Shown here: positions 1-64,000 of the stretch, piece by piece | How positions within the stretch are numbered: position 1 is the stretch's first letter | Layout of the letters: each line of letters opens with the position of its first letter | Source: Ascaphus truei | Taxonomy: Eukaryota; Chordata; Amphibia; Anura; Ascaphidae | Direction: 5' to 3' | DNA: 64,000 bases | NCBI GenBank assembly: GCA_036426205.1 | Contig: CM071573.1 | Location: forward strand, 78,297,219-78,361,218 | Notes under the pieces: model-generated | The model's input: only the letters and a program-made list of their open reading frames with translations | Databases searched by the model: none | Told to the model about the DNA's origin: nothing | Position numbers and translations under genes: made by a program

Positions 1-60
1 ACACTCCACACACACCTTTTGTAAAGCGCTGCTTACACTGGGCGCTTTATAAATGTATAT
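1..60 (+). repeat. SINE/L2-type 3' tail fragment
   Basis: The stretch GTAAAGCGCTGC followed by GGCGCTTTATAAAT resembles the 3' tails of L2 LINEs and tRNA-like SINEs seen elsewhere in the window (for example 30838-30990). It is truncated by the window edge. The family assignment is inference. Confidence 0.4.
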
Positions 61-209
61 TTACACACACATACACAAACACACTTACATTACTAACATT
101 CAGGGACCATTAACACCTTGTCATAAATCGCATACTGCACAGGGGGGGAGGGATATGCTCTAGTCACAGATACATTCCAGGATGCGCGTTGTTTTTAAGT
201 AAAATCCTC

Positions 210-345
210 TCTTGCTTTATCCATTGTAACATCGCCGGAAGAAGAGATCAGTGTATCTCGAAAGCTCGGACAAATAAAGCATTTTGTTAGCCACAGAATG
301 GTTGGTCTATTCATTTTTGATTATTAAGCTCGGCTAACATGGTAC
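210..345 (+). mobile_element. Penelope-like retroelement tail (candidate)
   Basis: This block begins near CATTGTAACATCGCCGGAAG and runs through CTCGAAAGCTCGGACAAATA and TTAGCCACAGAATGG to a T-rich end. A second, nearly identical copy lies at 45088-45195. Both abut simple repeats: TATG here, TA/TG there. I link it to Penelope-like element 3' ends from general resemblance; there is no coding part to confirm this. Confidence 0.5.
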
Positions 346-346
346 C

Positions 347-1119
347 TGGTATGTATGTATGTATGTAGTATGTATGTGTGTGTGTGTGTGTGGTGTGGTT
401 GTGTGTATTGTGTGGGTGTGTGTGGTGTTATGTATGTATGTATGTAGTGTGGTGTGTGTGTGTGTGTGTGTGGTGTGTGTGTGTGTGATGTATGTATGTA
501 GTATGTATGTATGTAGTGTGTATGTGTGTATGCAGTTATGGATGTTGTGTAGTATGGGGTTTATGTATGTATGTATGTATGTATGTATGTATGTATGTAT
601 GTGAGTATGTATGTATGTATGTATGTATGTGAGTATGTATGTATGTATGTATGTGTGTATGTATGTATGTATGTATGTATGTGTGTATGCATGTATGCAT
701 GTATGCATGTATGCGTGTATGCGTGTATGCATGTATGTAGTGTGTATGTGTGTATGTGTGTATGTGTGTATGTGTGTATGTGTGTATGGTGTATGGTGTA
801 TGTATGATGTATGTATGTATGTATGTATGTTGTATGTGTGTATGTGTGTAGTTGTGTATGTGGTGTATGTTGTAGCATGTATGTATGCGTGTGTGTGTTG
901 TGTGTGGGTGTGTGGTGTGTGTGTGTTGTGTGTATGTGTGTGTGTGTGTGTGTGTATGTATGTAGTGTATGTATGTCGTGTTGTATGTATTGTATGATGT
1001 ATTGTATGTATTGTGTTGTATGTGTGTGGTGTGTGTGGTGGTAGTATGTAGGTATGTATGTATGTATGTATGTATGTATGTATGTATGTATGTATGTATG
1101 TATGTATGTATGTATGTAT
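347..1119. repeat. (TATG)n/(TG)n compound microsatellite, ~770 bp
   Basis: The run is almost pure TATG and TG with variants such as TGCA and TGTA. Open reading frames of Met-Tyr-Val-Cys or Thr-His-Ile type across it are by-products of the repeat. It lies in the CSGALNACT2 intron and ends only about 47 bp before the exon at 1167. Confidence 0.97.
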
Positions 1120-1166
1120 GCATCTCCCTAATATCACAAACTGTTTTACACCTGTTAATGTTCTAG

Positions 1167-1248
1167 GTTCATAAGAAGGACTCCGGTTTCTGGCGGGATT
1201 TTGGCTTCGGGATGACCTGCCAGTTTAGGACCGATTTCCTGACCATCG
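1167..1248 (+). CDS. CSGALNACT2: CSGALNACT2 penultimate exon (82 nt)
   Basis: The acceptor is TTAATGTTCTAG just before 1167 and the donor is GTAAGT from 1249. The reading starts [15 protein letters not shown] and ends TIG, with the first base of the next Gly codon at 1248 (phase 1). Only about 47 bp of non-repetitive intron separates it from the upstream microsatellite. Confidence 0.92.
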
Positions 1249-3163
1249 GTAAGTGGTAACCAGGCAACACCCTGCACCCCTCCGGAGAGTAACAGGGGGG
1301 GGTGACCTCATCCTTTCCAACCTGCCCCCTTCACACACACAATACATAAATCCAGCTAGGAAAGTAATGAACACAACTCGTTGGCCTTAACCGACTGAGC
1401 CACTGATTGAGCCCCCTGTGCTGAAGCAGGGATATCCTGAAAACCTGACCTGTTGGTGGCCCTTGAGGACAGGAGTTGGCTGCCCTGACCAAAGCCAAGA
1501 CAAAATACAAGTGAAATAGTGAGTTGTTACATGGCGGAGTGATTTCACTTCTGTTGGGGCCGAGCCTTTTATAAACAACTTACCTTTTCCAAACGCTGCT
1601 TATGCAAAGGTTGAAATGGCCTTATTTAAAGTAGGTGAAAATCCGGGTAACAAAGGCACTGTAACAATGCAGTAACTTCCATTCAAGTCCATGCAGGCGC
1701 AGGACATTAGAATGTTACTCGGGCGCCATCTTGTGGAATAATGTATACATTCTGAGTAACGCCGCGCGCATAACACGCAGCAAAGTAACTGTGAGCGCGG
1801 GGAGTCCGCTGCATTATTACTGCTCATTATATCAGAAAATGGGTATAATGAGCTCTTCTGTTGTATTGAATCCATTTCTGCTCACGACATCTGGCGCAGT
1901 ATATATCTATATATATAGTCGCCGACACTACAGTCCAGGGAATTATAGTAATACAATAAATACATTAATTGCCACAAATTGCATAGGTACACAGTGTGAC
2001 GGCGGATAGGAACCATGCGGGCCCTTTATTCTGCCCATTTTCCCATCCGCTGTGATACATCTGACCATATGTAATTCTTGGCTTCCTTTTATACCTGGGA
2101 TCGCCTTAAAGAAGGAGCGTCTCAGTGAGTAACGCCACTGACTCTGGCACGGAGTGTGAAGCAGGGGAACCTGGTTCAATCCTTTGGGCAAGTCACTTAT
2201 CATAAATTGTAAGCTCTACGGGGCAGGGACTGTGTCTGCAAAATGTCTCTGTAAAGCGCCACGTAAAACTAGCAGCGCTATACAAGAACATGCTATTATT
2301 ATTAAAGCAGCAGTCCAAGCTGCCTATTTTATTGTATTTATTTTCCCCTTTAATATGTACATTAATAAAATCCACACACTGACAAGTGATTAACCAAGTT
2401 GCCGATCGTCAAAGATTTGGCTCGGGGGTTCACTAAATGACTGTCAGTGCAGCAGAAGAGGATCAAAGATGCAGAGTTCTGTGGGCAAGATCATGTTACC
2501 AGGCCGTCCCTAGATACAATTGGTGCACTGCTAGAGAGAGGACAGGGCTCCACAAGGGGTGTGCCAGTGCCTGTTTCAGAAGAGGAAGGGGTGTGACTTT
2601 GTAAATGGTTGCTATAGAAACAAAAAATGCTTGTTACATTATAGTACATTAAAACTTCAGAGTTGTTTAAAAAAAATGCCACAAGTATTTTCTCATAGTA
2701 CAGAACTGATTTACTTAAAAAAACACACATGTAGGATATTGCTTGGTCTGGACCAGCAATATCCTACATGTGTGTTTTTTTAAGTAAATCAGTGACTTTT
2801 TGCATAGCTAGAGGGGAAGGTGATGACGGGCACAGCTCATCTCTGTGTCTTCTCTCTGCCACCTCCACAGGGGGATTTGATCTGGAAGTCAAAGGCTGGG
2901 GTGGAGAGGATGTCCACTTGTACCGGAAGTACCTCCACGGGGAGATGATGGTGGTGCGCACGCCGGTGCCCGGACTCTTCCACCTGTGGCACGAGAAGCA
3001 CTGCGCGGACGAGCTCACCCCGGAACAGTACCGCATGTGCATCCAGTCCAAGGCCATGAACGAGGCCTCTCACCCTCACCTGGGCATGCTGGTCTTCCGG
3101 GAGGAGATCGAGGCCCATCTGCGCAAGCAAGCCTTCCGGACTAACAGTGAGCCGGAGGCCTGA
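1167..3163 (+). CDS. CSGALNACT2: Chondroitin sulfate N-acetylgalactosaminyltransferase 2, C-terminal two exons
   Basis: This is the 3' end of a gene whose other exons lie left of the window. The family is a type II Golgi membrane enzyme that adds GalNAc to the linkage tetrasaccharide or growing chain in chondroitin sulfate synthesis. Joined, exons 1167-1248 and 2871-3163 read through a G/GG split codon (phase 1) to give about 124 residues. Visible motifs are [20 protein letters not shown], then [14 protein letters not shown] (the acidic GGED segment of the beta-4-GalT-like fold), [11 protein letters not shown] and [20 protein letters not shown], ending in RTNSEPEA and TGA. The ending resembles CSGALNACT2 more than CSGALNACT1, and the RASGEF1A neighbour supports paralog 2. 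No frameshift is visible. The protein is on the plus strand and convergent with RASGEF1A. Confidence 0.93.
1389..1490 (+). mobile_element. Foldback hAT-like MITE, right half
   Basis: It carries the right arm of the family described at 34596-34784, reading CTGTGCTGAAGCAGGGATAT then GACCTGTTGGTGGCCCTTGA. The left arm is missing and no target duplication is recognisable. Confidence 0.75.
2105..2305 (+). mobile_element. tRNA-like SINE
   Basis: The head contains a box-B-like GGTTCAATCC. The body has GGGCAAGTCACTTATC, ATTGTAAGCTCTACGGGGCA and TGTAAAGCGC, and it ends in an ATTATTATTA tail. The same elements occur in reverse orientation at 22320-22610. A tRNA origin is inferred from the box-B-like motif. 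Confidence 0.7.
2705..2793. repeat. Near-perfect 89-bp hairpin
   Basis: The left arm starts ACTGATTTACTTAAAAAAAC and its reverse complement ends at 2793. The arms are 43-44 nt and match except for one extra T. The loop is about 2 nt. It is a palindromic MITE-like insertion or an assembly palindrome in the intron, close to the terminal exon's acceptor. Confidence 0.95.
2871..3163 (+). CDS. CSGALNACT2: CSGALNACT2 terminal coding exon
   Basis: The acceptor CACCTCCACAG precedes 2871. Two bases complete the split Gly codon, then the frame reads [20 protein letters not shown] through [20 protein letters not shown] to TGA at 3161-3163. Codon use is GC-rich, unlike the AT-richer intron. The exon also carries the 3' UTR. 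Confidence 0.95.
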
Positions 3164-3884
3164 GGGGTCCCCGGGGCCGCGTGGGAACTTGCTGCAAGCA
3201 CCGCGGAGGCGGAGCCTAGGACGGAGGCTGGGACCTCAGAATGCGTCGGGGGGGCCTGGTACTCGAGAGGTGCAACTTGTGCGGGGTTTTCCGTCATAAA
3301 CCCCGGCCCGGACGAGACAGAAGTAGGTTGGCTGCATGGGCGGTCGGCCCTTTCTGGACAAGCATCGGAGATGGTGCTGGGCAGTTGTTGGACCTACGGA
3401 GGAATATATTAGGGGCCCGTGGCCCTCACCCACTGCTTATTCCCTTCAGGGGGAAGAGGGGGGGGGGAGATTGCAGCACATTGCAGAGCAATATATCTAT
3501 AACATGCAATGCCTTGCATGCGTCTCCAGCACTGAAGGGGTTACTCTACCCAGCATCCTTGTCAATGAATTTAATGCAATGCTTTTCATTAATACAGTAG
3601 GTAGGCAATCAAGGTTATTGCCAAGAAAGTCATATAACAATCCTGATGTGCTTGATTGATTAGTGCTCTAAATATTTGGCATATACCGTTTCGCTGGCCC
3701 AGAGGCAGCTCCAATACAGTGCGTTGCTGACCTGGCAGCCGAGGGGTTAATTTTCCTTTACCAGTCATGGGCATTACCCACGTGTGTCACAGGAATGGAA
3801 TCAACGGGTTATCATCAGCTGGGTGAGGACATATGGAGCAGGCATGACGGAAACCCAACTCCTGGGTGCCTTATTGCATCAGAG

Positions 3885-4057
3885 CAGGGTTGGCCAACTC
3901 CAGTCCTGAAGGGTCACCAACGGGTCAGGTTGTCAGGATATCCCTGCTTCAGCGCAGGTGGCTCAATCAGTGGCTCAGTCTGATTAAGCCACCTGCGCTG
4001 AAGCAGGGATAACCTGACTTGTTGGTGGCCTTTGAGGACTGGAGTTGGCCACTCCTG
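3885..4057. mobile_element. Foldback hAT-like MITE
   Basis: It begins CAGGGTTGGCCAACTCC and ends with the inverted GGAGTTGGCCACTCCTG. Flanking 8-mers CATCAGAG (3877-3884) and CATTAGAG (4058-4065) match at 7 of 8 positions, as expected for a hAT-type target duplication. Confidence 0.88.
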
Positions 4058-4549
4058 CATTAGAGCAGACAGGGACAGAAAGCAAACGGCTCATTTAATG
4101 CAAACGGTGATATATGAACGCGCAGAGCGTGCGCAGAGCGTGCGCAGAGAAGTTTGGTCCGTCACAATGCGGCATTTTTGTAGTTGCGTTTGTAAATTGC
4201 GGCCAGATAAGTTTACACCACTTAAGACAAAACCAGCTGCACAGAGGCCCGGAATGTTCCGTATAAATCCTCTTATCGACACTTTGTAAATCATAAATGC
4301 ATGTGGCACAAAACGTGGCGCAAACAAACCCCTTCTTACACTGACGCGAAGACCGGCAAGATGGAGATGATGCAAATTTGGGTCAATATATAGCCCCCAG
4401 AGTCCTTTTTATTAGCTAAAAATTGTCAAATTATTGGTTTGGAAGCTAAGAAATGACATTTTTCGTGCAGAATCGCGGCCCGTAATATTGATAGAGGATC
4501 ATTTATGAACACCCTGACGTTTTAGACGGGTCCCCAAACCTGCCTCACC

Positions 4550-4622
4550 CCACAATCGCACAGCATACAGCACGTCCACTGCAGCCAGGGATTCTGGGAA
4601 ATGACATGCAAATGAGCACTGC
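4550..4622. repeat. CTGCAGCCAGGGATTCTGGG repeat family, copy
   Basis: It contains CACTGCAGCCAGGGATTCTG followed by GACATGCAAATGAGCA. Related copies lie near 15610-15720, 31700-31810, 54700-54830, 55640-55760 and 56120-56200. Confidence 0.75.
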
Positions 4623-4971
4623 TAGTGGATCACTTTTTGCTTCTTTCCACTTTATCAGGGATCCCCTAATGTGGAAATGTTAAACCGGAGACGATGCAGC
4701 CTGGTTAATTTGTAGCGATCCAAAACACATTTCCTAGATCATGAATAGAAACAGCCCAAGGGGTGTCTGGGTATCTTTTTAATCCAGGTGTTCCCCCGCC
4801 CCCCTGGTATTATACAATGAGGACGCGCAGTGTCTGCTGTAATCTGTGGATGTTCCTTCCCTGGGGAAAACAAGCAAGCAAAGGAATGAGCTTTGCAATG
4901 CAGGCCCCCTGGATACAAAGGGATTTATTTGTTATCTGATATTATTGTTCAGTCTCTTCACCACCTTAAAC

Positions 4972-5210
4972 CAGGGGCGGCCAACTCCAGTCCTCAAGAG
5001 CCACCAACAGGTCAGTTTTTCAGAATGTCCCTGCTTCAGCACAGGTAGCTCAGTCAAAGACTGAGCCACTGATGGAGCCACCTATGCTGAAGCAGAGACT
5101 GAGCCACCAGTGTTGAAGCAGGGACTGATTGAGCCACCAGTGGTGAAGCAGAGAGATCCTGAAAACCTGACCTGTTGGTGGCACTTGAGGACTGGATTTG
5201 GCCACCCCTG
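4972..5210. mobile_element. Foldback hAT-like MITE with expanded centre
   Basis: The ends are CAGGGGCGGCC and GGCCACCCCTG. The flanking 8-bp duplication is perfect: CCTTAAAC at 4964-4971 and 5211-5218. The middle contains extra degenerate copies of the GAGCCACC...GAAGCAG segment, making it about 50 bp longer than other members. Confidence 0.93.
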
Positions 5211-5589
5211 CCTTAAACAGTTTGCGCATTAAGGCACTTAAGGGTTTATAGAATCGGTGGGCAGTTAAACCCGTCGTTAACGCAGTTAGAATAATAATGG
5301 AGGTGGGAAAAAAGTGAAGGTCCGGTTTAGAATTTTGTATTGTTGTATTCTATTTCTAATGTGTTTTCATATCGTTAACCCTGTCCGTGCCAGGGTGAGG
5401 CCGTTTCTGGGCCCCTCAGGCAGCAAAAGGGTTAAAATGTCCACCAAAGAGCTTTTGCTTGTGCGTAGCTGTAGGACACACGCAGAGACAAGACGCGATT
5501 GTTCTACGTCGCCGCAAATCCGTGAACCCAATAAAATTATTTTTCCTACGGACGGGTGGTTTTATATTGTGTCGCAGTCTGCTGGCCCA

Positions 5590-5740
5590 GAACTCAGGAA
5601 AGATTACCAGCAGGTCAGGTTTTCAGGTTATCCCTGCTTCAGCACAGGTGACTCAATCTTTGACTCAGCCACCTGTGCTGAAGCAGGGATATCCTGAAAA
5701 CCGAGAAAGGGGGAGGATTGGAGTTGAGAATCCCTGAACT
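5590..5740. mobile_element. Foldback MITE, eroded ends
   Basis: The core hairpin arms around CCCTGCTTCAGCACAGGTGA and CACCTGTGCTGAAGCAGG are clear. The outer ends have diverged and no target duplication is visible. Confidence 0.75.
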
Positions 5741-5812
5741 AACCCCTTCACTGTCGGAGATTATAGCACCACATTGAGTGACCCTCCCCCCTATGGCAGT
5801 GAAGGGGTTAAA
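5741..5812. repeat. Inverted pair of GGCAGTGAAGGGGTTAA motif
   Basis: AACCCCTTCACTGTCGGAG at about 5742 faces GGCAGTGAAGGGGTTAA ending near 5811, about 35 bp apart. The motif occurs many times across the window (see findings). Confidence 0.8.
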
Positions 5813-5855
5813 CTTAGATGAACAGCAAAATAAACACTCAAAATTCTGCATTAAC

Positions 5856-7440
5856 AAAAAAAACCATGTCCAGGGTTTCGTCTCCTTCTTCTTTGGAGCC
5901 GTCTCTCGATGTCTTTCTTGCTACACTTCAGAAAACGTGTGCTTTTTAAACATCTTTTCCCCCTATGTAGCACTGGCACAAGGAATATCTGTCCAACAGA
6001 GCTTGCCATCTAACCTTGGTGCCAGAAACACGAGGAGATGGAGTTTCTAACCCAAGGGGCGGCCCGAGATTTCCGTGGCGGCGACATTACCGCGGAGCGG
6101 CTTCTCCGGCACTTCATGGTTCAGTCCAAGCAGCTTTTACAGTTTTTTTTTTTTTTATCGGGTTGAAGCAGGGGGTCTCCAGCGCTGAACTCCGGGGACC
6201 CCCTGCTTCCAGAAATACCTCCATAGGGGGTCCGATATCACAAGTTTAAATGTCCTGTTCACGCGGGCTAACAGGAATCCTCAAGGGGCGAGTTGGGTGA
6301 TTGTTGCTTTTACGTGCAGCCCCTTTCAATCCTGCTTCACAAACATGAATGCAGCCACCTCTGGGGTCAGGCCCTCTTCCCAAATTAGCAGCACTCCTTT
6401 GTAGCAGCTTCTGTAACCAGTTTTGCATAAGAGACTGAAATGCCTTGTGCACAGGAAATGAGGGCGGGGGGAGCTGGATAAGGTCACGGTCCAGGAGGGA
6501 CCCGTTACAGGGGGGCCCTCATCACAGAGGTAGGTGCCAGCCCATCTGCATGACCGTTCTTGGAGCGACAATATGTATGTAGCCCTGCTCGGGCCGGCTT
6601 GATGGCGCCGTCACTGCACCGAGCCCCGCGGTTACTGAGGCCCCGCCCTCTTCCCCACAACAATGAAACCGATTGCCAGGGGGAGAGCGCGGGGCCTGTG
6701 TAACTGTCTCTTACCTGTGTGGCGGCATCTCTTTCAGCATCCCGCTGTCATGGCGTCACGTTGCCATGACATTGTGACGCTGCGTCGTCTGGGGAGGAGA
6801 TGCTGTTGGAAAATAGTGGAGAATGTAAATAAATGTGTTCTCAGTTTGATACTTCGCTTTCTCAGAGGTGGCTGCTGACATCATTGTAAAGTGCATTGGA
6901 CTTGAAAGGTCCTTTTAAGGGATTTATTAGGAAGCTGTTAACTCATTTGTAAGGATTGCAGTTTTATTTGTAACAATATAACATATGATCTCTGCAGCAC
7001 CTTCTGACTTCTCCCCGAGCCTTCTCTATAGATTCTGCCTGTTCCGGCAGCTGCTCCTCCCACACTCGGCTCATGTGGATCAGCCTTTCTCTAGAGATTG
7101 CTGCACCAGAGTAGGGTTACCAGGTGCCTGCTTTTATCCACACATACTCTTTAAGGGGCTGTGACATCGTCCGGGCGGATTTCTGACACGTTGTTTTTCG
7201 GCCGGGCGCAGATGGATATACGTTTTTAATAGAGTAGGCAATAAACATAGAAACAAATAGAGGAATGACCTCTGTGATGGGGGCTACCAAACACTGGACA
7301 GCAGGTAAATTGGAGGCATAATATTAACCCTTTAAAAAAAATGTCCGTGAACTGTGAGTAGAAACCGTGGCTCCGCAGGAAAGTATATGCAAATGCAGAA
7401 TCACAATAACGGATAGAATTGAGCCCCATGGAGTTGGTAG
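5856..7440. other. Intergenic spacer with old repeats
   Basis: A fragment near 6145-6240 (GGGTTGAAGCAGGGGGTCTC) resembles one end of the MITE at 16661-17000. About 6590-6830 is homologous, inverted, to 56760-56960. No supported gene was seen between the two convergent genes here. Confidence 0.6.
6590..6830 (-). repeat. Dispersed GC-rich repeat (inverted relative to 56.8 kb)
   Basis: The reverse complement reads TTACACAGGCCCCGCGCTCT and continues with GGCAATCGGTTTCATTG, matching the 56870-56940 segment with substitutions. Both copies are rich in CATGGC/GTGACG words. The family is not recognised. Confidence 0.6.
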
Positions 7441-7446
7441 TTACCA

Positions 7447-7580
7447 AAAGGGAACCAGCAGCGATATCAGGCAACTAATATCCTAATATATGCAGCAATA
7501 TCAGGCAACTAATATCCTAATATATGCAGCAATATCAGGCAGCTAATATCCTAATATATGCAGCAATATCAGGCAACAAG
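7447..7580. repeat. 34-bp tandem repeat, about 4 copies
   Basis: The unit begins ATCAGGCAACTAATATCCTA and continues ATATATGCAGCAAT. The copies are almost identical, with one substitution in the third, and decay at the right end. Confidence 0.92.
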
Positions 7581-8290
7581 AATCCCCTAATGAGCGTAAC
7601 CAATCCAAATGTAGGCAGCAATCTTCAGCGGTCACATGAATAAGAGTACTCGCGCCCCATGAAGGCGTTCCGACACCCCGCGTGCTTCCTGATGTGAGGT
7701 AAACGGAGTAGATGACGCTGGTAGAAAAAGGAGCACTGAGTGATAAAGTGATAAAGTGCAGACTGGTGTGAAACGCGTTGGAGGTTTCTCTTCTTTTTAT
7801 ATTTTTCAGCTATATGCCTCAAAGTGTTTTGTTATTTTTCAACTGGCCACCAGTTCTTTCCTTTTTACCAGCTTCAATAAACATAGAAAGGATTTATAAA
7901 AAAAAAAATCTAAAAAATATATGACGAAAATAAGTAAAAATAAGTAAATGAACAAAAAAACTAAGTGACCAGTTACGTGGATTAATAAAAATCATGATGC
8001 GATTAGGTTAGTGCCTACAGTTTATAGAGCAGTTAGGTCGTCTCTAATGCGGGTTTGTGAGTGTCCAAATGATGCAGCTAGTGCAATAAAAGAGATTCTA
8101 TCTCAGAACGTTGCTGCTGCTTATTCAGGTCCAATCACCAACGTAACAATGTATCTGTAAAAGATGCAAAGCGGCCTGCATTAAAACATTTATAAAAGAC
8201 ATAGAATAAACTGATACGTCACACTCACACGTGTGTGGCCAGGGCCACGGACAGCTTGTATGGGACCACGGACAGCTTGTATGGGGAATA
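7581..8290. other. Spacer, no gene seen
   Basis: This is mostly AT-rich unique-looking sequence. GTGTGAAACGCGTTGG near 7760 is a word common in amphibian repeat ends, but I cannot define an element. No splice-supported coding exon was found. Confidence 0.4.
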
Positions 8291-8297
8291 GGGCTGG

Positions 8298-8618
8298 TTG
8301 TTTACAGGGACCCCCGGTTTGATGGGAACGGCGGCAGTTGAGGGAGGAGGGCAAACCGTGCCCACCACTGCAACGTTTCCAGCATTACAACAAGTTTTCC
8401 AGGGACAACCAGAGGTGCTGTTAGTGCGGCGGGTGACGGAGGAGATCTTAGTGCGGTGTGCGCGGCGGGTGCCGGAGGAGATCTTAGTGCGGTGTGTGCG
8501 GCAGGTGCCGGAGGAGCTGTTAGTGCGGTGTGTGCGGCTCGTGCCGGAGGAGATCTTAGTGCGGTGTGCGTTGTGCGCAGAAGTTGTCAGAGAAGAGGAG
8601 CGGTGCATGCAGCACTAG
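8298..8618 (+). other. 106-codon ORF with in-frame 36-bp repeats; doubtful gene
   Basis: A frame opens at ATG 8298 and ends after VREEERCMQH. Its middle has four tandem 36-bp units that read as 12-residue repeats like RRVPEEILVRCV (about 8420-8570). Because 36 is a multiple of three, the opposite strand is also open (about 127 codons, with KISSGTRRTHRT-type repeats). There is no recognisable domain, promoter or splice signal. It may be a minisatellite that happens to stay open. Confidence 0.25.
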
Positions 8619-8629
8619 ATTTAATAACT

Positions 8630-9560
8630 AGTAACATCAAGTTCAACCTGTGTTAAATTTAGACAACAGAATGCAAACACAAAACCCCAGTGACAAATTA
8701 TCCAATGTCACATAACGGGGGGAAATAAATCCCTTTCTTCAATCAGATTACTTCCTGGATCAACACCCTTCCCATGTTTACTTATTTGGTATATCCCTGT
8801 ATACCTTTCCTTTCTAAAAAGATGCCCAACCTTATATGTTGTAGCTGCCATCACAGTCTCCATGGGTAATGAATCCCACATTGTAACTGCCCTTACTGTA
8901 AAGAACCCTTTCCTGTGTTGCTGGTGAAATCTCCTTTCCTCCAACCTTAAGGGATGACCCCGAGTCCTTTGTACTGCCCTTGGGATGAATAGTTCTTTTG
9001 AAAGCTCCTTGTACTGTCCCCGAATATATTTGGATATGGTTATCATATCCCCTCTTAGACGCCTCTTTTCTAATGTAAATAAATCTAATTTAGCTAGCCT
9101 CTCCTCATAAGTTAGATTGTCCATCCCCTTTATTAATTTGGTGGCTCTTCTCTGCACTTTCTCTAGTTCCATAATGTCTTTTCTAATGAGTGGTGCCCAA
9201 ACTGTACAGTGGGTCATCGCTTTCTGATGGATGTCTTATCCGAAGCCGCATAGTGCAATCCGGCGGTCAATTATCCGACGTCGGACCTGCTCATCCGACG
9301 GTCAGCGCCAGGGAGTAACATTGACCCGCAATCCGCCGGACACATTATCCGATGTCGGACCTGCTCATCCGACAGTCACCGCCGGGGAGTAACATTGACC
9401 CGCAATCCGCCGGACACATTATCCGACGGTGGCTGCGGGTTCACATTCCATTGGATAAGCGAGGACGCGCTGTGCTCCATATTCAAGGTGCGGTCTTACT
9501 AATGCTTTATAGAGTGGCATAATTACGCTGACTTCCCTTCCATCCATTCCCCGCTCAATG
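8630..9560 (-). mobile_element. CR1-type LINE, 3' fragment, interrupted
   Basis: On the minus strand the frame from about 9217 to 8710 reads the C-terminal end of a CR1-like ORF2 protein: [40 protein letters not shown] and [13 protein letters not shown]. Further upstream, VIMPLYKALVRPHLEYGAQ at about 9480-9540 is the preceding segment of the same protein. The two are separated by unrelated sequence at about 9225-9440. The 3' end, reverse complement of TTCAACCTGTGTTAAATTTA, is shared with the fragment at 39120. The element is 5' truncated and dead. Confidence 0.88.
9225..9440. repeat. Insertion with 74-bp tandem duplication inside the CR1 LINE
   Basis: TCGGACCTGCTCATCCGAC occurs at 9281 and again at 9355, each followed by AGTAACATTGACCCGCAATC. 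ATCCGACG/CGTCGGAT words give it a palindromic character. It splits the LINE reading frame, so it inserted later. Confidence 0.75.
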
Positions 9561-9599
9561 CAAGGTGAAAACCGTCCGCGCACTGAGTCGCTATCACGG

Positions 9600-10580
9600 C
9601 CACCTCCATTCAAAGCAAAGCGACAGGTTGGTGTGGTACAGTGTTATTTGTTACCATGGTTACCAATTTATTTTCCTTTTAAACATTTAATGTCTCTGAA
9701 ACGGTTCAAGCAAATTGTCTGAAAACATAGTACAAGTTGTAAAATAATACATTTAATGTCCTGTATCAAGAATCCGGTCAAAGAGATGTACAGTTTTTCT
9801 TTTTATTCCTTAAAAAAAAAACCACACGAACTTCAAGATGGGGGCGGCACCGATTAAGGTGACACTTCTGGCAGATCTAAATTATGATGGCAGAAATGTT
9901 TTTATCGGAATTTTATCAGAAATAAAAAAAACGTTACGGCGTTTTCCCTCTGGAGAGAGAACAAGCAAACAGACGCAGACGCACCCAGTGGGGCCACAAA
10001 GTCTTCTTGAAGTCATCACTTTGCTCGCTCATCCAATATACTGTATGGCAATATGTGTGTTGTCCAGAGGGGGGAAAAAACATCATTTACTAGAACATTA
10101 ATAAAATATTATACCTCTGGTTTATTTACCCTGCATCATTCTCTCTCCATTACCCTCCGACACTACCTGCACATACCTCCTCTCCCCCTGCTGGGCCCCA
10201 TCAGATGCCCCCTCCTCAATTACCCTGCTGGATCCTGCATATACATACACTCACTAATACTATTACTCACTGATATACTCCCTATTACCAGCACACTGCA
10301 GGGAGGAGCCTCCCAGGGAGGGGAGGAGCTGCTACGTGAGTCTGCAGCGCCATCTTATGGTCAGAATTTGCATGGCGCTGCTCCTCTCCTCCCGGCAAGC
10401 GGCCCAATTATTCCATATCTGACCAGCCCAGGGGGAAATAGTCTCCCTGTTCCTGCGGCCTGTGCTTCAGAAGAATAAAGTTTTATTCGTTTGAATGGAG
10501 CTGAGAACTCAAGAAGCAACATCATTTGCCGCTTATATCTCTGCAACGGATAATATAAAAACCTTTCTGTTTCTCCACAG
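9600..10580. other. Spacer, no gene seen
   Basis: Mixed AT-rich and C-rich unique-looking sequence. The small open frames have no splice context or recognisable domain. Confidence 0.4.
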
Positions 10581-10589
10581 CTAAAATGT

Positions 10590-11520
10590 AAATGCATGCC
10601 CTCATTCTCTCCCACCTGGACTACTGCAACCTTCACCTTACTGGCCTCCCTGCCTCACAGCTTTCTTCATTCTATTAAGATGCTGCAGTGAGAATAACCT
10701 CACTCTCCCCTCTGAGATCAATCTCTGCTTATCACCTTCTGAAAGATCTGTTATGTTCTGCAATCATTACACGTTTCTTCTCTGCTTCAAGGCTCCTCAC
10801 CCCTCTGCCTGCCTTAAATCTCTCGTAATACCCCTATCTGCTTTCTACACTCTGCTCAGGCCTGTCTACTCTCTACCCCATGTGTCTCTGCAGCTCTCTC
10901 ACACCTGCACCTTCTCACATACAGCACCTACCTCTGAAACTCCCTCTCAATGTCCGCCAAGCACCTTGTCTCCCAGTACTTCAAAACCCACCTGAAAATG
11001 CACCTGTTAAATGAAGCATTTAAAGCGTCTTGGATGACCACTCACTAAAACAGGGGTGCAAAACGTTTTCACCCTGCACCCCCCTGCTTGCTCACGCTCC
11101 CCCTCCTGCTCGGCTCCGGCGTCAAATGACGTTGCTGGGTCATGTGACATCACGTTGCCATGCGCTGCATCATTTGACGCGGGGTTACCAGGTAAGAGAA
11201 GCTGCAGAGGCATCGCGCGGTCCCCCGGCATTGAATTTAAATGCATTGGGCGAGAGCGCAGGACCTCTGCAGCTGCCACCCCTCCCCCCGGAACATCTCG
11301 TGCCCCCCACTTTGCGCACGCCTGCACTAAACTACAGTATGTTCTTATACACCAATGTTCTTCTACTCAAAGCGCTCACATTTACTTCTCTCTCCCCACA
11401 TTCCGATTAGATTGTAAGCTCTTTGGGGCAGGTACTCCTCTCTCCTAATGTTACATTTATGTCTTGATGCACTTCTCCCATCTATATTCTTATATTCCCT
11501 GTACTGTAATGATACCGTAT
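10590..11520 (+). mobile_element. L2-like LINE 3' fragment, split by another repeat
   Basis: Near 10600 the frame reads ALILSHLDYCNLHLTGLP, a conserved C-terminal segment of L2-type ORF2 proteins. It continues degenerately to about 11030. The 3' tail resumes near 11340 with ATTGTAAGCTCTTTGGGGCA and TTCCCTGTACTG. About 11040-11335 between them is a separate inserted repeat. Confidence 0.75.
11040..11335. repeat. Repeat inserted in the L2-like LINE
   Basis: It begins ACAGGGGTGCAAAACGTTTT and ends around GCCTGCACTAAACTACAG. Its inverted ends (GGGGTGC...GCACG) suggest a non-autonomous DNA element. It shares GTCAAATGACGTTGC-like words with the 6.6 and 56.8 kb repeat. The family was not identified. 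Confidence 0.5.
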
Positions 11521-11529
11521 AGCTGTAAA

Positions 11530-12570
11530 AGTGGCTCGCACTGTGGGCATTGGTCACAGCATATTGAATACGGAGCCCCTCGTGCACCGGGGGGCTTCAG
11601 CAAGAGATGATGCAGTAAACGTGCATGCGAACAGGTCAAAAAACACAACGACGCTATTCTCCGTTTTGAAGCAATTCTGTATTTATTTACGCAAGCACAT
11701 CAGCTCAAACACAGAATACCCTGCGTCACAGCACAGCTTCATTGAGCAAGCTGGTCGGGATAGAGCCAAAAAACCCACAGAACTACGGAATGTAGCACCC
11801 CTGAGGGACGGGGAGAGCACTCGGACACCCCCTTTCCTTCGGGGCTGTATGAGAACAGATGAATCAGTGCGGCATACCCAGGTGAATAACAGCAAAGCTG
11901 TGCAGAAGTGAGTTGTAATCCCTCTTACAGAACCGCAACCCCACATGATACAATGTAACCTGTCCAGCCCTGAAGGAGAAAGCCCGTCCATGCCAGAGAC
12001 TGGGCCCCTCCAGCACTGAAAAGGTTAAAGTCTCCAATATACAGTGTGAATGACCGCCTGCTGCCTGAGCTTAGTCCGCAAGGTGCTGCAGGTCCCTCTA
12101 GCAGCGAAGGGGTTAAATTCTCCTCTTTTGGCGCCGCGCACAGGGCGGGAGAGACGGTCCTCCCCTTTCCACAGGGCAAGAAATGTTCCATTCATCCGAA
12201 ATGTGGCTCTGCAAACAGGAGCCCCCGTCCCCCTCCCCTCCCCGATGAATAACTCTTTTACCATGCAGGAATCCGACACCCCGGGTGCAGAACCCAAAGG
12301 CGACATCTGCTACCCGCGCGTTAACCCCTTCTCCGCTGGAGAACACACTGCCAGTGAGACATCCCTTACAGATGGGGTAAGCGGAGGCTTCTTCTGACCA
12401 CTCCGCTGTCCGGTGACTGCATGCGGTCAGTGTTTCTATATGTTACATTGTATGGCAAGATACAGAGTTACTCAGTCCTAGATATGCAGAAGGTACTAAG
12501 GTTACTACAATGGTACCGGTGGTACATGGGTCTGTGGCATGAGCCGCAGCCCCTACCCCAGAGCCCTGCG
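11530..12570. other. Intergenic spacer with short motif copies
   Basis: Copies of the GGCAGTGAAGGGGTTAA-like motif occur near 12005, 12095 and 12322 (inverted). The open frames here lack splice or domain support. Confidence 0.45.
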
Positions 12571-12579
12571 ACATTAAGG

Positions 12580-12764
12580 CAGGGGGTGGGCAAGTCCTGT
12601 CCTCAAGGGCCACCAATAGGTCAAGTTTTAAAGATATCCCTGCTTCAGCACAGGTAGCTCAATCAGTGGTTCAGTCGAAGACTGCACCACCTGTGCTGAA
12701 GCAGGGATATCCTTAACAGCTGACCCTGTTGGTGGCCCTTGAGGACTGGAATTACCCTCCCCTG
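12580..12764. mobile_element. Foldback hAT-like MITE
   Basis: Ends are CAGGGGGTGGGC and TACCCTCCCCTG, with long inner arms TATCCCTGCTTCAGCACAGG and CACCTGTGCTGAAGCAGG. Flanks CATTAAGG and CACCGAGG match at only 5 of 8 positions, so this is an older copy. Confidence 0.85.
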
Positions 12765-14019
12765 CACCGAGGACCTGCACAGGGGCTATTATTTATTAAA
12801 ATATTCCAGCTGCAATACTGCAGGCCACAAAAAACAGGTTTAGCCAGGAAACGGCACTAATTCATTTCCTTAGGATGTTTCTCGGTAAATAAGGGGTTGT
12901 CTATTGCTCCAGATTGGGGCCCTATTTCCTGAAGTAACCCGGCTTACATACGCAAGCAAACACAGCACCAGATTTATCTAAGAAAATGTTTTTTTTTTCA
13001 TTTCCCCCTATAAATCCGGAGATATTTAGCGAGCGGTTTTGCAGCCTGAAAATACTAATATCCGTTTCATTGTCGCTGTGCACTGCTGTGCAAAGTACGG
13101 ATAGGGTTAACCGCTTTGCTCCTGGAGATGTGCGAAACGTTCGCAATCCGGGCCCTGAACCAGGCGGAATTTGACCTTCGAGTCGCGGAAACAGCCGCGG
13201 ATGAGTCAGACGCACGCGATTCGCCGAGCGTTCAGGGGGCAGCGCAATTTCGTTTAATCTGCCATTTTTTTTATTTAAGAATATTTTCACAAAAGGATTC
13301 GCTTAGCGCCAAGGCTATAAAAAAAAACAGCGCACGCCCCGTTTCCCCTGTACTGTCTGGCGATTGTTAAGATGGCGAAACGGCAAAATCAAAGACTCAT
13401 GTCGCGACTTTGAGCCCTTTGAGGCTTGGCAAAACTGTGGCAAGGAATGGAATTTGGAGACAGAAACGCACAAATTGATGTGAAGTTTCGCACTTCTCTA
13501 TTCGCTGCGGCAGAGAGGGGGGGGAATGGAGGGTTTCCCCTTGGCTTATTAAAACCCCACACCCGTCCTGGCTATAAACACCCACACATTTGAGAAAACA
13601 GGGCCCTGCCCTTGTGTATTAACCCCTATGCTGCCAGAGGGAACTGACAGTGAAGGGGTTAACCCTTCCCTGACGTGGAGGGGCATGCATTGCATGTTTC
13701 TGATATAAAATCGCTCGGGTTTGCGGCCTTTCCGGCAATGAAAGGTTTTTTTTATAAACCATAGAAATAAGAAAACAAAAATCCCTTTCATATTTTTTTT
13801 TTTTATAAGTGCATCGAGATTAAAGCATGAAATATATAGATTTATATAATTATATTTATATACCATTATTTCTTTTGTCTCATAAAAGATTATATACAAC
13901 AAAACAGTAGGCCCCAGCCGGTGAGGCCTGTCTGCTTCACCACAACATTCTGCACAAAAATACAGTGAAAATAAAACCGCTGTTCCTGTGTGTGCGTCAG
14001 GCACCGCGTCAACCATTTT
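12765..14019 (-). other. RASGEF1A: RASGEF1A 3' UTR candidate region and spacer
   Basis: This follows the RASGEF1A stop codon on the minus strand. Reverse-strand AATAAA occurs at 13270-13275 and again at 12792-12797, so a 3' UTR of about 0.75-1.2 kb is possible. An inverted pair of the GGGGTTAA motif sits at 13619-13663. The exact transcript end is unknown. Confidence 0.4.
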
Positions 14020-14044
14020 TCAGGCCCTGTTTAGTAGCGTTGAC
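14020..14044 (-). CDS. RASGEF1A: RASGEF1A coding exon 12 (last, 8 codons)
   Basis: The reverse-strand acceptor TTTTTTCACAG precedes 14044. The first G completes the Arg codon split by the phase-2 intron, then S T L L N R A and TGA (14022-14020). The human protein also ends in a TLLNRA-like tail, which supports this tiny coding part. Confidence 0.82.
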
Positions 14045-17000
14045 CTGTGAAAAAACACACAAACACAGATTTAATTGACACAAAGAGAAACGCAAACTGC
14101 ACTAATTACAGAATAGAACATTGAAATGACCCATTATAATTATGTGCTGGGCTGGTACTCTCCTTTCTCCTATAACTCTTCCCCTAATAATCATTCCCTA
14201 TAACCCCTCCCCTAACTGCTCCCTGTAACCCCTCCCCTAACTGCTCCCTAAAACCCCTCCCCTAACTGCTCCCTCTAACCCACTACCCTAAACTGCTTCC
14301 CTAACCCCTCCCCTAATGCTCCCTAAACCCCATCCCTAAATGCCCCCGTAAAACCCTCCCGAAACTGCTCGTAACCCTCCCTAACTGCTCCTAAAACCCC
14401 TCCCCTAACTGCTCCCCTAAACCCCTACCACCCTCCCCTAAAACCTCCCTAACTGTCCCTTAAACCCCTCCCCTAAATGACATTTAACCCCTCCCTAACT
14501 GCTCCCTGTAACCCCTCCCCAACTGCTCCCTAAAACCCCTCCCCTACTGCTCCCTGTAACCCCTCCTACGTAACCTCTCCCTGTAACCCTTTTCTAACAT
14601 GCCCCGTAACCCCTCTCCTAACTGCTCCCTGTAACCCCTTCCCTAACTGCTCCCTAAAACCCCTCCCCTAACTGCTCCCTAAAACCCCTCGACCAACTGC
14701 TCCCTGTAACCCCTCCCCTAACTGCTCACTAAAACCCCTCTCCTAACTGCACCCTGTAACCCCTCCCCTAACTGCTCCCTAAAACCCCTCTCCTAACTGC
14801 TCCCTGTAACCCCTTCCCTAACTGCTCCCTAAACCCACCTGCTCCGCCCCTCCCTAATACCCCTAAAACCACCTCGACCAACTGCCCCCTGTAACCCCTC
14901 CCTAACTGCTCACTAAAACCCCTCTCCTAACTGCACCCTGTAACCCCTCCCCTAACTGCTCCCTAAAACCCCTCTCCTAACTGCTCCCTGTAACCCCTCC
15001 CCTAACGCTCCCTAAAACCCCTCTCCCAACTGCTCCCTAGAACTCCTTTCCTAACAGCTCCTATAATGGATCTTATAACCATCCCCCTGATTCACCCCCA
15101 AAGTTCTCTAACCACCTATTTTAGCGCATCCCCGTACTGCTCCTATACGCACTCTCTAAAACGTCTCTCTTGCTACTCCTATAACTGCCCCTATATTTCC
15201 TACTTTTTACTCCTTCCCTATACCTACTGCATATAACCCCTCCCCTAACTGCTTTAATAACTGCTCCCTATAACCCCTCCCCTAACTGCTCCCTATAACC
15301 CCTCCCCTAACTGCTCCCTATAACCCCTCCCCTAACTGCTCCTATAACCGCACTGCTCACTGTCCTACCTTTGCTCTGCTTGTGTCAAACGACCTTGACA
15401 CAATTTTAAATTGGTGCACTTACTACTAATTTCTGCTCCTTTGTGAGTCTTGCTACAAATCTCCCGAAACTCATCAGTCCCCATAGTTATGCCAGTTATT
15501 GATAGGCAGATGAGCGGAGCACGTGTTCCTTGTTACCCCATCCTCTGCGTGCGTGTCGTGTCTCTGGTGCCTTCATAGAATGCAGTATATTAACCCAGGC
15601 TGTGCGCAAAAGGTGACACTGTGTGCTCATTTGCATGTCATTTCCCAGAATCCCTGGCTGCAGACCTGTCTGAGACATGTGAATGTGCTCACACGTGATA
15701 TTTTTATTTGCTGTAAGTGGAGGAGTTACATCACTTTTTTTCCCACCGCGACTTCTATAATGTACGGTTATAGTGACAGGGACGTTATTGTACCTGAGCG
15801 TTTTCCAGCTGTCCTTCTCCATGTGATTGTCTGGACCTTCATTTTCAAAGGAAGCCAGAAAAAGAGCTAAAAAAAACCAAGGAAGCAAAAGACACGGCTC
15901 TTAGTCCCCTGACACATAGGTCCACGCCTCCACCCAGTTACATACCCAATATGTAGATGCACCCTACCAGGGGAGGGGGAGGAGAGGAGGGGAATCATCC
16001 ATTGGTAACCAAGCAGCACCAAGGCCAAAGGAAGCCACCCCACTTACCTTCTTCAGTGTATATGGGCGTAGTGAGAAGGTAGGTCTGAATCTTCTTATCC
16101 TTCTCGAATGGACATTCCACCTGCTTCCATGTCAGGAAATCATGGATCTGCCTGGAGACCTCCCAACATTTCTGCCGAGGGGGGAACAATAAGTAAAATA
16201 AAGTGAGACCTTGTAAAGCTGGCAGAACACGGACGGAAAAAGCCAGCCAACCCGTCCCATAAACACTGCCAAGAACCAGAGGGCTTGGCTATGAAAGAAT
16301 ACGTACAGTGGGCCATTTACTACCATTCTGCAGTGTATTGTAGGCCAGAGGTGATCAACTCCAGTTCCAGGGCCCCCAACAGGTCAGGTTTTTAGGATAT
16401 CCCTGCTTCAGCACAGGTGGCTCAATCAGTGGCTCAGGCTTCGATTGACCCACCTGTGCTGAAGCAGGGGTATCCTAAAAACCTGACCTGTTGGTGGCCC
16501 TTGAGGACTGGAGTTGCCCACCCCTGTTGTCGACATTCTGTAAACAGAGGGCTAACACTGTGCACGCTAGTTACTGTTTCCAGCGATGTGATATTACAGT
16601 AGTTATATTAAACTCCAGCCACACATTACGGTAGAGCAGCACTCCAGGGGGCAGACATGTTTTTTAATAGGTTTGAAGCAAGGGGTCTCTGGCGCTGAAC
16701 CGCATTGATTTTAGCTCCGGGGACCCCCGCTCTAAGATACTTAACTCCATACATGCTGCTGGTATCTGTGCAGTGTAAAGCTCCCAGTCACGTGGGCCAA
16801 TAGGAAGGCAAGGGATGACATCACGGCTTCCTATTGGCCCGCCGGACATGGGACTTTTAAACCGCCATATTGTCAACCCAGCCAGGGCTCCCACCGGCAG
16901 CCGCTATAGAGGTAAGTATCTTGGGACGCAGGTGGGGTCCCCGGTGCCGAAACCAACACGGTTCTGCACCGGAGAACCCCTGCTTCAAACCCATTAAAAA

Positions 17001-20000
17001 AAAAAAAAAAGTGCCTCTTTAAATAAACCAATCTTTAACATCTCAATGATTCTGCGCAGTCACACGTCTTTAGCCAAGATCAGCTCTAAGGCCTCGGCCA
17101 TGTTTATTGCTGGCGTGCGGAGGCGTGCTGAGGCTGAGGGAAAGCGGGGGCTTTCCCTGGCCTTAAACAGCGCGCCATCCGGGGGCGTGTCGGCGGGCAG
17201 GCCAGTGACGTCACGGAGCTGGTTCGCCCTCATTGGGCGAACCGCTCACGAGACCGGCCCTGCGCTCCGGCAAGCGCGAAGATTTAAAATTTCCCTAAGA
17301 CCTGCGCTTCCGCGCGCTTGCGTAAGCGTAGGCGAGCCCCTACTAAAGCTGCTCTCATTGCGGCTGTAGGGGCTCAGTGCCGAGCGGAAGCGCGCATTAG
17401 CGCGCCTCCATCCACAAGCACTATTCATGGACGCGGCCTAATGGAGAAGATATTTGGAACCTAACACTGTATAACTCGCTCTGGCATTAATAGGGCAGAA
17501 TGCGGACAAACAACCAATGAGAAGGGGGCGAGTGGTTACCTTGAAGTTGATGTGTCCGTTGGGTAAGCGGTTGGAGTGGATTTTGTGCAGGAAGAATAGA
17601 TCTTTGATAAATAAGTTGAAAACTGGGATGACTATTTTCTCCCGGCAGCTGTTGGCGCTCTGGGACCGCTGTGCTGCCCCCTGCAGGGCTGTGCGATAAT
17701 TACAGAAGTTGCTGGATGGATCCATGTGGTGCTGTTAACAAGAGGAAGCAAGAGCTATTTCAACAGCTGAACACATATATATATACATATATATATCGCC
17801 ATCCAGGTACATAGCTCTTCACAGCACTATTACACATGACATAATAATGAAACACATCATGGGAATAAGCGTTTCAGACATAAAAGTAACATAAGGAAAA
17901 GGAGTCCCTGCCCCGAAGAGCTTACAATCCAAGTGGTAAGTAGGCAGAACTTCCAGAGACATTAGGGGGTTGCTATGGTCCGTGCATATGAGAAGTATAG
18001 TATCAGCCAGCAGAGCTACCCATATGCTGCATTAAAGAGGTGGGTCTTAAAGTTGGCAAGAGGTTGCCAGACGGGTATTGAGGGGAAGGGCATTCCAGAG
18101 GTGTGGGGCAGTCAGTGAGAAAGGGTTAAGGCGGGAGAGGGCTTTGGATACAAAAGGGGGTAAACAGAAGGCATCCGTGAGCAGAATGCAAGAGTCGGAC
18201 AGGTGTATAGCGAGAAATTGGGACTGAGATGAAAGGAGGGGCAGAGGAGGGTATTTGCCTTAAGAGAGGAGAATTTTGTAAGAAATACAGAATTTAATCA
18301 GAAGCCAGGAAAGGGATATCAGCAGGAGACACGCCGAGACATTTTTAGGAGAGAGCAAAGTGATTCTAGCTGCACTGTTTAGGATATATTGTAGGGGGAC
18401 AGGTGAGAGGCAGGAAGGACAGACAGTAGAAAGTTACAATAGTTGAGAAGGGAGAGAATGAGGGCCTGCGTTAGAGTTTTAGCAGCAGAACAACAGAGGA
18501 AAGGGTGTATCTGTGCAATGTTACCCATGAAAAAATGACAGATTTTAGCTACTGTACATTGTGAGTATGAGAGGAGAATGTGAGGGAAAAGTCAAATGTG
18601 ACCCCTAGGCAGCGTGCTTGTGATACTGGATGTATGATAGTGCTGCCAACAGTAATATAGATGGGGCAGTAGGGCCAGGTTTGGGAGGGAGTACTGTAAG
18701 AGGCGCTCCGTCTTTGATATGTTAAGTTTGTCTGCGGAGGGCCACCCAGGACGATATCGCAGAGAGACATTCAGACTTTGGTTTGTACAGCAGGTGTAAG
18801 GTCAGGGGTTGAAAAGTAAACTTGTGTCTCATCAGCATAGAGGTGATATTTGAATTCAAGAGAAGTGATAAAATCACCTATAGAGTATGTACTGTAAAGA
18901 GAAAAGAGAAAAAGGAGGTCCCAGGACAGACCCCTGGGGTACGTCCACAGAGAAACATCAACAGAGGAGGAGGTGCTGGCAAAGGAGACACTGGAAGTAC
19001 GATGGGAGAGGTAAGAGGAGATCCTGGATACAGCTCTGTCACGGATACCAAGAGTATGGAGAAGGAGAAGAGGGTGGTCCCCGGTATCACAGGCTGCAGA
19101 GAGGGCGCGTAATGTAACAAAAAGGGAGAGTAACAATTCCCCTCTGCTTGGAACACGGTCATGGGTCACACACGGTTCTATTGTTACACGTATACCAGCT
19201 ATACAGTAAGAGGCTCAGCAAATAGGTATTATGATATTGACACAAAGCAAATACATTTCCCGTACAATCCCTGCAAATGTCCGTGTTTTCAGTCCAAAGA
19301 AGGAAAAAAGCTGTATGGTGCTCAAACAAAGATCAGTAGCTTATATAAGCATATACTGAATACACTGAATATTCACTGTGCAAATCCTTTGAGTATCACA
19401 TATAAATGTATAGACCTGCGGTCAAATAATGACTACACCACTATCCACCGTTAATCGAATAGCTGGATGGAGTTCCACTTCTGGAATAGTAAAAACTCCC
19501 AGTGGCTAGTGTCCAGACATATAAGCATAGATGTGGACAAATAAGAGGGTGTACAAGAGTAATATAACTCACATCGGTATGGTCTTCTGTGTGATATTCC
19601 TCCACAGGTGTGTGCTTCCGTTATCCCACGAAATCCAAGCAGGCAGGCAAAGGAAAGTGGTGCTCCAACTTCCCTCTGCCTGCCTGCGTGTTTTCAGTCC
19701 AACGTTGGCATAAAGCTGGAACAATCCCAGTACACTCCTCATTTGACTCCTTCAGCGCCGAAGGGACCCGCAACATACTATATACCAGGGGTGGCTAACT
19801 CCTGTTCTCAAGGGCCACCAACAGGTCAGGTTTTCAGGATATCCCTGCTTCAGCACAGGTGGTGCAGTGAATGACTGAGCCACTGATTGAGCCACCTGTG
19901 CTGAAGCAAGGATATCCTGAAAGCCTGACCTGTTGGTGGCCCTTGAGGACTGGAGTTGGCCATCCCATGTATATACGAATTGCTGGTAACCTTCAGTTTT

Positions 20001-23000
20001 TAAAGGACCTTAATAAATATATCTGAATGGAGCTTAAGTCTCCAACAAGGCAAGCAGCACGACGGTGTATTAAATAGGGGTTTTAGGGGCGTTAATACCA
20101 AACAGTGCAATACCACCTTTCTGACTCTAGATGGGGCTGTAGCCCAGTTTTGGAGCAGTTGCCTGTCTGTGATTGATAGATCACAGTCTCCTAACAAGCC
20201 CCAGAGCCAATGCTGACAGGAGACAGGAAGATCCCTGTTGTACACCCCTGGCCCTCACACTGCAGGGGGAGACAGTATATAACAGGGAGATGAGGGTCAG
20301 TGTTAGGGTAAAGGCCATACAGTTAAACCTACCTTTCCTCCCTTTCATGGGTCCCTGCATCCTCCCTTTCATGGGTTTAAATCCCTTTAATACCAGAGGG
20401 CCACACAGGGAATTGTTCTGATGCTTTAATTACTCTGCAAGCATATATATACACGAGTACAGATGTATGCATTGCTCTGCACATCTGTACACAAAGCTAT
20501 AGCCCCCCTCCCCTCCCCCCTCCGATCTGTTGATTGGGACTCCAGCCATATCACGCCTTTTATAAATGTGCAGCTTACCTCCAAAACATCAAACTTTGCC
20601 GTTTTCACCTTGGACCAGGTCTTTTTTAACCTGGCCACAGGACTAAGGTTCATCCCAGCTAAAAAGAACATGTAAAAAGCGTATTAGAAACCAAGATTTA
20701 ACAACAAAAAGTCACAGCTACACAGATGTCACTATAATATAGAAAAGGCTCACTGCAGGCAATAACCGGTACACCCATCACACATTACACATTACACAGT
20801 GCGGACACCGGATAATGTGCATTATAACGCTGAATTACAGCCCGAAGCTTCTTAGTAAGACTTCCCTTGCTTACTCCTGCAAAGTTATCAAAATATATAC
20901 AGAGCAGGGAGCAGCACGGAGAGCTCCGCTCAACAGCAAGTACAGTGACCTGCCAAGGGCTGGCAGGAGCAGCACAAATCTCCCCTTCACATGCACATAC
21001 TGATATACAGAACAGGTGCGACCCAGGAAGCAACGATCCACCCCCCCCCCCCCCCCTCCCTACACAAACCCCCCCCCCCCCCCCCCCCTGCATACCCCCA
21101 ATATCTCCCAATGCATGCGCAATGTGCAGGAGCACACACACACTGCCTGCCATTGCAGTGTAGCTTTCCTACGAGCGACAGACCCTTCTGGTATTGAAAG
21201 GGTCTGGCACTTCTACACTTAGTTATACGGTTACAAACGCAGGACAAAGAACTCGGTAGTGGGGTAAACTTCTGGTGATATCAGCTCTTCAGGAGATATA
21301 TCAACTAGTGGTTACACAACATCTGAGTGCCTTATTGCACACACCAGGGCAGATTATGCTGCTGCCTCTGGTTACTCATTTAAATCATTGCAGACCCCCC
21401 CCCCCCGATAACTGACGGTGCTTACAGATAATGGCCATCATGGAGTTGAAGTTGCCGATGTTGAAGCATTCTCTGGCCACGTCTATGAAGAATTCCATCA
21501 CCCGGGTCCGCTGCTTCTTCTTCACCACCTGCCAGGCGCCGAGAACAAGAGCAGCGCGTTACGCGAGCAGGGGCATACTGTACGCGTGGGATAGACACGC
21601 GCGACTTTCCTTACGAGACGTCCAACAATGCAACTGTATATGCGAGCCGTGCAAGTGTGTAAAGTCCCTTTGTCGATCTGTGTCACATGTGCCAAAAAAA
21701 GAGAGTGCAAGCTCTTTGGGATAGGGTGTCATGGTTGCTGTGCTGTTCTCCCTCGCTCTTTCTATCCACACCCACACCCACACTTACTGAAGAATAGCAC
21801 AGTGCTTCACTTGACTTTCCCCCTCAGATATGAAAAGGCCAGCGCCGGGTGAGAAAGTGTTTGCTCGGGGCGAGCACTGTGAGAAAGGCCACAGTGTAAT
21901 ATGTATTGATATTCCCTCTATCTGTGGAATTATACGTGTAACTGGTCAGCCTGACCCCCTTCTGAAATAACACCCCGGCAATGTGGGAGCTGTATACAGC
22001 TTCTGTGCTGCTGAAAAGCAGAGCACGTCTCAGGGAGAAAACACCACTCCCGATATTCATTTCCTTTATCTGCACTGCGCTTCAAGAACGACACCATCTC
22101 GGGTGTGAAATGGCAACTGTAACGTGTTACATACCACTGCATATATTGTTACTCACTTCTAATTCAAACCTGCTTCAGCTGATGTGGACAAGAGCTTACA
22201 TACAACATAAACCTAGGTGTACTTAATAATACGAAACCTCAGTGGATCTTAAGACTGGGACTTAAATCACTCCCCATTTAGTAAGCCTGGCCCTTTGTAT
22301 TTAGAATCATAATAACTTTATTTCACATAGTGGTGGATGCATAGAACATTATCCCAGCAGAGGAGGTGGCAAGTGTAGTGAAGTAGTTTATATAGCACTT
22401 TCCTCCAAATGGCACTCAAAGCGCTTCACAATTACAACTGCAGCGCTGTACATACATTTTACAGGTGCTGTCCCTGCCCCATGGAGCTTACAATCTATTT
22501 TTTGGTGCTTGAGGCACAGGGAGATAAAGTGACTCTCCGAAGATCACAAGGAGCTGACACCGGGAATTGAACTAGGTTCCCCTGCCTCACACACCGTGTC
22601 CTTGTTATCAGTCAGTGTCTTTACTCACTGAGCCTCACCTGCCTCACACACCGTGTCCTTGTTATCAGTCAGTGTCTTTACTCACTGAGCCTCCCCTGCC
22701 TCACACACAGTGTCCTTGTTATCAGTCAGTGTCTTTACTCACTGAGCCTCACCTGCCTTACACACATGTCCTTGTTATCAGTCAGTGTCTTTACTCACTG
22801 AGCCTCCCCTGCCTCACACACCGTGTCCTTGTTATCAGTCAGTGTCTTTACTCACTGAGCCTCCCCTGCCTCACACACAGTGTCCTTGTTATCGGTCAGT
22901 GTCTTTACTCACTGAGCCTCCCCTGCCTCACACGTGTCCTTGTTATCAGTCAGTGTCTTTACTCACTGAGCCTCCCCTGCCTCACACACGTGTCCTTGTT

Positions 23001-26000
23001 ATCAGTCAGTGTCTTTACTCACTGAGCTGCTCCCGCAGATACATAAACCAGACTTTGTCCAGCTGCCTTTTCTAAGAATGCAATTAAACTGGCTTAAATT
23101 CCTAAAACTCGTCAGCGCCCTGCGATTCCAGCACTGAAGGGTTTCATTTCTTGCAGTAATATTACAACCTAATTATCGCGCACGGACCGAACGCCAGAAG
23201 TTCTCACTCAATGTTGTCATTTTTATCTCGGGCCATAATGTGCAAAAAAAGGAAACATAACAAATATGGTTGGAAATATAAAAGTGTGCTGGCCAGTGTG
23301 GTGGCAGAAAGGTGATCCCGTGCAGCGCTTGCAAGACGTACCCTGCAGATCTCTGCAGCAACTTGCATGCTGAGGCAGTTAAACCAGTTGTCATAGGCTT
23401 CTAGGTTAAAGGTCTTTGTGACATCACTTCGGCACTGAAAGAAAGGAGAGAAGGTATCAGAGCAGAGAACGTGTAGTACAATATCCCAGGCCTGCTACTG
23501 TACGTGTGCATGGGCACCGGCAGGGGGCCGAGGGGATCCACGGCCTACTAATGTACGTGGTGAATGGGCACGGAACAGGGGCGACGGAGGGATCCCAGGC
23601 TCTTGTACGTGAATGTGCGGCACAGGCAGGGGGCCGAGGGGTTCCCAGGCCGGCACTGGACCGTGGTGCAGTGGCACCACCGGCAGGGGAGGCGTAGGGG
23701 GATCCAGGCCTGCTACTGTTCGGTGTGCGAGTGGGCACCGGCCAGGGGCCGAGGGTATTCCAGGCTGCTTACGTACCGTGTGCATGGACCGGCAGGGGAA
23801 CGAGGGGGATTCCCAGGGCCTGATATGTACGTGTGCATGGCCCGGCAGGGGGCGAGGGATTGTTTTTCCAAGGCCCTGACTAATCGAGTGGCATGGGCAC
23901 GGCAGGGGGCGAGGGGATCCAGGCCTGCTACTTGCACGTTGTGATGTGCACCGGCAGGGTGGCCGAGGGCGAGATTCCAAGGCCTGTACGTAGTGTGCAT
24001 GGGCACGACCAGGGGGCCGAGGGGATTCCCAGGCCTGCTCTGTAAGTGTGCATGGGCACAGCGAGGGGGCCAGGGGAACCAGACTGCTACTGTACGTGTG
24101 CAATGGGCACCGGCAGGGGGCCAGAGGGGTTCCCAGGCCTGCAATGTAGTGTGCAGAGGACCCGCAGGGCCCCCTCTAGTGGCAAAAAACAGGCAGGGGG
24201 GCCGAGGGGATTCCAGGCTGTACTACGTGCCAGAGGACCGGCAGGGGCGAGGGGATTCCCGGCTCTACTGTACGGTGTGCATGGGCAGCAGGCAGGGCCG
24301 AGGGATCCACAAGAAGGGAAAACGTGCGGGAGGGGGGAAATGGATATTACCATCCTCTTCTAATCTGACAGTTAACAATGGCCTAATCGGAGGGCCCGGG
24401 CCACAAACAGTCGGTTTCCAGTATATCCCGCTTACCGAGCTGGGCAGTCAGATTGATTGAGCCATGTGCTAGTAGGGACATCCCTGGAAACCTGACCTGT
24501 TGGTGGCCAGTTAATAATGGGTTGGAAGGCCTAATGTAACCAAGCAATGAGTATCGAGATTGTTGATGACAAAAAAACCCCAAATTACAAATAGGTTAGA
24601 CGGATTTTATTTGGAGGAGTAAATAAAGGGGTATTGCAAAAAGCTACTGCGATGACAGAAATCAGTGGTTGGATAGAAAGGATCCAGCAGAGGAGGGTGG
24701 CAAGGTAGTGAGTAGCTTATAAGCACTTACACTTGGCTCAATTTAAACCTAATAGCTATGGAATAGAGAATAAAAAGACGGAGTCAGGAATATGCGATCA
24801 CCTTATGTAGGAAGCTGGACAGACCTCGTGCGTGCCCTATGTCGAGCAGACTATAGAGATTACTATGTTAGGGTGGAGAAGCAGAACAGAACAAGACATA
24901 TTGGTGCAGAATCCGTAGGGTGCATACTTCGTGGTTATCCAATGATCAATGGGACTGATACTGCATATGATCCTGGAAGCTTCACCAGTCGTTCCTACAA
25001 GGACAAGCAATAATGGCAAAACGGTAATGTATGCGACAGAACAAGCACATAGTCACGGGCGGCCAAGGGCAAAGTTAAGGTACTCGCAAGTCCATGAAAA
25101 ATAGGGAGTATAGGTATTTTACGGGGGTGTGTGATGATGTGAGATTGTTATCAAGTTAGCAGCCTATTTGGTCTGGAGAAATACAGATGAATGTAGGTTG
25201 TGATACTTAGTAGAGGACCAGCAAGCAGGACCATACATGAAGTTATAGGCTTCGAGCTTTTGAGACTTCATGGTATAGTTTTCCATGTGTCACTTGACAC
25301 CACGTTCAGTGGGCTGATCGAGTTAAGGGGGAGGCGCCTTTAGGACCCCCAACAAAATTAATAGGGCTGCCACTGTAACATTACATGTAACCTTTCGTTA
25401 TTTTGTCGACATCATTAATTTTTGTGACCTGTCTCAAAGACATTTTGACGATAAAATGGATGTGTAAAATGCCCTTACATAGTTTGTCAACAAAATGAAT
25501 TTTAATTAGGATTTGTGAACAAAATGTGATCCATTACAAATGGCCACAGCATAATAGGAAAACCAAACTCTGATGAGCCAACGTCTCACCGTCGATGGCG
25601 GTGAGCTGCTGCACCAGGATCAGTGGGTCTCCGCAACGCTCAGGATGTCCTTCTGGGAGGACTGCGGGTTGGTCTTCAGAATGTCCCTTTGTCGGTGACG
25701 GCTGCCGGAATCTTCTCTCGGTCTCCTGGAACTGGCGACCAGCGTGGAGAGGGCGAGAAGCAGTTCTGAGTCATCGACTGATGCTCTTCGTGAGCGGTAC
25801 GTTCTCGGAGAGATGCCGGAGAAGAGAAGAAAAAGCAGGCTACGAAAATGACCTAGGCTCGCCCACCGCTGTGCAAAATGCAGAGAAGCAGATTAACCTT
25901 TCCAGGCCAAGAAAAGAGAAACACAGCATGAAAATGGAAAGGAGGAGAGAAAAATGCATACCCTTAACTAATTGAATTCATGTGTTGACTGAACATCAGT

Positions 26001-29000
26001 GACCAGTGAGTACAATTCTAGCCTCTTGCAGCTCTGATTAGGATGCTAAAGTACCAAAAATAATTTCCTTTCTTTAACTTGTTGTGAATAGGGAGACTGG
26101 TCCCAAATACTAGAGCAGGAGGCGGCAACTCCAGTCCTCAGGGCCACCCGCAGGTCAGGATATCCCTGCTCACACAGGTGGGGAAGTCTTTGACTGAGCC
26201 TTTGATTGAGCCACCTGCTGAAGCAGGGATATCCTGTTATCCTGACCTGTTGGTGGCCCTTGAGAGAATGGAGTGGCCACCCCTGCACTAGAGAGGAGAT
26301 GAGTGGAGTACCACGGTTTGTTTTGTTTTCTTTTATGAAGGAAAAGAGCACTTCTATTACAAGACTTTCACCTTACTGGTTTTAGAGGATACACCATGTA
26401 TACAGTTTCTAAAAGGTTATAAAGACCCAATGCTGCAGGCTTACAATGTTGTGAAGCAAGCAGAGCCACTGATGGCAAATGATAGATTGCCATTAACAGG
26501 GTTTGTTCCTCTGCTGGTGCAGTATCAGGGGCAGATGTGCAGTGATGGAGACACGAGACAGTACAGTTCCGTTTGTGTCCGCCCTGGAACAGATACAAAA
26601 GCTCCTTTTTACACGCTCCTGTGTAAAGCAGCAGAGAACAGGCTGATCACTGACACTGCATGGAACTAATGGTGAAATGATCTGACTTCCGGCATTCAAA
26701 GCGGCCCGTGGCTCGGTTACCTAATGATCCAAGCAGCTGCACATGCCCGTCTCGCCTCCATTTTACTTTTAACCCACAAAAAATATAAAAAGCTACTGGA
26801 TTAACCCATCACTACCAGAGGAGCCTGCAGTGACAACGAACAGAGGAGCTGCAGTGTACAGCGCACGAGGAGAGCCTGCAGCGTACAGCGCACAGAGGAC
26901 CTGCAGCGTACAGCGCACAGAGGAGCCTGCAGGTACAGCGCACAGAGGAGCCTGCATGTACAGCGCACAGAGAGCCTGCAGTGTACAGCGCACAGAGGAA
27001 GCCGCGCAGCGTGTACAATGCGCCACAAAGGCGAGCCTGCATGTACAGCACAGAGGAGCCTGCAGGTTTCAGCGCACAGAGAGCCGCGAGGTACAGCGCA
27101 CACAGGAGGCCTGCCGTGTACAGCGCACAGAGGAGCCTGCAGTGTGACAGCGCACAGAGGACTGCAGGTACAGCGCACAGAGGAGCACTGCAGTGTAGCG
27201 GCAGAGGAGCCTGCAGCGTACAGCGCACAGAGGAGCTTTGCAGTACATGCACAGAGGAGCCTGCAGTGACAGTGACAGAGGAGCTGCAGTGTACAGTGCA
27301 CGGGAGCTGCAGTGTACAATGCGACAGAGGAGCCTGCGTTGTGCACAAGCAGCCAGAGGCAGGAGCCGCAGGTTTACAGCGCACAGAGGAGCTGCAGTGT
27401 ACCGTCACACAGTAGGAGAACCTGCAGTGTACAGCGCACAGGGAGCCTGCAGTGGACAATGCACAGCAGGAGCCTGCAGTGTACAGCGCACAGAGGAGCC
27501 TGCAGTGTACAATGCACAGAGGAGCTGCAGGTACAAGCGCACAGAGGAGCCTGCAGTGTACAATGCAAGAGGAGCCTGCAGTGTACAGCGCACAGGAGCC
27601 TGCAGTGACATAGAGGAACTGCAGGTACAGCGCACAGAGGGAGGCAGTGACAGCGCACAGGACGCTGTACAGCGCACAGAGGAAGCCTGCAGGACAGGAC
27701 AGATGATGCCACAGAGGAGTGCAGTGTACAGCGCACAGAGGAGCCTGCAGTGTACAGCGCACAGAGGAGCCTGCAGCGTACAGCGCACAGAGGAGCCTGC
27801 AGTGTACAGCGCACAGAGGAGCCTGCAGTGTACAGCGCACAGAGGAGCCTGCAGTGTACAGCGCACAGAGGAGCCATACAAAGGAGTACATGAAGGAAGG
27901 ACAGGGCGTGTGAGATAGGATTCCAAGTTCCTGGGGTCTATGTATCAAGGGAATGTCAAAGAACAACTGGCACAGAGGGAGGAATTTCCATCCGAGTCTC
28001 GTAGCCGCCACCATCCCATCAGCGTTCTCTGCTGCTATTACGCACAGTGTGCGTCAGCTTTTAAGGAGGAGAGACATATTACCACGAGTTGTGTCTAATG
28101 GTGACATCTATGTGCTTTGACTTGAGTGAAACTAATGTGTCAGGTCTGAGGTGATGTGAGCTGCATGGCTAACGATCTGTGTCAAATGTAAGAAAATCAA
28201 TTAACAATCTCTCCAAGTTTGACCCAGTCACAAGCAGAAAACGAAGCAAGCATGTCCGCCTCCCATCAGAGCAGGGAGGGATGGAGGGATAAAGGGCCAG
28301 GTTCTTATGAAACAGGTGAGGATAGCACGGGCGGCAGTGACAGGTCCTCTCACCTCGTCACACTGGCTGATCCTCTGTGCAATCTCTTTCAGCTCTTTCC
28401 TGGCTCGCTCATCCTGGAAGTCAAAGGGGAACGTTTCCGTCCATTCCTTCAGCAGCTGGATGATCTTGGCAGCGAAGGACTTGAGTTTGGCCTGGGAAGG
28501 AGGGAGGGGTAGAGACAGAGATTAGTGGATGTACCACTGAAGCCACTGGAAGTATTGTGTCACAATGTTTCATGTGTTGAGAGAAATGGACTGTTCCAAC
28601 CCAATAACGTAGCACCATCTGCAGCCGTGGGGGATCTTTCTGCCACTTAATACATAGAACATTACGCTATCATTGCTGCGGTCAGAGTGTGATGGTTCTG
28701 GGTACGGCGGGTGACCAGGTTCTTATTTTCACACCCAGAGTACCACTACTTTTTCCTTCCTTTTTTTAATTACACATTTACAGTCGTACTTTTTGGTTAA
28801 AGAAAAAATAATCTATTTGATAAAACCGCTCTCCAGTCCAAGTTTTTACAGCATCACTGTTATCTCTTATCTCTGTTTGTTCTAAATTACAGCCCGAGTT
28901 GAGTTTTTCCTCCTTGCTGAATAGATGTGTTTACACCAGTCACCGCACAGCTGGCTGTATTAAAGCCACTTCATCTGTATGTTACTACAGATCTTTCTTT

Positions 29001-32000
29001 CAATGTAGTTATTGTTTGCGGCTATTTTTTTGGGATGGCCTTTATTTAGGGTAGGGGCAACCTCCCTCCCCCACCCACTCCATAAGCCATTACAAAGTTA
29101 TGAATATATTTATTTTGCTTTCTAACGGTGCGCTGATTTTTCTGAATGATTAAACACGGACAGCCACAAAGTAGAAGAACAGCAAACGTATCTGCGTGGC
29201 AAGTGAGAAGTTACTGCCTTTGCTCAATATACTCATTTTAGTTTAAGGTGCAGTGCCACTAAACCAGGTGACTTAAGTATGTGACCTAATCACATACTTC
29301 ATCGTTAAACTCAGCAGATAGGTTGACCTATATGGACTCTTAAAAATGTATCTGTAACTTTGACCAAAAGGCGTTAACTTAAAGAATGTTTTTTTTTTAA
29401 ACAACCAATAACCCTTTCACTGCCAGAAAAGCAACACAAGCGTCACAAGCGTCACAAATTGAAGCAAACTTGTTGGATTGTAACTTTAAGTTGATAAGTG
29501 GGTTTCTGCCTCTAATATATCTTGATGCACGGTGTTTAGATGGAGCACAAACACCCTGTAATGAGACCACGGCTCTGTGATGTTTGCTTATCACTTTACA
29601 GTGGGTGGGGTGGGCCCTGCTGTCTGTCGGTCTCTGTGTCACGGTGCAGTGAGGGGTGTACACTCAATGAGTCACAGGTTCCTTAAGCTTGTGTGACATA
29701 CAGTACGTCAGTGGGAGGAACAGGCTTCTGCCTCAGTGACACTACAACAGGTCAAGTCATGTGACATTAACCCTTTCACCGACGGGCAAGCCTGCAATAC
29801 ATGACTTTCCCTTCTTGAGTTTCAGGTTTGAAACGTCGGTGCTTAGCACGGAACCTGTGTTTGTTTTTCTGTACCAGAAGGTAAAGGTTGGTACGGATTC
29901 CACGGTTCTCTCATTCAGAACATTTGGAACAATTCAGGAACTCAGAACTTGGCTCCTCACCCAGAAGGGTGTATGTATCAGGGCAAATAAATGTTCACTT
30001 TGCTGCACTGCACAGGTATATTCGCTCATGGTGTGCCACATTATGAAGGTTGTTAATCAGTTCCTTAGATAACAGCAGATGGTGAGTTTGGGCCGTTTTC
30101 ACCATCTCATCCCCGGTGGACGTTAGGATGCAACAAGAAACAGAGACACAATAATGTGCAGAGGTGCAAAATGTGATATATCCGCTTATAATATGGGTAT
30201 CTTGTAACTCCTCCCAACAACTGGAGAAAAGTACAGTAATGCATTGGTGACAAGTTTAGATCAGGCTGTTTGTGTAAACCTTGCTAAAAAAAATTGCCTT
30301 TATACTTAAGTTAAAAGCGCAAAGAGGGTTTTAGACTTTAGATAGCTGTTTTGCTCACTATTTGTTCCTGGTACAATAACTCTGCTCATGTCCTTGAAAC
30401 ACGTACCATGCCAGAGGACATGCCATACAGTGCACAACTCTGTTGCAGGTCACTCTTGGAAGGGAAATATAAAACAACAGACACCTCCAGAAGAGGAGAA
30501 CTTGCACTTCATGCATTTGGTTAATGTGGCTTTCACAGCCAGCGGAAAGGTTGCCGGATGTGAGGTGTAAGTGGCGTAGAAATAGGGAAGTTTCTGTTTG
30601 CATGCTACATCAGCCCCTGTGGAAGGCACTAGTCACGCTGTGAAAGTCCCCATTAGACTCCCCCTCATCTCTCCACCAGACTACATGTCACACGGGACAA
30701 TATTAATACACAAGAGGTAAGCTGCATTTGGAAAATACAAACACACACTACCGCTTTCACTTGTGCGTCTTGGAAACTCCCCCATGTGTCATAAACTTGA
30801 AGCGACTTTTAGTCCTATCTCGGCCAGAAGAGTATGATTGTAAGCTCTTCGGGGCAGGGATTTCCTTTCCTATTGTCTGATTTTGCTGCACTTATTGTAT
30901 AATTATAATTCCCTGTACTGTATTCTTTGTGAAGCGCTGAGTACACTTTTGGCGCTATATAAATAAAGACATACAATACAATACGCAAGGCAGTGACTAC
31001 GTTTCTAGTGCACAGCTGCGTGGTTAATGACACAAAAGGTTCATGCTGCCTGAGTATTAACACGGCGTGTTGCATGATGATGTGGAGTATCTCTACACAC
31101 ACACGATGTGCATATAGTATGCAGTATATGGACAGCTGGCTGAGCACTGCGTTGACTCTGCATCATTTACGTCCCATAGAAGACAGCAGGAATGTCAAGT
31201 ATCACTGTACGTGTCTCTGTGTCCCAGGCACCCAGCCAAGGGAAAGACCGCTCTCCGGCGCTGGGAAAGCTGAGCAAACTGTTTTCCGCGGATGCTGCTG
31301 TGAGCAGAAAATGTCACATGCCAGCCAGCTTAGGAGAGGGGAGCAATGAGATGCGACGGCCATGGGGGTTAGCTAGGGGTTATCTGAAGATGAGCAGGGC
31401 TGTTATAAGGTGGGCCCATAGCCAGATTTCACATGCTTGTTAGGACAGGTTCATTCCTGCGCTGCAGCCCTGCATAGCTCCATACAACCTCTCATCTATG
31501 CACAGATATCTACAAGGTACTAATGCTTAGGATCCCTGGCCCAAAGAACTAGCAATCTAGGTGGCCATGGTACGACACGTACAGAGAGAGCAGGAGTAAT
31601 GACGTAATTAAGTTAATTAGATCTCAGTGCAAGCAGACAGATGTTACGTCAACAAGTGCTATAAACATTCTCCAACTATTTATAGCAAAGAAAAATACCA
31701 CTTGTGAGCACATTCACGTCCCAGCCAGGTCTGCAACCCTGCCCTTCCCCATTATCTCTTAGGCATACAGTGCTTCCACTGCAGCCAGGGATTCTGGGTA
31801 ATACATGCAAAGGTGCACACAACCATTTATAAAAGTGACTCATGTAGTAACAAAGGAACAAGGGAGGGAGAGGGAGGAGGGGGTATGATACTTGTTATTG
31901 GACCAACAAGTAGTTAATATGTTACAAGCTTTCCAACCTCTGAGGGTCCTTAATCGGGGATGTCTCTGCGGAGAGGTTGGAAAGCTTGTAGCATCAACTA

Positions 32001-34443
32001 CTTGGTGGCCCAATAAAAAGTATCATACCCCAACTCTCTCTTTTGTAGGCGTATAAATAACCTCATGGTTCTCCCAATGAACCCACCTTAAGGGCTGACC
32101 CCGATTGACTGCTTGAGCCCCCCTTACCTTGTCCGCCTCTGTGCCAGATTCCAGCTGCTGCTTCTGCTTGATGCAGATCTGCCCCACCTTGGCGAGGATC
32201 TCGTGCGGGTGGATGAAGACACGGGAACTCAGCAAGAAGGTGAAGATATAGGTTCTCTGAGACACAGAAGGACATGTTTGAACATAGGGAACAACGTCTA
32301 CCTTCCAGTCCTATGACATTTGATACATCGCCTCCTAATCTTTAGCAGCTTTCTTCACCGGCACAGGGGGAAACATAGCATTGTGAAATAATTGGCAAGG
32401 GGTTAATGCCTGTCACCTGCCGAACTAATTCTGCAAAACAAGCAAATTGCAAGTTTGGGACCCGATTTGCAGCCCACAGGAGCAAAGCACTGTAGTGGTG
32501 AAATGATTTGTAAATGGTCCCTTCAGTTTACACACAACAACATTGTACCCACACTCCCCATTTTGTGGGGGAAACTGTCTGACTTTGTACGTTACAGATA
32601 TTTACCCAGTTTGCAGATTTCCCTAGATTTGATGCAGGTTGTGACACCTTTCAGTGGGCCAAATGTAACCTCTTTGCCAGCAATGTGATACAGGCCCCTC
32701 TGGCAGTGAAGGGGTTAAATGTGTGCCACACCTGTAATTACCCCTGGGGGCCAGTTATGCTTAACGGGTGGAATGACTGCCCTGTTGAAATGAGCGGATT
32801 CTGCCTGGGTTTGTCTTGGCTCCCCTCTGCACCCCCTCTGCCCTGCGTGTTTGCTTCGTCCTGTTTGCTTTACAATGCTTTTTCCCACAGTCCGTGTTAG
32901 AAGAGCTGGCTCTGCTCCCTCCCTAGTGATTTTAATGGGGTTTTCTGAGACAGAGCAAGAATAGAGATTCTATGCTGAAAATGGGCGGCGTTTTCAGTCT
33001 GAATTTGGGAGCATGTTCTTTATTTCATTACTTATCTGTTTCATTGCAGTACTACAGCTGAACTTTATGGGGGGGGGGGATTTATATGGAGCAAAAGAAG
33101 GTGTTAGGACTGGAGCTAATTCATACACAATATAATGGGGTGCCTTCATTTTTGCATGGCACGTCTTCATTTTGCTCCATTGTGTGTGGTATAGTCAATA
33201 CAAAGCAGAGCAACACATTGTTGGCCTTTCTGGCAGGAAAGGGGTTAAGAAACAATAACCGACATGCGAAGTCCTTGTACTGATACACAAAGGCCAATGG
33301 GACTCCATATGTGGAAAGGGCTGCACTCTTTAGCATGGTTTCCTAGCAACATCATCCATCATACAGACAAAAAGGAGAAATGAGACAAACTGGAAGTAGG
33401 ATGTTCTAGTGCGGAGCAGGAATGTGCTCATGTCTGGAAGCACAGCGGCTTCTCTGACCTCTTACACCCATGGGGTATTTGGAGAAAGGGATCAGAGAAA
33501 GCACATTCCGTTCCTGCAGCAGGCAGGGGGTAAACAGGGACCCATTGGAAAAGAGAGAGCTGGCCATGGGTATGCTACAATATGCTACAATATGGGGGGC
33601 TGATAAGTGAAGGATCCATTCTGCTGAGTCAGGACATGAAGCCATATTCAATGTGTGGTCCCCACCATCATGACTTAAAATCAACACGTTGCCTTCTATT
33701 TTAATCCCTTCATTGCCTCTGACAGTTTACATGCAGCAACATAAAGCTATGCTGAGTATGATCAAACATGGCCAGTCATCCAGAGCTTGGAGAGTGGAAA
33801 CCAAATAAGAGATTTGGTTGGAGATTTTCCAATAATGAACAATTACAGATGGTGCCGCCCACTGTGTGCCAACCAGTGCCCCCTAACTCCTCCACACTAC
33901 AATAACTGGCAGCACCCTTTGCTAGTAGGATGGGCTCTCCTGTTGGGTATTGCTGGGAGACAGAGGGCAATGGCAGTTCAATGCACCAGCTCAACGTGAG
34001 AGATATTAAAATACCCCATATTGCCATGTTATATTACAGTAGGGGATGGAGCTCTAGGGGCACTTGTTCATTTACACAATGATGACACGATGAGCTTATT
34101 TTAGCTTACTCTGGAAGATATACTACTAATGCTGAAACGGCAAAACTTGCCCAATTTGGCAATGCCGTTCTTGCAGTGTCACCATAAATGGCTGGCACAT
34201 TGCGCCATCTACTTCAGCAAGAGGAATGATTAAAGAACAGGAATGGCAAATATCCAACACTCTACTTACATCTGGATAATAATCCACTGTGGGCACGAGA
34301 CGCTCAATCAAGGCTTCCAGGGACCCCGACACCAGGCTGCCATCTTGGTACACAGGATCTCCGCACTGCTCCCCCATTTCTGGCTGCACCTGGCCGCTAC
34401 AGGTGGAGCCGAGCATGCTGGGAAATATAGGTGTCTGTGGCAT
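14020..34443 (-). CDS. RASGEF1A: RasGEF domain family member 1A (12 coding exons)
   Basis: The family catalyses GDP-GTP exchange on Ras-family GTPases (RasGEF1 proteins are best known for Rap2) in the cytoplasm. Exons on the minus strand are 34443-34270, 32256-32128, 28491-28354, about 25806-25590, about 24994-24928, 23434-23342, 21528-21426, 20658-20579, 17731-17540, 16171-16048, 15866-15794 and 14044-14020. They add to about 480 codons, close to the 481 of human RASGEF1A. The N-terminal half holds the RasGEF N-terminal module (SLEALIERLVPTVDYYPD to QCDE); the catalytic CDC25-like domain follows, with YDNWFNCLSM, EFFIDVARECFNIGNFNSMM, GMNLSPVARLKKTW and IVIPVFNLFIKDL. All intact exons have GT-AG borders and compatible phases. 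Exons 4 and 5 carry indels that look like sequence error. An alternative start in a 5' exon near 46.58 kb would stay in frame. It faces CSGALNACT2 tail to tail, as in human. Confidence 0.93.
14160..15360. repeat. C-rich minisatellite, ~25-26-bp unit, in RASGEF1A last intron
   Basis: Units like CCCCTCCCCTAACTGCTCCC repeat about 45 times, alternating TGTAA and TAAAA between them. The middle part has many single-base gains and losses, while 15240-15345 is regular. On the transcribed RNA this would be G-rich, with many GGGG runs. Confidence 0.93.
15600..15725. repeat. CTGCAGCCAGGGATTCTGGG family, inverted copy
   Basis: It reads GTGTGCTCATTTGCATGTCA then CCAGAATCCCTGGCTGCAG and ends TGTGAATGTGCTCACACGTG. 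It lies in RASGEF1A intron 12 (14045-15793, counted after coding exon 11). Confidence 0.75.
15794..15866 (-). CDS. RASGEF1A: RASGEF1A coding exon 11
   Basis: Reverse-strand acceptor TTTTTTTAG before 15866 and donor GTACAA after 15794. The reading is ALFLASFENEGPDN, then HMEKDSWKTL and a split Arg codon (phase 2). This is the conserved C-terminal tail of the family. Confidence 0.92.
16048..16171 (-). CDS. RASGEF1A: RASGEF1A coding exon 10
   Basis: The acceptor CCTCGGCAG precedes KCWEVSRQIHDFLTWKQVEC; then PFEKDKKIQTYLLTTPIYTE follows. The donor is GTAAGT after a phase-1 G at 16048. It is the end of the catalytic domain and is highly conserved. Confidence 0.96.
16346..16526. mobile_element. 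Foldback hAT-like MITE
   Basis: Ends CAGAGGTGATCAACTCCAG and GGAGTTGCCCACCCCTG, with long complementary arms. Flanks TTGTAGGC and TTGTCGAC match at 6 of 8 positions. It lies in a RASGEF1A intron. Confidence 0.86.
16661..17000. mobile_element. MITE with long terminal inverted repeats (second family)
   Basis: The left end AGGTTTGAAGCAAGGGGTCT pairs with the right end GAACCCCTGCTTCAAACCC. The interior has a second palindrome around TTCCTATTGGCC. A truncated relative occurs at about 6145-6240. The superfamily is not certain. Confidence 0.75.
17086..17441. mobile_element. GC-rich MITE with TAAGGCC ends
   Basis: It starts near TAAGGCCTCGGCCATG and ends at CATGGACGCGGCCTAA, imperfect inverted repeats. 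It is CpG-rich with nested inverted repeats (GGTTCGCCCTCATTGGGCGA). It resembles the element at 49052-49456 in its ends and composition. Confidence 0.68.
17540..17731 (-). CDS. RASGEF1A: RASGEF1A coding exon 9
   Basis: 192 nt, phase 0 at both ends. The acceptor GTTAACAG precedes HHMDPSSNFCNYRTALQGAA; REKIVIPVFNLFIKDLFFLH and NRLPNGHINFK follow, then donor GTAACC. It is catalytic core of the RasGEF domain. Confidence 0.97.
17900..19170 (-). mobile_element. L2-like LINE fragment, antisense
   Basis: Minus-strand translation shows reverse transcriptase pieces: LLLLHTLGIRDRAVSRISSY, LSHRTSSVSFAS, then SLEFKYHLYADETQVYFST (the YADD-type catalytic region, with E for D) and, downstream, LGVTFDFSLTFSSHTHNVQ. 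Frame changes around the VPQGSVLGPLLF position show it is dead. The 3' tail at about 17905 is the reverse complement of TTGTAAGCTCTTCGGGGCAG. Confidence 0.88.
19786..19969. mobile_element. Foldback hAT-like MITE
   Basis: Begins CAGGGGTGGCTAACTCC and ends GGAGTTGGCCATCCCATG. Seven-base flanks TATATAC are repeated on both sides. It is in the intron between RASGEF1A coding exons 8 and 9. Confidence 0.88.
20579..20658 (-). CDS. RASGEF1A: RASGEF1A coding exon 8
   Basis: The acceptor TTCTTTTTAG precedes 20658. Two bases finish a Ser codon, then GMNLSPVARLKKTWSKVKTA and KFDVLE lead into donor GTAAGC (phase 0). It is a conserved helical-hairpin part of the CDC25-like domain. Confidence 0.97.
21038..21090. 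repeat. Poly-C tracts
   Basis: Two C runs of about 17-20 bases are separated by TCCCTACACAAA. Lengths of such runs are unreliable in assemblies. Proline or glycine runs in overlapping frames are artefacts. Confidence 0.95.
21426..21528 (-). CDS. RASGEF1A: RASGEF1A coding exon 7
   Basis: The acceptor CGCCTGGCAG precedes VVKKKQRTRVMEFFIDVARE; CFNIGNFNSMMAII follows, then a phase-1 T and donor GTAAGC. The segment is a signature stretch of RasGEF catalytic domains. Confidence 0.97.
22320..22612 (-). mobile_element. tRNA-like SINE, antisense
   Basis: Reverse complement of the 2105-2305 family: GCCCCATGGAGCTTACAATC, AAAGTGACTCTCCG and GGAATTGAACTAGGTTCCCC (box-B-like). Its head end runs directly into the tandem array at 22563-23030. 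Confidence 0.75.
22563..23030. repeat. 57-bp minisatellite, about 8 copies
   Basis: Unit: GTGTCCTTGTTATCAGTCAG, TGTCTTTACTCACTGAGC, then CTCCCCTGCCTCACACAC. Because 57 is divisible by three, a Ser-Leu-Leu-Thr-Glu-Pro frame stays open across it; this is not a gene. The first unit is the head of the SINE at 22320-22612, so the array appears to have grown from that SINE. Confidence 0.95.
23342..23434 (-). CDS. RASGEF1A: RASGEF1A coding exon 6
   Basis: The acceptor CCTTTCTTTCAG precedes CRSDVTKTFNLEAYDNWFNC; LSMQVAAEICR follows and the donor is GTACGT. 31 codons, phase 0 at both borders, with no damage. Confidence 0.96.
23460..24315. repeat. G-rich ~54-bp minisatellite, error-rich
   Basis: Unit: GTACGTGTGCATGGGCACCG, GCAGGGGGCCGAGGGGATTC and CCAGGCCTGCTACT, about 16 copies. 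Nearly every copy has different one-base losses or gains, most in homopolymers. The long Cys/Pro/Gly-rich open frames across it are artefacts. Confidence 0.92.
24380..24520. mobile_element. Foldback MITE, badly corrupted copy
   Basis: Pieces such as AAACCTGACCTGTTGGTGGC, CAGTATATCCCGCTTACCGA and GATTGAGCCATGTGCTAGTA are recognisable, but indels interrupt them. The damage matches that of the neighbouring exons and arrays. Confidence 0.65.
24630..24760 (-). mobile_element. SINE fragment, corrupted copy
   Basis: The CAGCAGAGGAGGGTGGCAAG and GTAGTGAGTAGCTTATAAGC words correspond to 22345-22400 of the SINE at 22320, with several single-base indels. Confidence 0.5.
24928..24994 (-). CDS. RASGEF1A: RASGEF1A coding exon 5, corrupted
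   Basis: A reverse-strand acceptor-like TTGTAG is followed by a sequence alignable, with several indels, to the exon that in the family reads LDRVSSIYPEDLMQIVSHMD and ends NHK or NHR. Here one frame gives SRIICSISPIDHWITTK. About 67 nt remain where some 81 are expected, and a GTATGC-like donor follows. Its position between exons 4 and 6 supports the call. I infer sequence error rather than mutation. Confidence 0.62.
25010..25570. other. RASGEF1A: RASGEF1A intron 5, low-quality sequence
   Basis: AT-rich sequence with no recognisable gene or repeat. It lies inside the error-rich tract, so weak similarities may be masked. Confidence 0.4.
25590..25806 (-). CDS. RASGEF1A: RASGEF1A coding exon 4, frameshifted by indels
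   Basis: The minus-strand sequence from GAGAACG (25806) to the donor GTGAGA contains the expected segment in three different frames: MTQN-like then LLLALSTL near 25740-25770, ILKTNPQSSQKDIL near 25650-25685, and PLILVQQLTAID near 25592-25625. At least three small indels separate them, and the acceptor AG is also lost. The length (217 nt) is close to the roughly 220 expected. Exons outside this tract are intact, so error is the likely cause. Confidence 0.85.
25870..26800. other. RASGEF1A: RASGEF1A intron 4, right part
   Basis: Contains the foldback MITE at 26116-26285 and otherwise unique-looking sequence up to the minisatellite at 26820. No further exon was found. Confidence 0.5.
26116..26285. 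mobile_element. Foldback hAT-like MITE
   Basis: Ends CAGGAGGCGGCAACTCC and GGAGTGGCCACCCCTG; flanks TACTAGAG (26108-26115) and CACTAGAG (26286-26293) match at 7 of 8. A few short deletions in the arms are present. Confidence 0.88.
26812..27873. repeat. 26-bp minisatellite, about 40 copies
   Basis: The unit begins GTGTACAGCGCACAGAGGAG and ends CCTGCA. From about 27720 to 27873 six copies are essentially perfect; left of that almost every copy has small deletions or insertions. Since the period is not a multiple of three, all frames stay partly open, giving a spurious 400-codon minus-strand frame. It lies in RASGEF1A intron 4. Confidence 0.96.
27880..28350. other. RASGEF1A: RASGEF1A intron 4, left of exon 3 donor
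   Basis: Unique-looking sequence with no repeat or exon recognised up to the donor of coding exon 3. Confidence 0.45.
28354..28491 (-). CDS. RASGEF1A: RASGEF1A coding exon 3
   Basis: The acceptor CCTTCCCAG precedes AKLKSFAAKIIQLLKEWTET; FPFDFQDERARKELKEIAQR and ISQCDE follow, then donor GTGAGA. 46 codons, phase 0. It is part of the RasGEF N-terminal module. Confidence 0.96.
28520..30830. other. RASGEF1A: RASGEF1A intron 3, mostly unique sequence
   Basis: AT-rich intron with two GGGTTAA-motif relatives (near 29410 and 29768) and no exon or recognisable transposon. Small open frames lack support. Confidence 0.5.
30835..30990 (+). mobile_element. L2/SINE-type 3' tail
   Basis: GATTGTAAGCTCTTCGGGGC, TTCCCTGTACTG, GTGAAGCGCTGAGTACAC and GGCGCTATATAAATAAA followed by ACAATACAATAC form a complete tail typical of these elements. 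The upstream body is lost. Confidence 0.75.
31700..31810. repeat. CTGCAGCCAGGGATTCTGGG family, copy
   Basis: Contains CACTTGTGAGCACATTCACG, GCATACAGTGCTTCCACTGC and CAGCCAGGGATTCTGGGTAA, matching 55640-55760 over about 110 bp. Confidence 0.8.
31882..32029. repeat. 148-bp imperfect foldback near RASGEF1A exon 2 donor
   Basis: GGTATGATACTTGTTATTGG pairs with CCCAATAAAAAGTATCATAC, and CAAGCTTTCCAACCTCT pairs with AGAGGTTGGAAAGCTTG. The words resemble Penelope-like element ends, but the palindromic form is unusual. It ends 99 bp from the donor of coding exon 2. Confidence 0.85.
32128..32256 (-). CDS. RASGEF1A: RASGEF1A coding exon 2
   Basis: The acceptor TGTGTCTCAG precedes RTYIFTFLLSSRVFIHPHEI; LAKVGQICIKQKQQLESGTE and ADK follow, then donor GTAAGG. 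43 codons, phase 0. It is the core of the RasGEF N-terminal motif. Confidence 0.97.
32300..34260. other. RASGEF1A: RASGEF1A intron 2
   Basis: Contains strong copies of the GGCAGTGAAGGGGTTAA motif near 32695-32718 and 33222-33247 and an inverted relative near 33702. No exon is recognised. Confidence 0.5.
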
Positions 34444-34449
34444 ACTTTC
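34270..34449 (-). CDS. RASGEF1A: RASGEF1A coding exon 1 (contains start codon)
   Basis: The acceptor CTTTCTCTTTCAG is followed by GAAAGT and ATG at 34443. The frame reads MPQTPIFPSMLGSTCSGQVQ and continues to LIERLVPTVDYYPD before donor GTAAGT at 34269. The MPQT start and the SGQVQP segment match the known N-terminus of the human protein. The preceding acceptor shows that a further 5' exon exists. Confidence 0.95.
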
Positions 34450-34595
34450 CTGAAAGAGAAAGGCAGAATCTATAGGGGCTGGTCATGGAGACTGGATGCT
34501 GCCGGGTGACATGGAGCCAGAAGAGAGGGGTAACAGCCTCCTCCCGTTTACTAGACGGGAGTCTTTGATAAGTAACCCTCTGTATCATCCTAGAG

Positions 34596-34784
34596 CAGGG
34601 GTGGCCAACTTCAGTCCTCAGGGGCCACCAACAGGCCAGGTATTAGGGATATCCCTGCTTCAGCACAGGTGGCTCAATCAGTGGCTCAGTCGAAGGCAAC
34701 GACTGAGCCACCTATGCTGAAGCAGGGATATCCTTAATACCTGATCTGCTGGTGGCCCTTGAGGACTGGACTTGTCCACCCCTG
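34596..34784. mobile_element. Foldback hAT-like MITE, best-preserved copy
   Basis: The left end CAGGGGTGGCCAACTTCAG pairs with CTGGACTTGTCCACCCCTG. Almost the whole element folds on itself through CCCTGCTTCAGCACAGGTGG and CCACCTATGCTGAAGCAGGG. A perfect 8-bp target duplication TCCTAGAG flanks it (34588-34595 and 34785-34792), typical of hAT insertion. It has no coding capacity. Confidence 0.95.
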
Positions 34785-34799
34785 TCCTAGAGCCACGTA

Positions 34800-37260
34800 G
34801 AATGTAAAATGAATTAACTATATCCCAGAAGGTATAGAAAATGAAAAGATGGCCTATCTACTTTAACCCCTTCCCTGCCGCATGGGCCTGAAACACACTG
34901 CTCTTTAATGTCACCAATACCTGGCAGCATAGACCTTAAATAAGGACTGTACAATTTCCTGTTTAATTAAAGCACACAATTGCTTCTGCTGCCTATAACA
35001 CACCACATAAATTACACAATGTGCTGCAAAGGTGAGAGAGGAAATTGCCTCGGGCCCCTCGTTACTAGCAGGTAACAGAAGGCGCACGTCCTGGCGTCCG
35101 CACAGAGCTGGGGAGTCTGGGCACATCACATCCTGCTCACATGTGAACGGGAGATTTGCAGGGGCTCGAAATCTCAAATACAGCAACTTGATATAAATAA
35201 TACTGTACATCGCTGCAAAGAAAAAAAAAATCTGTTTTCCCAGCACCAATGCGGTAACTAAAATGCTGTAATATACAAATAGAGTAACGCTCTCACAGCA
35301 ATAAAGATTCTGTCAGATAAAATCCTGCAACAGACTGAATGTGCTGTATATCCTTCAGGTCACTGTATATCTCTATTAGCCTATAAAGACCGGGACAGCC
35401 TCAATGATAGGTTGTATATACCTCAGGTCTCTGTATATCAATATTAGGAGGGGAAGTGGGAGGGGGAGATGAAGGTGAAGAGGAAGAGACACTGCATGGG
35501 ACTTTTGGTCCTTTCATCCCAGTTATCTCTTTCACCCTACTGTACATACCCCAAGAGTTAGAGATCCCCTACATATAGCTTGCTAGCCCCCCCAGTCCCT
35601 ATCTGCCTTCATTAAAGCACTGTGGGTCCCTATGGATATACAGAGTTGATTATAATGTGTTCTTAATGGGATTAGACAGAATGTCAATAGATTTATTGCA
35701 GCATTGGAAGCCATGGTGGTATCATGTTTAATAGTGGCGACCACGTTTATGTGTCACTGTGCCTTATTGTTTGAAATATATTATAGTTATTCTGATGACT
35801 TCCCCAGCAGTATTTCTGACGGAGTACATCATGCCATCCTGCATTCCTTTCGATGCACTGGGTGAAGAAATGACGAATGCCTACTAACGCGGTGAGATTC
35901 TACAAACTTGGCTGGAAGGGCACATTCTGCAGCTCCTCACTGCTACAGGCACCTGGAATGTGTACAAATGCACATTCTATTGCTATTTGCATTATTAAAG
36001 GAAGGGCTTGTGTACTGTGGCAGAAAGTCTCTCGGATTTCAGTGTCCAATTTGTTTTATCCAAGTGTGTTTTCTTCAGAGGATGGAATGCAGTCTGGTTA
36101 CAGTAAGTAAAGCATTTAAAGTCCAAGGTCAGGTACTCTATCTTTGTTTTGTTAGGTAACATCATGGCTTGTTGCTATTTACAGCTCAGGAATGTAACAG
36201 GAGGACCTTTTCAGCCAAGGTAACCTGTCTATATACAACTCTACCTGGAAGAAGTGGCAGGTAAATGTTCTCAGTGCAGTTCCGGGTTTTGGAAATAAGC
36301 AGTTTAAATGTCCCTTCTACATTTTGTAAAGCTTAAACGTCATGGATTTAATGTTGACATGAAAACCGTCACACCCAGATCTACAACACCATGGTAAAGA
36401 ACTTACTGGTTTATCATATACATTTGTGCATAGTTCCCTTCAGGGAGAAAATCACCCAGTGCTAAATGAGTGCTGGAATTAAAAGCAAATGGGTTTGCAG
36501 AGGGAGAGATAACTTTGCATAGTAACAGACGCATCACCCCATAACATGTCAACTGTTTGGTCTCAAAGGTCCAAGTAGTGTTGACAAAAAACAATCACAA
36601 TTTCGCAACACGTGTAACCGCTCTATTAATGATGTCACCAATGGCGCCTGTTTTCATTGGTCAGTGAAGCTTGTATGGTAAGATTGAGTACCCCTTTACA
36701 CTAAAAGATGTTCTGAGTCACACATGGTAATTTATTGCCCGGCTTAGCGCTGCCTCAGTTATTTCACTATCCCTATTAATTCCTCATAGCCACAATCCTA
36801 TCTTACACAAAGCTAATAATCTCCAAGCAAACCTAATCTGTGGGGTTTCTTTAACAAGAAATGGTATTGACATTGACATTGATATTACATTGGTTACATT
36901 GACTTTGGACTGTGAGAGACCAGCACTGTGTGGTGGGACTCATTGAGTGCCACTCTTTCCCATGAGTGAAACTGGCTCCCAAAGAGTGGGACTCGTGCAA
37001 ATGAGGGGGCAACGCCTTCCATAAGTAACAACTTCCAGTGAGCACGAGCACCTACTGCAAGGTGAGACTAGTTACAAGTAAGTGAGGGTCAATGCAGAGT
37101 ATGGACACTGCTTACCGACAACTGACACAACCTCACAATGACAAGGAACCCATAGATACTATTAACATTACCGTGCAGTGAGTGAGGATCACCCCATGAG
37201 AGATACAAAGAAGAAGCCTGTATTGTAATATCCTAGCCCTAAAGTGATGGGCATAGAGGT
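34800..37260. other. Intronic sequence, nothing identified
   Basis: Mostly unique-looking. A GGGGTTAA-motif relative (inverted) is near 34863. The frames near 35877-36159 have no splice or domain support. Confidence 0.4.
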
Positions 37261-37421
37261 GTATTGTACGGTGACAAAGACCTTAGGGTCGAAACGTTGT
37301 GTATGCTTTAATACACCTCTTTATTTTGGAAATCCGTGTGTCTCATCTTCCTTCCTTTTTGTATTGTAAGGTGCCACATTATAAAGTCAGTAGAGGCACC
37401 TCCATGTGCTGGGCAGCGGCC

Positions 37422-37556
37422 CTGGGGCAGGGGCTCTGGGGCAGGGGCTCTGGGGCAGGGGCTCTGGGGCAGGGATTCTGGGGCAGGGGCTCTGGGGCAG
37501 GGACTATGGGGCAGGGGCTCTGGGGCAGGGGCTCTGGGGCAGGGGCTCTGGGGCAG
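37422..37556. repeat. 15-bp minisatellite, about 9 copies
   Basis: The unit GGGGCAGGGGCTCTG is repeated with two variant units (ATTCTG, ACTATG). The period of five codons leaves Gly-Ala-rich frames open on both strands; these are not genes. Confidence 0.96.
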
Positions 37557-37599
37557 GTTCCACCTGTTACCAGGAATATAAAGCATCCTTTTACAGGAT

Positions 37600-38740
37600 G
37601 TTCCAGGGGCACAGACCATCCCGACAGCGCCCGGCAGTAACTGGCAGCACCCCTCTCATCAACTCGTAACCTTTAATTGCAGGCTTACAACTGACTGAGG
37701 CAGCAACAATGTAGCCAGGCTGAACGGCTTGTCTTTGGGTGTGTGCGGCTATTAAGTCATTTGGGTAAAGCCTAGGAAGCGAGCTTTAAAAACAGGAGGA
37801 CGTTGTGTGCCTGTTCCATGCTGCACAGCTATATTTATGCTGCAATACAGCACAGTCTATTCACTTATAGATTGCTACATCCAGCACAATTGCTGTGTTA
37901 TTATATGGCTGTAAGCATGCATGCAGTGCTGAACAGAAATACCGGCGCGCCATTTAAAATACAGTGACATTATAATAGCACCAAGATAAAAGCACTCTCA
38001 ATATAAAATCAGACATGTGGAGAGGGGAGTCCCTGCAGCGAGGAGCTTGCAATCTTATTAGGTGTCTAACATCTTTTACACAGTGTAATGCTCGTTCCAC
38101 CAGGAACAAAGGGGTTAATCACCCTGAACTGGGCATTGTCAATGTATATGAAATGCCTCTTAAACGCCTCATCTATATGGTACTGTAAGCAACACGTACA
38201 GTATAGAAATTCATTGTTACAAGCACAAATCCAAATATACCAACCCAGTATTCTCCAGCGTTTGTTTTTATTGGTGTCCTTCAAACGGTGAGCATCCAAA
38301 ATGTAATACTAAAGGCTCCAAACCAATAACTATCTGTGAAGGGTCAGTGATCAGAGACAGACATTTCTGGAGCTCAGTCACTTTCATGGTGAGGAAAACC
38401 CACCGATTCCGCACGCGAGGAACCGCAAATGCAAAATGGGGTACCTGGAATGGCATGTGGTCGCCAGAGAGGCATATCTTGTTTTTATGGATGAATGAGC
38501 ATGTCACCGTATGTCAATGATTCTGAAACACTTCCGGCCACCGAAAACCATCTTTCTGCCTATAGAAAAACAGGTACCCTTCCATCAAAACCGCAGTGAC
38601 AACAACCAGGGGAGGGCCTTTCCCAGAGAAGGGGTTTCTCTTATAATGGCTGTTACAGGACAGCAGGGGCAGGCAGGGGCAGGTAGGGCAGTTGTACACT
38701 AAGAAATAAGTATTGGCGGTGACAATAATTGGGATTCTGT
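37600..38740. other. Intronic sequence with SINE tail
   Basis: About 38025-38065 (GGAGTCCCTGCAGCGAGGAG, then CTTGCAATCTTATT) is a reversed SINE/L2 tail. An AAAGGGGTTAA motif lies near 38110. No exon. Confidence 0.45.
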
Positions 38741-38753
38741 ATTCTACATAGAG

Positions 38754-38898
38754 CAGGGGTGGCCAACAGGTCAGGCTTTAAGAATATCCCTGCTTCAGCA
38801 CAGCTGGTTCAATCAGATTGACCCACCTGTGCTGAAGCAGGGATATCCCCAATACCTGACCTGTTGGTGGCCCTTGAGGATTGGACTTGGCCCTACTG
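38754..38898. mobile_element. Foldback hAT-like MITE, internally deleted
   Basis: It starts CAGGGGTGGCCAACAGGTCA, missing part of the left arm, and ends near GGACTTGGCCCTACTG. Left flank ACATAGAG. Confidence 0.8.
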
Positions 38899-39119
38899 AG
38901 CGACATTTAGATTGATTTGTTTGACTTTATTTTAGTTGATATTCATATTTGGGGACAGAAAGAGAGAAGAAAGGGTCAGAACATGCAGTATTACTGGAGG
39001 AAAGCCCCAGTAACACCCCCAACCCAGAGATGCCCCCCACTACAACGTGGCCTCATCATGAAAAAAAAACCTACAAATATCTCGGGAACTAGAAGGGCGA
39101 GCGTCCCCAAAGCTAGAAA

Positions 39120-39395
39120 TATCACATAGTTACATAGTAGATGAGGTTGAAAAAAGATGTAGGTCCATCAAGTTCAACCTATGCTAAATTTAGACAACAG
39201 ATACTTTATCCTATATCTATACTTACTTATTGATCCAGGCAAACAAAAAACCCCATTAAGGGGAAAAATTAATTCCTTTCTGACTCCAAGAATTGGCAAT
39301 CGGATTAATCCCTGGATCAACATCCTTCCCATGTATACTTATTTGGTATATCCCTGTATACCTTTCCCATCTAAAAAGATATCCAGCCTTAGATG
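39120..39395 (-). mobile_element. CR1-type LINE 3' end, antisense
   Basis: ATAGTTACATAGTAGATGAG, GTTGAAAAAAGATGTAGGTC and CATCAAGTTCAACCTATGC are the reversed 3' end; GTATATCCCTGTATACCTTT matches the LINE at 8790-8820. A shorter related fragment lies near 52540-52575. Confidence 0.82.
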
Positions 39396-39399
39396 TCAA

Positions 39400-40450
39400 G
39401 TTTTAGCTCAGAGGTGACACCCACCACCCCAATCTAGTTTTCAATTTGTGGGGGGAAAAAATATTGAACAAATACAAATACAAAAGTGTGGCTGCAGTGT
39501 GTCCGGCAAAGGACTAACACAGAGTGACATGTTGTTCCTCAGTCTGCTCTCTGGGGAACGCTCCACTGGATTCCAGCATTCCTTACCTCTAAAAACAACG
39601 TGTCCTGATGGACCTTTAAACACCCAATGTAAAGCACGCCTGGAATGGGACGGCCAGGCTCTCTGACGAACGCCTGTGTTATGACATGAAGCATGATCAC
39701 ATACAAACATAGCTCAGTACAAGCACACCGCGTGTCCTCATTAATCACACGGAATGTACATCTCACATCCCTGCCACTGGGCAGCAGGGAGCTCGCAGCC
39801 AGATCCCACCTGACGCCCAGCCAGGTAACTTAGTAACCCGCAGGCAATATGGGCTCACGGTCTGCTGAGACTACGTGGTGAAGCAGAAGTGCCATATTCT
39901 AAATAGAACTAGTCACCTGGTGATAATCCATCTAACCTTGTGGTTAAAGGAGCACCATTTGTCGGGCAGGAAAATGTACCTTCTCCTGAAAATGTGCTGT
40001 ACTGTATATTAGCAGAGCAAAGAGAAAAGCCAGTGTGGTCCAGCAGGCTCTCACCATGCATGCAATACCGATTCCTATTTCAAGTCCCATTTTCATTGCC
40101 CTCAAACTCACGTCAAAGTCGTCTCGTCACATTAGGGCTTTCTGTAGGATGGTGGGTTACAGGCCACTGGTGGGATTGAGGACTAGGGATGTGTGACCAA
40201 GAAAGATTCTGCAGGCAAACAGGATCTCGCTCAACTATGGTACTTTTATGCGCTAAGAAATATATGATCACTGTAAGGGTGGACACAGAGGGATAAAACA
40301 TATGTATGTAATATAGAAGTGAATAGCTTTGGGAGTACAAGTCACTGTCTGAATATGAAGCACATACTACAATTTGTTATTTCCACAACTTTTATACCCG
40401 CTAAAAATTGGAAACATTTACTGAGCATGTTATTACACACCTGCAGTAAG
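39400..40450. other. Intronic sequence, nothing identified
   Basis: No recognisable gene or repeat. The open frames near 39441-39766 and 39940-40340 show no family features. Confidence 0.4.
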
Positions 40451-40458
40451 GACTAGAG

Positions 40459-40666
40459 CAGGGATGCTCAACTCCAGCCCCCAAGCCCCCCCAACGGGTC
40501 AGCTTTTAAAGGATATCCCTGCTTCAGCACAGTGGCCCAATCAGTCCATGCTTCAGCACAGGTGGCTCAATCTTTGACTGAGCCACTGTGCTGAAGCTGG
40601 GATATCCTTAAAACTTCACCTGTTGGAAGATGGGGGGGGGGGGGGGGGGAGATCTGAGGACTCCTG
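40459..40666. mobile_element. Foldback hAT-like MITE
   Basis: It begins CAGGGATGCTCAACTCCAG and ends near ACTCCTG, with inner arms CACAGGTGGCTCAATC and GAGCCACTGTGCTGAAG. A G run of 18 or more interrupts the right arm. The left arm contains a partial internal duplication. Confidence 0.8.
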
Positions 40667-40800
40667 TTTTAGCTGATTTCAAAATGATGAGCTTGGCTGT
40701 ATGTGGTGAAATGTCCATACTGCCAAGCTCATCCCTCTGTAAGGGTTAAATATCCAAGACTGTTTCACAAGCAGTGAGTTGAAATGTATTTAAGGCTGTA

Positions 40801-40826
40801 AAACACACAGACACCACACACACGCA

Positions 40827-40883
<57 letters not shown>
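40801..40883. repeat. (CA)n/(CACG)n microsatellite
   Basis: A CACG run is followed by a long CA run. Confidence 0.97.
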
Positions 40884-40885
<2 letters not shown>

Positions 40886-40889
40886 CACT

Positions 40890-41505
40890 GTTTACATGTG
40901 AGCTACTGAATAGTGCATTGTGGTGAAACCACAATTCCATTAAGGGTTTTATTGTTTTATTGGGGTAAAATCATGCAAATTAGTGTCATAATTTAAACAC
41001 AACCACATTGAATGGTGTAACACAGTAAAGAAAAATATGAATAGCCGGCAGTCCAGGTGACTTAGTGATACATGTAGTATTTATTTAAGTAACCAGATCA
41101 GAAATGCAACACAGTAACGGGCATAGGATTTTGAATCTGGGCCTATTTAGTACAGCTGGTACCTTCCTGCCCCCTCCTCAGTTTCAGGTAAATTAGGGTG
41201 AAGGTAAACTATACCTGTACAGTAAGTGGGTCTCTCACAATTTAAAATCCTAGTCATTTCTATAACTTTGACATTTAAAGCACTAATGGATCATATTAGG
41301 TTCTTCAACAAGATTCTTCGTCCAGTAGATAACATTAACTGAAATAAAATACAGGGGGTATGGTCAGATGGAAAAGGAAAATATAAAAGGTTTAGGGTTT
41401 GAGCCCAAAGCCCTAGAGAAAGAAACACAAAAAAAAGTGTGTCTCAAAACGGGGCATTAAACAAACCTGTGAAATGATTGGGTGGGGGGGGGTAGGGAGG
41501 GGAGG
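40890..41505. other. Intronic sequence, nothing identified
   Basis: AT-rich, with no gene or repeat recognised. Confidence 0.4.
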
Positions 41506-41510
41506 GAATA

Positions 41511-41835
41511 CAGGCATACCCCGGTTTAAGGACACTCACTTTAAGTACACTCGCGAGTAAGGACATATCGCCCAATAGGAAAACTCACGCATGCGCCTGT
41601 CAGCACGTCCTGAACAGCAATATCGGCTCCCTACCTGTACCGAACCTGTGCGCAAGCGGGGAGACTAGAGCCTGTTACACATGCGTTATTTATATCAGTG
41701 ATACACGTATATGACGATTGCAGTACAGTACATGCATCGATAAGTGGACAAAAAGGTAGTGCTTCACTTTAAGTACATTTTTGCTTTACATACATGCTCT
41801 GGACCCATTGCGTACATTAATGCGAGGTATGCCTG
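41511..41835. mobile_element. Tigger/pogo-type MITE (Tc1-mariner)
   Basis: The left end CAGGCATACCCCGGTTTAAG and right end GCGAGGTATGCCTG are inverted repeats, flanked by TA on both sides (41509-41510, 41836-41837). CAGGCATACC is the hallmark terminus of Tigger elements. At 325 bp it has no transposase. Internal CTTTAAGTACA words are repeated near both ends. Confidence 0.92.
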
Positions 41836-41839
41836 TACA

Positions 41840-42875
41840 TTCTGGGATGGAAAAGCTTTTCAGCAGAGATTATAGGGAAATAATTTAAAAAAGTTTGACG
41901 TTTGGAAAAGAGAATGGGAGCTTTGGAGTGAGGTTTAGGGAACAAAACGAGCAGAGGTGAAAGGAAAAAAGCAGGCCATGGAAAGGATTGTGCCGGATGT
42001 ATGTTCTGATGAACAGACAAAGTGGGTCCATTTTTCCTTATCCGCCACTAATTTGTATGTTACCCATGCACAGCCAAACTCGAGGTTTATACTTGTACTG
42101 GAAACAACCTCCTCTCAAAGCACAAATCAAAGCAGCTCCTGCAGCAGCCTTCTCTCTCCCTTTAAGCCAGGACTCAGCATGATCCCTCCTTTGTAAAACA
42201 AGGCAAGTGAAAGGAACAAAGGTCAGCACTGAAACGCTGCAAGAACCACCTGAAGTAACTGCAACCACAGACTGCAAAGAGCATGGCTCACCCCATCTCT
42301 CCTGCATAATATCCAGACAGAGCGGAGATGTCGCTCAATATAACAGTATATAAGGTCACTCCGACCCTTTCCTGGGCAGCCATGTGCAAGCACAGCACAG
42401 ATCTGCAAATTAAAGATGCATTATCTGCTACAGTATAACACAAACTGAGTTATTAGTAGGAGCAGAGAGGAGACGCTGACTTGTCTCCTAATCATTAGAG
42501 TGCATCTCCAATTCCCAAGCCAGGTAATGAAACATGCGTCATTCAGCTGAGCTGAAGTTACATTCTGCCCTCGTGTTGCCCAAATCAAACGTGGTTTCTG
42601 TCAGCAGTATTATCCGTCTCATTTATCTCAGTAAGGTTTCTGATTGTGCAACTTAGATTGGGTTGGAACAGAGTGTTCTCTAGATCTTGGAGAGATAAAT
42701 TTCCCAACTAACCATCATTTTTTAAAAAATATTTCTCAGTTTCCACCCCCCCTCACCTTTCAAAATGTCTAACATGAGTGTCGTTTTAATTGGAATATAA
42801 TGAATATGTTACTGCATTCTAAAGTGTCTATGATTAACCCAATTACTGTGTTAATTGTGTCACTGTTGGTGGTGA
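41840..42875. other. Intronic sequence, nothing identified
   Basis: No exon or recognisable repeat. Small frames near 41957-42307 lack support. Confidence 0.4.
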
Positions 42876-42880
42876 CTAAT

Positions 42881-43401
42881 TAGCGATGGGCAAAACTGTC
42901 AAAATCAGTTTTGCGGCATTTTCCGAGCTTTCCATTCAAAATCCATTCCGCGGTGTAAAATCTGTAGACGGATTGTTCCAGTTTCAATTGGTGCGGATTA
43001 ATCCATAACCGCCATTGGATACAATCTGCTGGTGAAGTTTAACAATATAATCCCCGGAATCCGCAATCTGCTGGAGAATTTCCCCAATCCAATCCGTGGA
43101 TTTAGCAAGCCACTGGTGGATTTTAAGAATCCAGTTGCGTGGATTGCACTCTTAAAATCCACCAGTGGTTTTCTAATTCCGCGGATTCCACAATCCGTTG
43201 GAGGATTTGATCCAATTGTATTGTTTGTGATAAAAAAACATTGTGTGTGTGGCGAGCACGTGCAATTTAAGTGAAACTTCTTTGTGTTTTGTCACTGAAA
43301 TTGTAATTATACTCTCAAAAGACTTTAATTCAATCAAAAACATCAAAATGCAATTTCAGTGACACACCACAAAGAAGTTTAACTTACAATGCGCGTGCTT
43401 G

Positions 43402-43475
<74 letters not shown>

Positions 43476-43642
43476 CCCTTTTTATTTTTCTGTGAACACG
43501 CCTGTAATTAGTATTGTTGGTGATAAAAAAAAAATTAAAAATCCGCAAAAGACAAGATCGCCCTTTTTGAGACGGATTCGCAGAAATCCGCGGACCAAAG
43601 GAACCGGACGATCTGAGGGGACACAAATCCGACCATCTCTAA
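42881..43642. mobile_element. Foldback DNA transposon-like element
   Basis: The outer ends TTAGCGATGGGC and GACCATCTCTAA are short inverted repeats. Inside, ACTGGTGGATTTTAAGAATC pairs with TTAAAATCCACCAGTGG (43108-43169), and GAGCACGTGCAATTTAAGTG pairs with CTTACAATGCGCGTGCTTGC (about 43253-43402). There is no coding capacity. The superfamily is uncertain, perhaps hAT-like. Confidence 0.72.
43403..43474. repeat. (CA)n microsatellite inside the foldback element
   Basis: About 35 CA units. The matching place in the other arm (about 43240-43252) has only a short GTGTGTGTGG. Confidence 0.97.
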
Positions 43643-43644
43643 CT

Positions 43645-44040
43645 GTAATGAAGAATTCTTTACACAAGAGCAAAGAATGTTCTTAATACCGATAAAGGGG
43701 AGGTAGATTTGTTTTAAGGACTTTTCTTTGGGTTGCATGTTGTGGATTCCCTGTTGCCTCCAGCATGGGATCTTCAGAGCCAAAGTATCATGGTACTGTA
43801 TGATCTAGTCCTACTGAACAAAACTCACAATACACTTCTGCTGTGAAAATGCTGCTACACTTCCTATATGAATAAATAGTGGTTTATGTCTGATTTCACT
43901 AGAGCCTAATTTGAGTCAAGAATGAATAAACCCTGTTTATGTAATAAAAACACTCATAAATACCACTGCTGCTACAAGTGGTAACCAACTTGCTGGATCT
44001 GTAGATTGAACTAAATATACAATACAATACGACTCTGCTG
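43645..44040. other. Intronic sequence, nothing identified
   Basis: AT-rich sequence without a recognisable feature. Confidence 0.4.
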
Positions 44041-44044
44041 TTTT

Positions 44045-44990
44045 AAATGTAATAAGACAAAGTTTCGAAGAAGCGTACATTGATATTACAAGGAACATTT
44101 ACGAGAATGCCACCTCAACCATTATATTCCATGATGATACAAGCAAGATGAAGTTCAGCAAGGGAGTGCGACAGGGAGACATCCTGTCAGCAAACGTTTC
44201 AAAGCAACAGGAAGAGATGTTCGACATTTAATTGGGAAGAAAAATAAAATCAAAATCAACAGTGAATACTTGAGTCACTTATTATTTGGAGACAACATTG
44301 TTATTTTTGCCATAAATCCAGAAGACCTCCAGCAATAAAATCAGAGAACTTGGCATAGAACGTAAGATGGTGGGCCTCTATATGAATCTCAGCAAGAGCA
44401 AAGTGATGTTCAACAAATGTCTGAACTCTGCAAAGATCTAAATAAATGGAATACAGCTATAAAAGTCAAAAACGATGGGCAGCAAGTATGATTGGATGAG
44501 AACCATTGGAATTAAACCAATAGGAGAATGAAGATGGGACGTAGCACATTTGGAAGAAACTAGACAGTCTTTCAAGGGTACCTTCCACTGCACCTCCAGA
44601 AGAAAGTGTTCGACCAGTGTATTCTGCCCGTGCTTGCGTACGGATGTTAAACTTGGAGCTTAAATGTGGAGATAATGAAAAAAAACTTCAGAGCGCACAA
44701 AATTAGTATGGAGAGATGTGTGTTGAGTATCGCCCAAAGAGCAAGGGAAAAGAATGAATGGGTTCAAATGAAACAAGTCTGTGATATCATCAAACGTGTG
44801 AAAAAAATTTAAATGGTAGTGGGCCAGACATATCACAAGAAGAAATTACCATAGTTGGACAAAGGTGGCTCTCAACTGGATTCCAATGAATATCAAAAAA
44901 CCAAGACAACAACCAAAAGTAAGATGAGGATTACATCAGATTTTTTTTTGAACAGCATGGAGAAGAGAGGCTTTTTAAATCGCAGTACCT
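44045..44990 (+). mobile_element. RTE-like LINE, dead 3' half
   Basis: Broken plus-strand frames show reverse transcriptase segments in order: AYIDITRNIYENATSTIIFH, KMKFSKGVRQGDILSA, then KINSEYLSHLLFGDNIVIFA (GDN where ADD is usual), GLYMNLSKSKVMFN, and the C-terminal SIAQRAREKNEWVQMKQVCD. Stops and frameshifts occur throughout. The element ends at a TA/TG microsatellite. RTE assignment rests on the order and wording of these motifs. Confidence 0.82.
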
Positions 44991-44991
44991 G

Positions 44992-45058
<67 letters not shown>

Positions 45059-45070
45059 TGTATATATACA
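44992..45070. repeat. (TA)n(TG)n microsatellite
   Basis: Alternating TA then TG tract at the 3' end of the RTE-like LINE. Confidence 0.97.
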
Positions 45071-45087
45071 CCTTTTGCTTGCTTCAT

Positions 45088-45195
45088 TCATTGTAACATC
45101 GCCGGAAGAAGAGATCAGTGTATCTCGAAAGCTCGCACAAATAAAAGCATTTCGTTAGCCACAGAACGGTATCATCTATTTAGTTTTTGATTATA
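45088..45195 (+). mobile_element. Penelope-like retroelement tail (second copy)
   Basis: Matches 210-345: CATTGTAACATCGCCGGAAG, CTCGAAAGCTCGCACAAATA, TTAGCCACAGAACGG. TA-rich microsatellites lie on both sides. Confidence 0.5.
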
Positions 45196-46280
45196 TATAT
45201 ATATATATAAATATATATAAATATATAAATAAAAATATATTGTTGGTGGGCCCAATAATGCATTATCTGAGTTGTCTAGTTATTACAGCTATCGACACTG
45301 TCCTACCATGAACCATGTAGAAATCAACCCCATAAATGTCTGTATGGCAGGGCTAAGTTAAGCCATACTTTGTATCAGAAGTAGAATTATGTGATGATAT
45401 TATTTGGTATCAATATACGTACAACACATTACTTTTCCAAAGCACACAACAGATGTTTTCTCTTTCACCAATGTCAGTCTCGGTTCCACCAGTTTTGCAG
45501 CCAGGAGATAATTATTATATTATAGAGAACCCCCGAAATGTCAACATCAAAAAACCGAACAGAATCAATGCAGCGTTGAAAACAAACCTCCCATTCTGCA
45601 TGTCCTTATTGCAGAGAGAAAGTCCTGAAAACCCACATGAACAGTGGAAATAGCCCTGACTGCGGTCAGGCTGGGAGATAATGGGACATTCCGCAGCTCA
45701 AAACCAGAGCAAATAAAAGCACCTCCCAAGCACCTGTACTTAGCATCATAAACTCAAGGGCAACTCCGACAGGCAGCAAGTGCAAACCCCAAACAGCATC
45801 CATAACACAGGGACTGGACCTGGCACCTCTGTGCCCCGGAGAGGAAGACTGTGGTACTCTTTCCAGAGAGCTGTGTGCAGAATCTGCCAGAGGGGCAGCA
45901 AATATACAGTATGTGCAGCTGGCAAGCAAAGGATTGCTGGCATTAGTGGTGTGTAATCAATCTCTATATATTAATATTAAAGATATATAGTAATTAAATA
46001 TATATATATAAAATATATATACCTAGAATATATAGTATATTGATATAATTATCATTAGGTAACACACACACACACACACACACACATATTTATATATTTA
46101 TACATATACACTTTTTTTCTCCCAGGTATAAACAATTAAATGGATTTTTTTTCAAAAGAACAAAGTCCTCCATGAGTAAGGGGTAACTCACAGGGTATCT
46201 TTTTTTCTCTGGGCTATATTAATTTTTTTTAAAAAATCTAAATATATGTTTTCAGAAAGTACCTGACACATCCTTTAGCA
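45196..46280. other. AT-rich intronic sequence
   Basis: Contains TA microsatellites near 45193-45240 and 45980-46035 and a CA run near 46062-46085. The frames near 45453-45929 have no recognisable domain. Confidence 0.5.
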
Positions 46281-46299
46281 GCTAAGGGGTTAACCCACG

Positions 46300-46950
46300 C
46301 GCGCTGCAGCCCCCTTTACTAGAAAGAGGTAATACCAACTCCATATTGCTCTCTCCCAGTGACATACAGTATGCAGAAGGAACGCGACAGGACAGCAGCA
46401 TGTCACGATAACAGACCCCCTTTGTATTACCCGCTGCCCCCCATCCCTCCCAGCTCTGCCCATGCCCCCCATCCCTCCCAGCTCTGCACATGCCCTCCCA
46501 GCTCTCCACATGCCCTCCCCCTGCGCACGGAATGATAGCCCGGGGAGAGCAGCTCCCCCTTCCTTACCCTCATCTTCTGCACCATGCACAGAAAGAGGAG
46601 TGATCCCGGGATACAGGGGGAGAGGGGTCCGCAGGCTGTGCTGTCTGCCTTCCCGCCAGGCTGGGTATGAATCGCTTCCTAGCAGGGTGAAGCCCCCTCC
46701 TGGCTGTGACGGGATCTGAGAGCTCAGCTCTCTGCCTCTAGCCCAGTTACATTGAAACTCCACACGCCAGGCTGGCTTCTTTGTAGCTGCTGCTGCTGCT
46801 GCTGTAATCCTTGCTGGGCCCGCCCTCTGCCTTTTTTGGAAACTCATGTTAGTACAACAGGTTGGACAAGTGGAAGATTCCCCTCCCCCTGATACTGCAG
46901 AAAACAGCAGCAGCACCCAGCCACAGTCAGGGTTCCCAGCATGAGTGCAT
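46300..46950 (-). promoter_or_regulatory. RASGEF1A: Candidate RASGEF1A promoter / 5' region
   Basis: A GC-rich block with a CTG-repeat tract (46785-46805), C-rich runs and a plausible donor-bearing exon stands out from AT-rich surroundings. It lies 12 kb upstream of the first coding exon on the same strand. No TATA box or start site can be fixed from the sequence. Confidence 0.45.
46568..46700 (-). other. RASGEF1A: Candidate RASGEF1A 5' exon
   Basis: On the minus strand, ATG at 46585 is followed by GTGCAGAAGATGAGG and a good donor GTAAGG at 46567. Spliced to the acceptor before 34449, it would read MVQKMRES directly in frame into MPQT. It is therefore either a 5' UTR exon or an N-terminal extension. 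The upstream (right) border at about 46700 is a guess. Confidence 0.5.
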
Positions 46951-49040
46951 CCGTGTGCTGACCTCAGGACAATGAAATATCATACATTTCGTCCAGTCAA
47001 TTCCATGGGCAGCTTTAGGATAATTTAGACCAAATAAATGCAATTGTAGTTAACTCCAGAAGTGACACAATCATAAAAGGGGAATGACATTTCCCTGCTT
47101 GCTTCTCCACCTGATTATTACTTGTATTTTGACTGTGACATAAATGTAAGAATATAATATCGAGGTACCTGTAACCTACGCCAGCATCCAAGACTAGCTG
47201 ATTTACACCAAATCGCATTTATTCAGAATCTATCTCACTCATTTTTACCATCTGATGTGTCAAAGACTTCAGTTGAGTCTCACTCATTGAAATCAGCAAA
47301 TTTCCATGAAAATTGCTTTTTTTTTTGGCGTCAGAATGCCCCATATCGCACCGATTTTGGGTCTTTAGAAGATGACAACTTTAAAACAAGCTCTTTTAGA
47401 GATTTTTCTTGGCCTAAATGTACATACGGCCCGTATTCTATATCTGCAGGAATGGCCATTCAGGACGTGTTGGGCCCAAAAACCTGTATTGAGGTGCATG
47501 TGGATGTTTTAATGAAAAACGGCCAGGCGGTCACTTTGGCTGATAAAGAATAATGGGCCTGTCCACTGGCATAGCCAGAATTGACTGTTGAAAGCTATTG
47601 TGACAATACCAAAGATACTTAATGGATGAACACGTGTCCAGCTGCATAATACAACTGGGTCAGGACTTATGACTCCAACACTTGTAACGTTGAAACTTTT
47701 TGATGAGTTAAGCTGGACGGATGTTGGATAATCCCATGTGAGAAAATGTTTGACATCCTTACACGCAATGAAATAACATCGCTGAATTCCACCACTACAG
47801 CTAAATCAATTATGCCACTTACTCGAGGATCTGTCATTGAATTATACCATACGTTTTAGCTACAACAAACGCGGCCAACTGATCTCAGACACTTACCAAA
47901 GTCATGATAGAAACTGGCAGAATAAGACGCCAGATGTCCCTTTAGAATGAAAAGGTTCCACATCAGGATACATGATTTACCATCTCAAAAAATGCACTTA
48001 TTCCCTGTGCCATGAACAAGATGACTAATGCACTTATTTATTGCTACAGTATTTATATGTCTAGCACTGGATTGTAAGCTGCTGGGCGCAGGCACTCCCT
48101 TCTACCTTTTGTGCCACTTTCATGTCTCAAAAACCTGTGATGTATTTGAGGTTTCTGATATTCTCAATTGTCTACATTTGGCTGTATCCTAAACTGTATG
48201 TATCCTCTCTGCTGTATAGTAATGGGTATATGGCTGTGGCTTTGTAGGGATGCATAGAAAATAAAATAATTATGAATATTATTAAGAAATAGTAACAATT
48301 TAAAGCTTGCAGGGAGCCTTGCAAAACCGAATACACAGAGTAGAATTAAACCGATTCAGTGCCAGTGCATGCTTTGGCACCGCAGGGGTTAGTGACTCAC
48401 TGAGGTTCTCTGCATTCTAAAATGTGATGCTTGAATTGACAGCACAGTGGTCTGTGCACTAAATACTGAATTACAACAACGTGCTAATTGAGTCACATTA
48501 TTAGTAACAGCCATGTTGTATTTTCCAAAGCTGAGTCACTAGGAGTTTGCAGTTTCTCAGCCCGAGCATGAAAACAGCTCAGGAGGATTGTCCTTCAAAG
48601 ATAGCGCCCACATGTCACGTGTACAAATAAAATAAGTACATATTATCAGATATTGCGCTGCCAGCTGCTGAAGGCTGTGCAGATTAGGGCATCGAAAAGG
48701 ATGCAGCGTTTGCAGCAACGGCCCTGCAAGGAAAGCACTGCGCCACTTTATACAGCAACCTGATGCAATGTGCCACAGACGCCTCTGTCAGGGAAGGGGT
48801 TAAACACTGGAGTAAAGTCTCATTATTTACTAGTTTCAAAAAGACCACGGTTTATTCATATTATGTCATTGATCTCATGCTGTTCCCTCATTGTACCGAG
48901 CGGCGGAATATGTTGGCGCTTGATAAATAAACGATAATCGTAATAATAATAACGAACGCTGTAAGAACAGCAAATAGGATGGTCTTTAAAAAAAGAATCC
49001 CTTTCTCATTACATAAAAAGCAATGGCCCAGATCAGCCTG
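46950..49040. other. Upstream spacer
   Basis: Contains SINE/L2-type tails at about 48065-48275 and 48880-48955 (GGCGCTTGATAAATAAACGA) and GGGGTTAA-motif copies near 48350-48395 and 48785. A 98-codon plus-strand frame at 47257-47553 has no recognised similarity or splice context. Confidence 0.45.
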
Positions 49041-49051
49041 ACAGTGATCCA

Positions 49052-49456
49052 TTAGGCCTCAGGCATGGTGCCTCGGGCCGCGCTGATCAGCGCTCCTGCT
49101 CTGCCTCGCCTGCTCAAACTGGAGTTTTTTTGTGTCCTGGCAGGCGAGGCAGTGAGCGCGCTTTGGGGCGGTGCATAGGCGGGGCGGAGGCGTGTCGGGA
49201 GGCGGATCGGAGGCGGGGCGGGAGGCAGGGCTAGTCCCTCGCTCCCATTGGATGTGAGCGGTCACGTGACCACTCCTCCGCTTCCCTGAGCGGCAAATTT
49301 TAAATTTGCCTGTCTCGCCAAAATACCTGAGCCTCTGCACGCATCCGCACGCATGCGGAAGCGGCTGCTAAAGCCGCGCTGATGACAGATGCAGGGGGTA
49401 AGTGCATCTGCTCAGCGTGGCTTAGTACGGCTCAGCTTAGTATGTCCCAGGCCTTA
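49052..49456. mobile_element. GC-rich hAT-like MITE
   Basis: The left end TTAGGCCTCAGGCATGG and the right end TGTCCCAGGCCTTA are inverted. Flanks GTGATCCA (49044-49051) and GTGACCCA (49457-49464) match at 7 of 8, a hAT-like target duplication. It is strongly CpG-rich. It resembles the element at 17086-17441. Confidence 0.82.
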
Positions 49457-49535
49457 GTGACCCAATAAGAGGTTTCCTGTACACTGTCCCCTGGTTATTT
49501 CAAAGCAAGGCAATGATGGAATGAAGTTATTATAG

Positions 49536-49701
49536 TGGGGGTTCTCAACTCCAGTCCTCAAGACCCCGCAACAACCTGTCAGGTTTTCAGGATATCCCAG
49601 CTTCAGCACAGGTGGCTCAATCAGTGGCTCAGTCAGAAGATGGGATATCCTGAAAACATAACAGGTTGTTGGGGGGGGGGCGGGGGGTTCTTGATCACCT
49701 G
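49536..49701. mobile_element. Foldback hAT-like MITE
   Basis: Eroded ends TGGGGGTTCTCAACTCCAG and GATCACCTG, with clear inner arms. A perfect 8-bp duplication TATTATAG flanks it (49528-49535 and 49702-49709). A G-run interrupts the right arm. Confidence 0.9.
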
Positions 49702-49709
49702 TATTATAG

Positions 49710-51340
49710 GGTTTAAATCCAAACAGTGGATGCCTGGATTCTGTACATCCACATACAGTATAGAACTAAGAGATCAAGGCCTTCGCCGTGAGACAGTTCA
49801 GCAAATATATCATCAATCCTTCAACTTCTCGAGCTAGCTGACGGTTCCGAGGTACAACCAATGAGAGCTGGAGAAGTACAATGGAACTCTCCTCTATTGG
49901 GCACACAGAAAGAGATACAAAAGGGTCAGCTGCTTGTCATTAGCTACAAGATTTGGGAATCAGATCCCTGGTACCTAGATATATGTGGACGGTCTGGTGT
50001 GTTATCTTGCTGTTTTACAGTGTTCTTGTTTTGCAATCCACATTGTGCTAAGATACAGACGATGCTGATGCTTATAAATGAAAGACAAAAAAAACCCAAA
50101 TGCTACATCCAATTGGGAATATCATGGGCCTGGGGTTCGAGCTGGGATTGTGCGTGTTTATAAATGAATGACGAGAATACCCACCCTGGCAGGGAAGGGG
50201 TTAACGAGAAAACGTCTTCTAACATCTCTTGAACTACGGGATTTCACAGGGGAGTTTTGGACGCAAAGTGGCAAGGGGGGGGGGAGAGGTGTGGGGGCGA
50301 GAAAGAGAGTGGGATAGAGAGGAAGAAAAGGAGGGGGCCCGGCCTTTCTAAATGGCAATATATTGCCACACTTTGAACAGAAAGAGGAACTACCTATGTA
50401 TCAACTGCAATGCAATTCCTCTTGTGATAGCTAAAGGGGAATTCTCAGGAGGACACATGTGGAGTTATTTTGGTCCCATTTTAGGAATCACCAAACTTTC
50501 CACTGACGGAATATCCCCAAATCCTCCCAGTGCCAACTGGTTAAAGTGCCACTGATAAAGTAGTGGCCTGTAATGTGGTTTAAAGGGAACCTAAGACTGA
50601 CAAACAAAGATACAAGTACAAGGCCTTATACCACGTCTAAAAAGGTTCAAATATTTACCAAATATCTTTAGAAAAACAGAGGGAACCGAGTAGAAATTAA
50701 GGGGTTCTGTTAAAGGGGGTATTTAATTAATCTGGGATTAGGGTTTTATCGCACGGAAACTCCCTTTGACGTCAATAGGTGTTTCTGGCCAATGGTGCCC
50801 TGATCAGCACTATCACGTGGAGCACAATTTAGCATCAGATTTATCAAAGAAAAAGTCCTATGTTGCTTTCAATACGATTTTTGAGGATAAAACATGTGCA
50901 GTTATGGTCCTGTTTTTTGCCCCCCCCCTTTAGCCATCTGAGAGACTGTGACACATAGCACCACATGGCCATGTGAATGGGCGTTAGGTGGTGGTAAAAT
51001 GTAGCACAAGTTAGTGAATATGAACCTAAGTGCTTGTAAATGAAACAAAAAACAGTAATCCTGTAATTGTAAAATCCCAAAAAGACCAAAGGACAACTGC
51101 AAGTTCTGTAGTTCTGGATGAAAAACATATTTCAGAAATTTTGCAAATTCTACTGATGTTCTGACAAAGTAGATTCTGGACAGGGATTCTGGGTCCCGAG
51201 GAAAACTAAATTGGCCAAGAATGAATGTCGCAATGAAATGCAACAAAACCCATATATGCCAATAAATTAAGCAAATAATTAACGCAATAACGGCAGAAGA
51301 GGGCTTTTATTATTTGTATTGCCTAACTCTCATTGTTTTA
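49710..51340. other. Upstream spacer, little identified
   Basis: Contains a GGCAGGGAAGGGGTTAA motif near 50188 and no gene. G-rich runs near 50274-50340. Confidence 0.4.
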
Positions 51341-51349
51341 TACATTTGC

Positions 51350-51351
<2 letters not shown>

Positions 51352-51426
<75 letters not shown>
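51352..51426. repeat. (CTAT)n microsatellite
   Basis: About 19 tetranucleotide units. Confidence 0.98.
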
Positions 51427-51429
51427 CAC

Positions 51430-51975
51430 ACGATATAGGATGAAAACAGAAAATTTGTTGGAGCAATGTGGAAAAAAGAGGCTTGCAAAAGCAGTACCTG
51501 GAAGACCGTTTAGTGAGGCCTTGATCCAGCAGTGGATCGACAAGGGCTAATGATGGTATATACTGTATATATATATATAAATATATATATATATCATGTA
51601 TGGATGTGTAACCGGGACCCTAAATCTGAAGACAATTCAGAAGCTTCAGACAAGTCAAAGAAGCATGGAGAGACGCATGCTGGGTCTCACCCGAAGAGGC
51701 AGGAAAAAGAATGAATGGGTTTCAAACCAAACTGACGTCTGTGACATTATTGCAAGGGGGAAGAAATTAAAATGGCAGTGGGCCACACATATCGCAAGAA
51801 AAAATGTCCATCGTTGGAAAAAATGGTACCCAACCAAAAGTAAGATGGGAGGATGGAATAATAAAATGTGTTGGAGCAACGTGGAGGGGAGAAGCTGCAA
51901 CTGCAGTACCCGGGAGATCATTGGGGAGGCCTTCATCCAGCAGTGGGCAGACAAGGGCTGAAGAGGATGATATAT
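51430..51975 (+). mobile_element. RTE-like LINE 3' ends, two nested or tandem pieces
   Basis: At 51590-51960 the frame reads MERRMLGLTRRGRKKNEWVS, then GKKLKWQWATHIARKNVHRW and FIQQWADKG, the C-terminus of RTE-type ORF2 proteins. A shorter piece at 51440-51550 ends similarly (EALIQQWIDKG). A TA-rich tract lies between them. Confidence 0.85.
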
Positions 51976-51979
51976 ATAT

Positions 51980-53860
51980 ATACTTTAATCACCTGATTAA
52001 GGCATATTTGTAGGAGTGACGAAATGCGCAGGGCTGTCCAGTGTAGATGTCATTGTGTTCGAAAGCTGAGACACAACTATCTGTCACACAGTGACATCAC
52101 CGTGGAACGCAAACTCTTTCGAACTGCTTGAACTCTCGTTGTTCCTCTACATCGAGCATTGAGAGGGTTCCTCTGCTATCGTAGGTTTGGTACGAGGCTG
52201 ATACCATCCTTCTCCGTCCCCTCCAGTTCCTCTTCTCCTCCATCACGGACCGGTGAATACTGGACTTTCGGCAGGACCAACATCTGAGAGGACCCCCTCT
52301 TGACATGTCACGGCTCAAGATTGGAGTTCCACATATCTTCCATCTGATGCGGTAACCAGCACTGCTGTGCTACACTGCGATATATTATCTGACTTCTTGT
52401 GAGTTGGCATTTCACACCCTTTCATATTTTACCCGTTTATTACATTTATTGCACTATAGAGTGTGCGCTTTTCTTTTTTCTTATAGATTACATATATTAA
52501 AAATGGTTTAATTAAAATTTAGCGTAGTTCGAACATGAGGGACACGTCTTTTTTCAACCTCATCTACTTTGTAAGTATGTCATTCAACTCAAGGCGAGAA
52601 ACCCACAAAGTATAAAACCCATTCAATATTCAGAGAGCGGCTCCATGGGGCTATCAGCAACATAAACTCCTTTGCGTCGCAATGTGTTGCCGGTCCCTCT
52701 GGCAACAAAAGAGTTAATAGCCTCGCTATAAGCACCCCAGATTTTAAGCATCCCATGACGCTTCCAAGGACCCGTCGCCATGGGAACAGCATCTTTGCGG
52801 GGCACGTTGGCTGCTTCTCTCCCCCTCTCCATGCCAAATCCCGGCACTCCCCCCACCAGAAGCGGGTTATTTTTAACCTCGCAGAGCTGCGCAGCTCTGC
52901 AATTACAGCCCGAAAATGACACGGTGGGGAGCAGAGTCTTTGTGCTCGGTGAGAGTGTGTTTGGGAGAAAGCGCAGGCCTCCCAGAGGGAACGGCAGAGT
53001 CATTTCTCAAAAGAAGTATTACTGATTCCAGGTGAAGAAAATGAACAACCACTCAGGGCCCTAATTTCTATGTTATTTTCTTATAATGTAAATATGTTTT
53101 TTTTTTTTACTTTGTTAGTTGTGTGCCTAATTTAATATTTATTTTTAGTACAGATATGTTAGAATTAATAAAGGCACTGAATAAGTATATATTTCCTGTA
53201 ATTCAATCCAAAGCCCCAGTACAATTAATAATATTATGAAGTATATAGTTTAATGCAGCTGCTAAATAACGATGAATATAGAAGAGGCAAACTAAAAGAG
53301 CTAATAAACATATGTGTGTGTGTATATGTATATACAATATATATATATCTTTATTTATATAATATGCATACATTGTATGGATTTTATATATATAGTGTAT
53401 CCCCTTGCATGCTTTTTTCAAACTCATATTTAATTGGTGAATGTATTTAAATGAACTCGATATTATTAACACTTACACTGATATGTTGCTTGCACGGGGA
53501 TTAAGCAGCCGTCCCATTTTTTTCTTGGCGGGGGTATTTTTTACATACTTCCTGCACCAGGGGTCCCGCAGAGCTGACACGCAGGCCTTCCGACCTCCAC
53601 GGACCCCTTCCTAGTTATTTCGACCGGGCAAGTGAAGACAATATGGCCGCAGACTTGCTCCAGCAGCCAATAGAAAGCTGCGACACCGCTGGAAGATGAC
53701 GTTGCCACTCTCTGTTGGTGACCCGGCGGCCCAGGCCATGGGAATGCAGACCAGCCCAAGGAGGCCTCGTGGCTCAGATAAAAACAAAACAGCGGGGACT
53801 GCAGCTTTAAGTGAGATGTTTATCTGAGGGTTAATGACCTGCAAGTACTTCATGCAACGG
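51980..53860. other. Upstream spacer
   Basis: Includes a CR1 3' end scrap near 52540-52575 (TTTTTTCAACCTCATCTACT), a GGGTTAA-like motif near 52691, and a possible GC-rich DNA element at about 53520-53820. No gene is supported. Confidence 0.4.
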
Positions 53861-54179
53861 TGTTTCCCGTAGCTCCAGTGGCTGCTGTAAAGTTTAATTA
53901 TCTCTGGTATTATTATAAGCTGAGTCTGTCTATTTGGAAATTAAAAGGTTGCTGCTCCATTGGTTAAGGTTCATTACCTTGCCGGTCTCTGTGAAACTGA
54001 AGAAGTCAATGCAGCTCCATGTATCAGTGGAGCTGAGAAGTCCTCTCACAGCACACAACACAACACAACACACTAGCCTCACACCTGCTCAGGTGACGCC
54101 TTGCTTACGCAGCAGCCATCTTGTTTTAGCACCAAGCTGTGCTGACGAAGTAGCTAAATATACACAGAGCACCTTAGGC

Positions 54180-54407
54180 CAGGGGTGCTCAACTCCAGTC
54201 CTTAAGCCCCCCCCCCAACAGGTCAGGTTTTCAGGATATCCCAGCTTAAGCACAGATGGCTTAATCAGTGGCTCAGTGAAAGATTGAGCCACTGATTGAG
54301 CCACCTGTGCTGAAGCAGGGACTGATTAAGCCAATTGTGCTGAAGCCGTGTCATCCTGAATACTTGACCTATTAGGGGGTCATGAGGACAGGAGTTGAGC
54401 ACCCCTG
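54180..54407. mobile_element. Foldback hAT-like MITE
   Basis: Ends CAGGGGTGCTCAACTCCAG and GGAGTTGAGCACCCCTG; a perfect 8-bp duplication CCTTAGGC (54172-54179, 54408-54415). The centre has an extra partial arm copy. Confidence 0.95.
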
Positions 54408-54419
54408 CCTTAGGCGACT

Positions 54420-55480
54420 ATTATCCCTGTAGATGTGTAGCGTCTGCAGACGGCGTTACAATATTTTTTTACCCACCGTAACTTTTTTAATGTCTGGTTA
54501 TACCCACGAACCAGCTTCACATTGCAATGCCAGCAACCAACCCCTTCCTCCTGAGACCCAAAAGATTAAATCGTCTGTCTGTGAGTAGGGCTACTGGCTC
54601 TGCACTTCTTTAACCCCGGCTGTGCTGAAAAGCTGTGTAATGCGGCAGGCGTATGCTTATAGGGGTCCCATGTTATAATGGATACGAAGAAAAGAGTGAC
54701 ACACTGCGCTCATTTGCATGTCATTACCCAGATTCCCTGGCTGCAGCACTGTTTGCTAAGCGATAATGGGGACAGACAGGGGTTGTAAACCTGCCGGAGA
54801 CGTGCAAATGCACTCTTTTTCCTCCGGATCAGATATTTTGATTTAACCCCCACTCCACCCCCCAAAAACACTGTCGTTTTTCTGTTTCCAAGAAATAGTT
54901 GTCGGGACGATTAAAACCAGACACTGAAGGATCTATTTATCAAAGTTTTCCGGCAGCAGAACGGCGACATAAAACAGCACTGCGCGTATTATGGCCGGGA
55001 AGGGGTCTCGCTGCAATCAGGAGCCCCTGAAAAAGAATCAACCCCACACAGTTTCCAAGAAAAGATTTATTATTCACCCAGTGACCTCCAATTTTGGAAT
55101 AACTGCGACATTTCCTCAGTGCGAGAACACAACAGGTTACTAGGAAGTGATTGCTGCTGAAACTCTAAGCCGCACTAAATATTTTTTTCTAAGTTGTCTA
55201 TTATCTTCTTCTTCCTCTTCTTTTTTTTTTTTTTTTGCCCAATTACATGTCACTCATTTGCCAGCAGTTTCCTATTTCAAAGAAATGTCAAATTATTTTT
55301 TTTGCCGGGCCTATTAAATATGGCCGCCAATGTGACTTTTAGCAGAAATCCCTTCACACTGAGATGAATCACTGCAACATTGTAATACCGTACTTAGTTA
55401 TAATCCTTCATTACCACCGGCAAAAGCAGCATGTATTGTATATCAGATGGAACTTCCTGTGCTTTGAATGCAAATATATA
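54420..55480. other. Upstream spacer
   Basis: Holds a CTGCAGCCAGGGATTCTGGG family member at about 54700-54830 (here with GATTCCCTGGCTGCAG). Otherwise no recognised feature. Confidence 0.45.
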
Positions 55481-55497
55481 TACATATACAGTATATA

Positions 55498-55625
55498 TAC
55501 ACACACACACACACACCACACACACACACACACACACACCACACCACACACCCCAACACACACACACACAACCCACACACAACACACACACACACACAGT
55601 ACATACACACCCACACCCACACACA
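55498..55625. repeat. (CA)n compound microsatellite
   Basis: Interrupted CA tract with CCA and CCCA variants. The Thr-His and Cys-Val frames across it are artefacts. Confidence 0.97.
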
Positions 55626-55639
55626 TTCAAAATAAAAAG

Positions 55640-55760
55640 TGTCACTTGTGAGCACATTCACATGTCATGGACAGATCTGCAACCCTGCCTTTCGCCATTA
55701 TCACCTAGCATACAGCACTTCCACTGCAGCAAGGGATTCTGGGAAATGCTTTATATTTGC
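55640..55760. repeat. CTGCAGCCAGGGATTCTGGG family, copy
   Basis: GTGAGCACATTCACATGTCA, CATACAGCACTTCCACTGCA and GGGATTCTGGGAAATG align with 31700-31810. Confidence 0.8.
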
Positions 55761-56359
55761 TATATGCTTTACGGTGGAGGGTTTTTCGTCACCTTTTTCA
55801 CCCACAATAAGTTATCTAATTGTGGTATATATATATTATCCATGATTGTATCTTCAGGTTTTCCAGCTGCAGATAAGTATTAATATTATTATCTTTAATT
55901 TGTATGCCACCAGCATATTTCGTAGCGCAGTACAATGTGGGAAGGAGGACAATAAGATTGTATGGCAAAAGAGAGCATAGATGTTAAGACAAAGGGAGAC
56001 AACAGAAAGGCGTCCCCTGCCTCCAGGGGCTTTCTGGGTAGTGAATGCTGTGTAATGTATCAGGCAGCAGGGGCTGTAGGGAATCCATGTACAAAATTGA
56101 TAGGAAGCTAAAAGCAATATGCCCACTGGCTGCTCATTTGCATGCCACTACCCAGAATCCTTGTCTGCTGCTCAGCCAGTGCATGGCATGTAACAATGGG
56201 GTGGATAAAAGAGGTTTGGATACCATACATGCATATATGTATATCAACAAAGGCCTTAGGCAAACCTGGCAAACCTGGCAACTGCCCGGGGCCCCACCCT
56301 GTAGGGGCCCCCCAAATGTTTGCAAATCATTGCATTCTATTCTGTAATGTTAGGGTGGA

Positions 56360-56745
56360 CGAAACAATTGCTAAACTAGATTTAAACAAATGGTGCAGGT
56401 TAAGGAAAGAATGGATTTGGTGTAAAATCTTTGGCTAAAATGGGTGAAGATAACCTTGAAAAGGGAGGTGAAGATGTATCTTTACACCTTGAGGGAGACA
56501 TTCATTCTACACAGTTGCTGACTGAAATCAGGAGTTGTTTTAGGTTATATAGGCAACCTGAAGGAAAAGTCCCAGCTTTATAACCCTTCAGTTTATTCAT
56601 TAGTCCAACACTGATATAGTTACCCACGTGTATGTGTAGGGCTTTGCATTACTCGCACTGTTCATGTAACAGTTTTGTCTGGTGAGAGGTCATTTTCAAA
56701 GTTTAAAATGATAAAGAATTATCACTTCAGTAGCGTAACTTCGCC
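56360..56745 (+). pseudogene. hAT transposase remnant (C-terminal dimerisation region)
   Basis: In one plus-strand frame, YPRVCVGLCITRTVHVTVLS leads to GERSFSKFKMIKNY (about 56615-56725), the conserved end of hAT transposases of the ZMYM/Tip100 type. Upstream stops and frameshifts break it. It is a fossil with no intact gene. Confidence 0.65.
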
Positions 56746-56749
56746 ATAA

Positions 56750-57228
56750 GGGGCCCCTGGCGGGGTCATGACATCACGCGTCACATCTCCGCGCCTTGCC
56801 ATGGCAACACGTCGCCATGACGACACAGTGTCACATGACTCTGCAACGTCATGGAGGAGGGCTGCTGTGTTACATAGGCCCCACTCTCTCCCCGGCAATC
56901 AGTTTAATCGCTGTGGGGAAGAGTGTGGGCGCTTCTGTAACCGCTTGAGGGGGGGAAGGGGTCATCAAGAGTCTGTCATTAGGATCAAGACTCCCTTCGC
57001 CCCCCAGAGCCGCCCCCCCCATCACGGGACGTTCTCCGGAATCCCGGGGGGTAGTTACGTTGCTGCTCCAGTTGTAATAAATCTGAATTACATTGGATGT
57101 ATTATGATACTTTTATTGTCGTTTCATCGACAGGATAAAACCATAAAATCAGAGGTCATTAAATTCAAACCTCTAAGGGGCCCCCAATGACTCTCTGGCC
57201 CGGGGGCCCCAAGAACCCTAAGGCCATA
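56750..57228. repeat. GC-rich dispersed repeat interrupted by the Helitron
   Basis: Begins around AAGGGGCCCCTGGCGGGG and contains CATGGC/GTGACG-rich sequence like 6590-6830 inverted; just before the Helitron it reads GGCCCGGGGGCCCCAAGAAC. It may be the terminal part of the hAT element carrying the transposase remnant. Confidence 0.55.
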
Positions 57229-57403
57229 TCTTACTATATATTTCTGAAAGTGTCCTATGTGTCCGTGTCTGTATGTGTCTCCCTGTGTCCCTCCCCGTGT
57301 CCCTAGCGGCAATCTCATTGGACCTTGGGCCAGGCCAATGAGATTGCTCCCTTGGCCCGCCCGCCCCCGCACACCTCTCATTGGCCTGAGGCGGAGTGAA
57401 GGA

Positions 57404-57448
<45 letters not shown>
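57404..57448. repeat. (CA)n microsatellite in the Helitron
   Basis: About 22 CA units within the element's left part. Confidence 0.97.
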
Positions 57449-57449
<1 letters not shown>

Positions 57450-57879
57450 ACACTAGCACAACACACTATGGTGTTGTTACATACATTAGCGTTTCTCAAA
57501 TTGTTAGCACACACTCCCGCTCTCTTACCTGGCCGGTCCCGGAAGCTCCCGCCTCTTCCCTTTCCTTCCTTCCCGCCTCCCTCCGCCTTTCTCCCCTTGG
57601 TTTCCACTCGCTTCAACCCCCCCCCCCCCCGCGCGCTGCTTACAGTCAGCGGGGTGATCGAGCGAGCGCCCGGGACCACCAGGTGGAGTGGCCGCACAAC
57701 AACACGCTGCCTAAGACTGCCACAAACGTCCCAAGAGACATCCTAACAAGATCCCGGACATTGTGTCCTGGGAATCCCTCCTCCTTTCTCCCTTTTCTCT
57801 GTCCTTCGCTTTGCGTTTTTCGATCCGGACGGTATGGGTCTGGCCGGACGGGTGAGGGAGCCGGCCAGACGGGTGAGTG

Positions 57880-58640
57880 GGGGCCCTTCACCTCCCCTCA
57901 CCCCGCCCTTCACCCCCCTCACTTCCCCATTCCTCACCCCCCTCCACCTCCAGCGCCACCCCCACCCGCTGCTCCCAGATTGAATAGACGCCCTCCCCGC
58001 CAAAAGAAACCCCCCCCCCACCCCGCGTTCGCCTCTCCACAATAGAGTCCTTCTCTTTGTGCACTTTCCGCTCTCGCTCGTATCTCTCTATCAGGGCCAG
58101 GTTCCCCCATAACTTTTTCTACTTCGCCTCCCCCCTCTTTGCACTCTTCCTCCCTCAGATCCACGTGGGAGCTGTCCGCACGGGTGAGTGAGCGGCCGTA
58201 CGGGTGAGCGGCCTTCAACCTCCCCCTCACCCCCCTTCACCTCCCCTCACCCCCCCCCTCACCACCTCCACCTCCCCACCACTCCCCTCACTCCTCCTTC
58301 CCTTCCCCTCCCTTGCCCCCACTCCCCTCCACCTTCCCCACCCCCCCCCCTCCACCTCCCCTCCCCCCTCCCCCTTCACCAGCTCACCCCCGACGGGCAC
58401 CCGCCTCCCTCCCCCCACCCCCCTTCCACCTCGCCCTCCGCCCCCCCCTTCCCCTCCCTCCCCCCTTGCCCCTCCTTCCCCTGCGCCGACACCTGGGAGT
58501 TCCCCTCTCCCTCACGCGCGTCCCCCCTTCCCCTCCCCTCCTGCCTCGCGACCTCCTAATCCACCTCCCCTCCCCCTCCCCCCCCCCCCCCCCTCAACCC
58601 CCCCGGCACTCCTCCGCCAACTCCTCCTCCCGTCCCCGGT
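57880..58640. repeat. C-rich low-complexity tract
   Basis: Runs of CCCCTCCAC, CCCCTCACC and CCTCCCC dominate. Pro/Ser-rich open frames of up to 292 codons across it are composition artefacts. Confidence 0.9.
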
Positions 58641-59319
58641 CACATCCGCCCCCCTTGCCCCTCACCGCTACCGTCCCCCCCCATTGTCCCCCTCCCCCAA
58701 GTGCCATCAACGCCCCACCTTGCCCCCGCCCGCCCCAAAGCCTCTCTCCCCTCCTTCAACGCCTTTCGTCCGCCCTCCCGCCTCTGCCTTTCGCCCACCC
58801 GCACTTCTGCCTTTCACCCGCCCACCGCTCACACCCCTGCGCCACACAGCTGCCGCACGCACTCAACAGACACCCGCCGCCTCTCACCCACCCCACACAC
58901 TCGACACACACCTGCCGCATCCTGCCCTACGCAACAATATCACTGACCAGCTGTCACCCGCACTCGCCACACACCCGCCGCCTCACACCCTAGCAGGACC
59001 CCGACCCACAGCCAGCACTCACTACCCACGCGCCACCCGTACTGAACACCCACCTGCCGCCTCACACACGCTCACACCCTAGCAGGACACACGCCTCACA
59101 TTTTCACATCACTTATGTCACCAAAATATACATTGTACTGTGGTGTGGTTACAATAAACCATTTTTATACATCATCGTATTACATTTTCTTCTATCTTTC
59201 TTTTCAACATTATTATCCAACCTTTACAACAAATACTCACCTATTGTTCCACGATTTATAAATAATACTACCTATTACGGATTTACATCCCGGGCAACGC
59301 CGGGTATATCAGCTAGTAT

Positions 59320-62300
59320 ATTATATATTCGCTGTATTTTGTACAGTGGAGGGCTTGGTCACTTTGCTACCCGCCGTAGCCTGGTTGAGTTTGGCTGTGC
59401 TTTGAAATACAGTTGAAAAGATTGTATACAGTAACGCCTCTCAGATTGTATACAGTATAGTATACAGTAACATCTCTCAGATCTTTAACAATAATGCAAA
59501 CCGTGAAAAGTTTACACGCAGTTTATTGCAAATTGAAAATATGTTGCTGAGTGAGACTGAAGCTTCATGTTATAAAATGTTGTCATAATTGTGAGTGTTT
59601 GCTGTAAACGGCAAATCTCCCTCTTTGATCCGAATGCCTTCCAGGCGCTACTGAACTTTCCTGTGCAGAAGCAGAGCACTTCCCCACGCGAGGGCTTACG
59701 CACACATGTCTATACATAGGACTGGGGATGAATGAGGTGTCATCCTTTGTGGAGTCTGAAATGGTCAACATAAACACAATAACACAGCGATTCTCCTTAA
59801 ATGACAGCTACAATTCCAGTTCTACTAGCTTAGATCAAATGGATATTGATATTATATTTTTGTGCACTTGTCTTTCCGATCTTTTGAAACTTTACAGACA
59901 TTTCCTATTTTGTAGCCGCATTTCTGGAATTACATATTAATATATCATATTTGAGGAGCCCAGCAAAGTTGGCCATCACCGTGTATATCCTTAGAGCTGT
60001 TTTATAGCTCTGTTTTCACTTACACCGTGTATAATTGCCACTGTGCATTTGGGGCAGGCCGTCAAGATTAAACCTAAAAAGCTATTAAACATTTTTGAAA
60101 GGAGGAAGCGAGTGTTGATTAGGTGGCAGGGAAAGTGTTGATTAGGTGAGCTCTATCCCTTTAATCCATCTTTCATGCACCTTGCTAAAAGCCTGTCTGG
60201 GTAGCATCCAAGTGATTTCAATGAAGAACGCCGCATAATATGAAAGGGGAAAAAAAAACAATAAAATAAAAAAAGAAATGTGTGAAGTAAGCATTCCACA
60301 GCGGGCAATGAGCAGCTTCTTAATTGCACTCCGAAGATTTGTTAAGTATTTGCTGCAATCGCTTAAATGTAAAAGCCCGTTCAGCAGACGTCAGCTTGAA
60401 ACATGCTAACCCATTCAGAACCAGGAGAGGCCAGTACCATTGAGTTCTCTGGGACCATGAATGAGATGCATTCCATGCACATTATTAATATACCTGAGCC
60501 GGGTGTACACCTGTGTGCTGTTAGAGGGGCATCTCTCTGAGAACCTTTTGTTAAAAGCCTATCACAGCAGAGGTACGACCTGGGGCTTATCTGTATCAAG
60601 CGCCTAGGAAAGGCAACCAGATTCGCACGCATCTTGGACTTGGCACAGGTAAAAAGTGACAGCAGTGACATAGAACAGTTGATATGTGCCCGTGTAATAT
60701 GTGATCCCTGTATGCCCTCCCTAATTTCACAGCATAATCACTGCTCAAAGGGCAAGACCAGTAGAAGGAGTGTAAGGGGAGGCGAAACATCTTGAACAAT
60801 TGCACTGCAAGACACATTTTAAATGCATTTCTTACAGGTCCAAATCGGCATATTGGGGAACCAGGGAAATTCCCCCCACACCGCCTACTGTCTGGGTCTG
60901 CACACGTATGGGGTAGTGGTCGGGGCTAGTGGAACCTGAGGAAAAACAAGCGGGGAGGGTTTGGCCAGGGCTCTGCGTTGGGGTCAGAAGGTCAAGCAAT
61001 AACATTCCGTTGTGGCCACCAGTTGCCCCAGTCCGACACTGAACAGTTAAGGGGTCATCCATCAGACACTACTGCAGAGAAACGCCTATTGACTTGAGCA
61101 GAAGTTTATGTGTTAGATCCTAATCAGAACTATCACACCTTAATGAATAACCCCCTTAGGCCCGGATTCATTAAGCTGCACTACGGACAATGTTGGAATC
61201 TTGCTGCGATCGGCAATATTGTAAGCTTAATTAATAAGGGCCTTGGTGAGTATTTTAAGGGCACAGTTGGATTTGATCCATACCCCCAGGATGTGTATTA
61301 AACACATGGATACCTACAGCCCTCCCCACCAGACACTCCACAAAATGAAGATGTGTTGCTTCTCATATTCTTTTAATCATATTATACAGAAGTATAATAC
61401 AGAGGCAGCAGATTGATCAAAAACATACCATAGACACATATCATAGATGTTACATAGTGGAAGCAAAGGGATTTTCTGTTTGATAGAGCCGGATCCATCG
61501 TATTTGCCCAATTTCGGCCTGCGATGAATGGCCCCTTATGTGTGACAGTAGTAACAAGCCTGCAGTGCACACGAGGATCCATGCATGATGAACACCGTAT
61601 CCACTAATCCACGTGGAGACAGGCTTCTTACACGGGGATAACAGGTACTACGGGCACTTGCATCAGAATGACAAACAGTACTCTGCTGTAATCGCTTGTT
61701 GATCTCATGCTAATTAGAAATGTCGAGACTTGACCCCCCATCCATTCATTCCACCGGTGTCTTTTTCCAGTTCCTTCAATCTAGCCCGTACTGTATGGCA
61801 GACGTTTACCCAGTGCCTTCAGGGAGATCTGATTTCATTTCTAGGTTTTAACCTCCTGCTCATGCTGTCTGGGACTTACGCTGCTGTTCATTTTCCATTT
61901 AAAACAGATTTCCATTATTTAAAACAGAGACGCCAAATCCAAGACTACACTGGGGCAAGGGCTAGACTGAACCGGGCGAATGGACCAGCCTGCTCGTGAC
62001 ATGTGATGGTAAGTGCTGGGCTCTTACCACCCGAGTGTAAGCCACAGCCAGAGATTCCCACATCACTGACTTCTCTGACTGGGTCTCGCTGGAAGGAAGT
62101 TGCCTGCTCAGCCTTCCAGATGCATCCTCTCTCCCATGCCACAACTCTGCTCACTTTCCTGATCTGGCCTCTTCAGATACTGTAGGTTTAATGCAGCAGC
62201 CGGTGGAGAAGCCCTGATAAGCTACTGAATGGGGAAAGGTTTCATTCTTTACCTTTTATTGTGACTTAGATGGGTGCATGATGGGAACTAAACGTCTGCC

Positions 62301-62380
62301 GTGTGACTGTCTGGGACACATCCACATAGATCCTCCCCCCACAAATTCCTATTCTATTATATGCTCAAATATAGTCTGGC
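59320..62380. other. Upstream spacer, nothing identified
   Basis: Mostly unique-looking AT-rich sequence. I could not assign any exon or transposon. Confidence 0.4.
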
Positions 62381-62389
62381 TGATCCTAT

Positions 62390-62660
62390 ACAGCTGAGAA
62401 TCAGTGGGTTAAAGGGAAAGGAGGATGTGCCCCTGTAAGAAGAGGGATGTGAGTATTTAATGTTACTCTAGGAGGTGGACGGTATATATGTTGAATGTCT
62501 CTGCGAAAAGACGATGGGGTGAGAGATATGTTTCCCCGATGATACTTTAGGAGGAAGGATGAGAGATATGTGTCCCTGACCTTTCTGTAGGAGGGGAGAA
62601 GAACAGTATGTGTCCCTCGTGTGTATATAGGAGGAGGTGAGAGGTATGTGGTAGGTGAGA
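62390..62660. repeat. Degenerate left part of a 41-bp minisatellite
   Basis: Words like ATATGTGTCCCTGACCTTTC, TGTAGGAGGGGAGAAGAACA and GTATGTGTCCCT recur at 35-60 bp spacing and match the array at 63525-64000. Confidence 0.7.
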
Positions 62661-63520
62661 GGGGTCCCGTAAGGCTCTGTTCTGGGGTCCCTACTCTTTT
62701 CAGTCATCATTAATGATCTATCCACAGCTGGTAAGACAGCTTCAGAGCACGTTTGCGGATGACACAATGTTATACTGTGTGCACACAGTCTTAGCCTCAC
62801 TGACCTTGGACACGTACCTCAAACTAATTTTTGAAGACCTGAATATTGGATTTCCCAAAACAAACAGTTTTTAAATACAGACAAAACTGTAAGGATGGTA
62901 TTTGGGACTAAGGCTACATTTCTAAAGCTACCAACAACAGAACCAACGCTAACACCATTCTAGCCCCTGTCACTAGTTTTAAGTATCTGTGAATTGGTTT
63001 GACTCCCATTTGATATTGGGTTGTATATTGATATTATAGGAACAAATCCTCCCTAAGCCTGCTGGTCAGAAAGCGCATCGCACAGCAGATGCTAATGCCA
63101 ATTATCTACTATGGGTGCATAGTACCCATAGTATCTACTGTATAATACAGCCCCACAAACTCACCCTAGCAAACTAGACACCCTCTACTCAATACGCCAC
63201 TTTGTTATACAATGTAATTACAACACACATCACTGCGAAATGCTCAAAGAACTAGATTGGATATCCCTTCAGTCCAGACGCAAAGTAAAATTTTCCTCTC
63301 TTGCCTTCAAATACTTTCTGGGCAAGCTACCCGTCTATGTGAACAAGCTCCTCACCCCTACCACATGCCGCACTTATCATCTGAGATCTGACTCCAAAAG
63401 ACTGTTCACAGTTCCAAGGTTCAGCAAAGTATCCGGCCGCACCTCCTTCTCTTACCGTGCACCCCACAACTGGAACAGTCTTCCGGAGACTCTCAAAATT
63501 GTCCCTGAATAAGTAATTTC
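62661..63520 (+). mobile_element. LINE fragment (L2/CR1-like) inserted in the minisatellite
   Basis: The left part reads VLGPLLFSVIINDLST, preceded by a PQGS-like segment in broken frame, then ADDTMLYC around 62755. The right part at 63240-63510 is an open C-terminal frame: MLKELDWISLQSRRKVKFSS, LAFKYFLGKLPVYVNKLLTP and SYRAPHNWNSLPETLKIVPE. The element is frameshifted overall. Confidence 0.82.
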
Positions 63521-63524
63521 AAGA

Positions 63525-64000
63525 TGTATGTGTCCCTGCTGTTCCTGCAGGAGGTGGGGGGAATGGGTATGTGCCCCTGCTGTTCCTGCAGGAGGTGGGG
63601 GGAATGGGTATGTGTCCCTGCTGTTCCTGTAGAAGGTGGGGGGAATGGGTATGTGTCCCTGCTGTTTCTGTAGGGGGGGTATGTGTCCCTCCTCTACCTG
63701 CAAGAGGTGGGGTGAATGGGTATGTGTCCCTGCTGTTTCTGTAGGATGTGGGGTTAATGGGTATGTGTCCCTGCTGTTCCTGTAGGAGGTGGGGGGAATG
63801 GGTATGTGTCCCTGCTGTTCCTGCAGGAGGTGGGGAGAATGGGTATGTGTCCCCGCTGTTCCTGTAGGAGGTGGGGGGAATGGGTATGTGTCCCTGCAGG
63901 ATGTGGGGGGAATGGGTATGTGTCCCTGCTGTTCCTGCAGGAGGTGGGGGGAATGGGTATGTGTCCCTGCTGTTCCTGTAGGAGGTGGGGGGAATGGGTA
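63525..64000. repeat. 41-bp G-rich minisatellite, about 11 copies, reaching the window edge
   Basis: The unit is TGTGTCCCTGCTGTTCCTGC followed by AGGAGGTGGGGGGAATGGGT and A. Copies differ by few substitutions (GTTTCTGTAGG variants) and one short copy. The array continues beyond 64000. Confidence 0.97.

Follow-up and report, generated by a model that had tools for sequence, protein, structure and literature searches.

RASGEF1A lies on the minus strand of a 64,000-nucleotide stretch of Ascaphus truei DNA (the window, in whose positions all coordinates below are given), and two of its exons, 4 and 5, are broken in the assembled sequence. Has this frog lost part of a conserved gene, or is the sequence wrong at this place? 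The initial annotation had favored the second answer and attributed the damage to a local assembly error. We compared the exons, the dispersed repeats and the tandem arrays inside and outside the damaged stretch.

Intact and broken exons of RASGEF1A

Ten coding exons were placed by translation and all of them are intact. The two remaining exons were located by frameshift-tolerant alignment (exon 4) and frameshift-tolerant search (exon 5).

34270..34443, minus strand: RASGEF1A coding exon 1, intact by translation and splice donor (54/58 identical to Engystomops, zero frame changes)
32128..32256, minus strand: coding exon 2, intact by translation, splice sites and frameshift-tolerant alignment
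28354..28491, minus strand: coding exon 3, intact, the nearest clean exon at higher coordinates than the bad tract
25591-25806 (approximate), minus strand: exon 4, frame broken several times
24927..24997, minus strand: broken remnant of exon 5, with about 70 bases left of an expected 78
23342..23434, minus strand: coding exon 6, intact, the nearest clean exon at lower coordinates than the bad tract
21426..21528, minus strand: coding exon 7, intact (34/34 identical to Engystomops in an ungapped comparison)
20579..20658, minus strand: coding exon 8, intact by translation, splice sites and frameshift-tolerant alignment
17540..17731, minus strand: coding exon 9, intact by the same three measures
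16048..16171, minus strand: coding exon 10, intact by the same three measures
15794..15866, minus strand: coding exon 11, intact by the same three measures
14020..14044, minus strand: coding exon 12 with the stop codon, intact by translation and splice sites

When joined, the ten intact exons form a single open frame of 1131 nt, with GT at nine of nine donors and AG at nine of nine adjoining acceptors. The earlier statement that ten exons survive with perfect splice sites is thereby confirmed. The joined product carries RasGEF_N and RasGEF domains according to Pfam (PF00617, E = 4e-42; PF00618, E = 2.8e-15). Its best relatives are vertebrate RASGEF1A proteins, and the top match labelled 1A scored 801 bits versus 572 bits for the top match labelled 1B (both statements among the matches listed, 120 of 764). 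An open reading frame at 2735-3160 (plus strand) resembles the C-terminal part of CSGALNACT2, a gene that neighbors RASGEF1A in human.

The ten-exon protein aligns to that of Engystomops without a gap, with identity at 354 of 376 residues, and we therefore conclude that the gene is not decaying. The agreement is gap-free on both sides of the damaged stretch (139/147 residues upstream, 215/229 downstream), and the 99 residues that lie between the two flanking parts in Engystomops correspond to exons 4 and 5.

Exon 4 was aligned at 18 settings (six orthologues, each at three penalties) and showed 7 to 11 frame changes at 17 of them and 3 at the remaining one. At the start of the exon as aligned, there is no AG at the orthologous acceptor position. 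The same alignment gave no frame change in eight of the intact exons, a control in which exon 7 was compared ungapped only and exon 12, with its 8 codons, entered neither comparison.

Exon 5 is harder to recognize. A search of the three minus frames revealed none of the words IYPEDL, YPEDLM, SHMDSL, DNHK and DNHR. The frameshift-tolerant search over 23440-25600 placed a remnant that outscored 60 of 60 shuffles in each of six settings, with a margin of a single point in the weakest setting (36 versus a shuffle maximum of 35). The number of frame changes in this remnant is uncertain: nine were counted with all six orthologues at the mild penalty, and stiffer penalties gave fewer, accompanied by residue gaps. 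Damage to both exons and, in the alignment, absence of the acceptor AG, as proposed from the first reading of the sequence, are thus borne out.

Indels in dispersed repeats and tandem arrays

A nearly palindromic foldback family is spread over the whole window, with a consensus of 183 bp and at least 14 copies (e.g. 19783-19971); its ends resemble hAT-type termini. We aligned 14 copies to a consensus built from five of the twelve copies outside the damaged stretch and counted gaps of one or two bases only, excluding a small fragment at 54353-54407. The repeat copies inside the stretch are:

24375..24535, plus strand: foldback copy, 8 short indels in 108 aligned bases (7.4 per 100)
26116..26285, plus strand: foldback copy, 10 short indels in 166 aligned bases (6.0 per 100)
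24665..24728, plus strand: SINE-like scrap, indel-rich compared to the copy at 22333-22400

The twelve outside copies carry 0 to 3.4 short indels per 100 bases, the maximum being the copy at 40.5 kb. Pooled, the two tract copies have 18 short indels in 274 bases compared to 15 in 1822 bases for the outside copies (binomial P of about 2e-8), and the seven outside copies that did not contribute to the consensus have 7 in 928 bases. Mismatches are level, at 9.1% in the tract and 8.6% outside (P = 0.42). A copy that is merely older would be expected to be richer in both indels and mismatches; since only the indels are raised, the pattern fits sequencing error and fits neither age nor pseudogene decay. 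Of longer gaps, the two tract copies have 3 and 1 and the other copies 0 to 3.

When the masked window was aligned to itself, 21 tract-outside pairs showed 3.67 short gaps per 100 columns and 154 outside pairs 0.94; foldback self-overlaps were dropped, and the pairs are not independent, as 20 of the 21 involve the element at 26.1 kb. Over 69 columns, the SINE-like scrap differs from the sole copy of that part, at 22.3 kb, by 6 gap openings and 5 mismatches, and four other matches, to a different part of the element, show 0 or 1 gap openings. Both observations of the initial annotation on these repeats, an indel-rich foldback element unlike its outside copies and an indel-rich SINE scrap, were reproduced. 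Two open reading frames, at 8711-9235 (minus strand) and 63132-63509 (plus strand), resemble tails of non-LTR retrotransposon reverse transcriptases.

The tandem arrays are less clear-cut. The two arrays of the damaged stretch and the indel-rich arrays elsewhere in the window are:

23485..24310, plus strand: 54-bp tandem array, 13.7 indels per 100 bases
26816..27875, plus strand: 26-bp tandem array, indel-rich to about 27711-27735 by per-copy variant counts
349-1120: GTAT array, 5.1 indels per 100
14195-15061: array, 5.8 indels per 100
15232-15349: array, 11.9 indels per 100 (13 of 14 deletions in its first 100 bases)
55.5 kb: AC array, 6.3 indels per 100
57.4 kb: AC array, 6.5 indels per 100
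63526-64000: array, 4.2 indels per 100

The 54-bp array also has 7.1 mismatches per 100 bases, a figure for which there is no outside copy for comparison. It had been described as indel-rich and its counterparts as clean; the first part stands and the second does not, as only seven of the 13 other arrays in the window are nearly free of indels (0-1.1 per 100), including the 57-bp array that adjoins the tract at 22.6 kb, and six reach 4.2-11.9 per 100. Consequently, either the argument from arrays carries little weight or the window holds further poor stretches, and array indels by themselves would not single out the tract at 23.5-27.7 kb. The array at 14195-15061 is possibly another poorly assembled stretch. 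It is a 25/50-bp array in which the copies at about 14298-14620 and at 14826 are more variant than their neighbors.

In the 26-bp array, with 8.9 indels per 100 bases overall, the last five copies hold one variant in all, and a Poisson change point falls after copy 36 of 41 (log-likelihood gain of 13). The first copy of the 54-bp array has 3 variants, compared to 5 to 21 in the other fifteen, and the best change point of that array lies after copy 12 and not after copy 1. Variants in the two tract arrays are linked more than the mean of simulations with independent errors, with variance ratios of 1.31 (reached by 2 of 40 simulations) and 1.54 (0 of 40), although these simulations produced too few insertions and too many mismatches; permutation gave P = 0.024 and P = 0.014. 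The linkage is lower than in two indel-rich arrays elsewhere (ratios of 3.0 and 6.1). This excess suggests that the variation in the two arrays is in part genuine or that the error rate is uneven. Deletions outnumber insertions without concentration in homopolymers, a pattern that, as we understand these platforms, is a clean match for neither raw CLR nor nanopore error, and for this reason we name no sequencing platform for the tract.

Together, the repeat and array indel measures delimit the following feature:

23489..27735, no strand: low-quality tract, approximate, with a poorly resolved left edge and a right edge inside the 26-bp array

This extent rests on the measured features, and composition did not separate the unique sequence between them. 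On the low side, exon 6 is clean to 23434, and the change-point test places no edge at the first 54-bp copy. The tract was initially drawn at 23470..25900; its end at 25900 falls short, since the element at 26116-26285 and the 26-bp array to about 27.7 kb are also affected. In CpG ratio and in homopolymer runs and counts, the tract did not stand out against 41 bins of 1250 bases, of which one (25001-26250) itself lies inside the tract.

Probable origin of the indel-rich tract

Judging from the sequence, we consider it highly probable that about 4.2 kb (roughly 23.5-27.7 kb) represent low-accuracy sequence in a scaffold that is largely accurate elsewhere. Neutral dispersed repeats and exons both show raised indels, and foldback mismatches are not raised, which makes local sequence error the best explanation. 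In exons and dispersed repeats, the excess was observed inside the tract and not outside it, apart from the single foldback copy at 3.4 per 100, so that it tracks position and not gene. The assembly error proposed at the outset thus gains support from exon and foldback indels that share one stretch at level foldback mismatches, and the real RASGEF1A gene of A. truei is very probably intact.

Read as local sequence error, the tract is an artefact of a kind already known. The VGP paper (PMC8081667) names short indels as the commonest error before polishing and describes, also in the legend of its Extended Data Fig. 11, how TLK1 acquired frameshift errors at a locus left unpolished in the Anna's hummingbird assembly. 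As at the TLK1 locus, short indels confined to one long-read stretch break a vertebrate gene here while the remainder is accurate. For TLK1, the paper states the cause, namely reads drawn to the alternate haplotype, whereas for the A. truei tract we infer it. A further difference is that tandem arrays frame the A. truei tract.

Gap filling offers a second parallel. With PBJelly and TGS-GapCloser, accuracy is described as depending on read quality, PBJelly requires enough coverage, and well-corrected fills are accurate (99.97%), according to PMC7476103. Such fills resemble the tract in placing long-read sequence between accurate flanks (PMC7476103), and similar tools may have been used for the A. 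truei assembly. PBJelly was applied to two other frog genomes (as mentioned in PMC10794172). A literature search found no paper describing how this A. truei assembly was made; an A. truei HiFi run (SRR30223073) is named in PMC12401588.

We propose that the 54-bp and 26-bp minisatellites may have halted accurate contigs or polishing reads. The gap between them would then have been spanned, probably by gap filling, with long-read sequence that was raw or had thin coverage, and polishing would have failed in the tract as accurate reads could not be placed there.

A serious alternative cause within the artefact reading is that the tract belongs to a poorer haplotype or a false duplicate that was left unpolished since accurate reads mapped to the other copy. 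The VGP paper describes such a case for TLK1 (PMC8081667), and raised foldback indels at unraised mismatches agree with it. On its own, however, it does not account for the position of the tract between two minisatellites or for its end within one of them, and we consider this cause rather unlikely, with the reservation that it too is an artefact reading, differing in cause, and that its probability therefore overlaps with that of the preferred explanation.

Far less probable is that in A. truei RASGEF1A has truly become a pseudogene or is in the course of losing exons 4 and 5. The two frame-broken exons and the acceptor AG that is missing as aligned are what this reading would account for, but the other ten exons remain open over their full joined length with all their splice sites, and gene decay does not explain why neutral repeats in the tract share the same type of indel. 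Pseudogene decay across the whole coding sequence was rejected, as eight exons have no frame change and exon 7 matches at 34 of 34 residues ungapped.

Least credible is real germline indel instability, in which the minisatellites would promote indels in flanking DNA at an extreme local rate, with substitutions at a normal rate, and two RASGEF1A exons would have been broken in this way: two arrays do frame the tract, their variants are slightly linked and six other arrays in the window are indel-rich too, but this would need many indels within a few kilobases with foldback substitutions unraised and a conserved gene disrupted, and seven of the 13 other arrays, including the one at 22.6 kb beside the tract, are nearly indel-free.

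Under the preferred reading of a local sequence error, such tracts can be recognized from a single raw sequence by comparing how often indels and mismatches occur in the copies of dispersed repeats. The biological interest of the tract is low, and its one practical consequence is a public protein record that is most probably wrong.

The deposited A. truei RASGEF1A protein

The best protein match of the joined exons is the A. truei protein FKM82_015332 (P0001, 432 aa). Letter for letter, it equals the translation, from the window, of exons 1 to 3, a segment at 25564..25731 and exons 6 to 12:

25564..25731, minus strand: false exon of FKM82_015332, exact translation match to the deposited protein

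An AG within exon 4 precedes the false exon, and a GT of the next intron follows it. By frameshift-tolerant alignment, about 21 of the 56 residues of the false exon (FQE, RQP and CGDPLILVQQLTAID) are in the orthologous frame; its final nine residues are read from the intron and the rest are in the wrong frame. Only about 21 of the 73 residues of exon 4 are therefore kept in frame in the record. Exon 5, which sits at the start of the RasGEF domain, is absent, and the Pfam RasGEF match covers profile positions 14-181 with 144.4 bits in the A. truei record, compared to positions 2-180 with 160.8 bits in Engystomops.

The initial annotation had anticipated that automated annotation would go wrong at this place, and in FKM82_015332, with its false exon 4 and missing exon 5, this has already happened. 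The annotation pipeline would have spliced round the damage, using the AG inside exon 4 and the GT in the next intron and skipping exon 5. We conclude that the public A. truei RASGEF1A record is most probably wrong owing to poor assembly sequence; exon loss, domain loss or fast evolution of RASGEF1A inferred from this frog record would be misleading.

Two other RASGEF1A models lack exons from the same part of the gene. The Pseudophryne corroboree model (P0008), labelled low quality, is without exons 4 and 5 and part of exon 6, and the Colinus virginianus model (P0006) is without exon 4.
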